This document shows, in pieces, positions 1 to 64,000 of a stretch of DNA of 64,000 nucleotides. Position 1 is the first letter of the stretch. The number at the start of each line of letters is the position of its first letter. The DNA comes from Candidatus Zixiibacteriota bacterium (GTDB taxonomy: Bacteria > Zixibacteria > MSB-5A5 > GN15 > PGXB01). The stretch covers positions 1-64,000 of the forward strand of contig JAFGTT010000032.1 in the NCBI GenBank assembly GCA_016933955.1, written 5' to 3'. The translations under genes were made by a program, and so were the position numbers. The notes beneath the pieces are model-generated. The model was not told where the DNA came from and ran no database searches. It worked only from the letters and a program-made list of their open reading frames with translations.

Positions 1-8
1 ATACAATA

Positions 9-28
9 CCTCCTTCAAGGTGATTATA
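9..28 (-). promoter_or_regulatory. Ribosome binding site of a gene beyond the left edge
   Basis: On the minus strand the sequence reads TATAAT (23-28) and then AAGGAGG (9-15), eight bases from the window edge. The perfect Shine-Dalgarno sequence implies a coding region starting just left of position 1. The TATAAT could be its -10 box, but no clear -35 is seen and the leader would be very short, so only the ribosome binding site is well supported. Confidence 0.5.
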
Positions 29-92
29 CGCCAATCTGTAAACCATCTGCCCGGAATGAACTGTAAAGGATGTGCTCGGAATATACCATTTA

Positions 93-182
93 TGGCGGAG
101 AGGCTGGGATTCGAACCCAGGGACCCCGTTAAGGGTCAACTGCTTAGCAGGCAGCTGCCTTCGGCCGCTCGGCCACCTCTCC
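93..182 (-). tRNA. tRNA-Ser (anticodon GCU)
   Basis: Read on the minus strand, the 90-base gene starts GGAGAGGTGGCCGAG and ends CTCTCCGCCA, so the acceptor stem pairs and the 3' CCA is encoded. The anticodon loop CTGCTAA contains GCT, which reads AGC/AGU serine codons. A long variable arm (GACCCTTAACGGGGTC) is typical of class II tRNAs such as serine. The T arm GGTTCGAATCC is intact. A promoter lies just upstream. Confidence 0.97.
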
Positions 183-199
183 TCCGAAAATGAAATCCT

Positions 200-227
200 A
201 ATATAAAGGAAATTACCGCGAATTCAA
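200..227 (-). promoter_or_regulatory. Sigma-70-type promoter of tRNA-Ser
   Basis: On the minus strand TTGAAT (222-227) is followed, after a 16-base spacer, by TATATT (200-205). Transcription would start about 10 bases before the mature tRNA at 182, which fits a stable RNA gene. Confidence 0.6.
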
Positions 228-269
228 GATATTTTTGTGCCCCGTCTCGACAGGCTTCGGGTATGGCTA

Positions 270-683
270 TCAGGCTATGGAAGACGCCTTGGAGGAATTG
301 TCTTTCTCTTCAAAAAACCGCCAGCAAACCCGCTGGATAATCAAAACCAGATCCTGACTTGAAACCGGTTTGGTAATAAATTCATCAGCCCCCAGGCGGA
401 ATGATTTGCGAAGCGATTCCGGGTCGCTCTGACCGGTAATCATAAGCATTCGAATTTCAGGATATTCTTTCTTGGCGAATGTTAAAACATCGAATCCGTC
501 TATTCCCGGCATAACTACATCGCAGACGACAATATTCGGCCGCCACTCTTTGATTATCTCGATGGCATCGCCGCCATTCCCGGCGCTTTTCACCTGAAAA
601 CCGGAACGTATCAGCACGCCGGAAAAAAGATCGGCTGTTGGCGGTTCGTCATCGACCACCAGCACTTTTAAATTTTTGTTCAT
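270..683 (-). CDS. Stand-alone response regulator receiver protein
   Basis: A single CheY-like receiver domain of 137 residues with no output domain. The acidic pair D11/D12, the phospho-acceptor D55 (in VVCDVVMPG), the switch threonine region (MITG) and the conserved lysine K105 (ITKP) are all present, so it should be phosphorylatable. The ATG at 683 is preferred. An in-frame TTG at 710 would extend it 9 residues but would overlap the preceding gene, whose stop is at 691. It is the last gene of the leftward signalling operon, so it probably takes phosphate from the histidine kinase encoded at 1872-3662. The target is unknown; an interaction output as for CheY or Spo0F is a guess. Confidence 0.9.
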   Translation of the reverse strand: MNKNLKVLVVDDEPPTADLFSGVLIRSGFQVKSAGNGGDAIEIIKEWRPNIVVCDVVMPGIDGFDVLTFAKKEYPEIRMLMITGQSDPESLRKSFRLGADEFITKPVSSQDLVLIIQRVCWRFFEEKDNSSKASSIA

Positions 684-690
684 GAATTTA

Positions 691-1107
691 TTATCCACCC
701 GCTTTTTCAAAAGTGGCTATAACTTCATCAACGAAATTTTCCATCAGCACCGGCTTGTACAAAAGCGAACTGGCGCCCTGAACACCGGCCTGCCGGACCA
801 GGCGCTCGGTGGCATTGCCGGTGATAACGATAACCGGCAGATGCGGTCGCAATTGCTTTATTCTGGTAACGGCATCGACCCCCGACATCTCCGGCATTAT
901 CAGATCCATGGTTACCAGATCGAAATCGGTATGTTCGATTTTTTCAATCGCCTCGGCCCCGTTTTCGGCCATATCGACCTCGACCGAGTTAGTTATCTCG
1001 CAAAACTCCTTGAAGATATCCCGCACCCGTGGTTCATCATCCACAATCAGAACCCGAAACGGTTTCCCGCGCTGGCGGGCCAGTTCTTCGATCTTTTTAA
1101 GTTCCAT
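691..1107 (-). CDS. Stand-alone response regulator receiver protein
   Basis: 138 residues: a short helical N-terminus (about 16 residues) and then one receiver domain, with no output domain. D23/D24, phospho-acceptor D68 (VTMDLIMP), the VITG switch strand and K118 (LYKPV) are visible. It lies 7 bases upstream of the next receiver gene and 41 bases downstream of the chemoreceptor-tip-like gene, so cotranscription is likely. Two adjacent receivers plus a third at 1538 suggest a phosphorelay or several alternative phosphate sinks. Confidence 0.9.
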   Translation of the reverse strand: MELKKIEELARQRGKPFRVLIVDDEPRVRDIFKEFCEITNSVEVDMAENGAEAIEKIEHTDFDLVTMDLIMPEMSGVDAVTRIKQLRPHLPVIVITGNATERLVRQAGVQGASSLLYKPVLMENFVDEVIATFEKAGG

Positions 1108-1148
1108 AACTCACTCTTTATAAAATCGTTAAATTTTTCACTCGTTTG

Positions 1149-1541
1149 TCAGAGCTTTTTATATTTACTCAGGTTTTTCTTTCGTTTTTTCATTTCGCCG
1201 ATATTATGAAGGACTTCCCGGCTTATTTTCAGAATATCGTTAAGCGAGGCCTCGATCCGATCCATCCCTGGATTCGTTTCGGGCGGATTATATGCCATCT
1301 TATCCTCATTCCGGAATGTTTTTAGTATATCGCCGATCTGTTTGATAACCTCCACCGAACCGTTAATCAGGCGCGTAAATTCCGGTTCCATAAAAGCCAG
1401 GTCCTTGAGCTCGTCTTTCGACCGGGCCAGATTAATGGCCAGGTTGAGGGCCAGTATCCGCACTTCTTCGGCCTGGCTGTTTATCAGCATCAGGCAATCG
1501 TCGGCCTTTGACTTTCCGGACGTCCGTGATCGACTACTCAT
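1149..1541 (-). CDS. Small helical protein resembling a chemoreceptor signalling tip
   Basis: 130 residues, probably all helical, with no signal peptide or membrane segment. Residues about 24-42 contain ILALNLAINLAR, strikingly like the LLALNAAIEAAR core of the methyl-accepting chemotaxis protein hairpin tip. A second long helix follows (about 55-78), and the C-terminus is lysine-rich. The start overlaps the stop of the receiver gene at 1538 (ATGA), so translation is coupled. A full chemoreceptor would be several hundred residues with sensor and membrane parts; these are absent. It could be a cytosolic mini-receptor that docks CheA/CheW-like partners, or a convergent coiled coil. Function is not known. 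Confidence 0.7.
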   Translation of the reverse strand: MSSRSRTSGKSKADDCLMLINSQAEEVRILALNLAINLARSKDELKDLAFMEPEFTRLINGSVEVIKQIGDILKTFRNEDKMAYNPPETNPGMDRIEASLNDILKISREVLHNIGEMKKRKKNLSKYKKL

Positions 1542-1894
1542 GTTCCCACCAATTCTTGGACCTTATCCTTCAGTTGACTGATATCCGAGGATTTCATGAT
1601 ATAGGCATCGGCAATCCATATACTGAAATCGGATTGATAGATGGAATAGGCGGTGTTGAGGATAACTGCCAGATCGGGATAACCGGCTTTGATTCGTTTA
1701 AGAATATCAAGGCCGCTGGCTTCATCGCCCAGTTCAATATCCAGAATGACCAGGTCAAAGCGGCTTTTGGCCAAAACCTCCAACGCCTCATCGCCCCCGG
1801 CCGCGGTCTCAACCTGGTAGCCTTCCCGTTTCAGAAAATCATTATATAATTTCCTGATATGGGCTTCGTCGTCAACGACCAGTATCTTGGGCAT
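1538..1894 (-). CDS. Stand-alone response regulator receiver protein
   Basis: 118 residues from the ATG at 1894, which has a GGGGAG ribosome binding site 5-10 bases upstream. A longer reading from 1978 would run far into the kinase gene and is less likely. The receiver motif residues are D8/D9, phospho-acceptor D52 (VILDIELG) and K101 in IMKSS, where the usual KP is KS. The gene starts 23 bases inside the end of the histidine kinase gene, the classic arrangement of a cognate kinase-regulator pair. No output domain. Confidence 0.88.
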   Translation of the reverse strand: MPKILVVDDEAHIRKLYNDFLKREGYQVETAAGGDEALEVLAKSRFDLVILDIELGDEASGLDILKRIKAGYPDLAVILNTAYSIYQSDFSIWIADAYIMKSSDISQLKDKVQELVGT

Positions 1895-3662
1895 CTTGGT
1901 CTCCCCTTTTCTGAGGCAATTCAATATAAATCCTGGGCATATTATCGGCTGTCCCCTCAAGGCCGAAACTGCCCCCATGATATTTTATCGTCTCCCCGGC
2001 CACAATAATTGACAGTTTTTGTGTCCCGGTCGAACTTCCGAAAACCTGATGAAGCGTCCTGGCGACTTTGGCTCGATGTTTCTCCTGACCAATAAAATTG
2101 ATGACAAATCGGACCGTTTCGGGGCCGGCCTCCGTCCTGAACTCGATATTGCATTCATCCGTCAGCTCTTCCACCGTCGAATTCATAAACTGATAAACGG
2201 CATGCCGCAGTTGATCGGGATTACCCCGGACCGCGAGATTATCCCCGGTCAGCTTCAATGACGGCTGTTTATGGCTGTTCCTGATACGTGACACCAGCAA
2301 CTCATAGGTTTGCCTGACTAGCTGGTTGAAATCGATTTGGCGGGTTTCGGTTCGGCTGGCTCGCGAAAAATCGAGGACCTGGTGCAGGACCGACTCGGCC
2401 CGTTTAGCTTCGGATAGTATTATATTAAGATACTCGCTATGAGCCTCGTTACCCGCGGCTGAAAGCATCAGATTGGCGAATCCGCCGATAACCGTCAGGG
2501 GATTTCGTAGTTCATGGGCAATTGATGAGGTCAGTTCACCGATAATTGACATCTTTTCGATCCTGACCAGTTGTTCCTGGGAGTCGGCCAGCTGACGATT
2601 CTTCTCCTCCAATGTGGCCGCATGTTCAACCAGGTTATCATACAGCCTCGACCTTTCGATTGCCACCGCGGTATGATTGGCAAAGGTCTGCAGTAATTGC
2701 ACATCGGCATCGATAATCGGCTTATGGCTGATCTGGTTATCGGCCAGAATCAAACCCAGCCGCCGGCCTTTGCTGATAATCGGCGCCATAGCCAGGTTGG
2801 CGGTTTGCAGACGGGCCAGTATTTTGCGGGACTCCTCATCCAGATCCGCCCCGACCACAGCATTTTTCCCGACTCCTTCATCAATAACGCGGCTGAAGAT
2901 TGTCGGTTCCACGAGCGGAATCTGCCATCCGGAGATAAGCGATGTCAAACTGAAATCGGAGGTACTCTCTCTCTTCAGATATTCATTTAAAAATTCAATC
3001 AAAGTTCGTTGATTGCGGGATAACTGGGCCCAAATCTGACCGGCCTCTTCAGGCGACCGGGGACCGACGGCGATTTCGCCATTTAGAGTTTTATCTGTTT
3101 CGTTGATCAAAAAGAGAAAGGCCCGGTTGAATCCCAAACCCTGGTTGGCAGTCACCCCGGTCAGGATTATTTTCAACACCTGATCCAGATCGGCGGTCGA
3201 GGAAAGCGCCTCGGAGACCTGCCACATGACCGACAGTTCCTCATTGGCCTGTTCCAGTTCCGCTTTCCGGCGGTAGGATTCGGTAATATCCTGGACAATG
3301 GCCATAAAACCGATAACTGATCCATCAGCATCCCGGCGCGGACTGCAGAAAACATTGATTACTTCATAATGTCCGAGACGGTTGGTGCAATGATGTTCGT
3401 TACGATGGAAGGATTTACCGCTCAGAGAACTGTTAAAGGCCTCCATCAGCCCGCATCCGATAACCGATTCAATATCGTGGAGGGGATAACCGACAGCTTC
3501 TTCGAAACGATCGAATCCGGTAATACGAGCCGCCTCATGATTTATGTACTCGATGAAACCGTCACGGCTCACCATAAAAAATCCGAGTGGCGAGTCATCG
3601 AGCAGGGCCTTCAGACGGTCGGTCTTATCCAGAGCCGAAATTGCATCCGTAAGACTGGTCAT
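1872..3662 (-). CDS. PAS-GAF sensor histidine kinase with a divergent ATP-binding domain
   Basis: 596 residues, cytosolic. In order: PAS domain (about 15-130), GAF domain (about 150-337), coiled coil (340-370), HisKA dimerisation/phospho-acceptor domain with H383 in SIAHELRNPLT, and a C-terminal region (about 480-590) in the place of the HATPase_c domain. That last region is eroded: the N-box reads QFMNSTVEEL and no DxGxG motif is seen (INFIGQ instead). The H-box is intact. The ATG overlaps the stop of the upstream GAF-DHp gene (ATGA). It may have weak kinase activity, or act as a phosphatase or scaffold. Partners are probably the receivers encoded downstream. Confidence 0.9.
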   Translation of the reverse strand: MTSLTDAISALDKTDRLKALLDDSPLGFFMVSRDGFIEYINHEAARITGFDRFEEAVGYPLHDIESVIGCGLMEAFNSSLSGKSFHRNEHHCTNRLGHYEVINVFCSPRRDADGSVIGFMAIVQDITESYRRKAELEQANEELSVMWQVSEALSSTADLDQVLKIILTGVTANQGLGFNRAFLFLINETDKTLNGEIAVGPRSPEEAGQIWAQLSRNQRTLIEFLNEYLKRESTSDFSLTSLISGWQIPLVEPTIFSRVIDEGVGKNAVVGADLDEESRKILARLQTANLAMAPIISKGRRLGLILADNQISHKPIIDADVQLLQTFANHTAVAIERSRLYDNLVEHAATLEEKNRQLADSQEQLVRIEKMSIIGELTSSIAHELRNPLTVIGGFANLMLSAAGNEAHSEYLNIILSEAKRAESVLHQVLDFSRASRTETRQIDFNQLVRQTYELLVSRIRNSHKQPSLKLTGDNLAVRGNPDQLRHAVYQFMNSTVEELTDECNIEFRTEAGPETVRFVINFIGQEKHRAKVARTLHQVFGSSTGTQKLSIIVAGETIKYHGGSFGLEGTADNMPRIYIELPQKRGDQDAQDTGR

Positions 3663-4537
3663 TTCTTGACTCCCGAGGTTGATTTCTCAAGGTTGAGCAT
3701 GCGGACATTTGCATCCTCCGGAATATATGGCTCCGAAACCAGGTCCTGAATATCCAGAAGTCGGCGGTTTATTTCCGCAATCCGGTTCGCTTCACCCTGT
3801 ATAATCTTCAGCCGGTTGATGATGTTATCGTTTAGCCCCTTGTTGATATAAAGCAGGTATTCAACATTTCCGGTAATCACCGAAAGCGGATTGTTGACTT
3901 CATGGTTGACCGAAGCCGCCAGTTCACGAACGGCATTTAATTTTTCGATCCCGATCAACTGCTCATGGGCTTCCTGCAAATGCTGATGGGCGATTATCAA
4001 CTCGGCGTTTTTCTGTTCCAGTTCTTTCAAATATATCTGCCGTTCCGCCGAAAGAGCGATTTGATAACTGAGGACTGTCAATAACTTGATATCTTTATCG
4101 CGAAAGCTGTTGCGTGTCCCGTCAACCATTATCATGATCCCGATAGACCTGTCCTTGATAATCAGCGGCAAAACCAGAACGGCTTCGTTTTGCAGATGGC
4201 GGCTGGAATCACGATGAGCGGTATTCAGAACCACCGGGGTTTTCTGCCGGCCGGCCCAGTGCAAAAAATTCTTTTCCCCGATATACTCTTCGTAAAAAGA
4301 CAGGTCCAGCTTGCGTCCAAACGAGGTTATTTCGAATCCCGCTTCGCTGTGATCGGCCAGAAGACACAGGACAGCCGCCTCGAACGGAATAATCTGCTGA
4401 ATCAATTCCAGGACCCTGACATAAGCGGCCCGGTCAGCCGGGGCATTACGGAAAACCGCCGCGATTTCGGCCATTAAATTTATTTTTGACCAGAATCTGC
4501 TGATCGGTTCTCCCGGGACAATATTGTCAGCTTCCAA
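3659..4537 (-). CDS. GAF-HisKA protein lacking a kinase ATP-binding domain
   Basis: 292 residues: a GAF-like sensor region (about 25-165), a coiled coil (168-200) and a HisKA-type helical hairpin with H212 in SVNHEVNNPLS. It stops about 80 residues after the histidine, where a kinase would continue with about 150 residues of HATPase_c. The stop is followed directly by the next gene, and nothing downstream reads as a detached ATPase domain, so this looks like the native form rather than a frameshift. It overlaps its neighbours on both sides (4527-4537 and 3659-3662). It could be a phosphotransfer dimer, or heterodimerise with the kinase encoded next. Confidence 0.82.
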   Translation of the reverse strand: MEADNIVPGEPISRFWSKINLMAEIAAVFRNAPADRAAYVRVLELIQQIIPFEAAVLCLLADHSEAGFEITSFGRKLDLSFYEEYIGEKNFLHWAGRQKTPVVLNTAHRDSSRHLQNEAVLVLPLIIKDRSIGIMIMVDGTRNSFRDKDIKLLTVLSYQIALSAERQIYLKELEQKNAELIIAHQHLQEAHEQLIGIEKLNAVRELAASVNHEVNNPLSVITGNVEYLLYINKGLNDNIINRLKIIQGEANRIAEINRRLLDIQDLVSEPYIPEDANVRMLNLEKSTSGVKK

Positions 4538-5123
4538 AGTGATTCCCTCGCGTCAAGGCTTTAATTTCCCGGGACAATTCTTCCGCAACTTTTTCTTCCA
4601 AACGCCTGAAGAGTTGTCGCTTTTCATCGGCCGGGATATTCAGGGCCGGATCGAATTTATTGTCTTCTCCCGGTTGCCACTGGTCTGAGGCTTTAATATC
4701 GTAGGCTATTTCTTTGAATACCAACTGACGCTTTTTATCAAGATCAATCACCCGCAGATGACCGGAAAGAACGGCATACGCCCGATAGCGATAAAGAAGA
4801 AAAGGAAAAACCGTTACCTTCCGCAGATCCAGATCGATTCTTTCAACCGCAATATCCACCAGAAAATGTCCATCCCGTTGCTGTCCCCAGTCCAGCAGAT
4901 CTTCAAAAGCCAGGTTATCGGAATTCGCCGGAAGATCCTGCCGAACCACCGGGATCCGGTTGATCGAAGCCAGGTGCAAATCAAGCCGATCTTCAAGATG
5001 GATATCGGCCCACGGACAGGCGGTTGTCTTGAGACTGACTATCACATTATCACCGGCCAGCGCCGGGATCGCCAGAAACATCAACCACAGACAGGCGGCT
5101 ATGACAATTCGGTTTATCGGCAT
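4527..5123 (-). CDS. Secreted hypothetical protein
   Basis: 198 residues. The N-terminus is a clear Sec signal peptide: a short basic start, a hydrophobic core (about 5-20) and cleavage after ALA at about 23. The mature part is a mixed alpha/beta domain of about 175 residues with a charged helical C-terminus. I do not recognise the family. It resembles small envelope proteins built from nucleotide-independent assembly domains (CsgG/TolB N-terminal type), but that is only an impression. It lies between the PilZ genes and the GAF-DHp gene and overlaps the latter by 11 bases, so a periplasmic role tied to motility or surface signalling is possible. Confidence 0.75.
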   Translation of the reverse strand: MPINRIVIAACLWLMFLAIPALAGDNVIVSLKTTACPWADIHLEDRLDLHLASINRIPVVRQDLPANSDNLAFEDLLDWGQQRDGHFLVDIAVERIDLDLRKVTVFPFLLYRYRAYAVLSGHLRVIDLDKKRQLVFKEIAYDIKASDQWQPGEDNKFDPALNIPADEKRQLFRRLEEKVAEELSREIKALTRGNHFGS

Positions 5124-5125
5124 AA

Positions 5126-5644
5126 TTATCCCTCGGCGGCCACTCTTTTGTAATAGACATATTTGTTTAACACCCTTCTCAGCCGTTCATCGAAAGATGT
5201 CAGGTTTGAACTGATCGCTTCATATTCGATTGTGGAAAAGAAATCGGTCAGATTTTCCCTGGGTATAAACTCGATTCCGATTAAATTGGAATCTTCATCC
5301 GGCTCACAGCGTTTAACAATTCCGATAATATGGTCGATCAGTTCCACTCCCTGCAAAGTCAGACTCATTATCACCAGAGTACCGTCTTCCATGGGGCTGT
5401 CACAATCGATCAGGATACCTCCGGCCGAAAGATTCAAAAGTGAAGCATGGTACACCGGCCCCTCGCCCTCCGGCCAGAACCCGCCCGATCGGTCTTTAAG
5501 GACACTGCATCCGATCGGATCGGAAATTTCCAGGCGGATATAACGGCGATTACCGTTCTTTTTCAGTTCGAATGGTTCCCGAACCGAAACCACGTTTTCG
5601 CCCGTATCGACTTCAGAAATCAATTTCGTTCTTTCTTTACTCAT
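5126..5644 (-). CDS. PilZ-domain c-di-GMP binding protein
   Basis: 172 residues with a single PilZ domain. The c-di-GMP motif is complete: RRYIR (33-37) provides RxxxR, and NLSAGG (71-76) provides the (D/N)xSxxG element. No YcgR-type N-terminal domain is present. It is the last of three consecutive PilZ genes, 2 bases before the secreted-protein gene. PilZ proteins near flagellar genes generally tune flagellar rotation or switching in response to c-di-GMP; the exact target here is unknown. No GGDEF or EAL gene occurs in the window. Confidence 0.85.
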   Translation of the reverse strand: MSKERTKLISEVDTGENVVSVREPFELKKNGNRRYIRLEISDPIGCSVLKDRSGGFWPEGEGPVYHASLLNLSAGGILIDCDSPMEDGTLVIMSLTLQGVELIDHIIGIVKRCEPDEDSNLIGIEFIPRENLTDFFSTIEYEAISSNLTSFDERLRRVLNKYVYYKRVAAEG

Positions 5645-5651
5645 CCCTGAT

Positions 5652-6398
5652 TTACTCCTGTAACTTGTTATTTCTATACTTACCGACCAGAAAAATGCTC
5701 AGGTCGTCCCGCTTTTGGTGATTGAATTCGAACAGTTTGGGCGGCAGATTTCGAATCAAACTCTGGGGTAAAATATCGCGGCAGGTTTCCTTGACCACGA
5801 ATTCCACTCCGGCGTAAAAGCCATTTTCACCCTGCTGCCGGCTATGGCGAATCCGTCCCACCAGGAGTTGTGGCAATTCAATACCCTGCAGACCCAGATG
5901 CAGAATCATGAAATAATCATCGGGCAGACCCATCGGCGTCTCCACCAGAATTCCCCCGCCTCCGATATCAATCGTCTTGGTTTCGATCCATTTGAGTTTG
6001 TTAAGGCGAGCCGAGGATATACTTGCCCCGTCGAAATAGGTCAGGCGGACATTTTGATCGATAGGAATCCTCGGATATTTGCGATTTATTTCGGGATATA
6101 TACGGGCCGCTACCGGAATTTGCATCCGCCCCTTCTGGGGCATGGACAGGATCGATTCGAACGCCACCGGTTCGCCCTTATATTCAAAATGCACCACAAC
6201 TTTCTGATTGCCTATCAGGCTGTCTATCAACCCCTCCGATTTCGACCGGTCAATGACCAGGTTATTGCCGGACACCGCCACTACTCTTGAGGTTAGAATT
6301 CTTTCGGCGAATTGCTCCGTCCGGATTTTTACTTCCCGTCCGACAATCTCGGAATAGTCGAAATTCTTCTCGGCAATTACCGCTTCTTCGGCCTTCAT
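5652..6398 (-). CDS. YcgR-like flagellar brake protein with PilZ domain
   Basis: 248 residues: an N-terminal YcgR-type beta-barrel region (about 15-100), then a PilZ domain. The arginine element is RKYPR (106-110). The second element reads DIGGGG (144-149), where the usual serine (DxSxxG) is glycine, so nucleotide affinity may be altered. Its ATG overlaps the stop of the preceding PilZ gene (ATGA), giving coupled translation. In YcgR-type proteins c-di-GMP binding lets the protein contact the motor and slow it; that role is inferred from the family and from proximity to the flagellar cluster. Confidence 0.85.
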   Translation of the reverse strand: MKAEEAVIAEKNFDYSEIVGREVKIRTEQFAERILTSRVVAVSGNNLVIDRSKSEGLIDSLIGNQKVVVHFEYKGEPVAFESILSMPQKGRMQIPVAARIYPEINRKYPRIPIDQNVRLTYFDGASISSARLNKLKWIETKTIDIGGGGILVETPMGLPDDYFMILHLGLQGIELPQLLVGRIRHSRQQGENGFYAGVEFVVKETCRDILPQSLIRNLPPKLFEFNHQKRDDLSIFLVGKYRNNKLQE

Positions 6399-7147
6399 CA
6401 GATCAATCCCTTCTGTCTTGCTTTAACCTGCTGGTCAAAGATGTACCGCACCAATTTATTCTGGGTCGCGCTGTCGAACCTTTTAACCTGGTCGGGTAGG
6501 GAAACCAGTTCCGTCGCGGTGAAAAACCTGGACAGTTTCTCACTGGTGATAAACTCCACTCCGGCATAATTTTCCTTCTGAATTTGGACAATCCGGCAGC
6601 AGAGAGCGGTCATCAGGCGAGGGACACCCATCTCCTCATAGCCGCGAATGCGGATCATAATTATATCATCTTTCTCGACATCATCCTCGGTTTTCACCAA
6701 TAACCCGCCGGCGGAAATATTCAGTGTTTTTGATTTAACCCATTGAGGCGATCCGCCCATGAATTTTTTATCGGAACCTTTGATCAGTGTATACCTGATA
6801 TCAATTTCGAAATCGATTCGGACGAAATTACGCCGTTGCATCCGCTCGAATCGCCCCAGCGGAATCAGTACCACCCGGCTGTCGCGATCGCCGGATATAA
6901 TTTCAATCCGGGCCGGGAGACGATAAACGGCATCCGGTTTTTTGACCTGGACAAAAATCCTGGCCTTCGATGCCAGGAGTTTATTGCCCTCCACGAATTC
7001 CGGTTTGGATGCGATTATTTTTTGCCCCGCCAAATCCTCGATCCGGGTAACATAAAGACCCTTATCACCATTATCATCTATGACTATTTCGATTTTATCC
7101 CACACCTTCAGGGGATTATTTTTCGCCGGGGCCGTTGTCTGTACCAT
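6398..7147 (-). CDS. YcgR-like flagellar brake protein with PilZ domain
   Basis: 249 residues with the same two-part layout as its downstream neighbour: an N-terminal YcgR-like domain (about 12-100) and a PilZ domain with RNFVR (106-110) and NISAGG (143-148), a canonical c-di-GMP site. The similarity of length, spacing and layout suggests the two genes arose by tandem duplication and then diverged strongly. It lies 9 bases downstream of the DUF2225 gene and is translationally coupled to the next PilZ gene. Confidence 0.87.
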   Translation of the reverse strand: MVQTTAPAKNNPLKVWDKIEIVIDDNGDKGLYVTRIEDLAGQKIIASKPEFVEGNKLLASKARIFVQVKKPDAVYRLPARIEIISGDRDSRVVLIPLGRFERMQRRNFVRIDFEIDIRYTLIKGSDKKFMGGSPQWVKSKTLNISAGGLLVKTEDDVEKDDIIMIRIRGYEEMGVPRLMTALCCRIVQIQKENYAGVEFITSEKLSRFFTATELVSLPDQVKRFDSATQNKLVRYIFDQQVKARQKGLI

Positions 7148-7156
7148 TACCTTACC

Positions 7157-8341
7157 TTATCGCGGGCTGGCTTCCGCCAGATTGCTTCTCCCCTGCTCAA
7201 TGGCCAATTCCAGCAGTTTCCTGGCCAGGGCCGTGCGACTCTGATCGCCGCGGTGTTTGTGGATAAATTCTTGTCCCGTCCTGATAGTGATATTAAAATA
7301 CTCCTTGGCCTGCTCATATTCCCCGATCCTCCGGGATAACTCGGCAATCAGGTACATGGCCTGGATCTGCTGATTTCCCTTGGCGATATTCCGCCCGTCT
7401 TTGTACGCTTTCACATAGTACCGTACCGCCCAGGTCAGAGCTTCCTTTTCACTGACCGGGACCCCATCCCATTTTTCCTTCAGATGAGCCAGGTAATTAT
7501 GGAAGGAGTTATAGTCGTGAAATCCGGGGGTCCCGTTTTCACTCGATCCGCCCAGCGCGATACTGCGGTGCTCCCGCATGATTTGGCTAAGACCATCCAG
7601 CTTGCCCTCGATCAAAGAAACCACCTCTTTGAGTGAGGCCACTTCGACCCCGTAGCGATCCTTGTATGGGTAGAGTGTCGATCTGATATCGGCCGGAATA
7701 CTCTCATCCCGGAACTGATCATCGACCGCCGCCGTGATTTCGTTGATCCGGAGATTGAATTCGTTAAGGGAAATTTTCAGCTCGGCGTACTTTTCATCGA
7801 GGATGCTGATATGCCCATGCACGACCTGTATATTGTCAATGCCTCCCTGTCCCATCTCCCGGAAAATCCAGCCGATCCTCAGGTAAAACCGGCCCAGATC
7901 GAGATCGTCCGGCTTGTCGTTGAGTTGCTCATCGAATATGGCCAGAAGCAGTTTGAGAATGGCGGTTTCATTGGGATACCGGTTCGGGTCCATTTCGGCG
8001 CTGATGGCCTTGATTATCGAATCGGCCCGGGCCAGTTGCTCCAGATGGCGTTCCTTGATCGGTTTCAACCGGTACGTCTTGAAATAGGCATCGTCTTTCC
8101 ATTCCTTGAAGCGATTGTTGAATTCCCGCGTATAAAAGCAGTTGGAGCAGGTCGTCGTAAAGAATAACAGCGGATTGTACTGCTGGTACCGGGGATTCCG
8201 CCAGGTTCGGTTCATGGGGCAGAAATCGGTATCACTTTCTGACTCCGTGTAGGCGCCCACCTTTATGGTCTCGAATTCGTTCAGTGTCTTGCAGATCGGG
8301 CATTCCACTTTGGTCAGAAAAAGCGGTGATTCGGATGTCAT
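7157..8341 (-). CDS. DUF2225 zinc-ribbon/helical-repeat protein
   Basis: 394 residues, no signal peptide. The N-terminal 70 residues carry C14, C17, C41, C65 and C68, a zinc-ribbon-like pattern typical of DUF2225 proteins. The remainder is helical, with TPR-like stretches near the C-terminus (about 300-375: a paired-helix region containing YYVKAYKDGRN and YEQAKEYFNITIR). The family has no established biochemical role and is often found near motility or signalling genes. The start overlaps the stop of the preceding gene (TAATG). Confidence 0.82.
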   Translation of the reverse strand: MTSESPLFLTKVECPICKTLNEFETIKVGAYTESESDTDFCPMNRTWRNPRYQQYNPLLFFTTTCSNCFYTREFNNRFKEWKDDAYFKTYRLKPIKERHLEQLARADSIIKAISAEMDPNRYPNETAILKLLLAIFDEQLNDKPDDLDLGRFYLRIGWIFREMGQGGIDNIQVVHGHISILDEKYAELKISLNEFNLRINEITAAVDDQFRDESIPADIRSTLYPYKDRYGVEVASLKEVVSLIEGKLDGLSQIMREHRSIALGGSSENGTPGFHDYNSFHNYLAHLKEKWDGVPVSEKEALTWAVRYYVKAYKDGRNIAKGNQQIQAMYLIAELSRRIGEYEQAKEYFNITIRTGQEFIHKHRGDQSRTALARKLLELAIEQGRSNLAEASPR

Positions 8342-8781
8342 TATCTACTCCTCCCTGCACCTTGAAAATTAAGATTCTGTTTAATCATTGAAAATCCGCC
8401 GTCCGCAGCCGGCGGTGACCCGGCCTGATGGCGCTCCTTGCCCGCCAGAATGTCTTGGGCCATCCGGATAATCTCCTGCCGGTCGCGTCCCCCGGGTCGA
8501 TTGCCCGAAGGTAAATTCCCGCCGGACATACGCGGCCGCGCGGCGGCTTCCCGAAGGTTGACAAATTCGAAATCGGGAACAGCCGGCCTTTCCGCCGGTC
8601 GGGAATCTTCAATTGTCTGGTTTTTTATATATCCTGATTTTTCGATTACCGTCGGGCAGTTAACCCGCACCGGCCGGCGGAATATGGAACGGATCACCAG
8701 CATCAGTGAACCCGCCGCCAGGAAGCCGGCGGCATTCAAACTTATGTCAATCAATTGACCTGTCGAAATTCCTATTTCCAT
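8341..8781 (-). CDS. Flagellar-cluster hypothetical membrane-anchored protein
   Basis: 146 residues from the ATG at 8781, chosen because GAGG sits 5 bases upstream and because it avoids overlapping the preceding gene (stop at 8795). The open frame extends to 8871. A single membrane segment near the N-terminus (about 13-33) is followed by a basic, proline- and glycine-rich tail that looks disordered and ends in a short helical patch. I do not recognise a family. Single-TM small proteins are common next to fliA in flagellar operons. Confidence 0.6.
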   Translation of the reverse strand: MEIGISTGQLIDISLNAAGFLAAGSLMLVIRSIFRRPVRVNCPTVIEKSGYIKNQTIEDSRPAERPAVPDFEFVNLREAAARPRMSGGNLPSGNRPGGRDRQEIIRMAQDILAGKERHQAGSPPAADGGFSMIKQNLNFQGAGRSR

Positions 8782-8794
8782 CATATCCTCGCTC

Positions 8795-9100
8795 TCATGC
8801 TTTGAGATCCAGATGGCGCGGTTCGTCGGTCCCGTCGTCTTCCGAATCATCATCACCTTCCCTGTATTCACCTTTTTTAAATTTCTTTTTTTCTTTTTCT
8901 TTCTCCTGGTCCTTGCTGATAATCACCAGATCGCTTTTTTCGGCTTCCTGGGCCTTTTCGGTACCGGCGGCGGTCTTTTCCTTGAGACTTGATGCCGCCT
9001 GGCGCTGATCCATTTCGGACCCGGCCTTTTGAATCTGGTCATGTTTCCTGACCAGCTCGGTTTTGGCCAGAGCATCGGCAAGTTCGATCGCCTGTACCAT
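8795..9100 (-). CDS. Small charged flagellar-cluster protein
   Basis: 101 residues. The first 25 look like an amphipathic helix (start MVQAIELADALAKTE). The rest is almost entirely charged: a lysine/glutamate run about 65-77 and an aspartate-rich stretch about 82-95. No signal peptide or membrane segment. It lies 12 bases downstream of fliA and 13 bases upstream of the next gene. Function unknown. Its disordered, low-complexity character fits a chaperone-like or regulatory tail rather than an enzyme. Confidence 0.65.
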   Translation of the reverse strand: MVQAIELADALAKTELVRKHDQIQKAGSEMDQRQAASSLKEKTAAGTEKAQEAEKSDLVIISKDQEKEKEKKKFKKGEYREGDDDSEDDGTDEPRHLDLKA

Positions 9101-9112
9101 ATCGGTACCTCC

Positions 9113-9988
9113 TCAGCCGCTCAAGGCAAATCGCTCCTTGATCATCCCCCGTAACTTGACCACCGCCTTGGTATGTATCTGTGATACCCGCGATTCGGAA
9201 ATCGACATCACTTCACCGATTTCTTTCAAGGTCAATTCTTCAAAATAATAAAGAGCAATTACCAGTTTTTCCTGCTCGGTCAGACGGTCGATGGCCGTCA
9301 CGAGAAAAGCGCGAAGTTCGCTCTTTTCCAGATCGCCGAGGGCCGACTGCTGATTGGTTTCTCTTATCGTTTCAATCCGAGGAACCTGGTGGTTATCCTC
9401 TTCTTTATATATCGTCTCATCCAGCGAAAGCAGGCTGGCACAGGAAACATCGCCCATCGCCGTCATCAACTCCTTCATCGAATAACCGAGCTTCTCCGCT
9501 ACTTCATCATTGGACGGCATCCGACCGAAATCATTTCCCAGAGCCACAATGGCCCGCTCGATCTCCCGGGATCGGGCCCGGGTTGAACGCGGCACCCAAT
9601 CCAGAGCGCGCAATTCATCCAGTATGGCACCGCGGATACGCGGTACAGCGTATGTTTCGAACTTGACACCGCGATCCGGATCGAAATTCCGAAAGGCTTC
9701 CACTAACCCGATCACCCCGGTGTTGATCAGATCCGACAACTCCACCGAGCGCGGAAATCCGATCGCCATTCGGCCGGCTACATTGCGTACCAGAGGCAAA
9801 TACCTCCTGAGTAATTCTGCACGGGCATCGGAGCATCCGTGCCGCTGATAGCGCAGCCATTCCAGAGTATTATCCTGCTTTTTCCGGACCGGCCGGGCGG
9901 CTTCCTTGGCTTCGTAAACCGGAATCCGGCTGGTCTTCAAGCCTTTCCCGGCTACCTGTTTTGCTCGAGTTTTTTGCGTGCTAGTCAT
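9113..9988 (-). CDS. fliA: RNA polymerase sigma-28 factor FliA/WhiG
   Basis: 291 residues with sigma regions 2 (core binding; LLRRYLPLVRNVAGRMA, DLINTGVIGLVEAFRNFDP), 3 (RGAILDELRALDWVPRS, hallmark of the FliA/WhiG group) and 4 (LTLKEIGEVMSISESRVSQ helix-turn-helix). An N-terminal extension of about 35 basic residues precedes the core. FliA reads late flagellar promoters (filament, chemotaxis). It is the last recognisable member of the flagellar cluster, 6 bases after flhG. I see no anti-sigma FlgM gene in the window. Confidence 0.95.
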   Translation of the reverse strand: MTSTQKTRAKQVAGKGLKTSRIPVYEAKEAARPVRKKQDNTLEWLRYQRHGCSDARAELLRRYLPLVRNVAGRMAIGFPRSVELSDLINTGVIGLVEAFRNFDPDRGVKFETYAVPRIRGAILDELRALDWVPRSTRARSREIERAIVALGNDFGRMPSNDEVAEKLGYSMKELMTAMGDVSCASLLSLDETIYKEEDNHQVPRIETIRETNQQSALGDLEKSELRAFLVTAIDRLTEQEKLVIALYYFEELTLKEIGEVMSISESRVSQIHTKAVVKLRGMIKERFALSG

Positions 9989-9994
9989 TGAATG

Positions 9995-10867
9995 CTATTT
10001 CCTTATATCGGCTAATAACTTTTTGGAGTTTATATCCTGTTGACCCATTATTTTTCTGCGATTAAGTTCCGTTTTTCGGACTTCCACCAGAAGTCCGGAC
10101 AACCTGTTCAATTTTTCAACAGCCGTTGCCCCGGGGTAAATTTCGACGATCGGTTTCTGTTTCGCCACCGAATCAACAACATGTTGATCGTCAAACAGAT
10201 AACCGGCCCCAAGGGGAATCCTGTTCAGGAACCTCTCGGAGAGAACGGTGAACTTCTGGTAGATATATTCATAATCTTCCTGCCCCCTTACCTTGTTAAG
10301 AAAAATGTATGCCAGAAAATCTTTATTTCTCGAAATGAGGTATTTAAATAACCCATAACCATCCGCAATCGAGGACCATTCCGGGTTTATTACGATCAGA
10401 TTGATATCGGCCATTGATGCCACCCGGGAGACCATTTCGACCCCTCCCGAAGGTGTATCGATAAGGATGAACTCATAGTCCCCGAACAGCTTGGGGAAAT
10501 CGGTAAAAAGCTTGTCGAAATCTGCCGGACGGATATCTCCAACAGTTGCACCGCATGATGGTGAGGCCAGCAAATCAAGACCGGAATTAATACGAAAAAC
10601 CGCTTCGGAAACATCGACCTTGCCCTTAATCAGGTCGGAAAGAGTGTATAAAGGCGAGACATTGGCCAGAATATGAACATCTCCGAAATACCAGTCGCCG
10701 TCGAGAAGCAAACAGCGATAACCCATCCCGGCCATAATAACGACCAGATTGTAAGCCAGAACCGTTTTACCGGTGCCGCCCTTGCCCGATATAAAAGATA
10801 CCACGGTTGGTCGCGTATCAACGATTTCCCCGGGTTTTACAAATTCCCGCCGCCGTTCATTATTCAT
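9995..10867 (-). CDS. flhG: MinD-like ATPase FlhG, flagellar number/placement regulator
   Basis: 290 residues. A deviant Walker A motif SGKGGTGKT (about 28-36) marks the MinD/ParA family; LIDTPSGG and the switch aspartates follow. FlhG partners with the FlhF GTPase, encoded immediately upstream with an 8-base overlap, to control flagellar number and site and in some species C-ring assembly. The usual C-terminal amphipathic membrane helix may be the basic segment in the last 30 residues. Confidence 0.92.
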   Translation of the reverse strand: MNNERRREFVKPGEIVDTRPTVVSFISGKGGTGKTVLAYNLVVIMAGMGYRCLLLDGDWYFGDVHILANVSPLYTLSDLIKGKVDVSEAVFRINSGLDLLASPSCGATVGDIRPADFDKLFTDFPKLFGDYEFILIDTPSGGVEMVSRVASMADINLIVINPEWSSIADGYGLFKYLISRNKDFLAYIFLNKVRGQEDYEYIYQKFTVLSERFLNRIPLGAGYLFDDQHVVDSVAKQKPIVEIYPGATAVEKLNRLSGLLVEVRKTELNRRKIMGQQDINSKKLLADIRK

Positions 10868-11978
10868 AACTTCTTACCTCCAGTTTCAGAAGACGGCGGG
10901 CTATCGCGGCCGTATCCGGTGCCATCAATTTTCCCATGCCGGCCGGAGAATCCGTAATAAAAGCCAGTGGAATATTCAGGTACTCGGCCATGGTCATAAT
11001 CCCTCCCCATCGATCTGTTTCATCAAGATGACTGGCGATCAGGTAATCCGGTCGCAGAACTTCGAACAAGTTGATCGCATCGATCAAGTCGTGAGAACGG
11101 GTGCCGACTGAAAAGACGAAGAAGGTGAGATCCGGCTTGATTTGTTGAATCAGGTTCTGCATTTCCCGACGATGTTCCTCATCGCGGCTGATGGCCGGAG
11201 TATCAATCAGCAGAATAGATTCCCGGCCGGATTTCTCGGCCTCTGCTTCCAATCGCCCGACCGGCAGTCCCAACAAATCCGCATACGCACCGATTTCCTC
11301 ATTAGCGGATATCTTCATATGATCCAGCGACAGCAATTTGAGTTTTTGTCCGAATTTGGTACAGAGCTGGGCCGCCACCTTGCCCAGAACCGAAGTTTTT
11401 CCTGCACCTGAGGAACCAATAAAAAGCAGTTTCATTCCGGGGTGAATAGTCAGACTGGATCGGGTAATGGCCTCCAGTTCACCGAGTAATACCCCCATAG
11501 CCACCTGGTCGATATTTTTCGATTCGGCCATGTTGTCCCTGATTCCAGAGGCAATTCGGTGCGCTATTTCAACCGGGATATCGCTGTCAAGCAAGTTCAG
11601 GAAAACCGGCCTGATGGTACTGTCAAGATCGGCAAATAGATCTGGCGCCCGATGAGCACTCAGGATTTGATTCAGGGCTTGTTCCACCCTGCCCGGATCA
11701 TATTCTCGTTCGGCTGCCTTTTGAGAAACCTGAATCGGGCTCCCATGCTTCGCGTTGCAGTCAGCAGTCGTTCCGGCCGTTTTAATTTTCGCCACTTTCC
11801 TGCGGTCAACCGCTTTCTCATCGATACAGGCCGTCACCTCGACTCTCTGTCCCGTCAGGCTCACCTCTTCTTCGGGGCAAACCCTGGTTTTAAGGACAAT
11901 CGCGTCGCCGCCCAGTTCTTCTTTGATTTTTTTCAACGCCGCGGCAATGGTCGGCGCACCGTACGATTTAATTATCAT
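10860..11978 (-). CDS. flhF: Flagellar biosynthesis GTPase FlhF
   Basis: 372 residues of the SRP-type GTPase family: a B domain at the N-terminus (start MIIKSYGAPTIAAALKKIKE is typical of FlhF), a helical N domain, and a G domain with G1 GSSGAGKTS, a DTPA element and the LDETDRWGG G4/closing region. FlhF marks the pole or site of flagellar assembly and is antagonised by FlhG. It overlaps flhA by 11 bases and flhG by 8 bases. Confidence 0.93.
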   Translation of the reverse strand: MIIKSYGAPTIAAALKKIKEELGGDAIVLKTRVCPEEEVSLTGQRVEVTACIDEKAVDRRKVAKIKTAGTTADCNAKHGSPIQVSQKAAEREYDPGRVEQALNQILSAHRAPDLFADLDSTIRPVFLNLLDSDIPVEIAHRIASGIRDNMAESKNIDQVAMGVLLGELEAITRSSLTIHPGMKLLFIGSSGAGKTSVLGKVAAQLCTKFGQKLKLLSLDHMKISANEEIGAYADLLGLPVGRLEAEAEKSGRESILLIDTPAISRDEEHRREMQNLIQQIKPDLTFFVFSVGTRSHDLIDAINLFEVLRPDYLIASHLDETDRWGGIMTMAEYLNIPLAFITDSPAGMGKLMAPDTAAIARRLLKLEVRSYE

Positions 11979-14043
11979 TTTCGAAACCTACCACTCCGGT
12001 CGAGACGACCTCGACATTGTTACTGATTTCGTTATAGGACAGGACTACCAGACCGGGGTACGATGTCTCGACCAGCCGTCGCAGGGCCAGGCGAATATTG
12101 GGCGAACACAGACAGACCGGCGTATGACCGGATTCTTCCGCCCGCTCGACCTGGCGGCCAATAGCCCGGACAATCATCTCGGAATCGGCCGGTTGCAATA
12201 CCAGCATCAAACCCTGCTTGGTGTTCTGGACCGAGTCGGTCAGTTTCTGCTCCACCGCTGGATTGACCGTGAAAACATGGATTTTGCTCTCATGATCCTT
12301 GTACATTTCAGTGATCCTCCGCCGCAGGGCCATCCGCACATACTCGGCAATAACATCAGCCTCCTTCGTGGCCGGATAATAATCGGTGATGGTTTCCATT
12401 ATCGTTACCAGATCGCGAATCGGAATCCGTTCGGTCAGAAGCGCCTGAAGGACTTTCTGCACCACCGCCAGCGGAACCACCTCGGGAACGACGCCATTGA
12501 CCAGCGAGGGCTGATCCTCCTTGAGTGTTTGTATCAGATGGCTGACATCCTGACGGGAAAGAAGTTCCGCGGCGCGCGATTTGATGATTTCGGTCAGATG
12601 CGTCGATAGAACGGCCGACGGCTCCACCAACGTGTAACCACGGGCTTCGGCCGTCTCTTTCAAATTGGGGATAATCCAGACTGCTTTCAACCCGAAGGCC
12701 GGTTCGGTCACCTCAAAACCATCCAGATGCTCGGTGACATAACCGGGATTGATGGCCAGCAGGTGATCGCTCATGATTTCATAAGCGGCCACCGGCAAAC
12801 CCTTCACCTTGATGCGGTACTGGTTGGGACTGAGTTGAATATTATCACGAATTCGGATCGGCGGGACAATCAGGCCCAGTTCACCGGCCAGTTGTTTTCG
12901 AATGGTCGAAACCCGTTCCAGTAAATCGCCACCCTGGGCGACATCAACCAGAGAAATCAAACCGTAACCGATTTCCACTTCAAGAGAATCGACTTTGAGT
13001 AAATCCTCGGTCCGCTCGGCCGGGGGAGATTGAACCGCTTCCGCCGCTTTGCGCTTTTCCTCGGCCTGTTTTTTCTTCATGCTTTCATTGGTCATATATC
13101 CCACCGTCCCGATCATCAGGCCCAGCAAGATAAACGGCAGGGTCGGCATTCCGGGAACGATCCCGAACATGATCAGCATTCCGGCCGCGATCATTATCGC
13201 CCGAGGTTGACGGATCAATTGCCCGGTCAGGTCTTTACCCATATTCGAAGTCGAAGCGGCGCGCGTAACAATTATACCGGCTGCCGTGGAAACTATCAGC
13301 GCCGGAATCTGTGTCACCAGTCCGTCACCCACCGAAAGCAGGGTGTACATTCGTAATGCTTCCGAGGCCGTCTTGCCCTGCATCAGGATACCGATGACGA
13401 AACCGCCGACGACATTGATCATGGTAATCAGGATACCGGCAATGGCGTCCCCGCGAACGAATTTCGAAGCACCATCCATGGCCCCGTAAAAATCCGCCTC
13501 GCTGGCGATTTCCCGCCGGCGGGTCTTGGCCTCTTCCTCGGTAATAAGTCCGGCATTCAAATCAGCATCGATAGCCATCTGTTTGCCCGGCATGGCATCG
13601 AGGGTGAATCGGGCCGCCACTTCCGAAATACGTCCCGCACCCTTGGTGATCACCACAAACTGGATGATGACCAGGATGACAAAGACTATGAAGCCGACCA
13701 CGTAGTTGCCCTGGACGACAAAATTACCGAAGGAGTTAATTACTTCGCCGGCATAACCGGTGCCGAGAATCAGCCGGGTCGAGGCCACATTCAACGCCAG
13801 GCGCAGGAGGGTTACGATAAGAAGCATGCTCGGAAAAACCGACAGGTCTAACGGTCGTTTGATATACAATGTCGAAAGAAGAATTACCAGTGAAAAGGTG
13901 ATATTGAAGGCCAGGGCGAAATCGAGCAGTCCCGGCGGAACCGGAATCACCAGAACGCCGATAATCCCGACTACCGCTACCGCCAGAATAATATCTGACT
14001 TCTGCAGGACATTGTTCAGAAAAGATCCGTTATTAATATTCAT
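11968..14043 (-). CDS. flhA: Flagellar type III export gate protein FlhA
   Basis: 691 residues, usual FlhA length. The N-terminal half has eight predicted membrane segments, with the conserved FHIPEP-type region read here as DAMPGKQMAIDADLNAG. The cytosolic C-terminal half (about 340-691) forms the chaperone/substrate docking nonamer ring. It starts 3 bases before flhB ends and overlaps flhF. Confidence 0.97.
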   Translation of the reverse strand: MNINNGSFLNNVLQKSDIILAVAVVGIIGVLVIPVPPGLLDFALAFNITFSLVILLSTLYIKRPLDLSVFPSMLLIVTLLRLALNVASTRLILGTGYAGEVINSFGNFVVQGNYVVGFIVFVILVIIQFVVITKGAGRISEVAARFTLDAMPGKQMAIDADLNAGLITEEEAKTRRREIASEADFYGAMDGASKFVRGDAIAGILITMINVVGGFVIGILMQGKTASEALRMYTLLSVGDGLVTQIPALIVSTAAGIIVTRAASTSNMGKDLTGQLIRQPRAIMIAAGMLIMFGIVPGMPTLPFILLGLMIGTVGYMTNESMKKKQAEEKRKAAEAVQSPPAERTEDLLKVDSLEVEIGYGLISLVDVAQGGDLLERVSTIRKQLAGELGLIVPPIRIRDNIQLSPNQYRIKVKGLPVAAYEIMSDHLLAINPGYVTEHLDGFEVTEPAFGLKAVWIIPNLKETAEARGYTLVEPSAVLSTHLTEIIKSRAAELLSRQDVSHLIQTLKEDQPSLVNGVVPEVVPLAVVQKVLQALLTERIPIRDLVTIMETITDYYPATKEADVIAEYVRMALRRRITEMYKDHESKIHVFTVNPAVEQKLTDSVQNTKQGLMLVLQPADSEMIVRAIGRQVERAEESGHTPVCLCSPNIRLALRRLVETSYPGLVVLSYNEISNNVEVVSTGVVGFENDN

Positions 14044-15114
14044 TTACGACACCTTTTCCTGTTTCTGGCGATACACAAAGGCCAGGACCTCGGCTACCGC
14101 GCGGTACAACTGCGATGGCACATAGGAACCGATTTCACACATATTGAACAGCGACCGCGCCAGCGGTTTGTTTTCCACAATCGGCACTCCGGCTTCGCGG
14201 GCAATATCCTTGATTCTCTGTGCCAGCAGGCGCTCACCCTTGGCCACCACCATCGGGGCATCCATTTCCGTCTGATCATATTTCAGCGCTACCGCCAAGT
14301 GCGTCGGGTTGGTAATCACCACGTCTGCCTTCGGAACCTCCTGCATCATGCGACGGCGGGACATCTCCCGCTGAATCCTCCGGATCCGTCCTTTGATCTG
14401 CGGCGACCCCTCACTTTCTTTCATCTCTTCCCGGATTTCCTGTTTTGACATGCGGATCGATTTTTCGAAATCATACTTCTGATAAGCGTAATCCAGAAGG
14501 GCCAGAAGGAGAATAACGCCGCCGACCTGGAGAACCGTCTTGAGGGCCATCTTCCCCATCGCCGCGGCAAAAATCGAGGCCGAGGTGTCGGAGAGCAGAA
14601 AGAATGTGTCCATCTGCGATTTGATCACCAGGTAACCAACTGCCGCAATCAGAAGAATTTTGATTACATCGCGGGCAAGCTGGAACAACGACCGGGCGGA
14701 GAACAAACGCTTGATGCCGCTGACCGGATTCAACCGGTCGGTTTTCGGCTCCAGGGGTTTACTGGTGAACATAACCCCCACCTGGAGGATATTGACCCCA
14801 TAGGCAATCAGCGTCAGCATAATCAGAATCGGGCCGAGAAGAAGGAAGAAATTGATGATGTTATGGTTGAATAAACTCACTATCGAGTCGAAATCGGCCG
14901 CCAGTGCAGGAGCCTCGTTAAAAATATAAATCGACATCTGTTCGAGTTGATTGGCCAGAAGCGGACCAAGAAAATATATGGTCATGATTCCCAAACAGAG
15001 GATCACCGCCGAATTGAGCTCCATGGAGCGGGCCACCCGACCCTCTTCCTTGGCTTTCTGACGTCGGCGCGGTGTCGCGCGCTCGGTTCGTTCCTGAAAT
15101 TGATCTTCCGCCAT
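14044..15114 (-). CDS. flhB: Flagellar type III export switch protein FlhB
   Basis: 356 residues: four membrane segments followed by a cytosolic domain containing the autocleavage motif NPTH (269-272), which switches export from rod/hook to filament substrates. The N-terminus (ERTERATPRRRQKAKEEG) is the standard FlhB lead. It follows fliR by 9 bases and abuts flhA. Confidence 0.97.
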   Translation of the reverse strand: MAEDQFQERTERATPRRRQKAKEEGRVARSMELNSAVILCLGIMTIYFLGPLLANQLEQMSIYIFNEAPALAADFDSIVSLFNHNIINFFLLLGPILIMLTLIAYGVNILQVGVMFTSKPLEPKTDRLNPVSGIKRLFSARSLFQLARDVIKILLIAAVGYLVIKSQMDTFFLLSDTSASIFAAAMGKMALKTVLQVGGVILLLALLDYAYQKYDFEKSIRMSKQEIREEMKESEGSPQIKGRIRRIQREMSRRRMMQEVPKADVVITNPTHLAVALKYDQTEMDAPMVVAKGERLLAQRIKDIAREAGVPIVENKPLARSLFNMCEIGSYVPSQLYRAVAEVLAFVYRQKQEKVS

Positions 15115-15123
15115 GACTGCCTT

Positions 15124-15918
15124 TTACACCGTTCCAATTGCGAACAAAACCCGGGCTATTTCCGTATCGAGGAAAAAGACCGTTTTTTCGACCATAAATC
15201 TGAAAACCGGTAACGCCGCCGCCAGAACCAGAAGGCCGATTGCAATTTTTATGGGAATACCAACAATAAATATATTCATCTGCGGTACTGTTCGGGCTAC
15301 CACCCCCAAAGTTACCGATGTCAAAAAGAGGGTGATGATTACCGGGGCGGCGATCTTGATGGCAATGACAAAGGTATAGCCCGAATAACGGATCAGCATC
15401 TCCCCCGCCGAGCCAGCGAAATTAAACACCCCGATCGGAACCGCCCGATAGCTGTCGGCGAAAGCTGAGATAATAGCATGATGTCCGTTGATGGCCAGGA
15501 AAATAAGAATCGCCACCAGGTGCCAGAATTCCCCGATAATCGAAATTTGTGAATTCGATTCGGGGTCCAAAACCGTCGCCATCATCAAACCGATCTGATA
15601 ACCGACAATATGCCCGGCCATTTTAATGGCAATGAAAACAAACGAGAAAAACCACCCGATTATGAAACCCACCAGGAGTTCCTTGGCCGCCATCAATCCC
15701 AGCAACCAGACCGAGTTTATCTCCGGCAGGTTGACCTCACCCACCACCGGAACCAGAACTACCGCCAATACCACCGCAAAGGCGGCTTTGACCAATCTGG
15801 GGATCGAGTCGTGACCGATTATGGGGGCGGCGATGAACAATCCGCCGGCCCGGAAGGCTATCAGCAGGAAGGTTTCCAGTTTGGCGGCTGTGAAGGTTAC
15901 AAAATCAAACAATTCCAT
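15124..15918 (-). CDS. fliR: Flagellar export gate protein FliR
   Basis: 264 residues with about six membrane segments and the FliR hallmarks RAGGLFIAAPIIG near the N-terminus and VLDPESNSQISIIGEFW in the middle. It forms the export gate with FliP and FliQ. An unusually long gap of 192 bases separates it from fliQ in an otherwise tightly packed cluster. The gap has no gene; it may hold an internal promoter or stability element, but I cannot point to a convincing one. Confidence 0.95.
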   Translation of the reverse strand: MELFDFVTFTAAKLETFLLIAFRAGGLFIAAPIIGHDSIPRLVKAAFAVVLAVVLVPVVGEVNLPEINSVWLLGLMAAKELLVGFIIGWFFSFVFIAIKMAGHIVGYQIGLMMATVLDPESNSQISIIGEFWHLVAILIFLAINGHHAIISAFADSYRAVPIGVFNFAGSAGEMLIRYSGYTFVIAIKIAAPVIITLFLTSVTLGVVARTVPQMNIFIVGIPIKIAIGLLVLAAALPVFRFMVEKTVFFLDTEIARVLFAIGTV

Positions 15919-16110
15919 TACCTACAATTCGGGTTACTCGTCAAGTCTTTAATCAAGCTTTATGCCAACCCGATCGGGCCGCTTTATAATTATGTAATTT
16001 ATTGGGATCTAACGAATTATGACGGCGGCTTGAATTCCTGGCGGGAGCCTGTAGACCGCCGATGGGAAAGGATTGCCATACTCGAAAGAAAAGTTTTCGC
16101 CGGCCACCTC

Positions 16111-16374
16111 CTAAAGTGTCGGAATGATGTTATAAATGCGATTGGTGAAATCAATTATAATATTCATTATCCAGGGGAGGAAAATAATCAGAGCCACCGC
16201 TACGGCCACTATTTTAGGGATAAAGGTCAACGTCATTTCATGAACCTGGGTTATAGCTTGAAGGATGGATATTATCAAACCCACCAAAAGTCCGGCCAGA
16301 AGCATCGGTGCCGATACCAGAAGCATCGTCAGTACCGCCTCGCGGGCGATCGTAATTACCAATTCTGGAGTCAT
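16111..16374 (-). CDS. fliQ: Flagellar export gate protein FliQ
   Basis: 87 residues with two membrane segments and the family motifs AREAVLTMLLVSAPMLLAGL and LQAITQVHEMTLTFIPKI. The ATG at 16374 is chosen because it gives the family length and has AGAGG 6 bases upstream; the frame stays open to 16443, overlapping fliP, but that extension is not FliQ-like. It starts 10 bases after fliP. Confidence 0.95.
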   Translation of the reverse strand: MTPELVITIAREAVLTMLLVSAPMLLAGLLVGLIISILQAITQVHEMTLTFIPKIVAVAVALIIFLPWIMNIIIDFTNRIYNIIPTL

Positions 16375-16384
16375 CTCGACCTCT

Positions 16385-17140
16385 TCAATAAAATGATCCG
16401 ACCAGCGACTTGACCAACAGATACCAGCCATCCACCAGGACAAACAACAATATCTTAAAAGGCAGCGAGATCATAATCGGCGGCAACATCATCATTCCCA
16501 TCGACATCAAAACCGATGAGACAATCATGTCTATAATCAGAAAGGGAATGAATATCAAAAAGGATATCTGGAAACCCGTCCGCAACTCCGATATGACAAA
16601 TCCCGGTATCAATATATGCAGCGGTAAATCTTCCGGCGTCTGGGGTTGCTCCATACCTGCGAGGTTGACAAAAAGAGCAATATCCTTCTCATTGGTCTGG
16701 GACAGCATGAATTCCCGGAACGGAGTCATACCTTTATCAAAGGCTTCTTCTTTGGTAATCTTTTCATCCAGGTACGGTTTTAATCCGTCGGTGTATGCTT
16801 TATTGGCCACCGGACTGATAATAAAGAAAGTCAGAATCAGGGCCAGCGAGACCAGGAGTTGATTCGGCGGCAACTGCTGTGTTCCCATCGCCTGCCGCAA
16901 AAACCCGAGGACCACGATCAACCGGATGAAGGAGGTCAACATCAGGAGAATCGATGGCGCCAGAGTCAGGACCGTCAGAAGCAGTATAATTTGCAGGGTG
17001 GTGGAAAGGTCACCCGGCGAGGACGATTCCCCCAGTTGGACCGACAATTTGGGGATTGATTGCGCCTGGCTGACCGATGTCAGGCATATCAGGCAGAACG
17101 AGAGCAAGACAATTTTAGTTATTCTATGTCTCATATTCAT
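16385..17140 (-). CDS. fliP: Flagellar export gate protein FliP
   Basis: 251 residues from the ATG at 17140; another ATG at 17134 and a TTG at 17164 are alternatives. A cleavable signal peptide (hydrophobic core, cleavage near SQA) is normal for FliP. Four membrane segments and family motifs are present: TLAPSILLMLTSFIRLIVVL, LRQAMGTQQLPPNQLL and the C-terminal SMGMMMLPP. It builds the export pore with FliQ and FliR. Confidence 0.95.
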   Translation of the reverse strand: MNMRHRITKIVLLSFCLICLTSVSQAQSIPKLSVQLGESSSPGDLSTTLQIILLLTVLTLAPSILLMLTSFIRLIVVLGFLRQAMGTQQLPPNQLLVSLALILTFFIISPVANKAYTDGLKPYLDEKITKEEAFDKGMTPFREFMLSQTNEKDIALFVNLAGMEQPQTPEDLPLHILIPGFVISELRTGFQISFLIFIPFLIIDMIVSSVLMSMGMMMLPPIMISLPFKILLFVLVDGWYLLVKSLVGSFY

Positions 17141-17197
17141 CCAATGAGCTTTTTTTAAATCCAATTTAAGCCGGCCATTTGGACGGCAGCTAAAATA

Positions 17198-17803
17198 TCA
17201 GACCGTCTGTGGTCTATCGGACGTGACCGATGTCAGGTCCGCCCCGGCTTTTCCCATGCCAAGGCTCATCATACGATTCCCGGCCGCCTTCAGAAGACTC
17301 CGGAAACTTGGCCCCATTTTCTCCGCCGATCCCAGGGCCAGAATTTTTGCGGTCTCCTCCGGATTCAATTCGGCCAGAATATTGATTCCGGATTCCGCCG
17401 AACCAACCAGGACCGCCCGATCATAAAAACGGACCAGTGAAATCGATTTCTTTTGCTCCAGGTAGGTCGTTTCGATGACCTCAATCAGCTTCCGGTTTCC
17501 ATTGCCCGAGAATTTCCGACCCATCATCCGTCGCAGGATAAAAACGAATCCGTAGATTCCGGCGACCACCACCACCAGCGCCCCCAGCAATTTGATCAAT
17601 GACCAGGCCACCGAATCCTGGAAAACCGGAGTGGTAGGCGAAGTTGTCCCATCACCGGATACCGATGCCGTCTCCTCCAAACCGGTCGCCGTCGTCCCGG
17701 TGGTATTCGCCCTGGCACCATCGAAATGCGTCGAGATATAGGCCCCGGCGCTGATAATCAGCACTATTATTATCAGAACCAGTTTTTTATTCTTGGTACT
17801 CAT
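17198..17803 (-). CDS. fliO: Flagellar biosynthesis protein FliO
   Basis: 201 residues: an N-terminal hydrophobic segment (about 8-26), a serine/threonine-rich linker, a second membrane segment (about 68-90), and a cytosolic FliO domain with [20 protein letters not shown]. FliO helps stabilise FliP during gate assembly. The ATG overlaps the stop of fliN. The two hydrophobic stretches and glycine-rich linker are longer than in enterobacterial FliO but common in other phyla. Confidence 0.88.
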
Positions 17804-18420
17804 GCCAGGTTCTTCAACCTTTCCTCGGGTGATACCAGCTGGGTAATCCGGAGACCGAAGCTCTCCTCGACCACCACCACTTCACCCCGGGCCACACATT
17901 TTTTGTTCACCAGCAGATCGACCGGCTCACCGACCAGTTTGTCCAGTTCGACAATAGAGCCCGGACCAAGAGCCAGAATATCTGAAATCCTCATCCGGGT
18001 TCGTCCCAGTTCAATCGAAACCGGCAAATCGACATCCATCAATAAGTCAATATTGCGGGGAGTCTGGTTTTCGGATTGCATCGACAACTGCTGGAAATCG
18101 GCCTGATGGACCTCGGGCTGAAGCTGCTCCGGCATATCATCGGTCATTCCATCAGCCGCGGACCCGAGAGCATTATCGATAGCTTCCTGACTTAAAAGCT
18201 CCGATCCTTCCCCTGAATTATCATCACCTTCATCCGCGGAGGATTCATCGGGCGAGGATTCGGACTCGTCTCCGGCATCGCCGGCGCCCATCGCCAGCAT
18301 TTCCTTTTCTTCGGGAGTCGGCTCATTGCCCGACTCCTGCCCTGAAACGGCGTCGTCTTTGATTTCCTCATCCGAGGGATTTCCATCCATAGGCAAATTT
18401 ATCCCGTTTTTTTCATCCAT
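17800..18420 (-). CDS. fliN: Flagellar motor switch protein FliN, with long acidic N-terminal extension
   Basis: 206 residues. The C-terminal 80 residues are the FliN/SpoA domain ([37 protein letters not shown]). The first 120 are acidic and disordered. They include [12 protein letters not shown] (75-86), which resembles the CheY-P-binding peptide of FliM (LSQDEIDALL at the start of the neighbouring FliM). This recalls FliY, although no CheC-type domain lies between. It sits 6 bases downstream of fliM. Confidence 0.93.
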
Positions 18421-18426
18421 GCGCGA

Positions 18427-19425
18427 TCACTCCTTCTCTATGACCGGATATATTTCCAATATCTGGCCGGCCCTTCTTTTTCCAAGCAAACCCGGCCGGC
18501 ATAAATATTTCTTTTTCCCCGCCACCATCACCTCGGCTGACTCATTAATCTTGGAATCGGTCGCTACGATATCGCCGATCTTCAATTCCAGGAACTCCCG
18601 CATTTTCAGCTTTGTTTTGGCCAGCGAAATAGCCACCTCGATATCTACATCCTGTATATTATCACGATTTTTCTCGGTACTTTCGCCGATATTCCTTTTC
18701 TTGGTGGCGTCGATCCAGTTCTGGGCCGACAGTTTCTCCATCACCGGTTCCAGCGATACATAAGGATAACAAATCGTTATCAAGCCGGTCGATTTGAACA
18801 GCTTCAATTGCAGTGAAACCACAATCACCGTTTCGCCGGCCGGTATAATTTGCATAAATTGCGGATTGGTTTCGAATGATTTCTGCTCGACCTCGATCGG
18901 CGCGATATTCCGCCATGATTTTTCCAGGTCGCCGTATATTTTACGCGTGATTTTGGACATTACCGTCTTTTCGATCCCGCTCAACTCCCGCTCGATTTCA
19001 AGACTTTTCTCCCCTCCGCCGAAAATGCGATCGATAAAAGCAAAGGACAGGGTCGGGTTATAATCCAGAATACACAATCCTTCCAGAGGTTTAGCGGAAA
19101 AGGTATAGGAACAGGACGGTGTCACCAGCGACATCACATACTCCGAATAATTGATCTGATCGACCGATACCAGATCGACATCAACCATACTCCGCAGAGC
19201 GGTCGAAAGAGTCGAACTGATATGACCGGCAAAGTTATCATGAATGTTTTCCAGCGTCCTCACCTGGTCTTTGGATACCCGGTTGGGATGCTTGAAATCA
19301 TAGGTGACGACGGTTCGGGCCAGTTCCTCCGAAGCTATCGGTGTAAGTTCCGGCTGTTCCGACGGACTCGCCGTTACGGTCGTCAACAAGGCATCGATTT
19401 CGTCTTGTGATAATATCTTCGCCAC
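18427..19425 (-). CDS. fliM: Flagellar motor switch protein FliM
   Basis: 332 residues: N-terminal CheY-P-binding peptide (ILSQDEIDALLTTV, 4-17), a CheC-like middle domain starting at about residue 45 (YDFKHPNRVSKDQVR) and a C-terminal SpoA/FliN-like domain (about 255-330). It forms the C-ring with FliG and FliN and sets rotation sense. It lies 19 bases after fliL. Confidence 0.96.
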   Translation of the reverse strand: MAKILSQDEIDALLTTVTASPSEQPELTPIASEELARTVVTYDFKHPNRVSKDQVRTLENIHDNFAGHISSTLSTALRSMVDVDLVSVDQINYSEYVMSLVTPSCSYTFSAKPLEGLCILDYNPTLSFAFIDRIFGGGEKSLEIERELSGIEKTVMSKITRKIYGDLEKSWRNIAPIEVEQKSFETNPQFMQIIPAGETVIVVSLQLKLFKSTGLITICYPYVSLEPVMEKLSAQNWIDATKKRNIGESTEKNRDNIQDVDIEVAISLAKTKLKMREFLELKIGDIVATDSKINESAEVMVAGKKKYLCRPGLLGKRRAGQILEIYPVIEKE

Positions 19426-19444
19426 GGTCTATCTCCCCTTCACC

Positions 19445-19969
19445 TTACTGAAGGATAAAATCGGTAAAATATACTGCCTGCAGGTCATTGATCTGAAGAA
19501 GCTGCTCCGTCCGCTTCTTGATCTGATACCGCGTGATCTCTTTCTGTTTGGCATCGGAAAGCTGCTCGATGGTTTTGGAGCCCAGGATAGTTATCAGGGC
19601 ATCCTTGATAACCGGTTCCCGCTTTTCAAGCAGTGCCAGAGTTTCTTTGGAGCCCACATCGAAACCGATCGAAACCGAAAGGAACCTGGTTCCGCCCGTT
19701 CCCGAGGGGTTGACGATAATATCCTGCATCATATAGACTTCGGATACTCCGGCGGGCTTTTTGGCTTCCTCACCTTTATGCTCCTCGCTCTTCGCCGCCT
19801 CCGGTTCCTTGGTCGAGGAGCCCGTCAGCCTGGTCCCGGCAAAATAACCACCGACCGCCATTATGACGGCGATGATGAGATAGATAATTATCGGCGAGCT
19901 TTTCTTGCTTTTGCCGGCCGCTCCTTCTTCGGCCAGAGCGGTTTCGTCGCCCAGTTTGTCATCAGCCAT
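19445..19969 (-). CDS. fliL: Flagellar basal-body-associated protein FliL
   Basis: 174 residues: a short cytosolic lead, one membrane segment (about 26-46), a glutamate/lysine linker, and the periplasmic FliL domain (about 78-174) containing IIVNPSGTGGTRFLSVSIG. FliL supports stator function near the motor. motA and motB, which usually sit between flbD and fliL, are absent here. Confidence 0.92.
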   Translation of the reverse strand: MADDKLGDETALAEEGAAGKSKKSSPIIIYLIIAVIMAVGGYFAGTRLTGSSTKEPEAAKSEEHKGEEAKKPAGVSEVYMMQDIIVNPSGTGGTRFLSVSIGFDVGSKETLALLEKREPVIKDALITILGSKTIEQLSDAKQKEITRYQIKKRTEQLLQINDLQAVYFTDFILQ

Positions 19970-19983
19970 ATTATTCCATCCTT

Positions 19984-20202
19984 CTACTGCTTATTATCTC
20001 TTAAACCGACTTTTGCCTCAAGGCTTGATGCCATTCTTCGAAAAGCCGCCACCCTCTTTATAATTTCATCAGGATCTTCCCTGACCATAATTTTCTTCCC
20101 ATCGGTCAGACTGATTATGGTATCGGGCGTCTCCTCGATGAATTCGATGAGGTCATCGTTTATAACAATGACCTCACCGTTCAATTTCGTCACACGAATC
20201 AT
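19984..20202 (-). CDS. flbD: FlbD/SwrD family flagellar protein
   Basis: 72 residues with the family signature: MIRVTKLNGEVIVIN at the start, IEFIEETPDTIISLTDGKK in the middle, and a short C-terminal helix. Small FlbD-type proteins follow flgE in many flagellar operons; SwrD in Bacillus increases motor power. It lies 14 bases after flgE and 14 bases before fliL. Confidence 0.9.
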   Translation of the reverse strand: MIRVTKLNGEVIVINDDLIEFIEETPDTIISLTDGKKIMVREDPDEIIKRVAAFRRMASSLEAKVGLRDNKQ

Positions 20203-20216
20203 CTAATTCCAACCTG

Positions 20217-22124
20217 TTATCTCTTCAGGTTTACCAGTTCATCAAGCATGTTGTCGGAGGTGGTAATAATCCTGGCATTAGCCTGAAAACCTCTCTGAGC
20301 CGTAATCATGCTTGTAAATTCCGAGGCAATATCGACCGAGGACGCTTCCAGGGCCCCCGATGAAATCACGCCCGAAATCGTTTCCCCGGCCACGCCCTCG
20401 ATAGCGTCACCGGAGTTGGCCGAAGCCTGGTACAACGACTGTCCCGCTTTAAGCAAACCGGCCTGATTATTGAAATCGGCCAATATCACCTGAGCCAGCA
20501 CCCGGCTGACACCATTGGTGAAAATGCCGATAATATTGCCGGCTTTATCAATTGAGATTTTGTCAAGAATCCCCAGGCTGTATCCATTTTGCGTCAGGAT
20601 CGAGGCCGTATGAGCCGAGGCGAATCCGGTCAATCCGTCATATTCGCCGATCGTCCCGGAATTGATATTAACCGACATCGGACCGGCCCCGGTTCCCGGA
20701 TCAAACGTGAGGGCCGTGGCCCCGCCATTAAAATTGAAAGACAGAAGTGAACCATCGGGGTTAAACTGCACCGTCCCGCTGCCGCCACCGGTGATTACCT
20801 CGTTATCGTTAAAGGACGCCGTCCAGGTCCAGGTGTTCTGATTGGCCGACTTGAGAAATTCCAGTGTCAAGGCATGTTTGCCGCCCTGGGCATCATAAAC
20901 CGTAATCGACGCGGCATGGGTTGTGTCGGCCGTGTTAATAACCGCCGTCCCGGCGCTCAAACCACTCAGGGTGTCGATTTCCACGCCTCCGTCACCCAGA
21001 CCGTCAATACCGATTGCCAGACCGGAAGTATCATCGACCACAATATCCAGCGTCACCGGGGTCAGAGCCGCGGCTCCAGTTGGAGTAAATACATCCTGGC
21101 AGACAAAAGTATGGTCGGATCCGTTATTGGCTGTAAAGACGCCTCCGAATATCTCATTGACAATATTCCCCGCGACCGCCGCCGAAGATTGAATATTGTA
21201 GTCAACGCCTGAACCGGCCCGTTCCCGAGTGATCTGTATTTCGCCGCCCACCAGCTCGGCATTGACGCCGCTGATCTGGTTGATGGCATTGATCAGGTCA
21301 TTGATTGTAGAATTGACCGTTAATCCCATTACTTCATCAATATGAGTCCCATTATCCCGGGACAGGGTAAAATTACTGGTATCGGTTATCCCGAGACTGG
21401 CCAGAGTCATACTGCCCGACAGCGCACTCCCGCTGGTATTGGTCCCGGTGAAGGTCGAGGTCGTTGCCTGCGCTCCGGTAATTGTCAGGGTGTGGACGCC
21501 GCCGGCGCCGTCCACGGCATCGCCGGTGACATTGTTGATTCCCGTTGTCCCGGCCGACTGCAACGTGGCTTCCGAATCGGTCGCCACCGAATTAAGATTG
21601 TTGCCCAGCGTAACAGCCGTTGTGGCACTGGCCGGATCCTGTTGACCGAATGGCAGCGTGATATTGCCGACCACCGCGCTCGACGGAATATTGCCGTTGG
21701 CGTCAGCCATCTTTCCCTGGACAAACATTCCGGTCGAGGGATCAACCAGGGTCGAATTGGCATCGAATCCAAAAGCTCCGGCCCGGGTGTAATACTTGCC
21801 GCTACCGTCAGACAGCACAAAGAATCCCGACCCCTGGATTGCCAGGTCAGTAATCTGCCCGGTAGTCTCAAGACCGCCCTGCTGGAAAAGATTATCGATC
21901 GTGGAAACCCCCATCCCCAATCCCAGCTGGAGCGGGTTGGTTCCGCCCGATATAGTCGAGGGACGGCCGGCACCTTTGTATGTCTGGACCAGGGCCTCAC
22001 GGAAAGTTACCCGGCCGGTTTTAAAACCGACGGTATTGACATTGGCGATATTATTGCCAATCACATTCATCTTGACCTGGTGGTTTCTAAGTCCCGAAAC
22101 CCCGGCGAACATTGATGCCATCAT
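20217..22124 (-). CDS. flgE: Flagellar hook protein FlgE
   Basis: 635 residues. The N-terminal D0 signature is MFAGVSGLRNHQVKMNVIGN and NIANVNTVGFKTGRVTFREA. The C-terminal D0 helix is ASSVDIASEFTSMITAQRGF. The middle 400 residues hold threonine/serine-rich D1-D3 domains, larger than in the 400-residue enterobacterial FlgE. GGAGG lies 10 bases before the first of two tandem ATG codons. It is exported by the FlhAB/FliPQR gate encoded downstream. Confidence 0.96.
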   Translation of the reverse strand: MMASMFAGVSGLRNHQVKMNVIGNNIANVNTVGFKTGRVTFREALVQTYKGAGRPSTISGGTNPLQLGLGMGVSTIDNLFQQGGLETTGQITDLAIQGSGFFVLSDGSGKYYTRAGAFGFDANSTLVDPSTGMFVQGKMADANGNIPSSAVVGNITLPFGQQDPASATTAVTLGNNLNSVATDSEATLQSAGTTGINNVTGDAVDGAGGVHTLTITGAQATTSTFTGTNTSGSALSGSMTLASLGITDTSNFTLSRDNGTHIDEVMGLTVNSTINDLINAINQISGVNAELVGGEIQITRERAGSGVDYNIQSSAAVAGNIVNEIFGGVFTANNGSDHTFVCQDVFTPTGAAALTPVTLDIVVDDTSGLAIGIDGLGDGGVEIDTLSGLSAGTAVINTADTTHAASITVYDAQGGKHALTLEFLKSANQNTWTWTASFNDNEVITGGGSGTVQFNPDGSLLSFNFNGGATALTFDPGTGAGPMSVNINSGTIGEYDGLTGFASAHTASILTQNGYSLGILDKISIDKAGNIIGIFTNGVSRVLAQVILADFNNQAGLLKAGQSLYQASANSGDAIEGVAGETISGVISSGALEASSVDIASEFTSMITAQRGFQANARIITTSDNMLDELVNLKR

Positions 22125-22152
22125 AACAGTAAATCCTCCTTACCCAATGGCA

Positions 22153-22184
22153 AGGCCTCTCCGTCTATGAACGGAGTCCAGCCT
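22153..22184 (-). promoter_or_regulatory. Stem-loop in the flgE leader
   Basis: CTCCGT and ACGGAG (22159-22164 and 22171-22176) pair around a six-base loop, with outer AGGC/GCCT able to extend the stem. It lies in the 96-base gap before flgE. No U-tract follows, so it is not an intrinsic terminator; a role in mRNA stability or processing is possible. Confidence 0.3.
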
Positions 22185-22220
22185 CGATTATCATTTAGAC
22201 TATTATTAAACACTATTTTT

Positions 22221-22610
22221 CTAAAGTATCACGGCCGAATCGATCGACGTGAAAACCCCCTCCTGCAAACTGGCGCGACTGAAGGCCGTTATTATGGTCC
22301 GGCTTGGAACCGAGGCCACGTAGGCGGCATCATCATCCAGGATCAGAGTATCCTTCGATCCCTTCAGAGCCGCTTTGTCAATCGCCTGTGAAAGCTGACT
22401 GAGCTTCTCATCCGACAACTCAATCCCCCGAGAGTACAGCCGCTGCTGGGCATGTTTGGAAATACTCAGTCCCTGACTGCGCGATAATTCCTCCGAGAAA
22501 GTCGTCTTGAATGATGCCGCTTTCTCTTCGGACTGATTTGCCTGCTCCGTTATGCCGCGATTGGCAATCTCCAGCAGGCGGACTTCTCTGTTAAAATCAC
22601 TGATTTTCAT
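22221..22610 (-). CDS. Flagellar operon protein of the TIGR02530 type
   Basis: 129 residues, cytosolic. The central motif SKHAQQRLYSRGIELSDEKL and the C-terminal DDDAAYVASVPSRTIITAF match the small conserved flagellar operon family found between flgD and flgE. Its role is not established; a chaperone-like function in hook assembly has been suggested for the position. It starts 2 bases after flgD ends. Confidence 0.88.
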   Translation of the reverse strand: MKISDFNREVRLLEIANRGITEQANQSEEKAASFKTTFSEELSRSQGLSISKHAQQRLYSRGIELSDEKLSQLSQAIDKAALKGSKDTLILDDDAAYVASVPSRTIITAFSRASLQEGVFTSIDSAVIL

Positions 22611-22612
22611 TC

Positions 22613-23302
22613 TCAGCCCTCATTCTCATCCGATTCGCTGATAGAATTGACGCCGGACAACGGTATTTCCAGTCCGCCGACCTTCAGATATGCCGAACCA
22701 TCCCGATACACCACACCATCGACGCGACCCTGGATAAAGGTCGAGGGATCGAAACTGCCGCCGCTGGCGTCAATGGCCGATATCTCGACCTGGTAGTACC
22801 CGTCATCAAGTCTCTCGCCGTCATCATCTTTACCATCCCAGACGATGGTATTGGAACCGGCCGCAACATCTTCCTCGGTAATGGTCCGAACCACCGAGCC
22901 GTTAATGTCGGATATGGTTATCGTAACCTTGTCGGCATACTGGGTGGTGGTATAGCCGATCATAGGTGTATTATCACTGTCCAGATAAACACCACTGAAA
23001 GTGGCCTCGACATCTTTGCCGATCAGCGAGGTTGCCATGGTGTTGTTGATAGTCTGCATCTGAAGGTAATCCCAATTCAACGACTCACTGAGCGATTCAT
23101 TGATATTACTCATCTGTTCCAGACTTGAGAACTGGGCCAAATCGGCGATAAAAGCCTCATCATCCATGGGATCCAGCGGATCCTGGTGGGTCATCTTGGT
23201 AATCAAAAGCTGAAGAAAATCGTCTTTTCCCAGCTCTTTCAAGGACCCGGTGGCGATTTCATTGCCATTGGCATCGGTTGCAACCGGTGAAATTATACCC
23301 AT
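22613..23302 (-). CDS. flgD: Flagellar hook capping protein FlgD
   Basis: 229 residues. The N-terminal capping signature is LGKDDFLQLLITKMTHQDPL followed by DDEAFIADLAQFSSLEQM. The C-terminal part is the FlgD Ig-like domain with TIVWDGKDDDGERLDDGYYQ. FlgD caps the growing hook so FlgE can polymerise. It follows fliK by 9 bases. Confidence 0.95.
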   Translation of the reverse strand: MGIISPVATDANGNEIATGSLKELGKDDFLQLLITKMTHQDPLDPMDDEAFIADLAQFSSLEQMSNINESLSESLNWDYLQMQTINNTMATSLIGKDVEATFSGVYLDSDNTPMIGYTTTQYADKVTITISDINGSVVRTITEEDVAAGSNTIVWDGKDDDGERLDDGYYQVEISAIDASGGSFDPSTFIQGRVDGVVYRDGSAYLKVGGLEIPLSGVNSISESDENEG

Positions 23303-23311
23303 AATTATCTC

Positions 23312-25003
23312 CTAAGCCAGCCAGTTGACTCCCCCGGAACCGATATAAAGACCCACTCCGGAAGATCGGTCGACTGATGTCATTTCCGTTGATATCCGAT
23401 TTGCCTGACGGTTTACATCATAGCGGTAACGCCCGTGCGATGACATTCTGTCCGGCGAATATTTCTGCCCGATCTGACCGCCGCCGATTGAAACCTGGAA
23501 GGAATCCAGCTTGATCCCCTTGGACGACAATCCCTCGAATAACTGCTGAAGATTGCTTTCAACAGCCGCCCGGGCGGTGGAATTATCGACCACCATGCGG
23601 CCGCAGATAGCATCATGATGCGAGCTCAAAGTCAGGCGGACCGTTCCCAGATGCTCCGGTTCGAGCTTGATGAATACCGTGCGATTATTATTGGTCCCTT
23701 CCGATTTAACATTGTCCGGAAGGACAAACCGAACCGGCGTTATTTCTTTAGTGTCCGCAGTTGTGCCTGATTTGCCTGAATCGGCAGCCGCCGTATGAGT
23801 GATCTCCGGCGATGTTGTCTTAAGATCAACAGCATTCTTGCTCGATAACTCTCCTGCGGTATTATTCGCTTTTATTATTCCATTTGAATCCGGCTCTTTC
23901 TTTTCCTCGACATGAGTAGAATTCGGTCCGGCAGAACCTGTCCTTCCATCACCGCTTTCAACCGGCTTAACGGCTTCCATTGTCTGCGACTGACCTGCTT
24001 CAACCTGCCTGGATTGGTTCCTGCCGGCATCCTCTGATTTGATAGCCTTGGTGTCTTTGGTAATATGAACCGCCATACCTGGACGCGATAAAACTGATTT
24101 CATATTCTTCTGATGATCATTTTCACCGGCGGAAATTTCCGAATCGGCTTTCAGTCCGTCATTCTCGGGTTTCATCTTCGAATCGCTGATCTCAACCTCA
24201 TTAATGTTGAGCGCATTCTGTAACCGGGTCATACTCTCGGCCATCTTCGAATTGGCCATATCCGGTGTTTGCTTGGTTATGTATGATACCGAAACCTTAA
24301 GGTTTGTCTCCGTTTTTTGATCCGAATTCCCGAGTACCATCGGATCTTCCTCGATTGCGCTATTATCCGTTAACCCGGAAAATATATCAAGGTGTCTGGT
24401 CGATGATCCCGTCGTGGGTACAACGGTATTTGCGGAGAATAACCGGCTATTTAATGATGATGCTTTATCTGATAACGATTCGGTCGGCAGCCCTTCCAAT
24501 CCCGGAATGGAGACCTCCGTTTCGGGTTCCTGTCCGGTATTTATCATATTCTCAACCGGCATGGTTTTTTCCGCCGATATATTAACCAGCCCTTTGACAT
24601 CAGAATTTATTCTATCGAAAAGAATATCGTTTAATACTTGTTCAGAGTCATCCTGTCCCGAGAGCGATAATATGGCCTGTTCCTTGTCTTGACTATCAGC
24701 CGGCCATGTTCCAGTCAGCAAGACTTCCGTCGTTCCGGCCTTAAGGAATAAATCGTTTAACAGAATCGTCTCCTGATTATCCCCCGATAATGCCGATTTT
24801 TTATTTTCCGGCAGAATATCAAGTAATCCCTTACCGCCTATTGCATCCTCTTCTCCATCCGATATTTGTATCCCTTCCAGAAGAAGATCCATGAAATCTC
24901 CACCCGACACATCAGCCGGATTTCCGGCCGGCTGTTTCCCGGTCACATCAACCTGTCCGGTGCCGGTATTCAGGAGATTCATTGTCAGCAGAAACGGATT
25001 CAT
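23312..25003 (-). CDS. fliK: Flagellar hook-length control protein FliK
   Basis: 563 residues. The long N-terminal part is low complexity, rich in Ser, Asp, Glu, Lys and Asn, as expected of the molecular ruler. The conserved C-terminal domain (about 440-515) includes FIKLEPEHLGTVRLTL and LQQLFEGLSSKGIKLDSFQV and contacts FlhB to switch export specificity. It abuts motE (no intergenic base) and precedes flgD. Confidence 0.9.
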   Translation of the reverse strand: MNPFLLTMNLLNTGTGQVDVTGKQPAGNPADVSGGDFMDLLLEGIQISDGEEDAIGGKGLLDILPENKKSALSGDNQETILLNDLFLKAGTTEVLLTGTWPADSQDKEQAILSLSGQDDSEQVLNDILFDRINSDVKGLVNISAEKTMPVENMINTGQEPETEVSIPGLEGLPTESLSDKASSLNSRLFSANTVVPTTGSSTRHLDIFSGLTDNSAIEEDPMVLGNSDQKTETNLKVSVSYITKQTPDMANSKMAESMTRLQNALNINEVEISDSKMKPENDGLKADSEISAGENDHQKNMKSVLSRPGMAVHITKDTKAIKSEDAGRNQSRQVEAGQSQTMEAVKPVESGDGRTGSAGPNSTHVEEKKEPDSNGIIKANNTAGELSSKNAVDLKTTSPEITHTAAADSGKSGTTADTKEITPVRFVLPDNVKSEGTNNNRTVFIKLEPEHLGTVRLTLSSHHDAICGRMVVDNSTARAAVESNLQQLFEGLSSKGIKLDSFQVSIGGGQIGQKYSPDRMSSHGRYRYDVNRQANRISTEMTSVDRSSGVGLYIGSGGVNWLA

Positions 25004-25831
25004 CTAATCCACCTTCACCGTGATTAATTGGGTCGAAAGTTTGGCCGCCCGCTTGGGAGGCATCATAGCCAGAATTTTCGAGGCATTGGCCGGTTTCATC
25101 CTTGGTAGTATTGCCGTCACAATCGAATCCGGAAGATTCGCAAACAGCTTGGCAACTTCATCCGGTTTCATTCCGTCGTACAACCGGGCCAGTTTGATAA
25201 TCCGGGCCGACTCGGCTTGATCCAGTTTAACCAGGCTTTGCCCGACCGTATATTCAAGCGCCTTCAGTTGCCTTTCCCGGCTGTCGATTTCCACCCGGCG
25301 ACGGTTCAGACTGTCCATCTGCTTCTCAATCCAGTTGAGCGTATCCGATGAATCTTTCGGAGTCATTCCCAGCTCTTCAGCCGAATTTTCCATCTCCGGC
25401 GTCCAGAACAGGAAATCCAGTTCCTTCATTATTGCGGCCGTATCGATTTCAAGTATGTCCACATCCTTCTTGGTAAAGCCTGATGAAACCGAATCAGTCT
25501 TGCCGCCCGTGGTCTCTTTATGTGCTATATTATCAGGAGGTATGGCTTTCTTCTGGTGCTCGTCCGAAACCGTTTCACCGGCGGCCGTCTCATGACTGAC
25601 TTCCACCGTTTCCGTTGATGAGGTCTCTTCACCCGCGGGTTTATCATTGTCTCCATTGAAGACAAAGAGAAACAGAACGGCGGCCAGGACAAACGCCCCG
25701 AAGGCGCTCCCGGCCGGAATCAAGTACGGTTTGAATCGATCTATCAGCGAGGCCTTCTTTGGCGGCTCATCGTCCAATCCGTAAACTTCCTCTTCGACTT
25801 TCTCAGCTTTCTTATCTTTATCATCAGCCAT
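25004..25831 (-). CDS. motE: MotE-like flagellar protein with MgtE-N-type domain
   Basis: 275 residues from the ATG at 25831. That start is fixed by the sigma-54 promoter at 25869-25885 (the longer open frame to 25906 would begin upstream of it) and by AGGA a short distance before the ATG. One membrane segment (about 34-54) follows an acidic N-terminus. A long coiled coil (about 180-225) precedes a C-terminal MgtE-N/FliG-like domain with GMKPDEVAKLFANLPD and ILAMMPPKRAAKLS. MotE proteins chaperone or stabilise MotB/stator parts in other bacteria. It heads this flagellar transcription unit. Confidence 0.85.
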   Translation of the reverse strand: MADDKDKKAEKVEEEVYGLDDEPPKKASLIDRFKPYLIPAGSAFGAFVLAAVLFLFVFNGDNDKPAGEETSSTETVEVSHETAAGETVSDEHQKKAIPPDNIAHKETTGGKTDSVSSGFTKKDVDILEIDTAAIMKELDFLFWTPEMENSAEELGMTPKDSSDTLNWIEKQMDSLNRRRVEIDSRERQLKALEYTVGQSLVKLDQAESARIIKLARLYDGMKPDEVAKLFANLPDSIVTAILPRMKPANASKILAMMPPKRAAKLSTQLITVKVD

Positions 25832-25868
25832 ATCAATAGTCCTGACTATAGTTTTCCGACAATTCATT

Positions 25869-25885
25869 AAGCAACGGTTGTGCCA
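25869..25885 (-). promoter_or_regulatory. Sigma-54 promoter of the flagellar cluster
   Basis: The minus strand reads TGGCACAACCGTTGCTT, a near-consensus RpoN -24/-12 promoter (GG and GC ten bases apart). Transcription would start near 25860, about 30 bases before the motE ATG. No obvious sigma-70 boxes compete here. The whole leftward cluster may depend on it. Confidence 0.75.
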
Positions 25886-26059
25886 ACATTGTTTCAACTG
25901 CCACAACGCACTACATCACAATAGGTTGCGGACATGAGAGCAAAGCCGGCGGGCGGAAAAAAGGAATCGTAAAAGAAAAGTTTTCCTGATTGTCAGGTAA
26001 AATTGTTCGGATTGTCGGATATGGATTAAAGAAAAAAGACCGCTACATTATATATGTAT

Positions 26060-27343
26060 TCAACCGGGGATAATTTCGCCGGTGAGATTACGGTCCGTGG
26101 CCCCGGTTATTTTTATCCGGAGAAGTTCTTTGCCGCCCCCTGATTCCAGCGGCAAGACCACCTTAAGATAATTATCGGTGATTCCCCAGTAATGCCGGCC
26201 GCTTTTTGATCTATGCTCCGAGATCGCGATAGCAACCTGCCCGATCTCTCTTTTTAAAGCCAGAGTATAATGCTTTCTGGAAATTTCTCTTAAAACCCGG
26301 TTCCGATTCTTGATAATATCGGGATTGATTTTCTCCGTCATTTCGGCCGCGACTGTCCCGGGCCGGTCGGAGTATGAAAACACATGAAGATAATCCAGCC
26401 ACCCGGAATCCGACACCGCCGCGGATCCGGCAAAATCATCCTCGGTTTCACCGGGAAAACCGACAATTATATCCGCCCCGATTACAACTTCCGGAATGTT
26501 TTCTTTAACATACCGGATGATTTCCAGATACCGCCCGGTATCGTACGGACGGCGCATCAGTTTGAGGACCCGATCCGATCCGGACTGAAGCGGGATATGC
26601 AGATGTCGGCAGACCCGTTCGCCCCCCTCGTTGATCACCCGCACCAGATCGGTATCAACCTCCTGGGGTTCGATCGATGACAGCCTGATTCGAGAGATAT
26701 TGGTATTATTCAATATATATCGCACCAGATCGGCCGGTGATTCGAGATCACCATAGCGGTACATCCCGATATGAATCCCGGTTAACACCACTTCGTTGTA
26801 TCCGTGGGCGGCCAGGTTGTTGATTTCATCAACAATTTCCTCGGGCGGACGGTTATTCAGGGGCCCCCGCACCATCGGGATAATGCAGTATGAACACCGC
26901 TGATTGCATCCATCGCCGATTTTAATCCAGGCCCGGTTGTGATCGTGGAATTCGTTTATGGCTTTCGGTTGTTCGGCGGTCTGGCCGTTTTCGAACAGGT
27001 GGGGGAAACGGTTTTTGAGCATTTCCAGTATGGCGGTCTTTTCATTGTTATTGACCACCAGATCGACCCCGTTCAGACGGGCCACTTTTTCCCGGTCGGC
27101 ATCGACATAACAGCCGATCACCACCACCGGCGGATTGTTTTCTCGTCGCGCGGCCCGGGAAATAATATTGCGGCATGAGGCGTCGGCGCGGCCGGTCACG
27201 GTGCAGGTGTTGATAATATAGAGGTCGGCCGGATCATTGAATTCCACCCGGTCGAACCCGCACAGAGTCAGCTGGGCCGCGATTTTTTCGGTCTCATATT
27301 GGTTGAGCCGGCACCCGACAGTTTCAAACGCCACCCGTTTCAT
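26060..27343 (-). CDS. mtaB: tRNA t6A37 methylthiotransferase MtaB
   Basis: 427 residues. The N-terminal UPF0004 domain carries three cluster-binding cysteines (C11, C47, C78). The radical SAM domain has C146xxxC150xxC153 (GCNQRCSYCIIP), and a TRAM domain closes the protein. MtaB adds a methylthio group to t6A37 in tRNAs reading ANN codons. The start MKRVAFETVGCRLNQYE and the length favour MtaB over MiaB or RimO. It is unrelated to the flagellar cluster and appears to be its own unit. Confidence 0.93.
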   Translation of the reverse strand: MKRVAFETVGCRLNQYETEKIAAQLTLCGFDRVEFNDPADLYIINTCTVTGRADASCRNIISRAARRENNPPVVVIGCYVDADREKVARLNGVDLVVNNNEKTAILEMLKNRFPHLFENGQTAEQPKAINEFHDHNRAWIKIGDGCNQRCSYCIIPMVRGPLNNRPPEEIVDEINNLAAHGYNEVVLTGIHIGMYRYGDLESPADLVRYILNNTNISRIRLSSIEPQEVDTDLVRVINEGGERVCRHLHIPLQSGSDRVLKLMRRPYDTGRYLEIIRYVKENIPEVVIGADIIVGFPGETEDDFAGSAAVSDSGWLDYLHVFSYSDRPGTVAAEMTEKINPDIIKNRNRVLREISRKHYTLALKREIGQVAIAISEHRSKSGRHYWGITDNYLKVVLPLESGGGKELLRIKITGATDRNLTGEIIPG

Positions 27344-27784
27344 ACGGTTAATATACGCATTCGGCAGGCAAAAATAAAGAGGGGGAATGAAGTTGTTAAG
27401 GGCTATTGGCTGAAGTCATTTTGATGATTTTAAATTGCTGAGGTTGGTGTTCCGAATGGATTAGATAAAGGGTATTCGTTAGGAACCTCTACCTGAAAAT
27501 CAACAATGTATTTTATTACAAAGCCCTCACGGCCTTTTCAAATAAATCGTTCTTTATTCTCTCTTTGTTTTGATTTAGGAACGATTTTAGTCTATTATTT
27601 ATAGCCGAACACCCAGAAATCTGATTGTTATTGATTATACCTTCGCATATCATATTTAAATCAGTTTCTGAATAATTGCTAATACCAAGGACAATTCTAG
27701 AGATTAAATACTCCGTTTATTATGGTTATAACTGGTCCCAATGATATATCCATATTTTGTTTTCCTTTATAATATCACTTGTAA
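27344..27784. other. AT-rich intergenic stretch with remnants of a small ORF
   Basis: About 440 bases between mtaB and the 217-residue membrane protein gene, visibly richer in A and T than the flanks. It contains the broken ORF described at 27516-27753. I see no RNA gene, terminator or strong promoter in the rest. Confidence 0.6.
27516..27753 (-). pseudogene. Possible frameshifted small ORF
   Basis: An ATG at 27753 opens a short frame (MDISLGPVITIINGVFN) that stops at 27697. The +1 frame then stays open from about 27702 to the TAA at 27516, giving about 60 plausible residues (GISNYSETDLNMICEG early, KNDLFEKAVRAL at the end). Joined, they make about 80 residues. It lies 31 bases downstream of the membrane protein gene in the same AT-rich patch. 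It could be a decayed gene, a sequencing error, or chance. No family recognised. Confidence 0.35.
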
Positions 27785-28438
27785 TTAAACCTCTTCCGAT
27801 ACATTATCCTTCAACATCCTCTCATTCATCACTTCCCTGCACACGACTATATTCTCCTCGATTAAAACACGCATCAATGACGGCCTGAACATGTAAGCAT
27901 AAATAAAAAATATTATTGCCGCCAGGGCTGTACATGCCCCCATACAAATGAATAAAACCGAACGATCGTTATATGCCAGACAAAAAGAAATTACTAAGGC
28001 AGATAATACAATAATAATATGAAACATGAAAATCGGGGGATAAAACATCATGGAATCCGGAATAGCGCTTTTATCCAGTTTCTCCTCAACAATTCTTCTT
28101 ACCTCCTTCTTACTTCTGCTTTTCTTCCATCTTCGATATTCTCTCAAAAATGTTTCCCAGCCTCTCCAGTTCTTTTTATCATCACTTTCAAGCACCACCT
28201 GGATATACGCGACAATTCTGGCGGCACTCCGCAACCGATTGGCGGTAAACCATAAATTAAATAATAACAGCGCGGTTATAGAAGGGGGAATGAAAACCAA
28301 GTATGATTTCTCCAGAAATTTGAAGGCCGCCGCACAAATGGTAACAATCAAAAGCGGTCTTTCAAATATCCATCTTATTCCTTCTCGAAGTTCACTTCTT
28401 AAGGTCTGATATTCCTGATTAATCTCGAATAGTGGCAT
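27785..28438 (-). CDS. Integral membrane protein of unknown family
   Basis: 217 residues. Two hydrophobic hairpins are seen: about 29-68 (FERPLLIVTICAAAF, then VFIPPSITALLLFNLWF) and about 137-187 (FMFHIIIVLSALVISFCLAY, then MGACTALAAIIFFIYAYMF). They are separated by a basic cytosolic loop with KKSRSKKEVRRIVEEKL. The layout (two TM, charged loop, two TM) recalls small SLATT-like or DUF-type membrane effectors, but I cannot assign it. The gene is AT-rich and isolated between mtaB and rpsA, suggesting acquisition. Confidence 0.7.
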   Translation of the reverse strand: MPLFEINQEYQTLRSELREGIRWIFERPLLIVTICAAAFKFLEKSYLVFIPPSITALLLFNLWFTANRLRSAARIVAYIQVVLESDDKKNWRGWETFLREYRRWKKSRSKKEVRRIVEEKLDKSAIPDSMMFYPPIFMFHIIIVLSALVISFCLAYNDRSVLFICMGACTALAAIIFFIYAYMFRPSLMRVLIEENIVVCREVMNERMLKDNVSEEV

Positions 28439-28602
28439 GTTGGCTCCCTCCCGCTCTATGAAGCATATTCAAAGAAATCAAAATCGAGAGCCGGGCATTT
28501 TGTCTGGTGTAGCGAGATATTCGTTAATTATAATACACGACCGGTTAATCGGCAATGAATTTTAATTAGTCCTGATTCTGTCTTGATACAAATTCCCCCA
28601 AT

Positions 28603-28629
28603 AAAAAAGCGGCGAGGGCTCGCCGCTTT
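28603..28629 (-). terminator. Intrinsic terminator of rpsA
   Basis: On the minus strand AAAGCGGCGAG and CTCGCCGCTTT pair around a two-base loop, followed directly by a run of T. It lies about 45 bases past the rpsA stop. Confidence 0.9.
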
Positions 28630-28673
28630 CTATCATAATCAACTATGATCTATCTCAACCGATCAGGCAATCC

Positions 28674-30806
28674 TTACACCTGTTCCGGGTTTTCCCCGCT
28701 CTCCTCACCACCTGCCGGCTCCGCCGTATCGGGCGTCGTCTCGGCCGGCGATGATTCGCTTTCCAGGGTTTCGACCGGAATTTCATCGGATGGTTCCGGG
28801 GCCGATTCGATCGGCTCGGTGGATATCATCCCCGGCGTTTTGGCCGCCAGAGCATCACCCATCGAAACCGTTCGGGTCGGATGTTTGGCCAGGAACTGAT
28901 CCAGTTCGGACTGCTCCCGCTTCTTGTAATACGAGGATACCGACAGGACAATCTTGTGCGCCTGGCGGTCGAACTCGATCACCTGAAGCGGAATCTGGTC
29001 GCCCTCGTTGAAGGCATCGGCGGGATTCTCGAGATCTTCCTTGCCCAGTTGATGGGTCGGGACAAATCCCTCGACTTCGCCATCCAGCTCCACCGTCACC
29101 CCGCGATCCAGCACCCGGGTGATCGTCCCCAGGCAGTCGGTCGCGACGGCGTACTTCTTGGCAATATCCGGCCAGGGATCGTTCTTGAGTTGTTTGAACC
29201 CCAGGGAAATCCGGCGGTTTTCATGATCGATCCGCAGAATCCGGACATCGATCTTATCGCCCTTTTTCATCAGCTCCGAGGGATGCTGAATCCGTTTGGT
29301 CCATGACATATCCGAGATATGAATCAGACCGTCGATTCCCTCCTCGAGCTCGATAAAGGCGCCGAAAGCCGTCAGGTTGCGAACCTTGCCGGAAACGATC
29401 TTACCGACCGGGTACTTCTGCTCGATGGTCTCCCATGGATCGGGTTCCATCTGCTTGATACCCAGCGATATTTTCTCGTTCTCGCGGTCCACCGAAAGCA
29501 CCACAGCATCGATCTTGTCGCCGACATTCATGATCTTCGACGGGTGCTTGATATGCTGGGTCCAGGACATCTCGGAAATATGAATCAATCCCTCGACTCC
29601 CTTTTCCAGTTCCACAAATGCACCGTAGTCGGTGATTGAAACCACCTTGCCGGTAACTTTCTTGCCGATCGGATATTTCTCTTCGATATTTTCCCACGGG
29701 TACGGCGTCAACTGCTTCAACCCGAGAGAAATGCGCGACGTCTTCTCGTCAAAATCGAGAATCTTGACCTTGATGATGTCGCCCAACGAAACCAGCTCAC
29801 TGGGATGTTTGATCCGCCCCCACGACATATCGGTGATATGCAGGAGGCCATCGACTCCGTCAAGATCGATAAAAACACCGAAGTCGGTGATGTTCTTGAC
29901 GATCCCGTCGCGAACCTGGTTAACCTCGATTTCCTTCAGCAGCGCACCCCGCTTCGACTCGCGCTCCTCTTCGAGAACCACGCGCCGGGAAACCACGATA
30001 TTTCTCCGGTTCTTGTTGAGCTTGATAATCTTCAGTTCCATCTCGGTGCCGATCAGGGCATCGAAATCGGGAACCTGTCTCAAAGCAATCTGTGAACCGG
30101 GTAGAAAGGCGTCTACACCCATGATATCGACCACCACGCCGCCCTTGATCCGGCGGACAATTTTCCCGATCACCAGATCACCGGCATCATGACACTCATG
30201 GATTTTATCCCAGACAATCATGAAATCGGCTTTCTGCTTGGAAAGAATCAACTGGCCGTTGGCATCCTCGATCTGCTGTAAATAGACTTCGATCTGGTCG
30301 CCCACGGCAATATTGATGGGTTCCGGGAATTCGGTCAGGGGGATAATCCCCTCGGATTTGAACCCGACATCGACAATCACATCGGTCTTGGATACACCGA
30401 GGACTGTCCCCGAAACAATTTCGCCTTCCTTGATATCCTTGATGGTGCTTTCGTACAGCTCCAGCATCCGGTTGTACTCCTCCTCGGAATACTCGCGGCT
30501 GTTGATATCGGTCAGCTTCATGGCATCGACTGTAACGATATCGGCCTTCTTTTCTTCGGCCTGTTCCTCACGGGCAGCGGCTTTTTCGGAAAGACGCCTG
30601 GTCCGGGCGGTTTCGATTTTCTCGACGGTCTGTTGTTCGACCACCTCCGTCCCGACAACGTTTTCAGTCTTTTCGGACTTGACCAGTTTTACTTTCTGGA
30701 TCTTGGTCTTTTTTGACTTGGCCGCTTTACGCTTGGTGCGCTTGGGAAGTGCATCACCTCCTGTCGTTGTGGATTTTGTTGCAGTTTTCTTTTTGGCTTC
30801 AGCCAT
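28674..30806 (-). CDS. rpsA: 30S ribosomal protein S1, extended form
   Basis: 710 residues, about 150 longer than the E. coli protein. Six S1 (OB-fold) repeats occupy about residues 115-630; repeats 3-5 are the most canonical (VDGLLHITDMSW, VEGLIHISEMSW, IDGLIHISDMSW). The extra length is a lysine/threonine-rich N-terminal region of about 105 residues and an acidic, proline-rich C-terminal tail of about 75. S1 delivers mRNA to the ribosome. AAGGAGG lies 11 bases upstream of the ATG. It follows cmk and plsC, a common bacterial arrangement. Confidence 0.95.
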   Translation of the reverse strand: MAEAKKKTATKSTTTGGDALPKRTKRKAAKSKKTKIQKVKLVKSEKTENVVGTEVVEQQTVEKIETARTRRLSEKAAAREEQAEEKKADIVTVDAMKLTDINSREYSEEEYNRMLELYESTIKDIKEGEIVSGTVLGVSKTDVIVDVGFKSEGIIPLTEFPEPINIAVGDQIEVYLQQIEDANGQLILSKQKADFMIVWDKIHECHDAGDLVIGKIVRRIKGGVVVDIMGVDAFLPGSQIALRQVPDFDALIGTEMELKIIKLNKNRRNIVVSRRVVLEEERESKRGALLKEIEVNQVRDGIVKNITDFGVFIDLDGVDGLLHITDMSWGRIKHPSELVSLGDIIKVKILDFDEKTSRISLGLKQLTPYPWENIEEKYPIGKKVTGKVVSITDYGAFVELEKGVEGLIHISEMSWTQHIKHPSKIMNVGDKIDAVVLSVDRENEKISLGIKQMEPDPWETIEQKYPVGKIVSGKVRNLTAFGAFIELEEGIDGLIHISDMSWTKRIQHPSELMKKGDKIDVRILRIDHENRRISLGFKQLKNDPWPDIAKKYAVATDCLGTITRVLDRGVTVELDGEVEGFVPTHQLGKEDLENPADAFNEGDQIPLQVIEFDRQAHKIVLSVSSYYKKREQSELDQFLAKHPTRTVSMGDALAAKTPGMISTEPIESAPEPSDEIPVETLESESSPAETTPDTAEPAGGEESGENPEQV

Positions 30807-30841
30807 TTTGGAAAGGTCCTCCTTCGTCTATATTTATCCCT

Positions 30842-30867
30842 GGGCGGCATCCGCCCGGGCGGGATAT
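30842..30867 (-). promoter_or_regulatory. GC-rich leader stem-loops upstream of rpsA
   Basis: GGGCGG and CCGCCC (30842-30856) form a stem around a three-base loop. An overlapping self-complementary CCGCCCGGGCGG could form an alternative stem. The structures end about 13 bases before the rpsA Shine-Dalgarno sequence. S1 autoregulates through its leader in other bacteria, so a regulatory role is plausible but not shown. Confidence 0.3.
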
Positions 30868-30920
30868 TCGTGTCTTATACGTCGACAAAATTAATATCGA
30901 CCCGAAAAAATATTATTCCA

Positions 30921-31565
30921 TCAGTGAACCGGTTCCGGCGTCAGGCCATTCCGATCCAAAAATTCCTTTTTCAGCTCCCCGATACGTTCCATAATATACA
31001 CCGCCAGATTCCGGTACCCCTCCCGGTCATCGGAAAACTCGGCGATCTTATCCGTCCCGATCGGCCGCCCGAAAATCGTCCCCAGCCGGTTTCGCCCCAG
31101 AAAGCACTCCTTCAGCCGATTGGCCCCGTTAATATAAACCGGTACCACCGGCACCATATTCCGGCGGGCCAGCAAACCGACTCCCGGATGGGGCGACAGA
31201 AATGAATCACTTTGGGAACGCGTTCCCTCGGGGAATATAGTCAACCCCTGTCCGGATTTGAGAATACCGGTGGTGATTTCAATGGCCTTCCGGTCGAAAC
31301 CCCGTCGGTTGATGGGGTGAGCCTTCGTAGCGCTTATCAGCCAGCCAAACAGGCGATTACGAAACAATTCCTTCTTGGCCATAAAATGCACCAGTCGCGG
31401 CGATGATGCCCCGACCAGGGGCGGATCGTAATACGAAATATGATTGCAGGCCAGGATAAACGGCCCCTCCGCTGGAATATTCCTGTTATCCATAATCCTG
31501 ATTCTGAAAACCACGACCGCGACAGACCTGATGACTATCCATCCCAACCAGAACATCAGATTCAT
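30921..31565 (-). CDS. plsC: 1-acyl-sn-glycerol-3-phosphate acyltransferase
   Basis: 214 residues with an N-terminal membrane anchor (about 4-20) and the two acyltransferase motifs: HxxxxD as H42ISYYD47, and FPEGTRS at about 110. It makes phosphatidic acid from lysophosphatidate at the inner membrane. The ATG overlaps the stop of cmk, so the two are translationally coupled, with rpsA following 114 bases on. Confidence 0.92.
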   Translation of the reverse strand: MNLMFWLGWIVIRSVAVVVFRIRIMDNRNIPAEGPFILACNHISYYDPPLVGASSPRLVHFMAKKELFRNRLFGWLISATKAHPINRRGFDRKAIEITTGILKSGQGLTIFPEGTRSQSDSFLSPHPGVGLLARRNMVPVVPVYINGANRLKECFLGRNRLGTIFGRPIGTDKIAEFSDDREGYRNLAVYIMERIGELKKEFLDRNGLTPEPVH

Positions 31566-32239
31566 ATCTGCTTAAACCTGGCTTTGGCCAGTATCATTAT
31601 CCTTTCGACCTGTTCTTCGACATTCATATTGGTGGTATCGATCAGAACCGCGTCGCGGGTCCTGACCAGTGGCGAGGCCTTTCTCTGGCTGTCATACTCG
31701 TCACGTTTGGCCACCAGTTGCACCTGTTCCTCCAGAGTGCTGGAAATCCCCTGGTGAGCAAAATCAATCATCCGCCGTCTGGCCCGTTCCTCAAGCGAAG
31801 CGGTCAGGTAAATCTTAAGATCCGCCTCGGGGAAAACTACCGACGTGGTATCTCGGCCCTCGGCCACCACCCCGCCTTCTTTGGCCATTTCTTTTTGCCG
31901 GGCTACCAGCGCCTGGCGAACTTCGGCCAGAGCCGATACCGGTGAAACCGCTTTGGTTACCTCCGGCGATCTGATGGCCTCGGTAACATCCTTTCCATTA
32001 AGGAAGACGTGATTGATACCATTTTCAATCTTGAAATCAATTGCAATTCTGGCGGCAATAATTTCCAGCCGGGGAACATCATCGACGGCGACCTCGTTTT
32101 CCAATGCGAACAGCGTCACCGCCCGATACATGGCACCGGTATCCAGATAACGGTACCCGAGCTTCTCGGCTAACATCCGGGCTGTCGTGGATTTTCCAGA
32201 ACCGGCCGGGCCATCAATCGCAATTACCTTTCCATCCAT
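31562..32239 (-). CDS. cmk: Cytidylate kinase
   Basis: 225 residues from the ATG at 32239, which matches the family length and start; an ATG at 32266 would lie almost at the transcription start of the visible promoter. P-loop GPAGSGKST (10-18), CMP-binding signature RYLDTGAMYRAVTL and VAEGRDTTSVVFPEA are present. It phosphorylates CMP and dCMP. First gene of the cmk-plsC-rpsA unit. Confidence 0.95.
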   Translation of the reverse strand: MDGKVIAIDGPAGSGKSTTARMLAEKLGYRYLDTGAMYRAVTLFALENEVAVDDVPRLEIIAARIAIDFKIENGINHVFLNGKDVTEAIRSPEVTKAVSPVSALAEVRQALVARQKEMAKEGGVVAEGRDTTSVVFPEADLKIYLTASLEERARRRMIDFAHQGISSTLEEQVQLVAKRDEYDSQRKASPLVRTRDAVLIDTTNMNVEEQVERIMILAKARFKQI

Positions 32240-32275
32240 TACGGAAAGTCTATATGGTTTCGACATAAGCCCTAT

Positions 32276-32303
32276 ATCATAAAGAAAAGCCGGGAAAAAT
32301 CAA
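32276..32303 (-). promoter_or_regulatory. Sigma-70-type promoter of cmk-plsC-rpsA
   Basis: On the minus strand TTGATT (32298-32303) and TATGAT (32276-32281) are separated by 16 bases. Transcription would start near 32269, about 30 bases before the preferred cmk start at 32239. Confidence 0.5.
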
Positions 32304-32350
32304 CTCCTTTTTGTAGTTTTGGAGAAATAATTACGCCTTCGAACGGAATG

Positions 32351-33139
32351 TCAGTTTTCCGATGAAGAATCCGGCCGAATAAAATCGCCCCCGGGAAACC
32401 AGCAGGCGGCGATTTTATCATACTCGCCATCGGTTTTTATCTGCCGCAGGGCGGTATTGATCTTTTCCAGTAATTCAATATTTTTCCGGGCCACAGCAAT
32501 ACCGTAATATTCCTCGGACAACAAATCACCGACAATTTTGGCCCGGCCCTTAAGCCGGATATACTCAGTAGTTGTGGGAAAATCATTCAATACCGCGTCG
32601 ATTCGCCCGTTTTCCATATCGATAAAAGCCGCCCCGATATTATCAAAAGAAAAAACCGATACCCCGGGTAACGATTTGGCCATTCTCTCCCCGGTTGTCC
32701 CAAGTTGGACCCCGACTTTGCGGCCCCGAAGATCATCCGTTGAATGTATTATCGTGTCTCCCTGCGGAACCGCAATTACCTGCCCGGCCAGATAATATGG
32801 CTCGGAAAAAAGAACAATGGCTTTTCGCTGGGGTGTAATCGTCATGGCCGATATAATACAGTCATATTTATCGCTCTTTAATCCGGAAATTATACCGTCA
32901 AAAGGCGTGATTATAAACTCCGGTTCCCATCCGTTTATCCGGCAGACGGCGCTGATAATATCAATATCGAAACCCTCGGGGTTGCCCGTCTCGGTGTTGA
33001 CCATTTCGAAAGGAGGATAGGTGGCGTCGGTCCCGATCCTTAAAACCCCGGAGCTTTTCCAGCCCGGAGTTTCACTCCCGGGGCCGCACCCCGACATTAT
33101 CAACAATATTGCAAATATAAAAAAAATAAACCGATACAT
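32351..33139 (-). CDS. Amino-acid ABC transporter substrate-binding lipoprotein
   Basis: 262 residues. A lipoprotein signal peptide ends in LLIMSGC (Cys about 17). The mature part is a bacterial extracellular solute-binding family 3 fold: LRIGTDATYPPFEMVN near the start, GFDIDIISAVCRINGW, the typical DCIISAMTITPQRK, and EYYGIAVARKN near the end. Such proteins bind polar amino acids in the periplasm. No permease or ATPase gene lies next to it, so the rest of the transporter is elsewhere, or the protein is an orphan sensor-type binder. Confidence 0.9.
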   Translation of the reverse strand: MYRFIFFIFAILLIMSGCGPGSETPGWKSSGVLRIGTDATYPPFEMVNTETGNPEGFDIDIISAVCRINGWEPEFIITPFDGIISGLKSDKYDCIISAMTITPQRKAIVLFSEPYYLAGQVIAVPQGDTIIHSTDDLRGRKVGVQLGTTGERMAKSLPGVSVFSFDNIGAAFIDMENGRIDAVLNDFPTTTEYIRLKGRAKIVGDLLSEEYYGIAVARKNIELLEKINTALRQIKTDGEYDKIAACWFPGGDFIRPDSSSEN

Positions 33140-33242
33140 TCAATCCACGTCTTCTGGATCAACATTATAGATATAATCAGCCGGGAATGCAAACACAAAT
33201 GATGCGACTCAATGAAAATCGATCCTCATTATATATCGATCT

Positions 33243-34298
33243 TCATTCTGAGCATTTTGGTTTCGATCCGCCGCGATAAAGATAATTAACGAAATAGGTA
33301 ACATCCAGAATATTCACCCGGCCATCGCCATTGGTATCAGCACAGAGGATACTGTCGCAGGCATCCCCCTTGCCATCTCCATCGCTGTCGAGTTGATCGG
33401 GATTGGCCGCAGTTGGACAATTATCGCAGATATCACCTTTGCCGTCAAAGTCCTGATCGGCTTGATCCGGATTAGCCGCCTCCGGGCAATTATCGCAATC
33501 GTCACCGATATTATCATTATCAGTATCAACCTGGTCAATATTGGAAATAGCCGGGCAATTGTCGCATACATCTCCTAATCCATCTTCATCCGTATCGGCC
33601 TGGTCGGGATTATACCCCGTGATGCAGTTATCATTGATATCGCAAACATCATCATTATCATCATCCTGGCAGGCTACCACCGGCCAGCATCGTCCCCCTT
33701 CGAGCCAGCCTACCTCGGGAATTATTCCGTTGGATTCAATATCGGCAAAAAGGAAATCTCCAGCCGGAGGGATAAAAGTGCTGTCAAAACAAAATGTGGC
33801 TGGTCCGGTCGGTTCATGGGCGATAATATGAAAAGTCATCATCTCCTCCAGATCACCCGGTAAAAGGCCATTCACCGCCCCGAATCCTCCAATCATGATC
33901 GAATCCGGCGTTACTCCATCAAAATACGTCTCGTTGGTAATCAATCCGCTGGTAGCGTCCCAGACCGTCCGATGGGTGGCGTTTTCATCCCACATACGAC
34001 ATCCGGGAATCACATTGACTGTCATCAGGTCGCCGAAACCACCCGGTTTAGACAAAATATCGACTACCGCACCATCATCTGACCATAAAACGAACCCGAG
34101 ATTCATACTGGCCAGATGAACATCGTTTTCAATCCAGATCCTGATAACATATTCCAAATTCGAATAAAGCGTATCGACCGGCGTATCCTCCCCGATCGGT
34201 ACGATATCGACATCAACCAGATTGGCCGACCATAAATTGCCCGGCATTAGAAATACCACAATCAATATTATGACATTATATAAACAGAACTTTTTCAT
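33243..34298 (-). CDS. Secreted protein with thrombospondin type 3 repeats and dockerin end
   Basis: 351 residues from the ATG at 34298; the open frame reaches 34382 but the signal peptide (MKKFCLYNVIILIVVFLM, cleavage near WSA) starts here. The N-terminal ~180 residues form a cohesin-like/beta-sandwich domain (SMNLGFVLWSDDGAV). Then come about four thrombospondin type 3 calcium repeats (DTDEDGLGDVCDNCP pattern), then one dockerin-type EF loop (DTNGDGRVNILDVTYF). Dockerin loops end many secreted proteins in Zixibacteria-like genomes without a cellulosome. Calcium-bound, extracellular, ligand unknown. Confidence 0.82.
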   Translation of the reverse strand: MKKFCLYNVIILIVVFLMPGNLWSANLVDVDIVPIGEDTPVDTLYSNLEYVIRIWIENDVHLASMNLGFVLWSDDGAVVDILSKPGGFGDLMTVNVIPGCRMWDENATHRTVWDATSGLITNETYFDGVTPDSIMIGGFGAVNGLLPGDLEEMMTFHIIAHEPTGPATFCFDSTFIPPAGDFLFADIESNGIIPEVGWLEGGRCWPVVACQDDDNDDVCDINDNCITGYNPDQADTDEDGLGDVCDNCPAISNIDQVDTDNDNIGDDCDNCPEAANPDQADQDFDGKGDICDNCPTAANPDQLDSDGDGKGDACDSILCADTNGDGRVNILDVTYFVNYLYRGGSKPKCSE

Positions 34299-34489
34299 AC
34301 CTGATATCCATTCCATAAAGTATTCGTTCATTCCCGGCGATCCCGGAGGCAAGACTTTTTTTACCTTTCCTCCCCGTATCAAAAACCCAAATTATAATAA
34401 ATATAATCAAAAAACTGATTCCGTCAAGCCGATAATTGCATATGATACAATAACTTGCCTATTAATTAAGGCAGCCTTAAGCAGTCATT

Positions 34490-34517
34490 AAAAAAGAGGG
34501 CCGCCTCTGCGACCCTC
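34490..34517 (-). terminator. Intrinsic terminator downstream of the LiaF-like gene
   Basis: On the minus strand GAGGGTCGC pairs with GCGGCCCTC (one wobble) around AGAG, followed by six T. It lies 23 bases past the stop at 34540. Confidence 0.85.
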
Positions 34518-34539
34518 TCCTTTAGTCTCCCCAAAACCA

Positions 34540-35436
34540 TCAGTAAAAATCTATGGAGAAGTGACGCAACTCTTCGGGAAGTATCAAAGAAACCTTAATA
34601 CCGGATGTATCAAAGCCATTGGTAACATAATCATCGGCCAGGATCCCAAAACCGATTCTTTCCAGATAATTGCCATACTTATCGCCCAAAACCTTAACTC
34701 CACAGCCACTAGGGAGCTTGATTTTGAGGCTGTTGTCGATACCTCCAATCCTGACCGAAACCAAGGGCGTTTTGTCACCTATTTTCAGATAAATATCCCC
34801 ATCTTCGTTTTCGACCGTCAATTCTTCGACCGGAACCGATTCCAGATATAGATTGACATTGGAATTTTCACCCAGACATTCCAGCTTAAGCGGTTTTTCA
34901 TCGGAAAAAGCCAGTTGCCAGTCATCCCGGCGGGAACCATTCCTGAAATAGATACCGCTGTGAAGGTGGGCCGATTCGCATATATTGATTTCAGCCACCC
35001 GGTTCCTGGTATTGAAGTCGATATCGGGCTTACGCATAAAACGGTCAAAACGGGCTGAAGCCAGGTTATAACTGGTACGGTTGACGAAAATGTCTGTTTC
35101 ACCGTGTTCCACCCGGGCTTCTATTAACTCTATATCAGGTTCATCATCGGCATCCCAGCTATATGATGTAAAAAAACTGCCCCGATAATTATCGGCCCCG
35201 ACATCCGCCGCCACATAAACCATTGCCGCCACCAGAATCAAAGGCGCCAGGTAGGATATAAATTGCAATCTGGTTCGCAGGAATATCTTTTCGATTCCGA
35301 TGGCAATCAGAATCAGCGGCCACCAGATTAATAATTCGTACCAATAATCCCAATCGAGATACCCGGCATTATTCAGAAGCAGTATAATCCCGATCGTAAT
35401 AAACAGAATTCCCCAGCGAAATCTGCTTGGCGTCAT
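34540..35436 (-). CDS. LiaF/DUF5668-type membrane protein
   Basis: 298 residues from the ATG at 35436, which has GGAGGG 9-14 bases upstream. Three or four membrane segments lie in the first 80 residues (GILFITIGIILLLNNAG, LLIWWPLILIAIGIEKIF, YLAPLILVAAMVYVA). A roughly 200-residue beta-rich C-terminal domain follows, like the LiaF/VraT C-terminal beta-helix (VENEDGDIYLKIGDKTPLVS). LiaF-type proteins restrain envelope-stress signalling. It is the last gene of the three-gene PspC/LiaI cluster. Confidence 0.82.
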   Translation of the reverse strand: MTPSRFRWGILFITIGIILLLNNAGYLDWDYWYELLIWWPLILIAIGIEKIFLRTRLQFISYLAPLILVAAMVYVAADVGADNYRGSFFTSYSWDADDEPDIELIEARVEHGETDIFVNRTSYNLASARFDRFMRKPDIDFNTRNRVAEINICESAHLHSGIYFRNGSRRDDWQLAFSDEKPLKLECLGENSNVNLYLESVPVEELTVENEDGDIYLKIGDKTPLVSVRIGGIDNSLKIKLPSGCGVKVLGDKYGNYLERIGFGILADDYVTNGFDTSGIKVSLILPEELRHFSIDFY

Positions 35437-35437
35437 A

Positions 35438-35632
35438 CTACAGCCCTCCCTCACCGGCTTTTTCGGTAGATTCCACCCGGTACCGTTTCCTCAGGATTAA
35501 TTCCAGACCTACAACCACCAGGATCAAAGGCCAGAGATCAACAATGTCGATATCAATAAACCCTGCGTGGTCGGCGAGGAAAAGAAATCCCGCCAGAACC
35601 AGGGCTATTCCCCAGATGATATTGCCATTCAT
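35438..35632 (-). CDS. LiaI-like small membrane protein
   Basis: 64 residues: two membrane segments (IIWGIALVLAGFLFLADHAG and IVDLWPLILVVVGLELIL) and a charged tail. The pattern (G-x-x-L-x-x-x-G, then WP-x-x-L-x-x-x-G-x-x-L) is the LiaI-LiaF transmembrane motif, which also occurs in the neighbouring longer proteins. The start overlaps the stop of the PspC gene by one base (TGATG-type junction). Confidence 0.8.
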   Translation of the reverse strand: MNGNIIWGIALVLAGFLFLADHAGFIDIDIVDLWPLILVVVGLELILRKRYRVESTEKAGEGGL

Positions 35633-36057
35633 CAGTTCACCTCCCCCGCATTATGAATCGGGCCGGTCGTGTCAATGGAACCCGATTTGCGATGAAGAAT
35701 CAGGGCCAGTCCAACGGCTATCAATATGGCCGGCCAGAAGAAATCCCAAAAATCGAACCACCAGTATATATTTTTTAACAGAAAGATTATCCCAAGACCG
35801 ATTAAAAGAACGCCCGGCCAGAATTTCTTCCATTGGTTGTTATCATAAACCGGTTTTGTCTCCTCCATTCCGAATGGCCGATGAGGCATTATAATCCAGG
35901 CCACAATATAGGCTATCAGGCCGATACCATCGGCAAAAACCAAGAGAATGGCGAGGATACGTACCAAGGTTGGATCGACCCCAAAATATTCGCCGACCCC
36001 GCCGCAGACTCCGGCTATTTTTCTGTCAACTCTCGATCGATATAGCTTTTTGCTCAT
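35632..36057 (-). CDS. PspC-domain membrane protein
   Basis: 141 residues. The N-terminal PspC domain is clear (KLYRSRVDRKIAGVCGGVGE, then IVAWIIMPH). It is followed by a LiaI-like pair of membrane segments (FWPGVLLIGLGIIFLLKN, FFWPAILIAVGLALIL). PspC senses or relays envelope stress. This gene, the LiaI-like and the LiaF-like genes form one tight operon, presumably an envelope stress module. Confidence 0.88.
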   Translation of the reverse strand: MSKKLYRSRVDRKIAGVCGGVGEYFGVDPTLVRILAILLVFADGIGLIAYIVAWIIMPHRPFGMEETKPVYDNNQWKKFWPGVLLIGLGIIFLLKNIYWWFDFWDFFWPAILIAVGLALILHRKSGSIDTTGPIHNAGEVN

Positions 36058-36131
36058 AAGTCACTCCTTGAAGGACTTTTCTTACCTTCTGGTACAGAAT
36101 ACGGCCTTCCCTCAAAAAGGTTGCTGATTTA

Positions 36132-37502
36132 TTATTTCCGGAGTTCCGAAAGGTAATACTTGATCAGATTGATAGTACTGTCGGCCGACACTCGACCCTT
36201 GATAATCTCAAGATTGCCGATCATCCGGGTCCGCTCTTCGCCGATGGGTGTGATTCGACCTAATTCATAAAAGGTCTGAGCAATCTTCAGTAAATTTTCA
36301 TCGCTTATCGATACCTGGCCCGAAAGTCCCGAGGACTGCGAAGTCAAACTACCGGAAACCCTATCCGACAAAAACATCATGCCATATTTCTGCTGGACCT
36401 CTTCGGCTTTGCGGCGCCAATCAAGATATGTTTCTTTTTGCTCAGGTGTAAAGTCACCAAATAATGTCGAATCAAGTTCCTCATGCGAAACAACCACTGC
36501 TCCCGCCTGAGACTTAAGACCCTGTTTCAAACCTTCCTGCTCTCCGGTATTAATGGCCGTGCGAGCGCGATTCGCCAAATCATAATCATAACCACTCAAG
36601 ACGCTCTTCCCTGCCGCAGGTATCGAACTATCACCACCTCCGCCCCGGACCATTTCAGCCTGCCATTTCAGCTTAGTCACTGCCTCCATTGATGGCAAAG
36701 ATAAAGCTGTATCCCCCAAAGGCTCCGGCGGGTTTCCCTTTGGCGTCGGCTGGATTTTCTCGGTAATCGGCATTTCCCCCCCCCGCCCGGCCAAATCCAT
36801 TTTCGGAATTTCCTCTGCCGGTTCAATCGTTTTCACATCTGGAATTTCAGCCTTGACTTCATTGGCCAATTCATCTACCGGGATTATTTCTGTCGCAGGC
36901 GGTAATTCTTGTTGTCTCTCGCTTTTTTTATCCGGCGGCGGTATTTCCTCAAACGGGATCTCATCCGCCAGCCGATTCGGAGTAGTAATATCTTCCCTCG
37001 ACAATGTTCCTTTCTCCTCGGAGTCCTTCTTCTTCTCGTAGAGACTCATCTGCGAAGCATCATCTCTCCAGCCTGCAGAATCGACGGTCACTGGTGCCGG
37101 AGTGACCTTGACTTTTGGGGTTTTGTCTCCGAATATTGTCCGGGTGTGATCGAGAAGTTGTGACTCGAAAATCGAAATAAAAGTCACCAGAGCAATTGAG
37201 GCGGCCACGGCCACAATTTTATAATTCACTCTTGCATACCATCTGCTTTTGACCGGGACAATTTTCTCTTCCGCTACAGCTGTAATCTTTTCAAGAATGA
37301 CTTCCTTTTGTTCATTCCAGAAAGCCTCGTCCATATCAAGGGTCATTTCCCCTGCCTTCTTGTCCAGAGCCAGCAATTGACGGTAATACTCGCGGGCCTC
37401 GGGATCGCTTTCGAGAGCCTTCTCGACTTGATCCCGTTCCGTCTCATCGAGCTGATTGTCGATAAACCTCGACAGCAGATGTTTCCATTCTTCTGAAAGC
37501 AT
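36132..37502 (-). CDS. Anti-sigma-factor-like membrane protein
   Basis: 456 residues. The N-terminal ~85 residues look like an anti-sigma domain (LLSRFIDNQLDETERDQVEK, SDPEAREYYRQLLALD) but lack the zinc-binding HxxxCxxC. One membrane segment follows (about 94-112). The rest is extracytoplasmic: a low-complexity Pro/Glu/Lys region (about 135-270) and a helical C-terminal domain (about 300-456). It lies 9 bases downstream of an ECF sigma gene, so it is most likely its membrane-bound inhibitor. Confidence 0.78.
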   Translation of the reverse strand: MLSEEWKHLLSRFIDNQLDETERDQVEKALESDPEAREYYRQLLALDKKAGEMTLDMDEAFWNEQKEVILEKITAVAEEKIVPVKSRWYARVNYKIVAVAASIALVTFISIFESQLLDHTRTIFGDKTPKVKVTPAPVTVDSAGWRDDASQMSLYEKKKDSEEKGTLSREDITTPNRLADEIPFEEIPPPDKKSERQQELPPATEIIPVDELANEVKAEIPDVKTIEPAEEIPKMDLAGRGGEMPITEKIQPTPKGNPPEPLGDTALSLPSMEAVTKLKWQAEMVRGGGGDSSIPAAGKSVLSGYDYDLANRARTAINTGEQEGLKQGLKSQAGAVVVSHEELDSTLFGDFTPEQKETYLDWRRKAEEVQQKYGMMFLSDRVSGSLTSQSSGLSGQVSISDENLLKIAQTFYELGRITPIGEERTRMIGNLEIIKGRVSADSTINLIKYYLSELRK

Positions 37503-37511
37503 ATAATTATT

Positions 37512-38114
37512 CTACAAATAATCTTTCAACATTTCGACCAGTTTCTGCCTGGCCCGGTGCAACCGCGAATCAACCGTCCCGGGCGAAATATTGAGTTGCC
37601 GGGCAATTTCCTCATAACTCAATTTCTCAAACATCCTCAGAACGAATACCGTCCGATATGGAGTCGGCAAAGCCGCCACCGCCGCGCCGAAACGATCCTC
37701 TGTTTCTTTCTCGATTATCAGATCCAGCGGATTGTCGGAGCTGTCGGGAGTGGTTTCCATCAGGTTTTCATACTCAGAAATCGGCCTTTCCCGCTCCTCT
37801 TTTTTGAGCAGATTTATCGCCAGATTACGCGCAATCGTGGCGATCCAAGGATAAAACGGCTTTTCGACCTCGAAAGCATCCAGGGCGGCATAACCTCTGA
37901 CAAAAGCATCCTGGACTATATCGCCAGCCATCTCTTTCTCTTTCAACATCATAAATAAAAACCGGAAAAGCCGCCGCTGGTATTTGGTCACCAGCTTGCC
38001 GTAAGCGTTCTTATCGCCGCTTTGGGCGGCCAATACCCATTGCCGATCTTCAGCGGTGTCATCCTGACTGTTTACAGGCAATGGTTGCTTTTCTTCCCCG
38101 GTTTTTTCAGGCAT
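37512..38114 (-). CDS. ECF RNA polymerase sigma factor
   Basis: 200 residues: region 2 (YQRRLFRFLFMML, DIVQDAFVRGYAALDAF) and region 4 (YEEIARQLNISPGTVDSRLH), the RpoE/SigW layout without region 3. A charged N-terminal lead of about 25 residues precedes it. It overlaps holA by 8 bases and is followed by its presumed anti-sigma partner. The target regulon cannot be told from the window. Confidence 0.9.
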   Translation of the reverse strand: MPEKTGEEKQPLPVNSQDDTAEDRQWVLAAQSGDKNAYGKLVTKYQRRLFRFLFMMLKEKEMAGDIVQDAFVRGYAALDAFEVEKPFYPWIATIARNLAINLLKKEERERPISEYENLMETTPDSSDNPLDLIIEKETEDRFGAAVAALPTPYRTVFVLRMFEKLSYEEIARQLNISPGTVDSRLHRARQKLVEMLKDYL

Positions 38115-39132
38115 GAGGATTTTTCTGATACTCCCGGCAAATATTATATATCAGCCTTTCGATTATCAACCGTTCCGGCTTGACATTGTTCTTTAAATCG
38201 AAATCAGCCCGGGCGATTTGTTCGATTATATATTCCAACTGCTCGTTCTTATACAATTCCATCTGCCCCCGATACTTCCAACTCATATCCTTGCCGCCGC
38301 CCGGCGATTTACGATTCTGGGCCAGGTATAATCCCACAAAATGATCCCCCATCCAGAATAGAAGCGACGACAGATTTTCGCCTCTTCTTATCAGGAAGTC
38401 AATAATGGTCATGGCTTTAACGTATTCCCCGACTGCCGCGACCTGGGCCAATTCGAAAATTTTAAAGACCTGATAATCCGAGGATACTTCGGCCACAATT
38501 TCCGAGGTGATTGTTCCCCCCTCACCGATATAATCGATCAGTTTGTTGATCTCGGCCGTCAGGCCGCCCAGATCGCCTCCGGATAATTCAATAATTATGT
38601 CCAGGGCTTTTGGGTCAATCTTGATATTATTATCGGCCAGGGCTTTTAAAATACGGCGCTTAGATGAATCCCCGCGGAGTTTCGGAAATTCCACGGCCGC
38701 CGCCTTTGTATCCATAAATTTATATAGCTTGGTGGTTTTCTTGGGGGTTTTAGCCGAGGGTGTTGAAAATATCACTATTCGAGACGAATCGGGCGGATCA
38801 AGAAGAGAAAAAAACCTCTTGAGATCCGTCTCCGAAAACGACTGGACATCTGAAATGGTAAAAACCTGGCGTTCCCCGAGCATCGGAATCATCGACAACT
38901 CGGTCAAAATATCATCGATTTTGTTTTTGGAGCCCGATAGGGAGGTATGATTGGTTACCTGTAATGCCTTGGGCAGGAATCGCCCGATTACCGCTTTTTC
39001 GGCCTCCTTGATCCGGTAATCCTCGGAGCCGAAAAAATAGTAAAGAGGCCTAAATTTGCCCTGTTCCAGTTCTTTTCCGAGTTCCGATGGTGACACAACA
39101 CCATAATAAACGGCCCTGCGTCTGACTGTCAA
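38107..39132 (-). CDS. holA: DNA polymerase III delta subunit
   Basis: Up to 341 residues. Family marks: PLYYFFGSEDYRIKEAEKAV at the start, DVQSFSETDLKRFFSLLDPP, and the delta C-terminal domain with KIFELAQVAAVGEYVKAM. It loads the sliding clamp as part of the clamp loader. The first codon is a TTG overlapping the stop of the upstream gene; a GTG 12 codons later (VSPSELGKE) is an equally good start and gives about 329 residues. Neither has a clear ribosome binding site. Confidence 0.88.
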   Translation of the reverse strand: MTVRRRAVYYGVVSPSELGKELEQGKFRPLYYFFGSEDYRIKEAEKAVIGRFLPKALQVTNHTSLSGSKNKIDDILTELSMIPMLGERQVFTISDVQSFSETDLKRFFSLLDPPDSSRIVIFSTPSAKTPKKTTKLYKFMDTKAAAVEFPKLRGDSSKRRILKALADNNIKIDPKALDIIIELSGGDLGGLTAEINKLIDYIGEGGTITSEIVAEVSSDYQVFKIFELAQVAAVGEYVKAMTIIDFLIRRGENLSSLLFWMGDHFVGLYLAQNRKSPGGGKDMSWKYRGQMELYKNEQLEYIIEQIARADFDLKNNVKPERLIIERLIYNICREYQKNPHA

Positions 39133-39509
39133 TCAAAAAGGTTATTGACCGAGGGATTATTGCTGGTGGGCACCCAGCCAATCTGGAATTTGAATTTCTT
39201 CTTGTAATCAATCGCCTTTTTCAGAAGCTCGGAAAATTCATAACGGCAGGCCCGTTTCTCGTTCACCTGCTCGACCAGATCGAAATTGTCACCGAAAATC
39301 TTTAGCTCCTTGCCCCTGAAAAGCTTCTGGTTGAGTTCGATAAATTCCAGCAAGGTCAACAGCGAGGCATATTCGGTGTGCATTCTCTGTTCGGCATCGA
39401 ACGGCGCCTTAAAAATAATCCCGGCATCGGGAATAGAAAAACAGACCACCATCTTCTTGGTATCTTCGCCCCGACCGTTACGCCGGTATGATCCAAAATA
39501 GCATTCCAT
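39129..39509 (-). CDS. Small protein resembling a degenerate RNase H fold
   Basis: 126 residues, cytosolic. The order of elements resembles RNase HI-like domains: an early strand (MVVCFSIPDAGIIFKAPF), a helix TEYASLLTLLEFIELNQKLF, then LKIFGDNFDLVEQVNEK, and a C-terminal WVPTSNNPSVNNLFD that recalls the W-x-R-x-x-N-x-x-A-D end of RNase H. The first catalytic Asp and the final Asp are not obviously in place, though D in FGDNFD is. An in-frame TAG just upstream fixes the ATG. It may bind nucleic acid without cutting it. It is coupled to holA. Confidence 0.65.
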   Translation of the reverse strand: MECYFGSYRRNGRGEDTKKMVVCFSIPDAGIIFKAPFDAEQRMHTEYASLLTLLEFIELNQKLFRGKELKIFGDNFDLVEQVNEKRACRYEFSELLKKAIDYKKKFKFQIGWVPTSNNPSVNNLFD

Positions 39510-39813
39510 AACATTAGCCTATTCCAACAAAACCCGTACCTCCCCCCTGTTCGGCTTTTGCACAGCGCCATGTCATTGAAATACAAAGGATTAATATTTT
39601 CGACAAACACCCCCGCAACAGCTCTTATGAATCGGAATTCACAAAGAGGTATTCCCAGCGGCCTGTTTCACAATTTGCCAATCACTCTGATGTTTATCAT
39701 AATTCAGATAAGAAAATACGGCCGTCGGATTCGACGGCCGCTCTCGCTGTTGCTATGCCCCTTGCTACAGCCCCCAGAGTAAAAATGCGGGAGGAGACAA
39801 TCTATATATAAAG
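39510..39813. other. Intergenic region between the RNase H-like and sorted-protein genes
   Basis: About 300 bases without a credible gene. It holds the terminator at 39712-39740. I find no convincing promoter or RNA gene in the remainder. Confidence 0.6.
39712..39740 (-). terminator. Intrinsic terminator of the sorted-protein gene
   Basis: On the minus strand CGGCCGTCG and CGACGGCCG pair around AATC, followed by TATTTTCTT. It lies about 74 bases past the stop at 39814. The U-tract is imperfect. Confidence 0.65.
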
Positions 39814-40503
39814 CTACTGGATTATTGCCATCTTACGGGTATGGTTGTACGGCCCGGCCTCGATTCGATAAAGATAGATTCCCGACGCCACATGATGACC
39901 GGCATTATTGGTGCCATCCCAGGTGACAGTATAAACCCCGGCCGACTTCACTCCGTCCACCAGTACCCGGGTTAACTGCCCCAGGGTGTTATAAACCGAT
40001 ATCTTCACATGCGAATTGGAGGGTACCGAATACTCGATCTGCGTCACCGGGTTGAATGGGTTGGGATAATTCTGGGCCAGGTTGAATTCCGTTGGAATCA
40101 AATCTCCGTCTTCATCGACATCAAGACTCATCGTCAGGGTCGTGGCTTCATAAATATTCGAAAGCGGCGACCAGTTGGGGACTTCATCGGCAGCCTTAAT
40201 GGCAAAATAGTATGTTGTCCCGGGATTCAAACCCTCGACATAAAAGCTGTCGATACAGCCGCACACCGAAGGAATCGGTTCCCCGGCCGCCTGCACCGCC
40301 TGGTCCCAGTTGGATTCATTGATCGGGGACAGCGAATAACGGATATCATATTCAGTGGCTTGTCCGCTATTGCCATCATCGCCCGGCGCCGTAAAATGAA
40401 GCGTGACCGAAGTCATCGTTATTGTGGCTTCCGCGTTCGCGAAACCCAGAATAATAATCGCCGCCAGCGCCATCATAGCCGTAAAACTCACGATTTTCTT
40501 CAT
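39814..40503 (-). CDS. Secreted fibronectin-III-like protein with FlgD-like sorting domain
   Basis: 229 residues from the ATG at 40503; a TTG at 40515 preceded by GGGGG is an alternative. Signal peptide (MKKIVSFTAMMALAAIII, cleavage near ANA). A fibronectin type III-like domain follows (about 30-130: TEYDIRYSLSPI, GTTYYFAIKAADE). The C-terminal ~85 residues are a FlgD-like/Por-type sorting domain: LAQNYPNPFNPVTQIEYSVP through ASGIYLYRIEAG. Such tails direct surface attachment or secretion in FCB bacteria. Monocistronic, with its own terminator. Confidence 0.85.
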   Translation of the reverse strand: MKKIVSFTAMMALAAIIILGFANAEATITMTSVTLHFTAPGDDGNSGQATEYDIRYSLSPINESNWDQAVQAAGEPIPSVCGCIDSFYVEGLNPGTTYYFAIKAADEVPNWSPLSNIYEATTLTMSLDVDEDGDLIPTEFNLAQNYPNPFNPVTQIEYSVPSNSHVKISVYNTLGQLTRVLVDGVKSAGVYTVTWDGTNNAGHHVASGIYLYRIEAGPYNHTRKMAIIQ

Positions 40504-40687
40504 GAACGTTTTCAAAGCAATAACCCCCGGATAACTATTTTTCTGGTTTTAGTTTCCGAAGGCTCATGTATGTCAAAAAGCGGGCCAATTCCATGGCTAC
40601 TTTACAAGTTTCTGATCGGCATGATCTTATGGTGTCGGCAGGAGGAATATCAGACCGCCTGACAGGTCATCCGGCTGTACTAATTGG

Positions 40688-40716
40688 GGGCACTGTTTAA
40701 AAGATTAACAGTGCCC
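40688..40716. other. Stem-loop between dgt and the sorted-protein gene
   Basis: GGGCACTGTT and AACAGTGCCC form a perfect ten-base-pair stem around a nine-base loop, 57 bases past the dgt stop. On the minus strand it is followed by CCAATTAG, not a U-run, so it may be a weak or factor-dependent terminator or a 3'-end stabiliser for the dgt transcript. Confidence 0.45.
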
Positions 40717-40772
40717 GGAAAAATTTTACACAATGGCATGGATTAAAATGATACCAATTTCGGCATTGCGGT

Positions 40773-41921
40773 CTAGTTTAGCCGCTCATAAACACGATAG
40801 GCGAAACGATCGGTCATCCCGGCGATAAAATCGCTGACGATTATTTCCACCGGTTCGGTTCCAAGCCGGTCTTTGAAATTGACATGAAGGGCCTGGGGGT
40901 CGCCCCGGTAGAATTCAAAAAGCCGGACAATCACCAGCCGGGCCTGTTCGGCCATGGTCAGCATCCGGGGATGACGGTACATTTTCCTCATCAAAAAATC
41001 CTTTAGGGTTTTCATCTTGCTCTCCATCCACTCCGAGAAAACAACCAGTTTGATCTCCGAGCGACGGACATCGTCGAGAGTCTCGATACAATTTTTCCTC
41101 AAATTATCATGAGTCCGGTTGATCAGATCGGTCACCATCCAATCGACCAGAATTCGGATTATCGAATGATGCCGGTAATCGTCATCGAGATCCGGATACA
41201 CCCGTTCCGACTCCTCGCGGGCCGCGACACAGATCGGCACCTCCTCCAGGTCATCACGACTGAAAATCCCCGACCTCAAGCCGTCATCGACATCATGGCT
41301 GTTGTATGCAATAGCATCGGCCAGATCGACCAGCGAGGCTTCCAGGGTCGGTTTTTCATCCGGGGGGAAAATCTCCGGCATCAACGGACCGGCCCCGGTT
41401 TCATGCTTGACGATTCCCTCCCGTACTTCATAGGTCAGATTCAGCCCCGGATGATTCGGATAGCGCCGCTCCAGGAGATCGACCACCCGAAGCGATTGCC
41501 GGTTGTGGTTAAATCCGCCGAACCCGGTCATCAATTTATCGAGAACATCCTCCCCCGAATGACCGAACGGAGTATGTCCCAGATCATGCACCAGCGCGAT
41601 GGCCTCGGCCAGGTCCTCGTTGAGTCCCAGAGCCCGTGCGATAGTCCGGCTGATCTGGGCCACCTCGATGGTATGGGTCAATCTGGTCCGGTAATGATCC
41701 CCCTCGTGGTTGACAAAGACCTGAGTCTTGTATTCCATCCGCCGGAAAGCCGTCGAGTGTATCACCCGGTCGCGATCGCGCTGAAAAGCGGTTCGGATCG
41801 GATGCTCCGCCTGGGGATACTGCCGCCCCCGGCTCAATGAGGAATAGCAGGCGTACCCGGCCAGGATTTTCCGTTCGTACTCTTCGATTCTCTGACGCGG
41901 CGTTAGGACCATCGTTTTCAC
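40773..41921 (-). CDS. dgt: dGTP triphosphohydrolase-like HD-domain protein
   Basis: 382 residues from a GTG at 41921 overlapping the stop of the preceding gene (GTGA); an ATG three codons later is possible. HD-domain metal ligands: H83 (LTHTIEVAQ), H112-D113 (LVHDLGHTPFGHSGE) and a later D in LADAIAYNSHD. The start QRDRDRVIHSTAFRRMEYKTQV is typical of the family. These enzymes cleave dNTPs to nucleoside and triphosphate, adjusting dNTP pools; some limit phage replication. Last gene of the rnr operon. Confidence 0.92.
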   Translation of the reverse strand: MKTMVLTPRQRIEEYERKILAGYACYSSLSRGRQYPQAEHPIRTAFQRDRDRVIHSTAFRRMEYKTQVFVNHEGDHYRTRLTHTIEVAQISRTIARALGLNEDLAEAIALVHDLGHTPFGHSGEDVLDKLMTGFGGFNHNRQSLRVVDLLERRYPNHPGLNLTYEVREGIVKHETGAGPLMPEIFPPDEKPTLEASLVDLADAIAYNSHDVDDGLRSGIFSRDDLEEVPICVAAREESERVYPDLDDDYRHHSIIRILVDWMVTDLINRTHDNLRKNCIETLDDVRRSEIKLVVFSEWMESKMKTLKDFLMRKMYRHPRMLTMAEQARLVIVRLFEFYRGDPQALHVNFKDRLGTEPVEIIVSDFIAGMTDRFAYRVYERLN

Positions 41922-42739
41922 TTCAGAATTTCCCCTGAAAGGAAATTCAGCGAAATATTGTGGGTGAATCCGAGAACCGGGTGATATGAGACGGCATACA
42001 TTAAACCGAACATGGAATACTTGATTTCCACTCCGCCCCCATAGGTCAACGGATTGTTACTGACTCCCCAGAAAAGAGCATTATCATTCATGATTCGGAT
42101 ATACTGCCCGATCGACAGGCGCGGCTTTTCGTATTTTTCGAAAGCAACCTTGCCCACCACCGAGAAATCCGCCGATCCTTCGATCTCGCCATAGATGCTG
42201 TAAACCGGTTGATCGGCCGGGGCGTTCTCATCCAACCGGGGACGGTTAATATTTTCTGCGATTGCGGCGGCATGAAATACCTTATATTTGAATCCGGCCG
42301 CCAGATCAATTCCCACCGCACTAAGCGAATATTTTCTCTCCACTTCGCCGATCTCCACCAGTTTGACTCCTCCTCCGACTCCCAGACTGAACCAGCGGTA
42401 ATTGAAAACCAGCGATGATTTGATCAACTGCTCGGTATAATAACCACTCCGTCCGAATTGCGAAAAACCGAGTGAGGTCGATAATCCGCGATATCGATAA
42501 CCGGCCGCGGCGTAAACCCGGTCGAGATCGGACAACTCGAATTTCCGCTGGTATCCGGTCTCGAAAACAATCCGGCCCGCCTCGGGCAGGATCACCGGAC
42601 AGGAAATAAGATCGGTGGCCGAGGGGTTCGAAAGCATAATGCTTCCCGCCATCCCGGAAATGCGCCCGGCCTCGAAATCATAGCCATATACCGGAACCGC
42701 CGCCAGTATTATCAATAATATAATTGCCGGATATCTCAT
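41918..42739 (-). CDS. PorV/UPF0164-like outer-membrane beta-barrel protein
   Basis: 273 residues with a signal peptide (MRYPAIILLIILAAVPVYG). The mature part is rich in alternating hydrophobic/aromatic strands and glycine, ending in NISLNFLSGEILK. Early features (GRISGMAGSIMLSNPSATDL) recall PorV/PorQ-type barrels of FCB bacteria, in which a small barrel helps deliver sorted proteins. That fits its place directly downstream of a gene for a protein with a FlgD-like sorting tail, whose stop it overlaps. Exact function not known. Confidence 0.65.
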   Translation of the reverse strand: MRYPAIILLIILAAVPVYGYDFEAGRISGMAGSIMLSNPSATDLISCPVILPEAGRIVFETGYQRKFELSDLDRVYAAAGYRYRGLSTSLGFSQFGRSGYYTEQLIKSSLVFNYRWFSLGVGGGVKLVEIGEVERKYSLSAVGIDLAAGFKYKVFHAAAIAENINRPRLDENAPADQPVYSIYGEIEGSADFSVVGKVAFEKYEKPRLSIGQYIRIMNDNALFWGVSNNPLTYGGGVEIKYSMFGLMYAVSYHPVLGFTHNISLNFLSGEILK

Positions 42740-44379
42740 GGCGCTATTACCACCGTCTGTTTGTACTGCCCGGCCTCGCTGACCTCAAAATACAGTATAT
42801 AGATACCTATCGGCAGCCGCCGCCCGCCGTCGGAGTAACCATTCCATTCGATCCGCCCGTCGTAAGCCGGAACACCATCCACCAGGGTTTTTACGACCCG
42901 CCCCTCGGTGTCATAAATTTTCGCCGTCAGATTATCACCGGCCGGGACCGAAAAATCAATCAGCATCATTTCATCCTCGGTCGGCGAAAATGGATTCGGC
43001 GAAACGGTCACCTCGATGGACGACGAGGAGGCCTGCAGGTAAATTTCATTGGCATAGCCGGGTGTTCCGCCGGAATCAACCGAGCGCCCCCAGGAATTCC
43101 GCATTCCCGGATCCTCGCTCCTTCCCCAGCTGTAATTGCCCCCGAAAGTGTGAACATACCAGAAACTGTCGATCACGAATTCATAATTATCGCGTAACCG
43201 GATAAAATCGGTGTCATTGTTCAGGGCCGCCCATGATGACATCTGCAGATACCGCGGGATATCGTCATAGTACGACATCAAAAGCGAGGTGTCTTTGGTA
43301 AGGACGACATAATCGCCGGCCGGAAGGATATATTCGGAGCCGACTATCGGTTGCAGTTTGATCTCATCGCCCAGATACCAGTAATGCAGGTCCAGATCGA
43401 AATCGGAACGGTTTTTCAGTTCCACCCATTCGACCTCGAGACTGCCCTGCGGATCAGCGATAAATTCCGACAGGATTATCGGGGGGTACAAGCGTCCGAA
43501 ACCGGTTATAATCTTTTTGTTGTTGAGCATTTTATCATCTTCCGGAAGTTCGATTAAAAGTTCCGGGGAATAGCCGTCAAGATCGAGATATGTGTCCGCT
43601 ATCAGGGTATCGCCGGGCTCGGTGGCCGGAAAATCGAAAATAGCGATCAAGTCGGTGCTGTCGGCGACACTGTCCCGTTCGGGATCGTAGGACACCCGAA
43701 GATTGCCGGCCGGTTGCGACAGCAGACCGACATTGACCAGCATGGCCTCGAATCCGCACTGCCCTTCTTCGGCCGGATAAACATTAACCTCCACAAGTGC
43801 CAGATCGTTGTCTTTCGGCGTGACCGAGTTTTCTTCACCGGGCGTACTGCCTTTCGGATCGAGACAGCTATATACCACGGTATCGGTTGGAAGGTACCGC
43901 TCCCAGGAGACTCCGTCGGACCCGCTTTCCTGCCAGACAAAGCGCGACACCTGCGTCAGCAACCGGTTAAGTTTGATTTCTCCCCCGGTGTTGGTCAGGC
44001 GGATAGAATCCACCTCGACGACATCATAAAATTCCAGTTCGGTATTATCACCCCAGATACCGGTGCTATCGCCCCAGACCGATTCAAACCCGGGCGACCC
44101 GGCATCGGCATACAGTTTGCGGCACAGGATCAAATATTCCTGCGCCCTGACTCCATTATCGGGAAGCGACATCGGTACCCCGTCGATTATCAGGGTATGA
44201 AATCCCAGGGAAATGGAAACAGTTGAATTATTATAAAGTTCAATCCATTCCAGCGTGGTTGAACTACCCGGCTCATTGGACATGACTTCGTTTATAACCA
44301 ATTCCGCCCGGACGGAAATCATCATTAACAGCACCAGCCCCAGGATAATCGGAGAACTTTTCCATCCCCGTTTTACCAT
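42736..44379 (-). CDS. Secreted lamin-tail-domain protein with FlgD-like sorting domain
   Basis: 547 residues. Signal peptide (SSPIILGLVLLMMISVRA). Two lamin-tail domains: about 26-140 (LVINEVMSNEPG, TLEWIELYNNS) and about 300-420 (ILSEFIADPQGSLEVEWVEL). A CARDB-like segment lies between them (about 190-290). The C-terminal ~90 residues are a FlgD-like sorting domain (VTVSPNPFSPTEDEMMLI, GYSDGGRRLPIGIYILYF). Lamin-tail domains are common in secreted nucleases and surface proteins; no nuclease domain is visible. It overlaps both neighbours. Confidence 0.85.
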   Translation of the reverse strand: MVKRGWKSSPIILGLVLLMMISVRAELVINEVMSNEPGSSTTLEWIELYNNSTVSISLGFHTLIIDGVPMSLPDNGVRAQEYLILCRKLYADAGSPGFESVWGDSTGIWGDNTELEFYDVVEVDSIRLTNTGGEIKLNRLLTQVSRFVWQESGSDGVSWERYLPTDTVVYSCLDPKGSTPGEENSVTPKDNDLALVEVNVYPAEEGQCGFEAMLVNVGLLSQPAGNLRVSYDPERDSVADSTDLIAIFDFPATEPGDTLIADTYLDLDGYSPELLIELPEDDKMLNNKKIITGFGRLYPPIILSEFIADPQGSLEVEWVELKNRSDFDLDLHYWYLGDEIKLQPIVGSEYILPAGDYVVLTKDTSLLMSYYDDIPRYLQMSSWAALNNDTDFIRLRDNYEFVIDSFWYVHTFGGNYSWGRSEDPGMRNSWGRSVDSGGTPGYANEIYLQASSSSIEVTVSPNPFSPTEDEMMLIDFSVPAGDNLTAKIYDTEGRVVKTLVDGVPAYDGRIEWNGYSDGGRRLPIGIYILYFEVSEAGQYKQTVVIAP

Positions 44380-46013
44380 CGGTAGGTTGCCTCCAGTTGG
44401 AAGATGGATTGTTCCCGCTCGCTGTAGGCGCGGTTGTACCGGTACGAATACTTGGCGGCCATTTCCATTGACGCGGTCAGGGCCAGAGTTTCTTTTACAT
44501 AACCGTAGAAATAATCGATCTGGCCCCGGCTTTGGGAAACCTTATCCAGGTTGAGCCATAACTCCAGCAAACCAAGACCATTTCGCCGATACTTTATTCT
44601 CGAAAAATAAGACATAAACTGCTCATCCTGCTTATCCTGATTATACGAAATATATGCGCGAAGGTCAAATATACCCGGCCGGTAACGGTATTCCGTTCTG
44701 ATTTCGGTTTCTTCCGTCGATGCGGTAATATCTTTTTCCCGGTTATTCCGAAAATCGATCCTGATTCGCGATACTCCCCCCAGCGGTATTTCCACGGCGG
44801 CGATCAATTGTTCATAATTTTCAAACCGGCTTTTCCCGTAAATCGAAAAATGAAAATCATAGACGATATCACCATCGAAACTGACCCGGCTTTTTAACAG
44901 AATACCGCGCTGGTCATAACGCCGGTCCCGGAAATCGAACTCCGCCGTATCCACCGTAACCGTCTGGTACAGTCCCCCGGAACGTCCACCCCCGGTGAAA
45001 TTGATATAATCATCAGTGTAATTCCAGGCCGAAAAATTTATCAGGTAGTCCTCCCCTTTAAGGCGGGTCTCGAAAACCGCGGCCGGAATGGCGCTCCCCG
45101 ATTCTCCAGGGAAGGCCGCCTCAATTGCGGCATTGAAATTATCAAGGGTGTATTGCACAAAAGAGCCGAAACGGTACTGGGTAAACTTGATCCCGGTCTC
45201 GCGGTTTTTCAGAGCCGATGCGATAACCATCCCCTCCACCCGGAAATCCCCCAGTTGCCTCGAAAAATCCAACCCGCCGCAGCGAAAACTGAATTCATCG
45301 TTTTCATCGTAGTGCAACATAACCCGAACGGCGTCTTTACTCCGCCCGCCCTCGATATAAACTCCGTTGAAGCCCCCGTAATCGGGGAAAGCCAGTGATT
45401 TCAATCCTGTCACTTCATCCTTATCCAGAAGCCGCCCCCGAAAACCGACCGCCAGACCCAGACCGAACCGGGCCGTATAATTGCCGAAAATCATTTTCCT
45501 GACCGGACCGCGCCGGGCCTGATATATCGCCGAGCGGCGACTCCATTGCTTGTCGCCGTCATAGTTGTCTGTAAATCCGGCCTCGACCGACCACTCGGAA
45601 TTAAGCCGGGATTTGAAATTCAAATAGCCTTTATTTTCACCGTCTTCTTCGAGTTTCTGATAGGCCCGGCTTCGAAAATACCCGGTTTTTTTCTTTTCTT
45701 CCGGCGCACTTTCGATATATGCTTCCTGCTGTTCCTGCTCCAGCCCGGAAAAGTCCCCGGTTAATGACTGCAGGAAATAACTGATATTGGGAATTTCTTC
45801 GAGCAGATAGAGATCGGTACTGTCTATCCCGCCTTCGAATATATCGACCAGATTAAGATATGTCTGATAGTCGATATCCCCGCGCAGGTAGGCCTCATAA
45901 AGTTCCTCATCCGAGGGATATACCGCCAGGCTGACATTCTCACCAAGAACGGAAACAGCCGAAAGAGTAATCAGACAGGCAATGGCCAGTGATATATAAA
46001 ACAGCGATTTCAA
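44373..46013 (-). CDS. Predicted outer-membrane beta-barrel protein with helical N-terminus
   Basis: 546 residues. The start is a TTG inside the overlap AATTGA with the upstream regulator's stop. Signal peptide (MKSLFYISLAIACLITLSAV). Residues about 28-110 are acidic and helical (SDEELYEAYLRGDIDYQTYL). From about 115 the protein alternates charged and aromatic strands (TARFGLGLAVGFRGR, SVEAGFTDNYDGD) and ends ...SIFQLEATYRW, a final aromatic residue as in outer-membrane barrels. It may be a 16-20 strand barrel. Family not recognised. Confidence 0.72.
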   Translation of the reverse strand: MKSLFYISLAIACLITLSAVSVLGENVSLAVYPSDEELYEAYLRGDIDYQTYLNLVDIFEGGIDSTDLYLLEEIPNISYFLQSLTGDFSGLEQEQQEAYIESAPEEKKKTGYFRSRAYQKLEEDGENKGYLNFKSRLNSEWSVEAGFTDNYDGDKQWSRRSAIYQARRGPVRKMIFGNYTARFGLGLAVGFRGRLLDKDEVTGLKSLAFPDYGGFNGVYIEGGRSKDAVRVMLHYDENDEFSFRCGGLDFSRQLGDFRVEGMVIASALKNRETGIKFTQYRFGSFVQYTLDNFNAAIEAAFPGESGSAIPAAVFETRLKGEDYLINFSAWNYTDDYINFTGGGRSGGLYQTVTVDTAEFDFRDRRYDQRGILLKSRVSFDGDIVYDFHFSIYGKSRFENYEQLIAAVEIPLGGVSRIRIDFRNNREKDITASTEETEIRTEYRYRPGIFDLRAYISYNQDKQDEQFMSYFSRIKYRRNGLGLLELWLNLDKVSQSRGQIDYFYGYVKETLALTASMEMAAKYSYRYNRAYSEREQSIFQLEATYRW

Positions 46014-47455
46014 TTAAGACCGTACTCTTTGATTTTCCTGTAAAGGGTCCGCTCCCCGATACCCAGCTTGCGGGCCGCCAGTTTTCGGTTTCCATCGGCT
46101 TCATGCAGGGCTTTTTCGATCATCTCCTGCTCCATCTCCTTCAGTGTCCGGCCCGAATATACCTTTCCCGGCTTTATATATTCCGGTTCTGTTTCCACCT
46201 CACTTTTCGCGGGAATATTATCGAGAATCAAATCACGAAGACGTTTGACCTCGCTCCCCAGTGACAGCAGGGCATGATAAATCAATTCATGACCGGCCTC
46301 CTCCGGAGTATGTCCCGTTACCACCGGAAGATTACGTTGTTCAACCGATTGTTCGGCCAGAAACTGTTCCACCCGTGTAAGGGAAATCTGTTCACCCGGA
46401 TACAGCGCTCCCATCCGGGCCACGAAATTTTTCAACTGGCGGACATTCCCCGGCCAGTCATAACGCTCCAGAACTTCCAGGGCCGAATCGGAAAAACCGC
46501 CGATCTTTTCACCTGATGCGAAATGGCATAAAAGCGGCAGAATATCCCCCCGTCGTTCGAAAAGAGGCGCCAGATTAATCTTGACCACCCCGAGTCGGAA
46601 GTATAAATCTTCACGAAACCGGCCTTCCCGAATAGCCTCAAAAAGATCGCGGTTGGTAGCCGCAATCACCCGGGCATCGGAACGAATCGGACGATCACCG
46701 CCGACCGGATGAAAATATCCATCCTCGAGAACCCGCAATAATTTAACCTGCATATCCGGTTTGGTTTCCCCGATTTCATCGAGGAAGATCGTTCCCCCGT
46801 TGGCCTGCACGAAAAGCCCCTCGCGTTTCGACACCGATCCGGTGAAAGCTCCTTTTTCATGCCCGAACAACTCCGATTCCAGAACCCCTTCGGCCAGGGC
46901 GCCGCAGTTGATCGCCACATACCGCCCCCCGGCCCGCGGCGAATTATCATGAATAGCCCGCGCCACCAGTTCCTTGCCGCTCCCGGAGGGCCCGTTAATC
47001 AATACCGTAATATCGGTCGGGGCAATCCGGTCGATCGTTTCGGCCACCACTTTCATTTTCTCCGAACGGCCGATTATCCCGTACTTATCCAGCAGGGATT
47101 TCTGGTTAAGGATTTTCCCCACCTTCGGCGCAATCCGCTCCCTGCCGTCGGTGCAATTGATAATCCCTTCGAACAGCTCAGGATCTTCATGATCCGGGTG
47201 AATCCCCGCCGGATGAGATACTACTTTCCAGATATCCGCCATCGGACTGCGCCGCCGGATTTTGCGGATAATCCCGGCATTGATTCCGGGGAATTGTTCG
47301 GCAATCAAAATCAGATCGGCGGTCCGTTCCTTGAGGAGGGTATAAAGATGCGACAGTTCACCCACGAATTCTCCCAGCGATTCAAAAATCACCCTGAAAT
47401 CCGGATGCTTTTCAAAGACCTCCTTATCGGCGAGAATAAAAACGTTACGAATCAT
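46010..47455 (-). CDS. Sigma-54-dependent transcriptional activator
   Basis: 481 residues. The N-terminal ~110 residues look like a degenerate receiver (ADLILIAEQFPG) lacking a convincing phospho-acceptor. The AAA+ domain has Walker A NGPSGSGKE (about 154-162), the sigma-54 contact loop GAFTGS (202-207; the last residue is usually Ala) and Walker B GGTIFLDEIGE. A Fis-type helix-turn-helix closes it (NRKLAARKLGIGERTLYRKI). It overlaps rnr upstream and the barrel gene downstream. It is a candidate activator of the sigma-54 promoter found at 25869, but that link is only inference. Confidence 0.93.
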   Translation of the reverse strand: MIRNVFILADKEVFEKHPDFRVIFESLGEFVGELSHLYTLLKERTADLILIAEQFPGINAGIIRKIRRRSPMADIWKVVSHPAGIHPDHEDPELFEGIINCTDGRERIAPKVGKILNQKSLLDKYGIIGRSEKMKVVAETIDRIAPTDITVLINGPSGSGKELVARAIHDNSPRAGGRYVAINCGALAEGVLESELFGHEKGAFTGSVSKREGLFVQANGGTIFLDEIGETKPDMQVKLLRVLEDGYFHPVGGDRPIRSDARVIAATNRDLFEAIREGRFREDLYFRLGVVKINLAPLFERRGDILPLLCHFASGEKIGGFSDSALEVLERYDWPGNVRQLKNFVARMGALYPGEQISLTRVEQFLAEQSVEQRNLPVVTGHTPEEAGHELIYHALLSLGSEVKRLRDLILDNIPAKSEVETEPEYIKPGKVYSGRTLKEMEQEMIEKALHEADGNRKLAARKLGIGERTLYRKIKEYGLN

Positions 47456-49626
47456 TTCCGTTCCCGCCTTTTATGTTTACGGTGTTTTTTCGGCTTCTCG
47501 CCCTCAGGTTGAAGTTTATCCGCATCGTAATCGAGGAGGTACAGGTCGATTTCGTTTTTAACCTTGTCAACCGCCAGCACGCCCACCTCGACCGGGTCGC
47601 CCAGCCGTAATACCCGTTTGGTCCGCCGCCCCACCAGGCGGTAGTGTTTTTCATCGTACTGGTAGTAATCGTCATCGAGTGTCGACAGCCGGATCATTCC
47701 CTCCACCCCGATATTTTCGAGCCGGACAAAGAAACCGAAATTCAAAACCCCGGAAATAACGCCGCGGTAATGCTCCCCGATCTTCCGGGACATGAACATC
47801 ACCTGCTTGTACTTAATCGCCTCGCGCTCGGCCGCCTCGGCGGTCCGTTCGGTATCGGAGCAATGCCGCCCGATATTGGTCAAGATCGTATCGAGGCCTT
47901 TCTCGAATTTAACCGGGTAATGACGGTTCTTCACTTTCTTGAGCAACCGATGTACGATCAGATCGGGAAAGCGCCTGATGGGCGAGGTGAAATGGGCGTA
48001 GTGCTTGAAGGCCAGTCCGAAATGACCGACATTGACCGGTTGATACACCGCCTTTTTCATCGAGCGGAGCATCAGCTCGTTGATGAACTCCTCCTCCGGC
48101 CGGCCTTTGATGGTTTCCAGGAAACGGGAGAATTGAAGCGGTTTGATTTTATCCGATACCGGGAATTTGTACCCCAGGGTGGTCATCATGTATGAAAAGG
48201 CTTCCAGTTTTTCCAGATCGGGGCGATCATGCACCCGGTAGAGAAATTTGAGGCCCAGGCGGGACATATGGAGCGCCACGGCTTTATTGGCGGCCAGCAT
48301 GAATTCCTCGATCAAGCGATGCGACTCCAGCCGGACCCGGTTGCCAATTTCGATAATTTCGCCCTTTTTATTCATGATAATCAGCGGTTCCGGCAGATCG
48401 AAATCGAGCGACCCTTCGGCCATTCGTTGACTCTGAAGCAACCGCGCCAGTTCTCTTGCGACCGTCAGGTTATCGGCCACCCGGTCGATTTTGCTGTTTG
48501 CCGGTCGGCCGTCAAAAAACTCCTGCACTTCCTCGTACGACAGTTTGGCCCGCGAACGAATCACTCCTTCGACGATTTCCCAGTTCAGCATCCGTCCGCG
48601 ATCCGAAAAATCCATCAAAACCGCATATACCAGCCGCCGCCGGTTCGGTTTGAGCGAACAAAGATCATTGGACAATTCTTCCGGAAGCATCGGGATCACC
48701 ATCCCGGGCAGATAAACCGAGTTGCCCCGATTGAAGGCTTCCTTCTCAAGGGCTGTTCCGGGCCGGACAAAATACGAAACATCGGCGATATATACTCCCA
48801 GACGGTAACCATTGGAGGTTTTGCTCACCGAAACGGCATCGTCATGATCTTTGGCATCGGCCGGATCGATAGTATAGATCACTTCCGAGCTGAAATCACG
48901 CCGCCGTTGAATTTCCTCATCATTGAAAAGACGCGCCGCCTCTTTCGCATCGGATAGTACCCTGGTTGAAAACTCGCCGGGAAGGTTGAAACTCCTGATA
49001 ACGGTCTGGAGATCGACTCCCTGCTCTCCCGGTTTGCCCAGCACTTCCTCGATCTGCCCCTCGGGATTGCGGTAGGGGTCCTCCCACAAGGTAATTGTTA
49101 CCACCACCCGTTCGCCGTCACCGGCGTCTTTCGACAGGGCGTTGGGAATATATACATTGCGGCGGAATTTCCTGGCATCCGGAATCACCGTGCTGAAATG
49201 TTTTCCCCGCTGGAAAATCCCCACGAATGACTTATTGGCCCGCTCCAGAACTTTGAGAACCGTCCCCTCCAGCTCCCCGGCGCGATTCTTGTTTACCCGC
49301 ACCATGACCTTGTCACCATCAAGGGCGGTGTGAAGTTTGGCCTGGTCAATCGGCACCACTTCGCCGGCATCGGTCACGATTGTCCCATGATCCCGCTTTT
49401 GAATGGCGATATGGCTGACCACCAGGTTGAGTTCCGAGGGAACCCCGATCCGGCCCCGCCTGAGCTTTACCAGCCGCCCGCTGTCAAGCAGGCTTTTGAC
49501 CATCCCTCGAAATGATGAATAATCGCGGGCCGATATTTCCATTTCGCGGGCCAGATCCTTGATTTTCAACGGCCGTCCAGCCTTGAAGGCCAGAAAATCC
49601 ATTATGAATTGTTCGTTGAGTTTCAT
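47452..49626 (-). CDS. rnr: Exoribonuclease RNase R
   Basis: 724 residues: an N-terminal winged-helix/RNase-B OB region (about 1-75), cold-shock-like domains, the RNB catalytic domain with the acidic cluster DPADAKDHDDAVSV (about 255), an S1 domain (about 620-700, YRGVISGVLNFGFFVRLENI) and a lysine/arginine-rich tail. It degrades structured RNA 3' to 5'. It is the first gene of the long overlapping operon and has a strong promoter 14-42 bases before its ATG. Its stop overlaps the start of the sigma-54 activator (ATGA). Confidence 0.95.
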   Translation of the reverse strand: MKLNEQFIMDFLAFKAGRPLKIKDLAREMEISARDYSSFRGMVKSLLDSGRLVKLRRGRIGVPSELNLVVSHIAIQKRDHGTIVTDAGEVVPIDQAKLHTALDGDKVMVRVNKNRAGELEGTVLKVLERANKSFVGIFQRGKHFSTVIPDARKFRRNVYIPNALSKDAGDGERVVVTITLWEDPYRNPEGQIEEVLGKPGEQGVDLQTVIRSFNLPGEFSTRVLSDAKEAARLFNDEEIQRRRDFSSEVIYTIDPADAKDHDDAVSVSKTSNGYRLGVYIADVSYFVRPGTALEKEAFNRGNSVYLPGMVIPMLPEELSNDLCSLKPNRRRLVYAVLMDFSDRGRMLNWEIVEGVIRSRAKLSYEEVQEFFDGRPANSKIDRVADNLTVARELARLLQSQRMAEGSLDFDLPEPLIIMNKKGEIIEIGNRVRLESHRLIEEFMLAANKAVALHMSRLGLKFLYRVHDRPDLEKLEAFSYMMTTLGYKFPVSDKIKPLQFSRFLETIKGRPEEEFINELMLRSMKKAVYQPVNVGHFGLAFKHYAHFTSPIRRFPDLIVHRLLKKVKNRHYPVKFEKGLDTILTNIGRHCSDTERTAEAAEREAIKYKQVMFMSRKIGEHYRGVISGVLNFGFFVRLENIGVEGMIRLSTLDDDYYQYDEKHYRLVGRRTKRVLRLGDPVEVGVLAVDKVKNEIDLYLLDYDADKLQPEGEKPKKHRKHKRRERK

Positions 49627-49639
49627 AATCTTCCGTTAA

Positions 49640-49668
49640 ATTTTACAGTGCTAAATCCATCGTGTCAA
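49640..49668 (-). promoter_or_regulatory. Sigma-70-type promoter of the rnr operon
   Basis: On the minus strand TTGACA (49663-49668) and TAAAAT (49640-49645) are separated by exactly 17 bases, a near-consensus housekeeping promoter. The leader would be about 7 bases, so translation may initiate with little leader; AACGGAAG lies just before the ATG. Confidence 0.78.
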
Positions 49669-49686
49669 GTCAATTATGACCTATTC

Positions 49687-49701
49687 CTGCCAATTTGGCA
49701 G
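49687..49701. promoter_or_regulatory. Palindrome upstream of the rnr promoter
   Basis: CTGCCAATTTGGCAG is a perfect inverted repeat (seven-base arms, one central base) about 20 bases upstream of the -35 box. The position fits an activator or repressor site, but no cognate regulator is identified. Confidence 0.4.
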
Positions 49702-51069
49702 AATGTATTTATTATACGTTTCAATATCGGCCGGGATTTGAAAAAGGCCACTTATGGTCATAATAAACCTGTTTGAACCCTACATGATTCGCCCGGGGCT
49801 GATCCCTTCCGGTCTGCTAAATATTCGGACAGGCATATCCGATATTTATTAATAGAGTCAATATGCCGCCAGGGATGAGAACTGGGGGGGCCCTGATGGC
49901 ATAAAGGCAGGTCACGCGACCTGCCTTCACTATTTTTATCCTGCCTGTTACGCATATACAATATAAGCAATTATATGTATGGGTAAAGCAAAAACCGGAC
50001 GGCATTTTTCAATATCCCGCATGTTTATAATATTACACTGTTCCTTGATGCGGTTATGCCGTACCGATATTGATCCATGCGGAGACAGATTCTGTCACCG
50101 TGCAAAGATAATATGATTTTATAAAAATGGGTTCGTTTCATCCTCCGGGAATTTTTCCCACCGCAAGCGGCGGGGCACCCCGATTTGGGATAGGCCCCAA
50201 AATGGGTTCGTTTTGTCAGTAAAAAGTTTTTAGTGCCGGGAGTTTTGGGTAAACGGGTTTTCATATAAATCGGGGCGGGGTATGGATTTGGGGTGAAATG
50301 GTGGGGAAAATGAGGGATTTTGCGAGAATCAAAAAGAAACCTACCGGGAAGGCGGACCACCCGCCCGCAAAAACGTTAAAAGTCCCCTCTTGAGAGGGGA
50401 TTTTAGGGGTGTGTAAAGCGGAATGGATAACACACCCCGTCTCCGCCTGCGGCGGATCCACCCCTCTTGAGAGGGGATAAAGATGGATTCCCGATCAGGT
50501 CGGGAATGACATGAAAAAGAACGGGAATGACATAGAAAAGCCGGGAATGACTTAGAAGAGCCTGGAATAATATTAAAAGGATGGAGGAATGACATGGAGG
50601 GGGCGGGAATGACATTGTTTTGTACCTCACGGCTTGCTGTTGAATTGTATATTTGAAACACCTATACATTCCCGTTAAGGAAATTTCCCATAGCAAGCTG
50701 TGAAATACAGGCTGAGGGAATCCATTCCCCTTGTCATTCCCATGAAAATGGGAATCCAGAATTGTCTTCATTGGGATTCCTTTTGAATTATCTATTGCCG
50801 ATTTCCCGCTCGCATATTATACTTACTCTGGCAGGTCAGGAGCCCCGCGCTCCTGGCTCTTGATTCGAACAACAAACCGGGTGGCCACAGCCGCCGCTTA
50901 ACACACCATTGTCTTTGCACCATCGGAAACGGCCTCCGGGAGGGTGGTTGATATCATCATCGGAATAAATCACACTTGAAATGGACCGATTGCCATAGGG
51001 GATTATACCCATCCAATGGGTGAGTTACGAAACTTACAACCTATTCAAGAAACAAATGGAGGAAAACCA
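49702..51069. other. Gene-poor, repeat-rich region left of the TIR island
   Basis: About 1.4 kb with no credible gene. It holds a hairpin GGCAGGTC/GACCTGCC (49906-49925), the first copy of the long direct repeat (50362-50613), a hairpin ATTCCCAT-GAAA-ATGGGAAT (50736-50755), a hairpin CAGGAGC-CCCGC-GCTCCTG (50837-50855), and two copies of AAAATGGGTTCGTTT about 77 bases apart (near 50125 and 50201). Apparent minus-strand ORFs here are translations of the repeats. Confidence 0.75.
50362..50613. repeat. Direct repeat, left copy, with MITE-like nested palindromes
   Basis: This stretch recurs at 53419-53688; over the first 190 bases I count about seven differences. Inside, CCCCTCTTGAGAGGGG occurs twice (50384-50399 and 50461-50476), flanking GGGGTGTGT/ACACACCCC and CCGCC/GGCGG inverted repeats, so the core (50383-50476) can fold into a large cruciform. 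A tail follows with several units of GGGAATGACAT spaced by purine-rich sequence. No transposase is encoded. Confidence 0.85.
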
Positions 51070-52140
51070 ATGGTGGGAAAAGAAGAATCTGAAAGCGTCT
51101 CTGAGACTGGTGGGCGAAAGCTGTCTGATGGAGGCGCACCGCTCGTCTTTATCAGTCACGACGCGAGAGACGCAGAATTGGCCGATGCATTCAGTAAATT
51201 GCTGAAAAGCGTGAGCGCAGGTACGCTCAAATCATTTCGTTCATCCGATAGAGCAGGAACTGAAGGTATACAATATGGAGATGAGTGGTATAATCGCCTC
51301 ATGGAAAAACTGGATGCGGCAAGTGACGTAGTATGTCTTTTCACTAAGAGAAGTCTGAATAGACCATGGATTCTCTTTGAAGCAGGCGTTGCTAAAGGTA
51401 AAATGGATACTCCGGTTCAGGGGATCGCTCTTGGCGTGCCTCTTTCCCAAGTGAGCACTGGACCATTTTATCAATTTCATAATTGTCAAGATGATGTAGA
51501 GGGCCTAACTGGTTTGATTATCCAGCTTTTGAAGCGTATACCTAATACAGACCCTGACCATGAAGCGGTAGCACTTCAAGTTCAAGCGTTCAAGACAAGT
51601 GTCGATGAAGTCCTTGAAAGGCTTGGGGATAAAAACGAAGGTCCTCAAGATTACCCTGAATCCTCGGAGACTTCAGCAGCAAAGCTCTTTGAAGAAATCA
51701 AAGTCATGCTTCGAGATATGCCATCCAGCCTGGAGGAACGTTTTTCCGACGGCGTCAGCTTGCTTCGGAGCAGACGTATGCGACGATTCCACCCAAGGAT
51801 GTTCGAAGAAATGATGCATATGATGTCCCCAAAGGGATACGACCCGTACTTGGGCGTATTGATTATGGCAAGCCTTCTAAGAGATGATGTTCCTTGGTTG
51901 TATGAGCTTGGCATGGAAGTCTATCGCGCTTCTCGTAGCAACCGCAAGGCAGCAGTCAAAGAGGCATTGTCGCGATTTCGTCGCGCAGTTGAATTCACTA
52001 TGCATGGTCCATTTATGGAAGAATTTATGATGCGGTCAAAAGAAGGACACATGATGATGAGAGAACTGGAACACATTATGGAGCGCCTCATTGACCACTC
52101 TATGAGAAGTGATCAAAATAAAATGGAACAAGATAAGTAA
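51070..52140 (+). CDS. TIR-domain protein, candidate anti-phage effector/sensor
   Basis: 356 residues from the ATG at 51070, chosen for GGAGG 8 bases upstream (an in-frame ATG at 51016 has none). Residues about 24-155 are a TIR domain: VFISHDARDAELADAF (26-41) and W100ILFEAGVA with E104 in the place of the NADase catalytic glutamate. The C-terminal ~170 residues are helical and unusually rich in Met and Arg (RMRRFHPRMFEEMMHMM), with no known domain. Bacterial TIR proteins degrade NAD+ or make cyclic ADP-ribose signals in defence systems such as Thoeris. It leads a three-gene plus-strand operon. The opposite strand and lower GC than its neighbours suggest transfer. Confidence 0.85.
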   Translation: MVGKEESESVSETGGRKLSDGGAPLVFISHDARDAELADAFSKLLKSVSAGTLKSFRSSDRAGTEGIQYGDEWYNRLMEKLDAASDVVCLFTKRSLNRPWILFEAGVAKGKMDTPVQGIALGVPLSQVSTGPFYQFHNCQDDVEGLTGLIIQLLKRIPNTDPDHEAVALQVQAFKTSVDEVLERLGDKNEGPQDYPESSETSAAKLFEEIKVMLRDMPSSLEERFSDGVSLLRSRRMRRFHPRMFEEMMHMMSPKGYDPYLGVLIMASLLRDDVPWLYELGMEVYRASRSNRKAAVKEALSRFRRAVEFTMHGPFMEEFMMRSKEGHMMMRELEHIMERLIDHSMRSDQNKMEQDK

Positions 52141-52173
52141 CGTACTTAAATGCGTTGCCTCCGGGAGCATCAG

Positions 52174-52725
52174 ATGAATAATTATGATCTGGTCAAGCAG
52201 GTGGAGAATATGGTCGAGGAAGTCAAACGGGGGTCTTTTAAACCATTACTGGAAGCCGATGTGGTTGGATTTCTTTATCATCTACTCATTTCGAAAGCAA
52301 AAGTGAGTGTAGCGGAATTGCATCTAGATACGCGTGTGCGTGGAGCTCGTAAGAATGACAAGCTCGATATAGTCATTGGAGATATTTCGACTGAGAATAT
52401 TCGTAGGCCCGTAATAGTTCCTAGAATGGTCATTGAGGTAAAGGTGTTTCCTATTGGATTCGACGCGCAACAACATCGAGTCCATTATGAACATGTCCTA
52501 AATGATGACCTACCGAAGCTCCAACGGATTTCTCAGCGGAAACCCGATACCGCGGTAGTTGAATTACTCTATGATGAATGCCCATATTTGGATGGCAAGT
52601 ATAAGACACAAAATCGTATAGACTACCTATTGTCAATGCGTGATAAAATTGCCCAATCTGCAAAAGTGATTGTGGCTAAGAAAAAGGACAAAAAAGCAGA
52701 CGACTGGCGTGTATTGCTTCATTAA
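52174..52725 (+). CDS. PD-(D/E)XK nuclease-like protein
   Basis: 183 residues from the ATG at 52174 (GGGAG 8 bases upstream; an ATG at 52150 is open but unsupported). The likely active-site order is E27 (LLEADVVGFLYHLL), D65 (NDKLDIVIGD) and E88-V-K90 (MVIEVKVF), a complete E...D...ExK layout of restriction-endonuclease-like folds. No DNA-binding or helicase domain is fused. It starts 33 bases after the TIR gene. Inference: a small nuclease, or a nuclease-fold sensor, working with the TIR protein. It is not a recognised subunit of a named system. Confidence 0.75.
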   Translation: MNNYDLVKQVENMVEEVKRGSFKPLLEADVVGFLYHLLISKAKVSVAELHLDTRVRGARKNDKLDIVIGDISTENIRRPVIVPRMVIEVKVFPIGFDAQQHRVHYEHVLNDDLPKLQRISQRKPDTAVVELLYDECPYLDGKYKTQNRIDYLLSMRDKIAQSAKVIVAKKKDKKADDWRVLLH

Positions 52726-52819
52726 AATGTGCGGCCGGACTACTTAAGCTGATGTCCTATCAGAACAGACTATCATTTTTGACACCCATATAGTTGGAAC
52801 AAGTAACATAGGAGAGGAT

Positions 52820-53185
52820 ATGGAAGAGGAGCAGACAGATTCAAATACAAGCAATGCGACAGGGAAGAATACGACAAAGCTCGATGATTCCGAGAAGATT
52901 ACTATTGTTGATATCATTGACGTAATAGCCGACAGAGTTGACCCATTGCTTCAACTCCTGAAGGCGTTCTTTGAACAATCCATCCGGCGTGAACGAGCAG
53001 TTGCAAGGCTGCAACTGAGAATGGCTTGGATTGCCTTGGTCGTCGTATTCCTTATCGTTGGAGTGTCAGGAGCACTTACTTATTTGGATAAAATAGATGG
53101 TGCCACATTCACCTTCTTACTCGGATTAGTAGTTGGATACGTACTGACTTTCATTCGTGACACAATCAGCCCACGAGAAGAGTAG
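52820..53185 (+). CDS. Small two-transmembrane protein of the TIR island
   Basis: 121 residues. AGGAGAGG lies just before the ATG, a strong ribosome binding site. Residues 1-25 are polar and disordered; 26-68 are helical (ITIVDIIDVIADRVDPLLQL, RRERAVARLQLRM). Two membrane segments follow: about 70-88 (IALVVVFLIVGVSGALTYL) and 95-112 (TFTFLLGLVVGYVLTFI). A charged tail ends it. Small two-TM proteins serve as membrane-disrupting effectors or anchors in several defence systems. It starts 94 bases after the nuclease-like gene, in the same direction. Confidence 0.75.
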   Translation: MEEEQTDSNTSNATGKNTTKLDDSEKITIVDIIDVIADRVDPLLQLLKAFFEQSIRRERAVARLQLRMAWIALVVVFLIVGVSGALTYLDKIDGATFTFLLGLVVGYVLTFIRDTISPREE

Positions 53186-53418
53186 TATTTACAAGGGTAA
53201 AGAGTATAGGATTATTCTAACCCGAATTCGGGGTCTCCACTTTGTTTACAATCTTGTCAAGTGTCAATGTACGATGTCGCCTAGATTGTCATCATTTTGT
53301 ATAAAAATTGGCCTTTTGGCCCTATAGCCCACCCAGCGAGTAGGTAAAGTCACATAAATGCCCATAAATTGGATTTCTGACCATCCAATTTCAATAAGGG
53401 GCAGACGAAGGCGTTTGC

Positions 53419-53688
53419 CGCCCGCGAAAACGTTCAAAGTCCCCTCTTGAGAGGGGATTTCAGGGGTGTGTAAAGCGGAATGGATAACACACCCCGTCTC
53501 CGCCTTCGGCGGATCCACCCCTCTCGAGAGGGGATCAAGATGGATTCCCGATCAGGTCGGGAATGACATGAAAAAGAACGGGAATGACATAGAAGAGCCG
53601 GGAATGACATGAAAAAGAACGGGAATGACATAGAAAAGCCGGGAATGACATGGACCGGAGGAATGACATGGAGGGGGCGGGAATGACA
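53419..53688. repeat. Direct repeat, right copy, with MITE-like nested palindromes
   Basis: The right-hand partner of 50362-50613, offset by 3,057 bases through its first 190 bases. One CCCCTCTTGAGAGGGG arm has become CCCCTCTCGAGAGGGG. The GGGAATGACAT tail has more units than the left copy, so the tail has expanded or contracted. Together the copies bracket exactly the three-gene TIR operon. Confidence 0.85.
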
Positions 53689-53914
53689 GACTTTTTTCGG
53701 GAGTGACAAAAATAGGAATGGAAATGACATGAAGGCGGTGGGAATGATTCAATTCGGGGCAGACGAGCGTCTGCGGCCCACGAATATCAGTATCGGCGAA
53801 CAGGCCCGCACCCCAAGGGGTGCGCCACCGGAATCCAATAGGGGGGCGGACGAGGGCGTCTGCCGCCTACAAAATGAACCCATTATTACATACAACATCA
53901 ATCGAGCCGCCATT

Positions 53915-53944
53915 AAAAAACCGCCGGGGAAATAACCCGGCGGT
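53915..53944 (-). terminator. Intrinsic terminator of the Spy-like operon
   Basis: On the minus strand ACCGCCGGG and CCCGGCGGT pair around a seven-base loop, followed by six T. It lies 30 bases past the stop at 53974. Confidence 0.92.
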
Positions 53945-53973
53945 CCTCCAGCAATCACAGCATCAAGTGTTGT

Positions 53974-54615
53974 CTATCGCAAAGGACAATCCGCTCTGGG
54001 GCCGGTGCCGTCGTGCAACCCATAACCGAATCCGGAATCGAAATCCTCATCATCCATACCCATTCCCCGACCCTGACCGCGTCCAGTTCTGCGACCGCGG
54101 TCATCATCATCCCGGTTCCAGCCGTCGCGACGAAATTCCTTCCTCATCTCTTTGAGTTTCTCAAGCTGAGCCTCGGTCAAAACCATTTTGACCGCCTGGT
54201 GATGCTGGTATCTCATCTTCTGGAGATCAGTTTTCAACTGGCCGATTTTATCCATAAGGGCCAGGATTTCCGTATCGGACCCGTTATTCACCCTCAGATG
54301 ACGCATTTTCAATTCGGCTTTTTCCAGTTCGGCCTGCTTCTCGATCCGCGCCAGCCCGTTCTCCTGAGCCAGTTTGTCGATCTGCGTCTTCTGCTGGTCA
54401 TCGAGACCGATCTCATCGGCCACCCGAAGCAACATCCCCGGTCCGCCGAAACCATCATTCATCATACCCATGCCGCCCCGCATGCCGTCTTTCATCCCGT
54501 ATCCCTGGCCCTGTCCCTGGCCGGGGGCCATCGGTCCGCGCCCGCCCGGCTGGGCGAAGGCCGCCGAGGTTAACATGAGCACTGCCGCCGCGAGAAAAAT
54601 AAGTGTGCGTTTCAT
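53974..54615 (-). CDS. Spy/CpxP-like periplasmic LTxxQ protein
   Basis: 213 residues. Signal peptide (LIFLAAAVLMLTSAAFA). A Gly/Met-rich segment (about 24-58, GMRGGMGMM) precedes a helical Spy-type core with LDDQQKTQIDKLAQ and LTEAQLEKLKEMRKEF. The tail is rich in Arg, Asp and Gly. Spy/CpxP/ZraP proteins buffer misfolded proteins or metals in the periplasm; the Met-rich stretch could bind copper or silver. AAGGAG is present before the ATG. Last gene of the ECF sigma operon. Confidence 0.82.
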   Translation of the reverse strand: MKRTLIFLAAAVLMLTSAAFAQPGGRGPMAPGQGQGQGYGMKDGMRGGMGMMNDGFGGPGMLLRVADEIGLDDQQKTQIDKLAQENGLARIEKQAELEKAELKMRHLRVNNGSDTEILALMDKIGQLKTDLQKMRYQHHQAVKMVLTEAQLEKLKEMRKEFRRDGWNRDDDDRGRRTGRGQGRGMGMDDEDFDSGFGYGLHDGTGPRADCPLR

Positions 54616-54644
54616 TATCTACTCCTTTTTTGCATATGCTGTAC

Positions 54645-55181
54645 TTACGGGTTGGAGGAAGGCATCATTTTTTCGCGGAAACCCCGTACGGATTCAATCA
54701 ATTCCCGTTCAAAACGTGACTCGAAAACCACCATTTTACCCGTCTGTACTGCGGTTAAAATTGACGATATGTCTTTATGGAATTTTATGATCGGATCATT
54801 CATTTCGCCCCGCAACCGGTCGATCTCGTCCACCATGGCCGTAATGTCCTTTTCCGACGGATTTTCCGTCTTCAGAAGATCCGAGAGAGCATCCACAGCG
54901 GCCTCGACCCGATCCATATGGGCTTTCATCTCGGATCGCAACTGAGCGTACCTTGCGATAAACCGGGTGTTCTGCTCATCGTTCAATTCCAGCAGTTCCA
55001 GCAATTTCAAGATGCGGAGATTTTCCAGGTTTTTTTCGAACATCTCCGACCTTTTGCCGAAATCTTTGCCCCGGCCTTCACCCATCCCGGGCCCGAACAT
55101 CTGCGCCCCGCTGTCAGCCGCCAGGCCAAACAGGAAAACAAGCAACAGGGCCGCTGAGGCTGTAAGTGAATTCCGTCTCAT
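54645..55181 (-). CDS. Spy-like periplasmic helical protein
   Basis: 178 residues. Signal peptide (LTASAALLLVFLFGLAAD, cleavage near SGA). The mature protein is a set of long helices: LKLLELLELNDEQNTRFIAR (Spy/LTxxQ-like), then ALSDLLKTENPSEKDITAMV and a C-terminal amphipathic helix. It resembles periplasmic metal- or stress-sensing proteins such as CnrX/ZraP. Its ATG overlaps the stop of the anti-sigma gene, placing it as a possible signal input for that anti-sigma factor. Confidence 0.78.
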   Translation of the reverse strand: MRRNSLTASAALLLVFLFGLAADSGAQMFGPGMGEGRGKDFGKRSEMFEKNLENLRILKLLELLELNDEQNTRFIARYAQLRSEMKAHMDRVEAAVDALSDLLKTENPSEKDITAMVDEIDRLRGEMNDPIIKFHKDISSILTAVQTGKMVVFESRFERELIESVRGFREKMMPSSNP

Positions 55182-55726
55182 AGTATGCCTCCGATATCCA
55201 TATTTGTTACAAGATATTCATACTCTTCGGCGGTAATATCATTGAACAGTTGATCACTGGCCCCGATCCCGTATGTCTCCGCATAATCACCCACCATCGC
55301 CTGAACATACTGCTCATCGAAAGCCTGATCCACCGCCAGGACATCCTCGCTGTTCAGCAAAGTGTAATTGACTTCCACAACATTGTTTTCCACCGTCGCC
55401 GGTCCCAGATGCGAAACCAGCGAGACAAAGACAATCATGAACACCGCCGCCACCGATGAACCGTAGCGGACCATAAAATTATACAACCCGGTGGCCCGGC
55501 CGAGATACGAGGTAATTTTCCGATCCAGCTTCTCCTGGACAATAGCGAATTCAACGGCGCTCAGGGGTGCTATTGCCAATCCCTCAAGGGATTTTTCCAT
55601 CTGCACCAGATCATCATAATAAGCCCGGCAGGAGGCGCATCCCTCAAGATGAATTCTTTCCTCATCACTGAGATCGAGTTCCCCCATTTTCAGGCTCAGT
55701 ATTTCTTTAAACCTCGCGCAATTCAT
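55178..55726 (-). CDS. Zinc-finger anti-sigma factor
   Basis: 182 residues from the ATG at 55726 (AGGTGA upstream; ATG at 55732 and GTG at 55735 are alternatives). A ZAS-type anti-sigma domain occupies the first ~60 residues with HLEGCASCRAYY, the HxxxCxxC zinc motif. One membrane segment (about 108-130) and a periplasmic tail of ~55 residues follow. It lies directly after the ECF sigma gene with overlapping stop/start and should hold that sigma at the membrane. Confidence 0.88.
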   Translation of the reverse strand: MNCARFKEILSLKMGELDLSDEERIHLEGCASCRAYYDDLVQMEKSLEGLAIAPLSAVEFAIVQEKLDRKITSYLGRATGLYNFMVRYGSSVAAVFMIVFVSLVSHLGPATVENNVVEVNYTLLNSEDVLAVDQAFDEQYVQAMVGDYAETYGIGASDQLFNDITAEEYEYLVTNMDIGGIL

Positions 55727-55731
55727 GACCA

Positions 55732-56271
55732 TCACCTGAAAGCCTTAAGCCGTTTTTGAAGTTTTTCGACCGCCTTCTGGTAGTTGGTTTTGACGGTCGA
55801 TTCGCTTTTATTCAAAACCGCGGCGATTTCGGGAAAAGACATCTTCTCGAAAAACCTGAGATTAAATACCAGTTTCTGTTTGCCTGGAAGATTCTCTATT
55901 CCGGCCGCCATCTCTTTCGATAACTCATTATAGGTAACCTGATCTTCCATCTCGTACGCCGGTTCGCTCGAGGGGCTTTCCCCGAGCGGTAAAAAGCTGA
56001 CCAGTTTTCGACGGCGCAGGAAATTGAGTGACTTGTTGGAGGCAATCCGATACAGCCAGCTGGAAAGATTGGCATCCTCGCGGAATCCGCGCAATTCCCG
56101 GTAGGCTGAAAAAAAAGTATCCTGAACCAGATCCAGCGCCGCTTCGCGGTCACCGGTCATTCTGTAGGTCAAAGCGAACATTTTATCTTTGTATCTCTTG
56201 ACAAGTTTATCAAACGCTTTCCGGTCGCCGGCTTTCGCCTGCGCCACCAATTCCTTATCATCCAAGTCCAT
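55732..56271 (-). CDS. ECF RNA polymerase sigma factor, RpoE-like
   Basis: 179 residues: region 2 (FDKLVKRYKDKMFALTYRM, ALDLVQDTFFSAYRELRGF) and region 4 (MSFPEIAAVLNKSESTVKTN). Start MDLDDKELVAQAKAGDRKAF is typical. It heads the operon sigma, anti-sigma, Spy-like, Spy-like. By analogy with RpoE/CnrH systems it probably drives its own operon under envelope or metal stress. Confidence 0.93.
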   Translation of the reverse strand: MDLDDKELVAQAKAGDRKAFDKLVKRYKDKMFALTYRMTGDREAALDLVQDTFFSAYRELRGFREDANLSSWLYRIASNKSLNFLRRRKLVSFLPLGESPSSEPAYEMEDQVTYNELSKEMAAGIENLPGKQKLVFNLRFFEKMSFPEIAAVLNKSESTVKTNYQKAVEKLQKRLKAFR

Positions 56272-56315
56272 CTATCAGTCTTTACTTTTTAGACAATACC
56301 CCGGAAGAAAAGACT

Positions 56316-56350
56316 AAAAAAAAGGCAAACCCGCTGTCGTTTGCCTTAAA
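56316..56350 (-). terminator. Intrinsic terminator of mreB
   Basis: On the minus strand AAGGCAAAC and GTTTGCCTT pair around an eight-base loop, followed by a run of T. It lies about 29 bases past the mreB stop and separates mreB from the ECF sigma operon. Confidence 0.92.
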
Positions 56351-56378
56351 CTCGTTATCTGCCAATGAGTAACTCAAC

Positions 56379-57407
56379 TCAATCCCGCCGGCTTTTAATC
56401 AGCACCTTGGCATACATTTGCATATTTTCCAGAACCTTCCCGGTTCCCCGGACAACACATGTCAGCGGATCCTCGGCAATATTTACCGGAAGATTGGTTT
56501 CCTGGCGCAAGCGTTTATCCAACCCCCGCAGAAGCGCTCCGCCGCCGGTCAGAATAATACCGCGATCGAGGATATCCGAGGCCAGTTCCGGCGGGGTCTT
56601 TTCCAGTGATTGCCGGACCGCCTCGACAATACGGTCGATCGGTTCCACCAGCGCCTCGCGGACCTGAACCGAGGACAGCTTCAAATTTTTCGGAACCCCG
56701 GCGACCAGGTCGCGTCCCTTGATTTCCATCGACATTTCTTTTTCCAAAGGAAAGGCCGAGCCGATCTTGATTTTAATTTCCTCGGCGGTCAGTTCTCCGA
56801 TCAACAGGTTGTAATTCTTCTTGAGATACATGACGATGGCATCGTTGAGTTCATCCCCGGCAATCCGAATCGAAAAATTATTGACAATACCATTGAGAGC
56901 GATCACGGCGATTTCCGAGGTGCCGCCGCCGATATCGATCACCATCACGCCCGATGGTTGGTCGACCGGAAGCCCGACCCCGATAGCCGCCGCCATCGGT
57001 TCCTGAAGCAGAAAGACCTCGCGCGCCCCGGCGTTTTCGGCCGAATCGCGAACCGCCCGTTTTTCCACCTCGGTTATTCCCGATGGTACAGAGATCAAAA
57101 TCCGCGGCTTCATCAGGTAACGATGGCGAATAACCCGCTTGATAAAATCGGAAAGAAGTTTTTCAGAGATTTCAAAATCGGCGATAACACCGTCTTTGAG
57201 CGGCCTGATCGCGGCAATCTCACCCGGCGTACGGCCGATCATTTCTTTGGCCGCCGAGCCGACCGCGAGAACCTTGCCGGTGGCTTTCTCTACGGCCACC
57301 ACCGAAGGTTCGTTAAGGACAATTCCCTGTCCCCTGACAAAAACAAGCGTATTGGCCGTGCCGAGATCAATACCGATATCGCTTGAGATAAAATCAAATA
57401 GGCCCAC
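56379..57407 (-). CDS. mreB: Rod shape-determining protein MreB
   Basis: 342 residues. Actin-fold motifs: [19 protein letters not shown] (phosphate 1), [16 protein letters not shown] (phosphate 2) and [12 protein letters not shown] (adenosine). MreB filaments under the inner membrane guide elongation wall synthesis. The start is a GTG at 57407 with AAGGAT 7 bases upstream. mreC/mreD are not downstream, so the usual mre operon is split. Confidence 0.97.
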
Positions 57408-57602
57408 TATATATCCTTAATCCTGCAAAAAGTTGCTTTTAACAAAATTATCGTCAAATGCGCCAACAGTTTAATCTAACCTGAGCAGGAAATCAACAAA
57501 AATTATAAAACCGGCCTCCCATTTGGCCCTGCGACCGGTCTAAGGATATTGCCGAACCCATAAAAACGGCCCAAAACACGTCTAAAACGAGTCCGGAATC
57601 TC

Positions 57603-58100
57603 TCAGTCTCCGCCATCGTTTTCCCTGTTTTTCCGGCCGAATTTCAAAAAGCCGAATAATCCGGTTAGTTTCCGGGAATAAAATAACAGCCACAACCCCA
57701 GCGGCAGAGCATCGTTGAGGAGAATAAAATGGAAGGTGTTGCGGAACAGGCCGCGGGTTAGGCCGTATTTGGCCCAGTAGTAATAATCGGCCCACGACAG
57801 CAGCAGGTGGCCGATCATCAATATCAGCAATCCGCCAAAGAACGTCAGCAGGGTCTTTTTCCATTCTTTGATAATTCCGGGGGTGGCCAGCACCAGAGCG
57901 GTGTATGGTACCAGGTTGCTGAAATGATCGAGCAGAAGTGAAAGCCGCCATTTTTTAACACCGACCCACTGGAAAAACGGCACGGCCACCGGTTTGAGAA
58001 AATGAGGGTACAATGTCTGCAGATAAAAATGCCAAAGCAGTCCCAGGGCAAGGCTGAAAAAGGCCAGCTTAAGAAGAAACAGCCACAGGTCTTTTTTCAC
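57603..58100 (-). CDS. Exosortase-associated membrane protein
   Basis: 165 residues from a GTG at 58100, overlapping the exosortase gene by 32 bases. Four membrane segments (LWLFLLKLAFFSLALGLLW, YTALVLATPGII, LLTFFGGLLILMIGHLL, LLNDALPLGLWLLFY) and a basic tail. Small multi-pass proteins coupled to an exosortase gene occur with the XrtH type. Its role (scaffold or co-factor for sorting) is not established. Confidence 0.75.
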   Translation of the reverse strand: MKKDLWLFLLKLAFFSLALGLLWHFYLQTLYPHFLKPVAVPFFQWVGVKKWRLSLLLDHFSNLVPYTALVLATPGIIKEWKKTLLTFFGGLLILMIGHLLLSWADYYYWAKYGLTRGLFRNTFHFILLNDALPLGLWLLFYSRKLTGLFGFLKFGRKNRENDGGD

Positions 58101-58656
58101 GGTACACCACCAGGTACAACCACAATATCCAGATCGCGGCGATCATAATAATCAGCGTCACCTGCCAGAGATAAAGGTGCATGAATTGAAACACGGGGTA
58201 TGATTTGGCCCCGGCCAGAAGCAGGGCGATAATCCGGATCACATTGAAAAGGAAAATGGCCGGCAGACCGAAGGCAACGCCGAGGAGTTTCTTGCGAATC
58301 GTGGTCGCAAACGATAACACCGCGGCCAAATAGATCAGCATCTCGAACAGCCCGGTGCATTCATCGATAATCTCGACCGAGAACCCGGCATAGTTGACAA
58401 AGACCCCGTTATGAGATACTTCGCCGGAAAAAAGCCCCAGGACATTGCCGGAAATCGACGCCGTCAGTTCCATGAGCCAGAGGACATCGTCATGGTAACG
58501 GGTGAACAGCTGCGAAAAACCTATACTTATAGCCAGCAACAGAACCAGAAACAGGATGACAAACCGGGCGACCGGGGAGATGGTGAATTTTTTATTGGCG
58601 GAGTCGGCGGATTTGTCTTTTTTCGTTTCGGGTCGTCTCTTCAAAGATTTCCCCAT
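58069..58656 (-). CDS. xrtH: Exosortase, probably XrtH type
   Basis: 195 residues with about five membrane segments and the exosortase catalytic triad: C100 (IIDECTGL), R141 (FNVIRI) and H160 (FMHLYLWQ). Exosortases are transpeptidases that cut C-terminal sorting tails (PEP-CTERM or IPTLxxWG) at the inner membrane and pass the protein on. The compact size fits XrtH. No protein in the window shows a matching C-terminal tail, so its substrates are elsewhere. Confidence 0.87.
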   Translation of the reverse strand: MGKSLKRRPETKKDKSADSANKKFTISPVARFVILFLVLLLAISIGFSQLFTRYHDDVLWLMELTASISGNVLGLFSGEVSHNGVFVNYAGFSVEIIDECTGLFEMLIYLAAVLSFATTIRKKLLGVAFGLPAIFLFNVIRIIALLLAGAKSYPVFQFMHLYLWQVTLIIMIAAIWILWLYLVVYREKRPVAVSS

Positions 58657-58726
58657 AGAGACAATGTATAATACAATCGCGATTAATGCAATGATATTTT
58701 AGACATGAATCCTGTCAGTCCATTTT

Positions 58727-59422
58727 CTATTCCAGCCAGATGCCGTAAGTGCGGCGTTTGCGGGTAATCACATAGCGGAACAACAGCCACCCGAAACCGA
58801 ATCCGCCCACATGCGCCAGCCAGGCCACTCCTCCCCCGGTCAAACCTGAAGTCATGGCCATGAACAACTGGTAGATAAACCAGAACCCGAGGACAAACGA
58901 GGCGGGTACCCGGATGATCTGGATGAAAATAAATAAAAACATCAGGGTTACGATCCGGGCCCGGGGAAACAGCACCAGGTAGGCTCCCAGAACTCCGGCA
59001 ATAGCCCCCGAAGCGCCAACCAGCGGAATCTGAGAATTGGGTCCGAAAAGAACAAACAGCCCCGCCGCCGCCAGACCGGAGGTAAAATAAAACAGGATGA
59101 ATTTGAACCGTCCCAGGTAATCCTCGATATTATTCCCGAAAATCCAGAGGAAAAGCATGTTTCCCGCCAGATGCCAGAAGCCGCTGTGAAGAAACATGCT
59201 GGTCAAGATAGTCAGCGGCGCGGGGACGGCGATTTCCGGCCAGAGTTCCTCCATATGCACCAGTTCATAGGGAATCAAACCGAACTTGAACAGAAATATC
59301 TGAAAAGCTTTCCGTGACATGGGAATGGTGCAGGCATAAACGAGGCAGTTTATGACGATCAGGATAAAGGTGGCTATTGGAGTCCGGCGGGTCGGGTTTT
59401 CATCCTTGAGCGGAAAAAACAT
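58727..59422 (-). CDS. Rhomboid family intramembrane serine protease
   Basis: 231 residues, six membrane segments. Catalytic Ser138 in GASGAIAGVLG, His204 in LAHVGGFGFGW, and the supporting HxxxN (H84LAGN88) are in place, so it should be active. Start MFFPLKDENPTRRTPIATF is typical of this bacterial subgroup. It cleaves membrane proteins within the lipid bilayer; the substrate is unknown. It starts 25 bases after the M23 peptidase gene ends. Confidence 0.94.
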   Translation of the reverse strand: MFFPLKDENPTRRTPIATFILIVINCLVYACTIPMSRKAFQIFLFKFGLIPYELVHMEELWPEIAVPAPLTILTSMFLHSGFWHLAGNMLFLWIFGNNIEDYLGRFKFILFYFTSGLAAAGLFVLFGPNSQIPLVGASGAIAGVLGAYLVLFPRARIVTLMFLFIFIQIIRVPASFVLGFWFIYQLFMAMTSGLTGGGVAWLAHVGGFGFGWLLFRYVITRKRRTYGIWLE

Positions 59423-59447
59423 GGCTTATCACCTTGGTCTCGGCCGA

Positions 59448-61703
59448 CTACTTTTTAACAAAGAAATGGCTGTTGATGACCCGGCGGTTACCGACCCGGT
59501 CGGCGGCCTCGATCACAAGTTCATGACGGCCCGGTGATAATTTCCCCCGGGGCGAGGTCTTCATTAACTCAATCTCGGGATCGTATTCCGGAATCAGCCA
59601 CTGCCCGTCCAGAAGAACCCGGATAACATTATCATCTTTGATACCGGATAATTCCTCGGATATGGTACATTTAATTTCGGGTTGCCCGATGGAGATTGTT
59701 TTCCCATTTCCCGGCGAAAGGTTTTTTATTCGCGGTGCCTGAGAATCCTCGATGACCGCGAATTCTCCCATCACTCGTGATTCGGCCGAGATTTTTTCTC
59801 CGTCGATGCGCGAATCGAACCAAGTCCATTGATCTTTACTGTTCAGGCGATATATCCCGATTTTGGCCGGATCGGCTTCCTGATCGTAACGGAAAGTTAT
59901 ATCCAGCCGTCCCGCCAGGGGAACGGTTTCGGGATCGATACTGTAAACCGGACTGAGGAATTTCCCGGACTGAGGATATTGCCCCTGCTCGCTTTTAACT
60001 TCGATCAGATTGGGAGAATAAAAGGTGGTCTGATTGAAGGTTACGCTGATCCCTTCCGAGCCGACCAGGCTGGTTGTCCCGGGGCTGTTACCAACGAGAA
60101 TAATATTAACATCTTTGCTGTCGGTCATGATATTATGAGTATCATCGTACACATCCAAGCGGATAATCCTGGTTTTGATACGCTCGTCATAATAGAAGGC
60201 GGCGAAGTTTTTCTCCGAAACCGGAACCGCCTTATGCGATGAAATATATCCGTCTTCATACACAACATCGAGCCGGGGAACCGGGGCGATTTTCTGGTCG
60301 GCGGTAATATCGACCAGAATTCCCCCATCGGCCAGGGTATAATCGAAGCGGTACTTATATTCCCGGTCGGGTTCAAGAGGGATATAGCGATCGACAATAT
60401 ACCATCCCGACTCCCCTTCGACATCAACTCTGATAGCTCGCATTTTGGAATCCGCAGTCGGCAATTCCACCCGATAATCGGCTCGCCCGCGCGGTTCAAT
60501 TCGGGCCTGATCCATTTTCTCCCAGCCGGCACGATTGCCGAGACCATAAATCAAAATATTGTTTAAATCAATATAGTTGAGATCCTCGGAACCTGTCAGG
60601 TAAAATAGGGAATCACTCATCCATTCGATTTCGAAAAAATTTCCCGGCGGCGCAAAAACAAAATGAAAAACCAATTCCGACATATTCCCGGAAGCATCAT
60701 AAATTTCGATCCGGGCCCGATGCAAACCATAACTGTACTGCGTTCGCCCGGTAAATATTCCGCCCTTTTCGTAGTATGACCGGCTTCCGTCGAATTTCTT
60801 ACCCGGCGGATTGAAAAGCAGATGCCAGTCCTCCTTGTTCCTGATCGTCAGGCAATAATCATAGGACAGGTCAACCATGGCTGTTTGGTCGAAATTGTAC
60901 CTGTCATAGGTCACTTCATAATACAGATAATCATCGATATACAGCCTGGCCCGGTAAATATTCAGCCGGAAACCATTGGCGCGAACTTTGTCATAGGCCT
61001 TGACGGCCACCCCGAACGGCCCCCTGACCAAAATCGCCGGTTTGACCTCAAATTGGCCGTATTCACCGCAGGATTCGGGATCCAGGAAAAGTCTTCTCTG
61101 ACCGTTGTAAAAAACCGAACCGGAATCCTGATAAATCAATTCCAGCCGGGCGAATTGAGGCGGGTAAGTATCCGGTATCGGGAAACCGTTGGTCAGAGGG
61201 TTCAGCGGGAAATTATCCTGATCGCGCCGTTCAAAGTGAATATGGGGCGCTCCATAACCGGACTGACCCGAATAAGCCACCAGTTCCCCCTGGCTGACAG
61301 GAATATCACCGGGCGCGAAAAATTGATCGAACTGGTATTTCTCGTTTTTATACTGAATTTCCCTGATTGTTCTTTCAAGTTTTTCGGAGAGCCTTGACAG
61401 ATGTCCGAAAACATAGATAAAACCCTGACTGTCTTTGAGATAAAGACCTTTGCCATAACCTTCGTAGGAATATTTAATCCGCCAGACATAACCATCAACC
61501 GGGGCATAAATCCGCCGTCCTTCGGTCCCTCCGGTCCGAAGATCAATACCGCCGTGGAAATGCAGTTGTCGGAAATCGCAGAAGGTGGAGGACAGGTCGA
61601 TTTCCCCCTTGATCGGCCAGATTAAGTCAGTCGCCGAGACTGGTACTGCGGCCAATAAAAGAAGGCCTAATAAGGAACCTTTGATGGTCGATAAAATATT
61701 CAT
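59448..61703 (-). CDS. Secreted M23 (LytM) peptidase with long beta-rich C-terminus
   Basis: 751 residues with a signal peptide (IKGSLLGLLLLAAVPVSA). The LytM domain lies early (about 28-160) with zinc ligands H50 (LHFHGGIDLR), D54 and H156 (APHIHFE), plus H154, so it should be an active peptidoglycan endopeptidase. The remaining ~590 residues are Ig-like beta domains, ending with one containing SPGRHELVIEAADRVGNR. Such a long C-terminus is unusual for cell-wall hydrolases and suggests a surface or envelope-anchored role. Confidence 0.88.
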   Translation of the reverse strand: MNILSTIKGSLLGLLLLAAVPVSATDLIWPIKGEIDLSSTFCDFRQLHFHGGIDLRTGGTEGRRIYAPVDGYVWRIKYSYEGYGKGLYLKDSQGFIYVFGHLSRLSEKLERTIREIQYKNEKYQFDQFFAPGDIPVSQGELVAYSGQSGYGAPHIHFERRDQDNFPLNPLTNGFPIPDTYPPQFARLELIYQDSGSVFYNGQRRLFLDPESCGEYGQFEVKPAILVRGPFGVAVKAYDKVRANGFRLNIYRARLYIDDYLYYEVTYDRYNFDQTAMVDLSYDYCLTIRNKEDWHLLFNPPGKKFDGSRSYYEKGGIFTGRTQYSYGLHRARIEIYDASGNMSELVFHFVFAPPGNFFEIEWMSDSLFYLTGSEDLNYIDLNNILIYGLGNRAGWEKMDQARIEPRGRADYRVELPTADSKMRAIRVDVEGESGWYIVDRYIPLEPDREYKYRFDYTLADGGILVDITADQKIAPVPRLDVVYEDGYISSHKAVPVSEKNFAAFYYDERIKTRIIRLDVYDDTHNIMTDSKDVNIILVGNSPGTTSLVGSEGISVTFNQTTFYSPNLIEVKSEQGQYPQSGKFLSPVYSIDPETVPLAGRLDITFRYDQEADPAKIGIYRLNSKDQWTWFDSRIDGEKISAESRVMGEFAVIEDSQAPRIKNLSPGNGKTISIGQPEIKCTISEELSGIKDDNVIRVLLDGQWLIPEYDPEIELMKTSPRGKLSPGRHELVIEAADRVGNRRVINSHFFVKK

Positions 61704-61788
61704 AATTAATGTTTTAACAACTTATGCCGGAGGATGTTCAAAGTCAAAAACATTTTCCGGGCATTTTGTATAACATGAAATATCCGAC

Positions 61789-61816
61789 TTGCGGATTTGT
61801 GATTTTGGCATATATT
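61789..61816 (+). promoter_or_regulatory. Sigma-70-type promoter of the ppiD-like gene
   Basis: TTGCGG (61789-61794), a 16-base spacer and TATATT (61811-61816). Transcription would start near 61824, leaving a leader of about 36 bases that carries AAGGAG before the ATG. Confidence 0.45.
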
Positions 61817-61859
61817 ACCGATTCGATAATATTTTTAGATAATATAAGGAGTTGTCCGG

Positions 61860-63689
61860 ATGTTTGAGTTCTTAAGAAAAATGATCGGCCCTATTATGAT
61901 TCTGGTTCTGGTGGCATTTATCGCAACTATTATCTTCAGCTGGGGCGGCGGCGGTTTCAGAGAAGGTCCCAAGGATACGGTCGGTATGATCGATGGCGAA
62001 AAAATTTCTATCAATACTTTCGATCGTTACTACTCCAATCTAGTTAGAAAAGAGCAGCAGAATTCCGATGAGGATATCACCCCCGAGAAATCGGCGGAAT
62101 TAAGAAAACAGGCCTGGTCCCAACTGGTTGGTGATTTTGTTATAAATCGCGAAATCGAAAAGAGAAAAATTACGGTTACTCCCGATGAAGTTTACGAATA
62201 TCTGAAATTCTACCCGCCTCAGGTTATCCAGGAAACACCGCAATTCCAGACTGACGGCAAATTCGATTATCAGAAATATATCAACGCCATGGTCAATCCT
62301 CAAAATGCCACCATGTGGTCTCAGCTCGAGGCCTATGTGCTTCCCGACCTAAAGCGGACCAAACTGCAAAGCCAGATTATAAATACTGTCAGGGTGACTC
62401 CTTCCGAGGTAATGAATGCTTATCTGGCCGATAATGAAAGGGTCAAAATCGGTTATATAAATATCCAGTCGATCACCCTGGAACCTAAAGTCGAGATCCC
62501 CAACGATACTCAGGTTAAGGCCTATTACGAGGAGCATAAGGACGATTACAAACAGCCGCGGAAGGCTCAGCTGAACCTGGTGATGTTTGAAAAGACACCT
62601 TCCCAGAATGACTGGGATAAGGGTTATTATGAAATAAAGGATATTTATGACTCGGCCGCAGCCGGGGTTGATTTCGCGGAATTGGCCGCCGCTTTTTCTG
62701 ACGATCGGTCGGCTTCTTCGGGCGGCGATCTGGGCTGGTTTTCCGAAGGACAGATGGTGGCGCCGTTTGACAGCGCGGTGGCAACCCTGAATGTCGACGA
62801 CATCAGCAAACCGGTTAAAACCCGCTACGGATGGCATATTATCAAGATGTATGAAAAGTCAATCGAGAACAAGGCGGTTCCCGGGAGCCAGGAAACCCGG
62901 CCGGTGAAGAGATACCATGCCGCGCACATTCTAATCAAGGTCGAACCTTCCCAGGAAGCCGTTGAAACCATTTATAACAATGCTCTTGATTTCGAGGAAG
63001 CGGCCAAATCCGAGGGTCTTGTTCCGGCGGCCGAGAAATACAATTACGATGTCAAAACCACTGCCCCCTTCGATGAAAGCGGCATGATACAGTATTTGGG
63101 AGATATGCCCGAGGCCGCTCAATTCGCCTTCAGTCATAAACCCGGCGATCTTTCACCGATCTTTGAGACCCGGGCGGCTTATTTTCTGACATCCGTCGAT
63201 TCTCTGATCCCTGAAGGATATACTCCCTACGAAACGGCTGCCGCAAGTATTGGCAAACGCCTGGTGGCCGAGAGTGCCGAAAAGCTGGCCCTCGACACCG
63301 CGACCATCGTCTATGATAATATAAAATCGGGCGGTGGTTTTTCCGGGTCTGCCAAAAGATACGGCTTTGACTACAAGGAGTCGGACATGATCAATAGCAA
63401 TTCGATGGTCCCCGGAATCGGGCGTTCCGACGAAATTATCGGGGCGGCCTTTGCCATGAAGAATATCAACGATGTCACCAGACCTGTCGAATATGAGCGA
63501 GGGGCGGTAATCATGACTCTGCTTGACAGGCGGTCGGCCAATCTGGAGACATTCAACCAGATGAGAGATTCATTACACTATGCCGTCCAGCTTCAAAAAA
63601 GCCAGGATATTTACAGCCGCTGGTTTGATAATATCATCAGCAACAGCAAAATAGAAAATTATCTGGATGAGTTCTATACCGGCAATTAA
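61860..63689 (+). CDS. ppiD: PpiD/SurA-like peptidyl-prolyl isomerase chaperone
   Basis: 609 residues. An N-terminal membrane anchor (about 10-28) is followed by the SurA-N-like region ([20 protein letters not shown]) and a parvulin rotamase domain (about 225-340: [32 protein letters not shown]). A second, partial parvulin-like region starts at about 350 ([14 protein letters not shown]). PpiD sits at the inner membrane beside SecYEG and helps fold exported proteins. AAGGAG lies 8 bases before the ATG. It is one of only four plus-strand genes in the window and has its own terminator. Confidence 0.92.
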
Positions 63690-63711
63690 GACGTATAAAA
63701 CGAACGAACAA

Positions 63712-63743
63712 GGGATATCGACATCACGATATCCCTTTTTTTT
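63712..63743 (+). terminator. Intrinsic terminator of the ppiD-like gene
   Basis: GGGATATCG and CGATATCCC pair around a six-base loop, followed by a run of eight T. It lies 22 bases past the stop at 63689. The T-run overlaps the 3' end of the convergent gene. Confidence 0.93.
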
Positions 63744-64000
63744 ATTCTTCAACGGCACCGGCCGCTATTCCCTTCGCTTTGAAATCGCGCAACTCGTCAA
63801 TATCAAGGATGGTAGTCATAATGGCGGTAGATAATTCCGCGTGAGGTTCGACTCTTTTCAGGATTCCCCAGGGGGCGGCCACCAATGAACGACCCTGAAG
63901 TCTTTTCCCGAACAGGAGTCCCACTCCACACGTTTTAACGATGTAGGCCAATGATTCCCGGGCGGCCCTTACATAGATATCATTATCCCTCTTAAACTTT
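63742..64000 (-). CDS. C-terminal part of a carbon-nitrogen hydrolase-like protein
   Basis: Only the last ~85 residues are in the window; the frame runs open through the right edge. Visible features: IYVRAARESLAYIV, KTCGVGLLFGKRLQGRSLV, APWGILKRV and a closing ...TTILDIDELRDFKAKG. The order (RAxE helix, conserved cysteine-region strand, GxS strand, PxG turn, iDxd end) fits the C-terminal portion of nitrilase-superfamily enzymes. The catalytic triad would lie mostly outside the window, so the assignment rests on the C-terminal pattern alone. Confidence 0.6.
   Translation of the reverse strand, partial: KFKRDNDIYVRAARESLAYIVKTCGVGLLFGKRLQGRSLVAAPWGILKRVEPHAELSTAIMTTILDIDELRDFKAKGIAAGAVEE

Follow-up and report, generated by a model that had tools for sequence, protein, structure and literature searches.

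The window analysed here, 64,000 nucleotides of a Candidatus Zixiibacteriota genome, carries a long series of flagellar genes headed by motE, the gene of an E-ring protein. The locus raises the question of whether these genes are transcribed from a sigma-54 (RpoN) promoter, how far the control by such a promoter would reach, and which activator would serve it. An earlier note on this DNA had placed a sigma-54 site on the minus strand about 30 bases before motE, had suggested that some 17 kb of flagellar genes depend on it, and had pointed to an activator gene elsewhere in the window.

The sigma-54 element in front of motE

The genes from motE to fliA lie on one strand, the minus strand, with small gaps between them. 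Most were assigned by Pfam, and in the order of transcription they are motE (25004-25831, with an MgtE_N domain), fliK (23312-25003), flgD (22613-23302), a putative flagellar protein of the Flagellar_put family (22221-22610), flgE (20217-22124), a small ORF called flbD (19984-20202, named by position, without a family search), fliL (19445-19969), fliM (18427-19425), fliN (17800-18420), fliO (17198-17803), fliP (16385-17164), fliQ (ORF at 16111-16443, with the true start further in; named by position and sequence), fliR (15124-15918), flhB (14044-15114), flhA (11968-14043), flhF for an SRP54-type GTPase (10860-11978), flhG for a ParA/MinD-like protein (9995-10867), and fliA for sigma-28 (9113-9988). 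In the available part of one source, the E-ring component is identified as a MotE-type protein that has an MgtE_N domain (PMC13023049).

The element upstream of this operon, TGGCACAACCGTTGCT (25870-25885, minus), was identified by pattern matching and by its conserved position in relatives. It is an exact match to TGGCAC-N5-TTGCW, with the −24 GG and the −12 GC at the correct spacing of N10, so that the sigma-54 site claimed for the minus strand is indeed there. When up to one mismatch to this pattern is allowed, it is the sole match in the window, where 1.24 are expected. The exact form, TGGCACRNNNNTTGCW, occurs twice in the whole genome (3.38 Mb), one of the two being the site before motE, and the reversed control gives no match. 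The other exact core, at 8552-8567 of stretch L125 (contig C28), stands before a 962-aa ORF and just after a gene with an activator domain. With an approximate RpoN weight matrix, the element before motE scores 18.4 bits, compared to 10.8 for the runner-up in the window and 16.5 for the best of ten shuffled windows; the exact-pattern results are independent of the matrix.

The distance from the element to the ATG of motE at 25831 is 38 nt, somewhat more than the earlier estimate. The longest ORF of motE opens at a TTG (25906) that lies upstream of the promoter, which makes the ATG at 25831 the reasonable choice and supports the proposal that the promoter fixes the start of the gene. Further upstream is a miaB-like radical-SAM gene (UPF0004, by Pfam). 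The sigma factor itself is present: a full rpoN gene at C32:203386 encodes a protein of 467 aa with the AID, CBD and DBD domains, and the absence of such a gene, which would have spoken against the whole proposal, can be set aside.

It is important to point out that the core sequence by itself would not be enough to claim a promoter. With one mismatch allowed, the whole genome contains 73 sigma-54 core matches and the control 59, which means that a near-match by itself says little; statistics on single sites with one mismatch lacked the power to decide the matter and were dropped. These counts are one argument for regarding the match before motE as chance or as a relic, with the operon transcribed from sigma-70 promoters. 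Another is that sigma-70-like sites do occur between 8000 and 27500, where 32 were found and 20.3 are expected. Against this reading stands the conservation, across genera and families, both of the placement of the element and of the enhancer discussed below, and we consider it very improbable.

To assess the conservation of the element, the DNA upstream of flgD was taken from 34 relatives and searched for motE by tblastn. The gene was found in 32 of these stretches, as well as in the window, and was without a match in L091 (genome G004) and in L097, which is short. Of the 32 relatives with motE, 30 have the top-scoring sigma-54 site of the entire stretch, on either strand, just before motE, the exceptions being L103 and L107. 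When the best site was picked by force from a short upstream window, a score of at least 11 bits was reached in 32 of 33 cases for motE, and also in 29 of 31 for flgB and 29 of 33 for flgF, compared to 1.35% of 5402 random windows. Scores below 11 were obtained for motE in G016, for flgB in G026 and G019, and for flgF in G016, G019, G011 and G022. We regard the element before motE as real and functional-looking, and on the strength of its sequence and position it would form the core of a true sigma-54 promoter, called P_motE.

One relative departs from the common arrangement. The single-contig genome G004 (L091, L351) has flgD, with no motE upstream and no fliL-flhB matches downstream, and in the survey of the fliR promoter its stretch gave no match to any of the nine query proteins. 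It also gave no ortholog, at the cut-off used, of the activator encoded in the window. The missing motE, fliL-flhB and activator could reflect either loss or an assembly gap.

Further predicted promoters and a common enhancer motif

The earlier note had advised a search for matching promoters before other flagellar loci, and these were found. A second flagellar cluster, on contig C4, was located by way of its rod-type, flagellin and FliF domains. It contains genes for a PAS histidine kinase and a REC-AAA-HTH response regulator together with motA, motB, flgC, fliF, fliG and fliH, and further flgF, flgG, flgA, flgH, flgI, flgJ-like, flgN, flgL-like and flagellin genes; one ORF was read as FliE, and flgB, for which Pfam gave no match, was named by position. 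Sigma-54 sites stand before flgB (C4:35771-35786) and before flgF (C4:27246-27261), and both recur in the relatives at near-fixed places. The order kinase, regulator, motA, motB, flgB, flgC, fliF is kept in most of the relatives.

Scanning together with conservation also identified a sigma-54 site inside the motE operon, P_fliR (TGGCATAAAGCTTGAT, 15952-15967, minus), which lies 48-59 nt before fliR in all 20 genomes with a fliR match, the own genome included. Its core is conserved and weak: in 18 of the 20 genomes the −12 part is not TTGC but either TTGA, as in the window, or TTGT. Upstream of it, motif matching finds an enhancer site, GGCAATCCTTTCC (16065-16077, minus; 9/10), and, 22 bp away, a distal enhancer-like site, CGAAAACTTTTCT (16087-16099, minus; 8/10). 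Since both enhancer and core are conserved at P_fliR, the 17 kb would not be served by P_motE alone. The proposed dependence of this region on sigma-54 thus stands as far as control of the motE operon and its content of hook, export and fliA genes are concerned, but not as dependence on a single promoter.

We now consider the enhancer, which was found de novo. When dyads were counted without a preset motif upstream of 96 of the promoters, GGAA-N5-TTCC was present in 39 (0.5 expected) and GAAA-N3-TTTC in 43 (1.2 expected). The motif GGAAANNNTTTCC is present at 8/10 or better within 260 nt of all 97 motE, flgB and flgF promoters, compared to 15% of random windows, and at 9/10 or better at 72 of the 97, compared to 1.9%. 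When the search is narrowed to a 63-nt enhancer zone, a match of at least 8 is still found for motE in 33/33, for flgB in 31/31 and for flgF in 33/33, while shuffles of the zone lead one to expect 2.5, 1.7 and 3.0 promoters, respectively, about 7 in total. The dyad is likewise found upstream of 20/20 fliR promoters. At P_motE it is GGAAAACTTTTCT (25974-25986, minus), a motif match of 9/10 located 101 nt upstream of the TGG, at an offset that the relatives share: 31 of 33 motE enhancers fall between −101 and −104, and the flgB and flgF enhancers spread from −89 to −125. A partner site (at least 7/10) lies 21-23 bp away at 72 of the 97 promoters, compared to 3% of random positions. The sequences themselves show that the elements are present, keep a fixed geometry and are conserved, and the arrangement corresponds to what is expected of a sigma-54 promoter with an enhancer at a distance upstream. 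The conserved dyad upstream of all motE, flgB, flgF and fliR promoters appears to be new here.

Between enhancer and core, CAANNNNTTR, which we take to be an IHF-like core, is enriched in the three promoter sets (7/33, 11/31 and 9/33 for motE, flgB and flgF, compared to about 0.8 each in shuffles), and lies at ca −28 to −19, counted from the TGG in the −24 part. A fixed form of this element, TAA-N13-NAA-N5-TA, scored 0, and the element is not claimed as a defined site.

Enhancer and core, searched for as one pattern, gave 67 matches in 40 genomes including the own one, and the reversed pattern gave 3. In our own sorting, 37 of the 67 lie outside the motE, flgB and flgF places, although two of these (L327 and L329) proved to be flgF. 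The next-gene proteins behind the extra matches fall into families of 9, 4, 4, 3, 3 and 2 members, the last being flgF, and singletons, one of which reads as fliR. Enhancer and sigma-54 pattern also occur before genes that read as non-flagellar (L293-L329), with a polysaccharide-export-like protein of ca 780 aa in 9 genomes. As judged by reading of the sequences, without a family search, the extra targets would include polysaccharide-export-like (Wza-like), PHP-type and sugar-nucleotide (PseB-like) enzymes or proteins. Several of the extra matches are embedded in longer ORFs and could have arisen by chance. Given the non-flagellar targets, another activator could share the GGAAANNNTTTCC site; two activator queries (E 1e-15) found no conserved activators beside these targets.

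The probable activator and the extent of the proposed regulon

The activator gene named in the earlier note (46010-47455, minus) is encoded in the window as stated, and a domain search finds in its product an AAA+ domain with GAFTGS and a Fis-type HTH. As an activator of the flagellar genes it is a weak candidate, one of 24 strong matches (E 4e-33 or better) among the 29 that the sigma-54 activator domain has in the genome, and it is probably not the flagellar activator. The kinase and response regulator encoded beside motAB-flgB on C4 are a better candidate, because they form a pair inside the flagellar cluster. In the orthologs of this regulator the receiver Asp is conserved in 26/26, and an RTIRNKL-like recognition helix is conserved as well. 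The variation of the sigma-54 contact loop speaks against this candidate: the loop is GAFTGA in the own copy, and in the orthologs it is GAFTGA in 12 of 26, GAFTDA in 11, GSFTGA in 2 and GAFTHA in 1. By sequence, the nearest solved structures are of the NtrC family, and the matches include domains of FlrC and FleQ. The link between this regulator and the enhancer is drawn only from location and motif likeness.

The opposite assignment, with the activator of the window as a FleQ/FlrA-like master regulator that lacks a receiver and binds GGAAANNNTTTCC, has several points in its favor. Its orthologs occur in 36 of 40 genomes, the own one included, and in 11 relatives they lie on the contig of flgD, 19-30 kb from it; Pfam recognised no receiver or other N-terminal domain in it, as in one-component regulators. 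FleQ also connects flagella with exopolysaccharide, and some of the enhancer targets resemble polysaccharide export genes. However, the gene overlaps and follows that of RNase R (47452-49626) rather than flagellar genes, the FleQ N-terminal domain was not among the domains reported by Pfam, and G004, a genome that is 83% complete, has no match to this activator at the cut-off and yet keeps the flgB and flgF enhancers. We consider this assignment quite unlikely. At 51016-52140 of the window there is a weak match to TIR_2, which does not reach the curated cut-off.

With the regulator from C4 as activator, the following scheme is, in our view, likely. RpoN polymerase would bind the −24/−12 element of P_motE, and the regulator, of FlbD/FlrC/FleR type and encoded with its kinase near motAB-flgB, would bind GGAAANNNTTTCC sites ca 90-125 nt upstream of the −24 part, often paired two helical turns apart. 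From there it would remodel the polymerase. As the four promoters before motE, fliR, flgB and flgF have enhancer and core in common, most flagellar genes would belong to one sigma-54 regulon, which would take in fliA and nearly all genes for rod, hook, MS-ring, switch and export. The promoter of the main flagellin would in turn be read by FliA. Here the occupancy of the sites, the identity of the enhancer-binding protein and the order of expression are what we infer.

The last step agrees with the earlier suggestion that fliA at the end of the operon serves late genes. A scan with a sigma-28 consensus finds, at C4:14765-14791 ahead of the main flagellin, a sigma-28-like site that fits a late FliA class. 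Another flagellin gene, of 257 aa, was noted at 4724-5557 of L138 (C19:164724), between genes read from the sequence as ftsZ-like and serS-like; a sigma-54-like site, TGGTATGCCTTTTGCT, lies shortly upstream of it.

Another option is a Vibrio-like arrangement in two tiers, in which two activators with similar enhancer sites would serve early and middle genes. The 24 strong activators of the genome would leave room for this, and the weakened core at fliR and the different enhancer offsets of motE on the one hand and flgB and flgF on the other are in line with it. Still, one dyad is common to all four promoters, and a single activator was seen in the stretch of the conserved flagellar cluster that was read, so that we regard two tiers as unlikely and retain the single regulon.

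Relation to known flagellar systems

Sigma-54 control of flagella is in general already known and is described in many lineages in the available parts of several sources (PMC3162934, PMC12316311, PMC4641369, PMC2725144). According to the text available for V. cholerae, P. aeruginosa and C. jejuni, a kinase-regulator pair drives the rod and hook genes after the export gate and MS-ring have been expressed otherwise (PMC7064773), and FlrC of V. cholerae also covers fliMN, fliOPQR and flhB (PMC6504787). As far as these accounts go, the present genome resembles the FlrBC, FleSR and FlgSR systems in having RpoN, a kinase and an NtrC-type regulator with a conserved receiver Asp in the flagellar cluster, separate flgB and flgF promoters, FlhF/FlhG, fliA and a sigma-28-like flagellin promoter. 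The early class of those species is either constitutive or controlled by FlrA/FleQ, while no FlrA/FleQ-type tier was identified here. A restriction of the switch to rod and hook genes is not seen either: the same combination of enhancer and core appears at the fliF, fliP-R and flhA operons, and from promoters and gene order fliF, fliG, flhA, flhF, flhG and fliA, that is, MS-ring and export-gate genes included, appear to be under the common switch as well. A further difference is that the enhancers are upstream here, whereas FlrC sites, as described, are typically downstream of the start.

The palindromic form of the enhancer is that of Caulobacter FlbD/ftr and of D. vulgaris DVU1063, as far as described in the available parts of the sources (PMC3333781, PMC3930126). 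FlbD binds GGCA-N5-TGCC and DVU1063 GGCA-N4-TGCC (PMC3333781). GGAA-N5-TTCC has the FlbD spacing but differs in the third base in most sites, the dominant half-site being GGAAA and not GGCA; some GGCA and GGTA half-sites are found at P_fliR. In the same accounts FlbD and DVU1063 have atypical receivers, whereas the C4 regulator keeps the Asp in 26/26. For Geobacter sulfurreducens, RpoN promoters are described before flgB, fliL...flhB and the flhA...fliA operon (PMC2725144). The borders of the operons differ, as motE comes first here and P_fliR is internal, and the part of that source available describes no activator site for these operons.

The enhancer was also searched for at 80 named flgD loci, where candidate promoters were defined by a score of at least 13 followed by an ORF. 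For 55 of the 80 the surroundings of flgD were examined, and most of these had no strong sigma-54 site there. An enhancer of 9/10 or better was found at 13 of 69 candidate promoters. When the three Zixibacteria/GN15 loci are left out, the count is 10 of 65, compared to 0.19 in shuffles, and the labels of these ten are Nitrospinaceae, Syntrophaceae, Desulfobacteraceae, Desulfobacula, Nitrospira, Deltaproteobacteria, Pseudomonadota or Proteobacteria. It is conceivable, and we put it forward tentatively, that GGAAANNNTTTCC, in most cases paired at two helical turns, is an old flagellar sigma-54 enhancer code of Zixibacteria, Nitrospinota, Nitrospirota, Desulfobacterota-type and other groups, read by one FlbD/FlrC-family line, and that in Zixibacteria it forms a single tier for the entire basal structure and was recruited to the export of surface polysaccharide.

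No description of flagellar regulation or RpoN in Zixibacteria was found among the titles listed from the open-licence literature, and promoter, enhancer and regulator together provide a candidate code for flagella in this group. A single tier would bear on models that make the kinase wait for export gate and MS-ring, because the genes for these structures would need the same switch. If the enhancer is common to several phyla, flagellar regulons could be read from the MAGs of uncultured groups, and the age of sigma-54 flagellar control would become testable by one binding motif. If the enhancer in Zixibacteria also serves polysaccharide export, motility would be tied to the cell surface.
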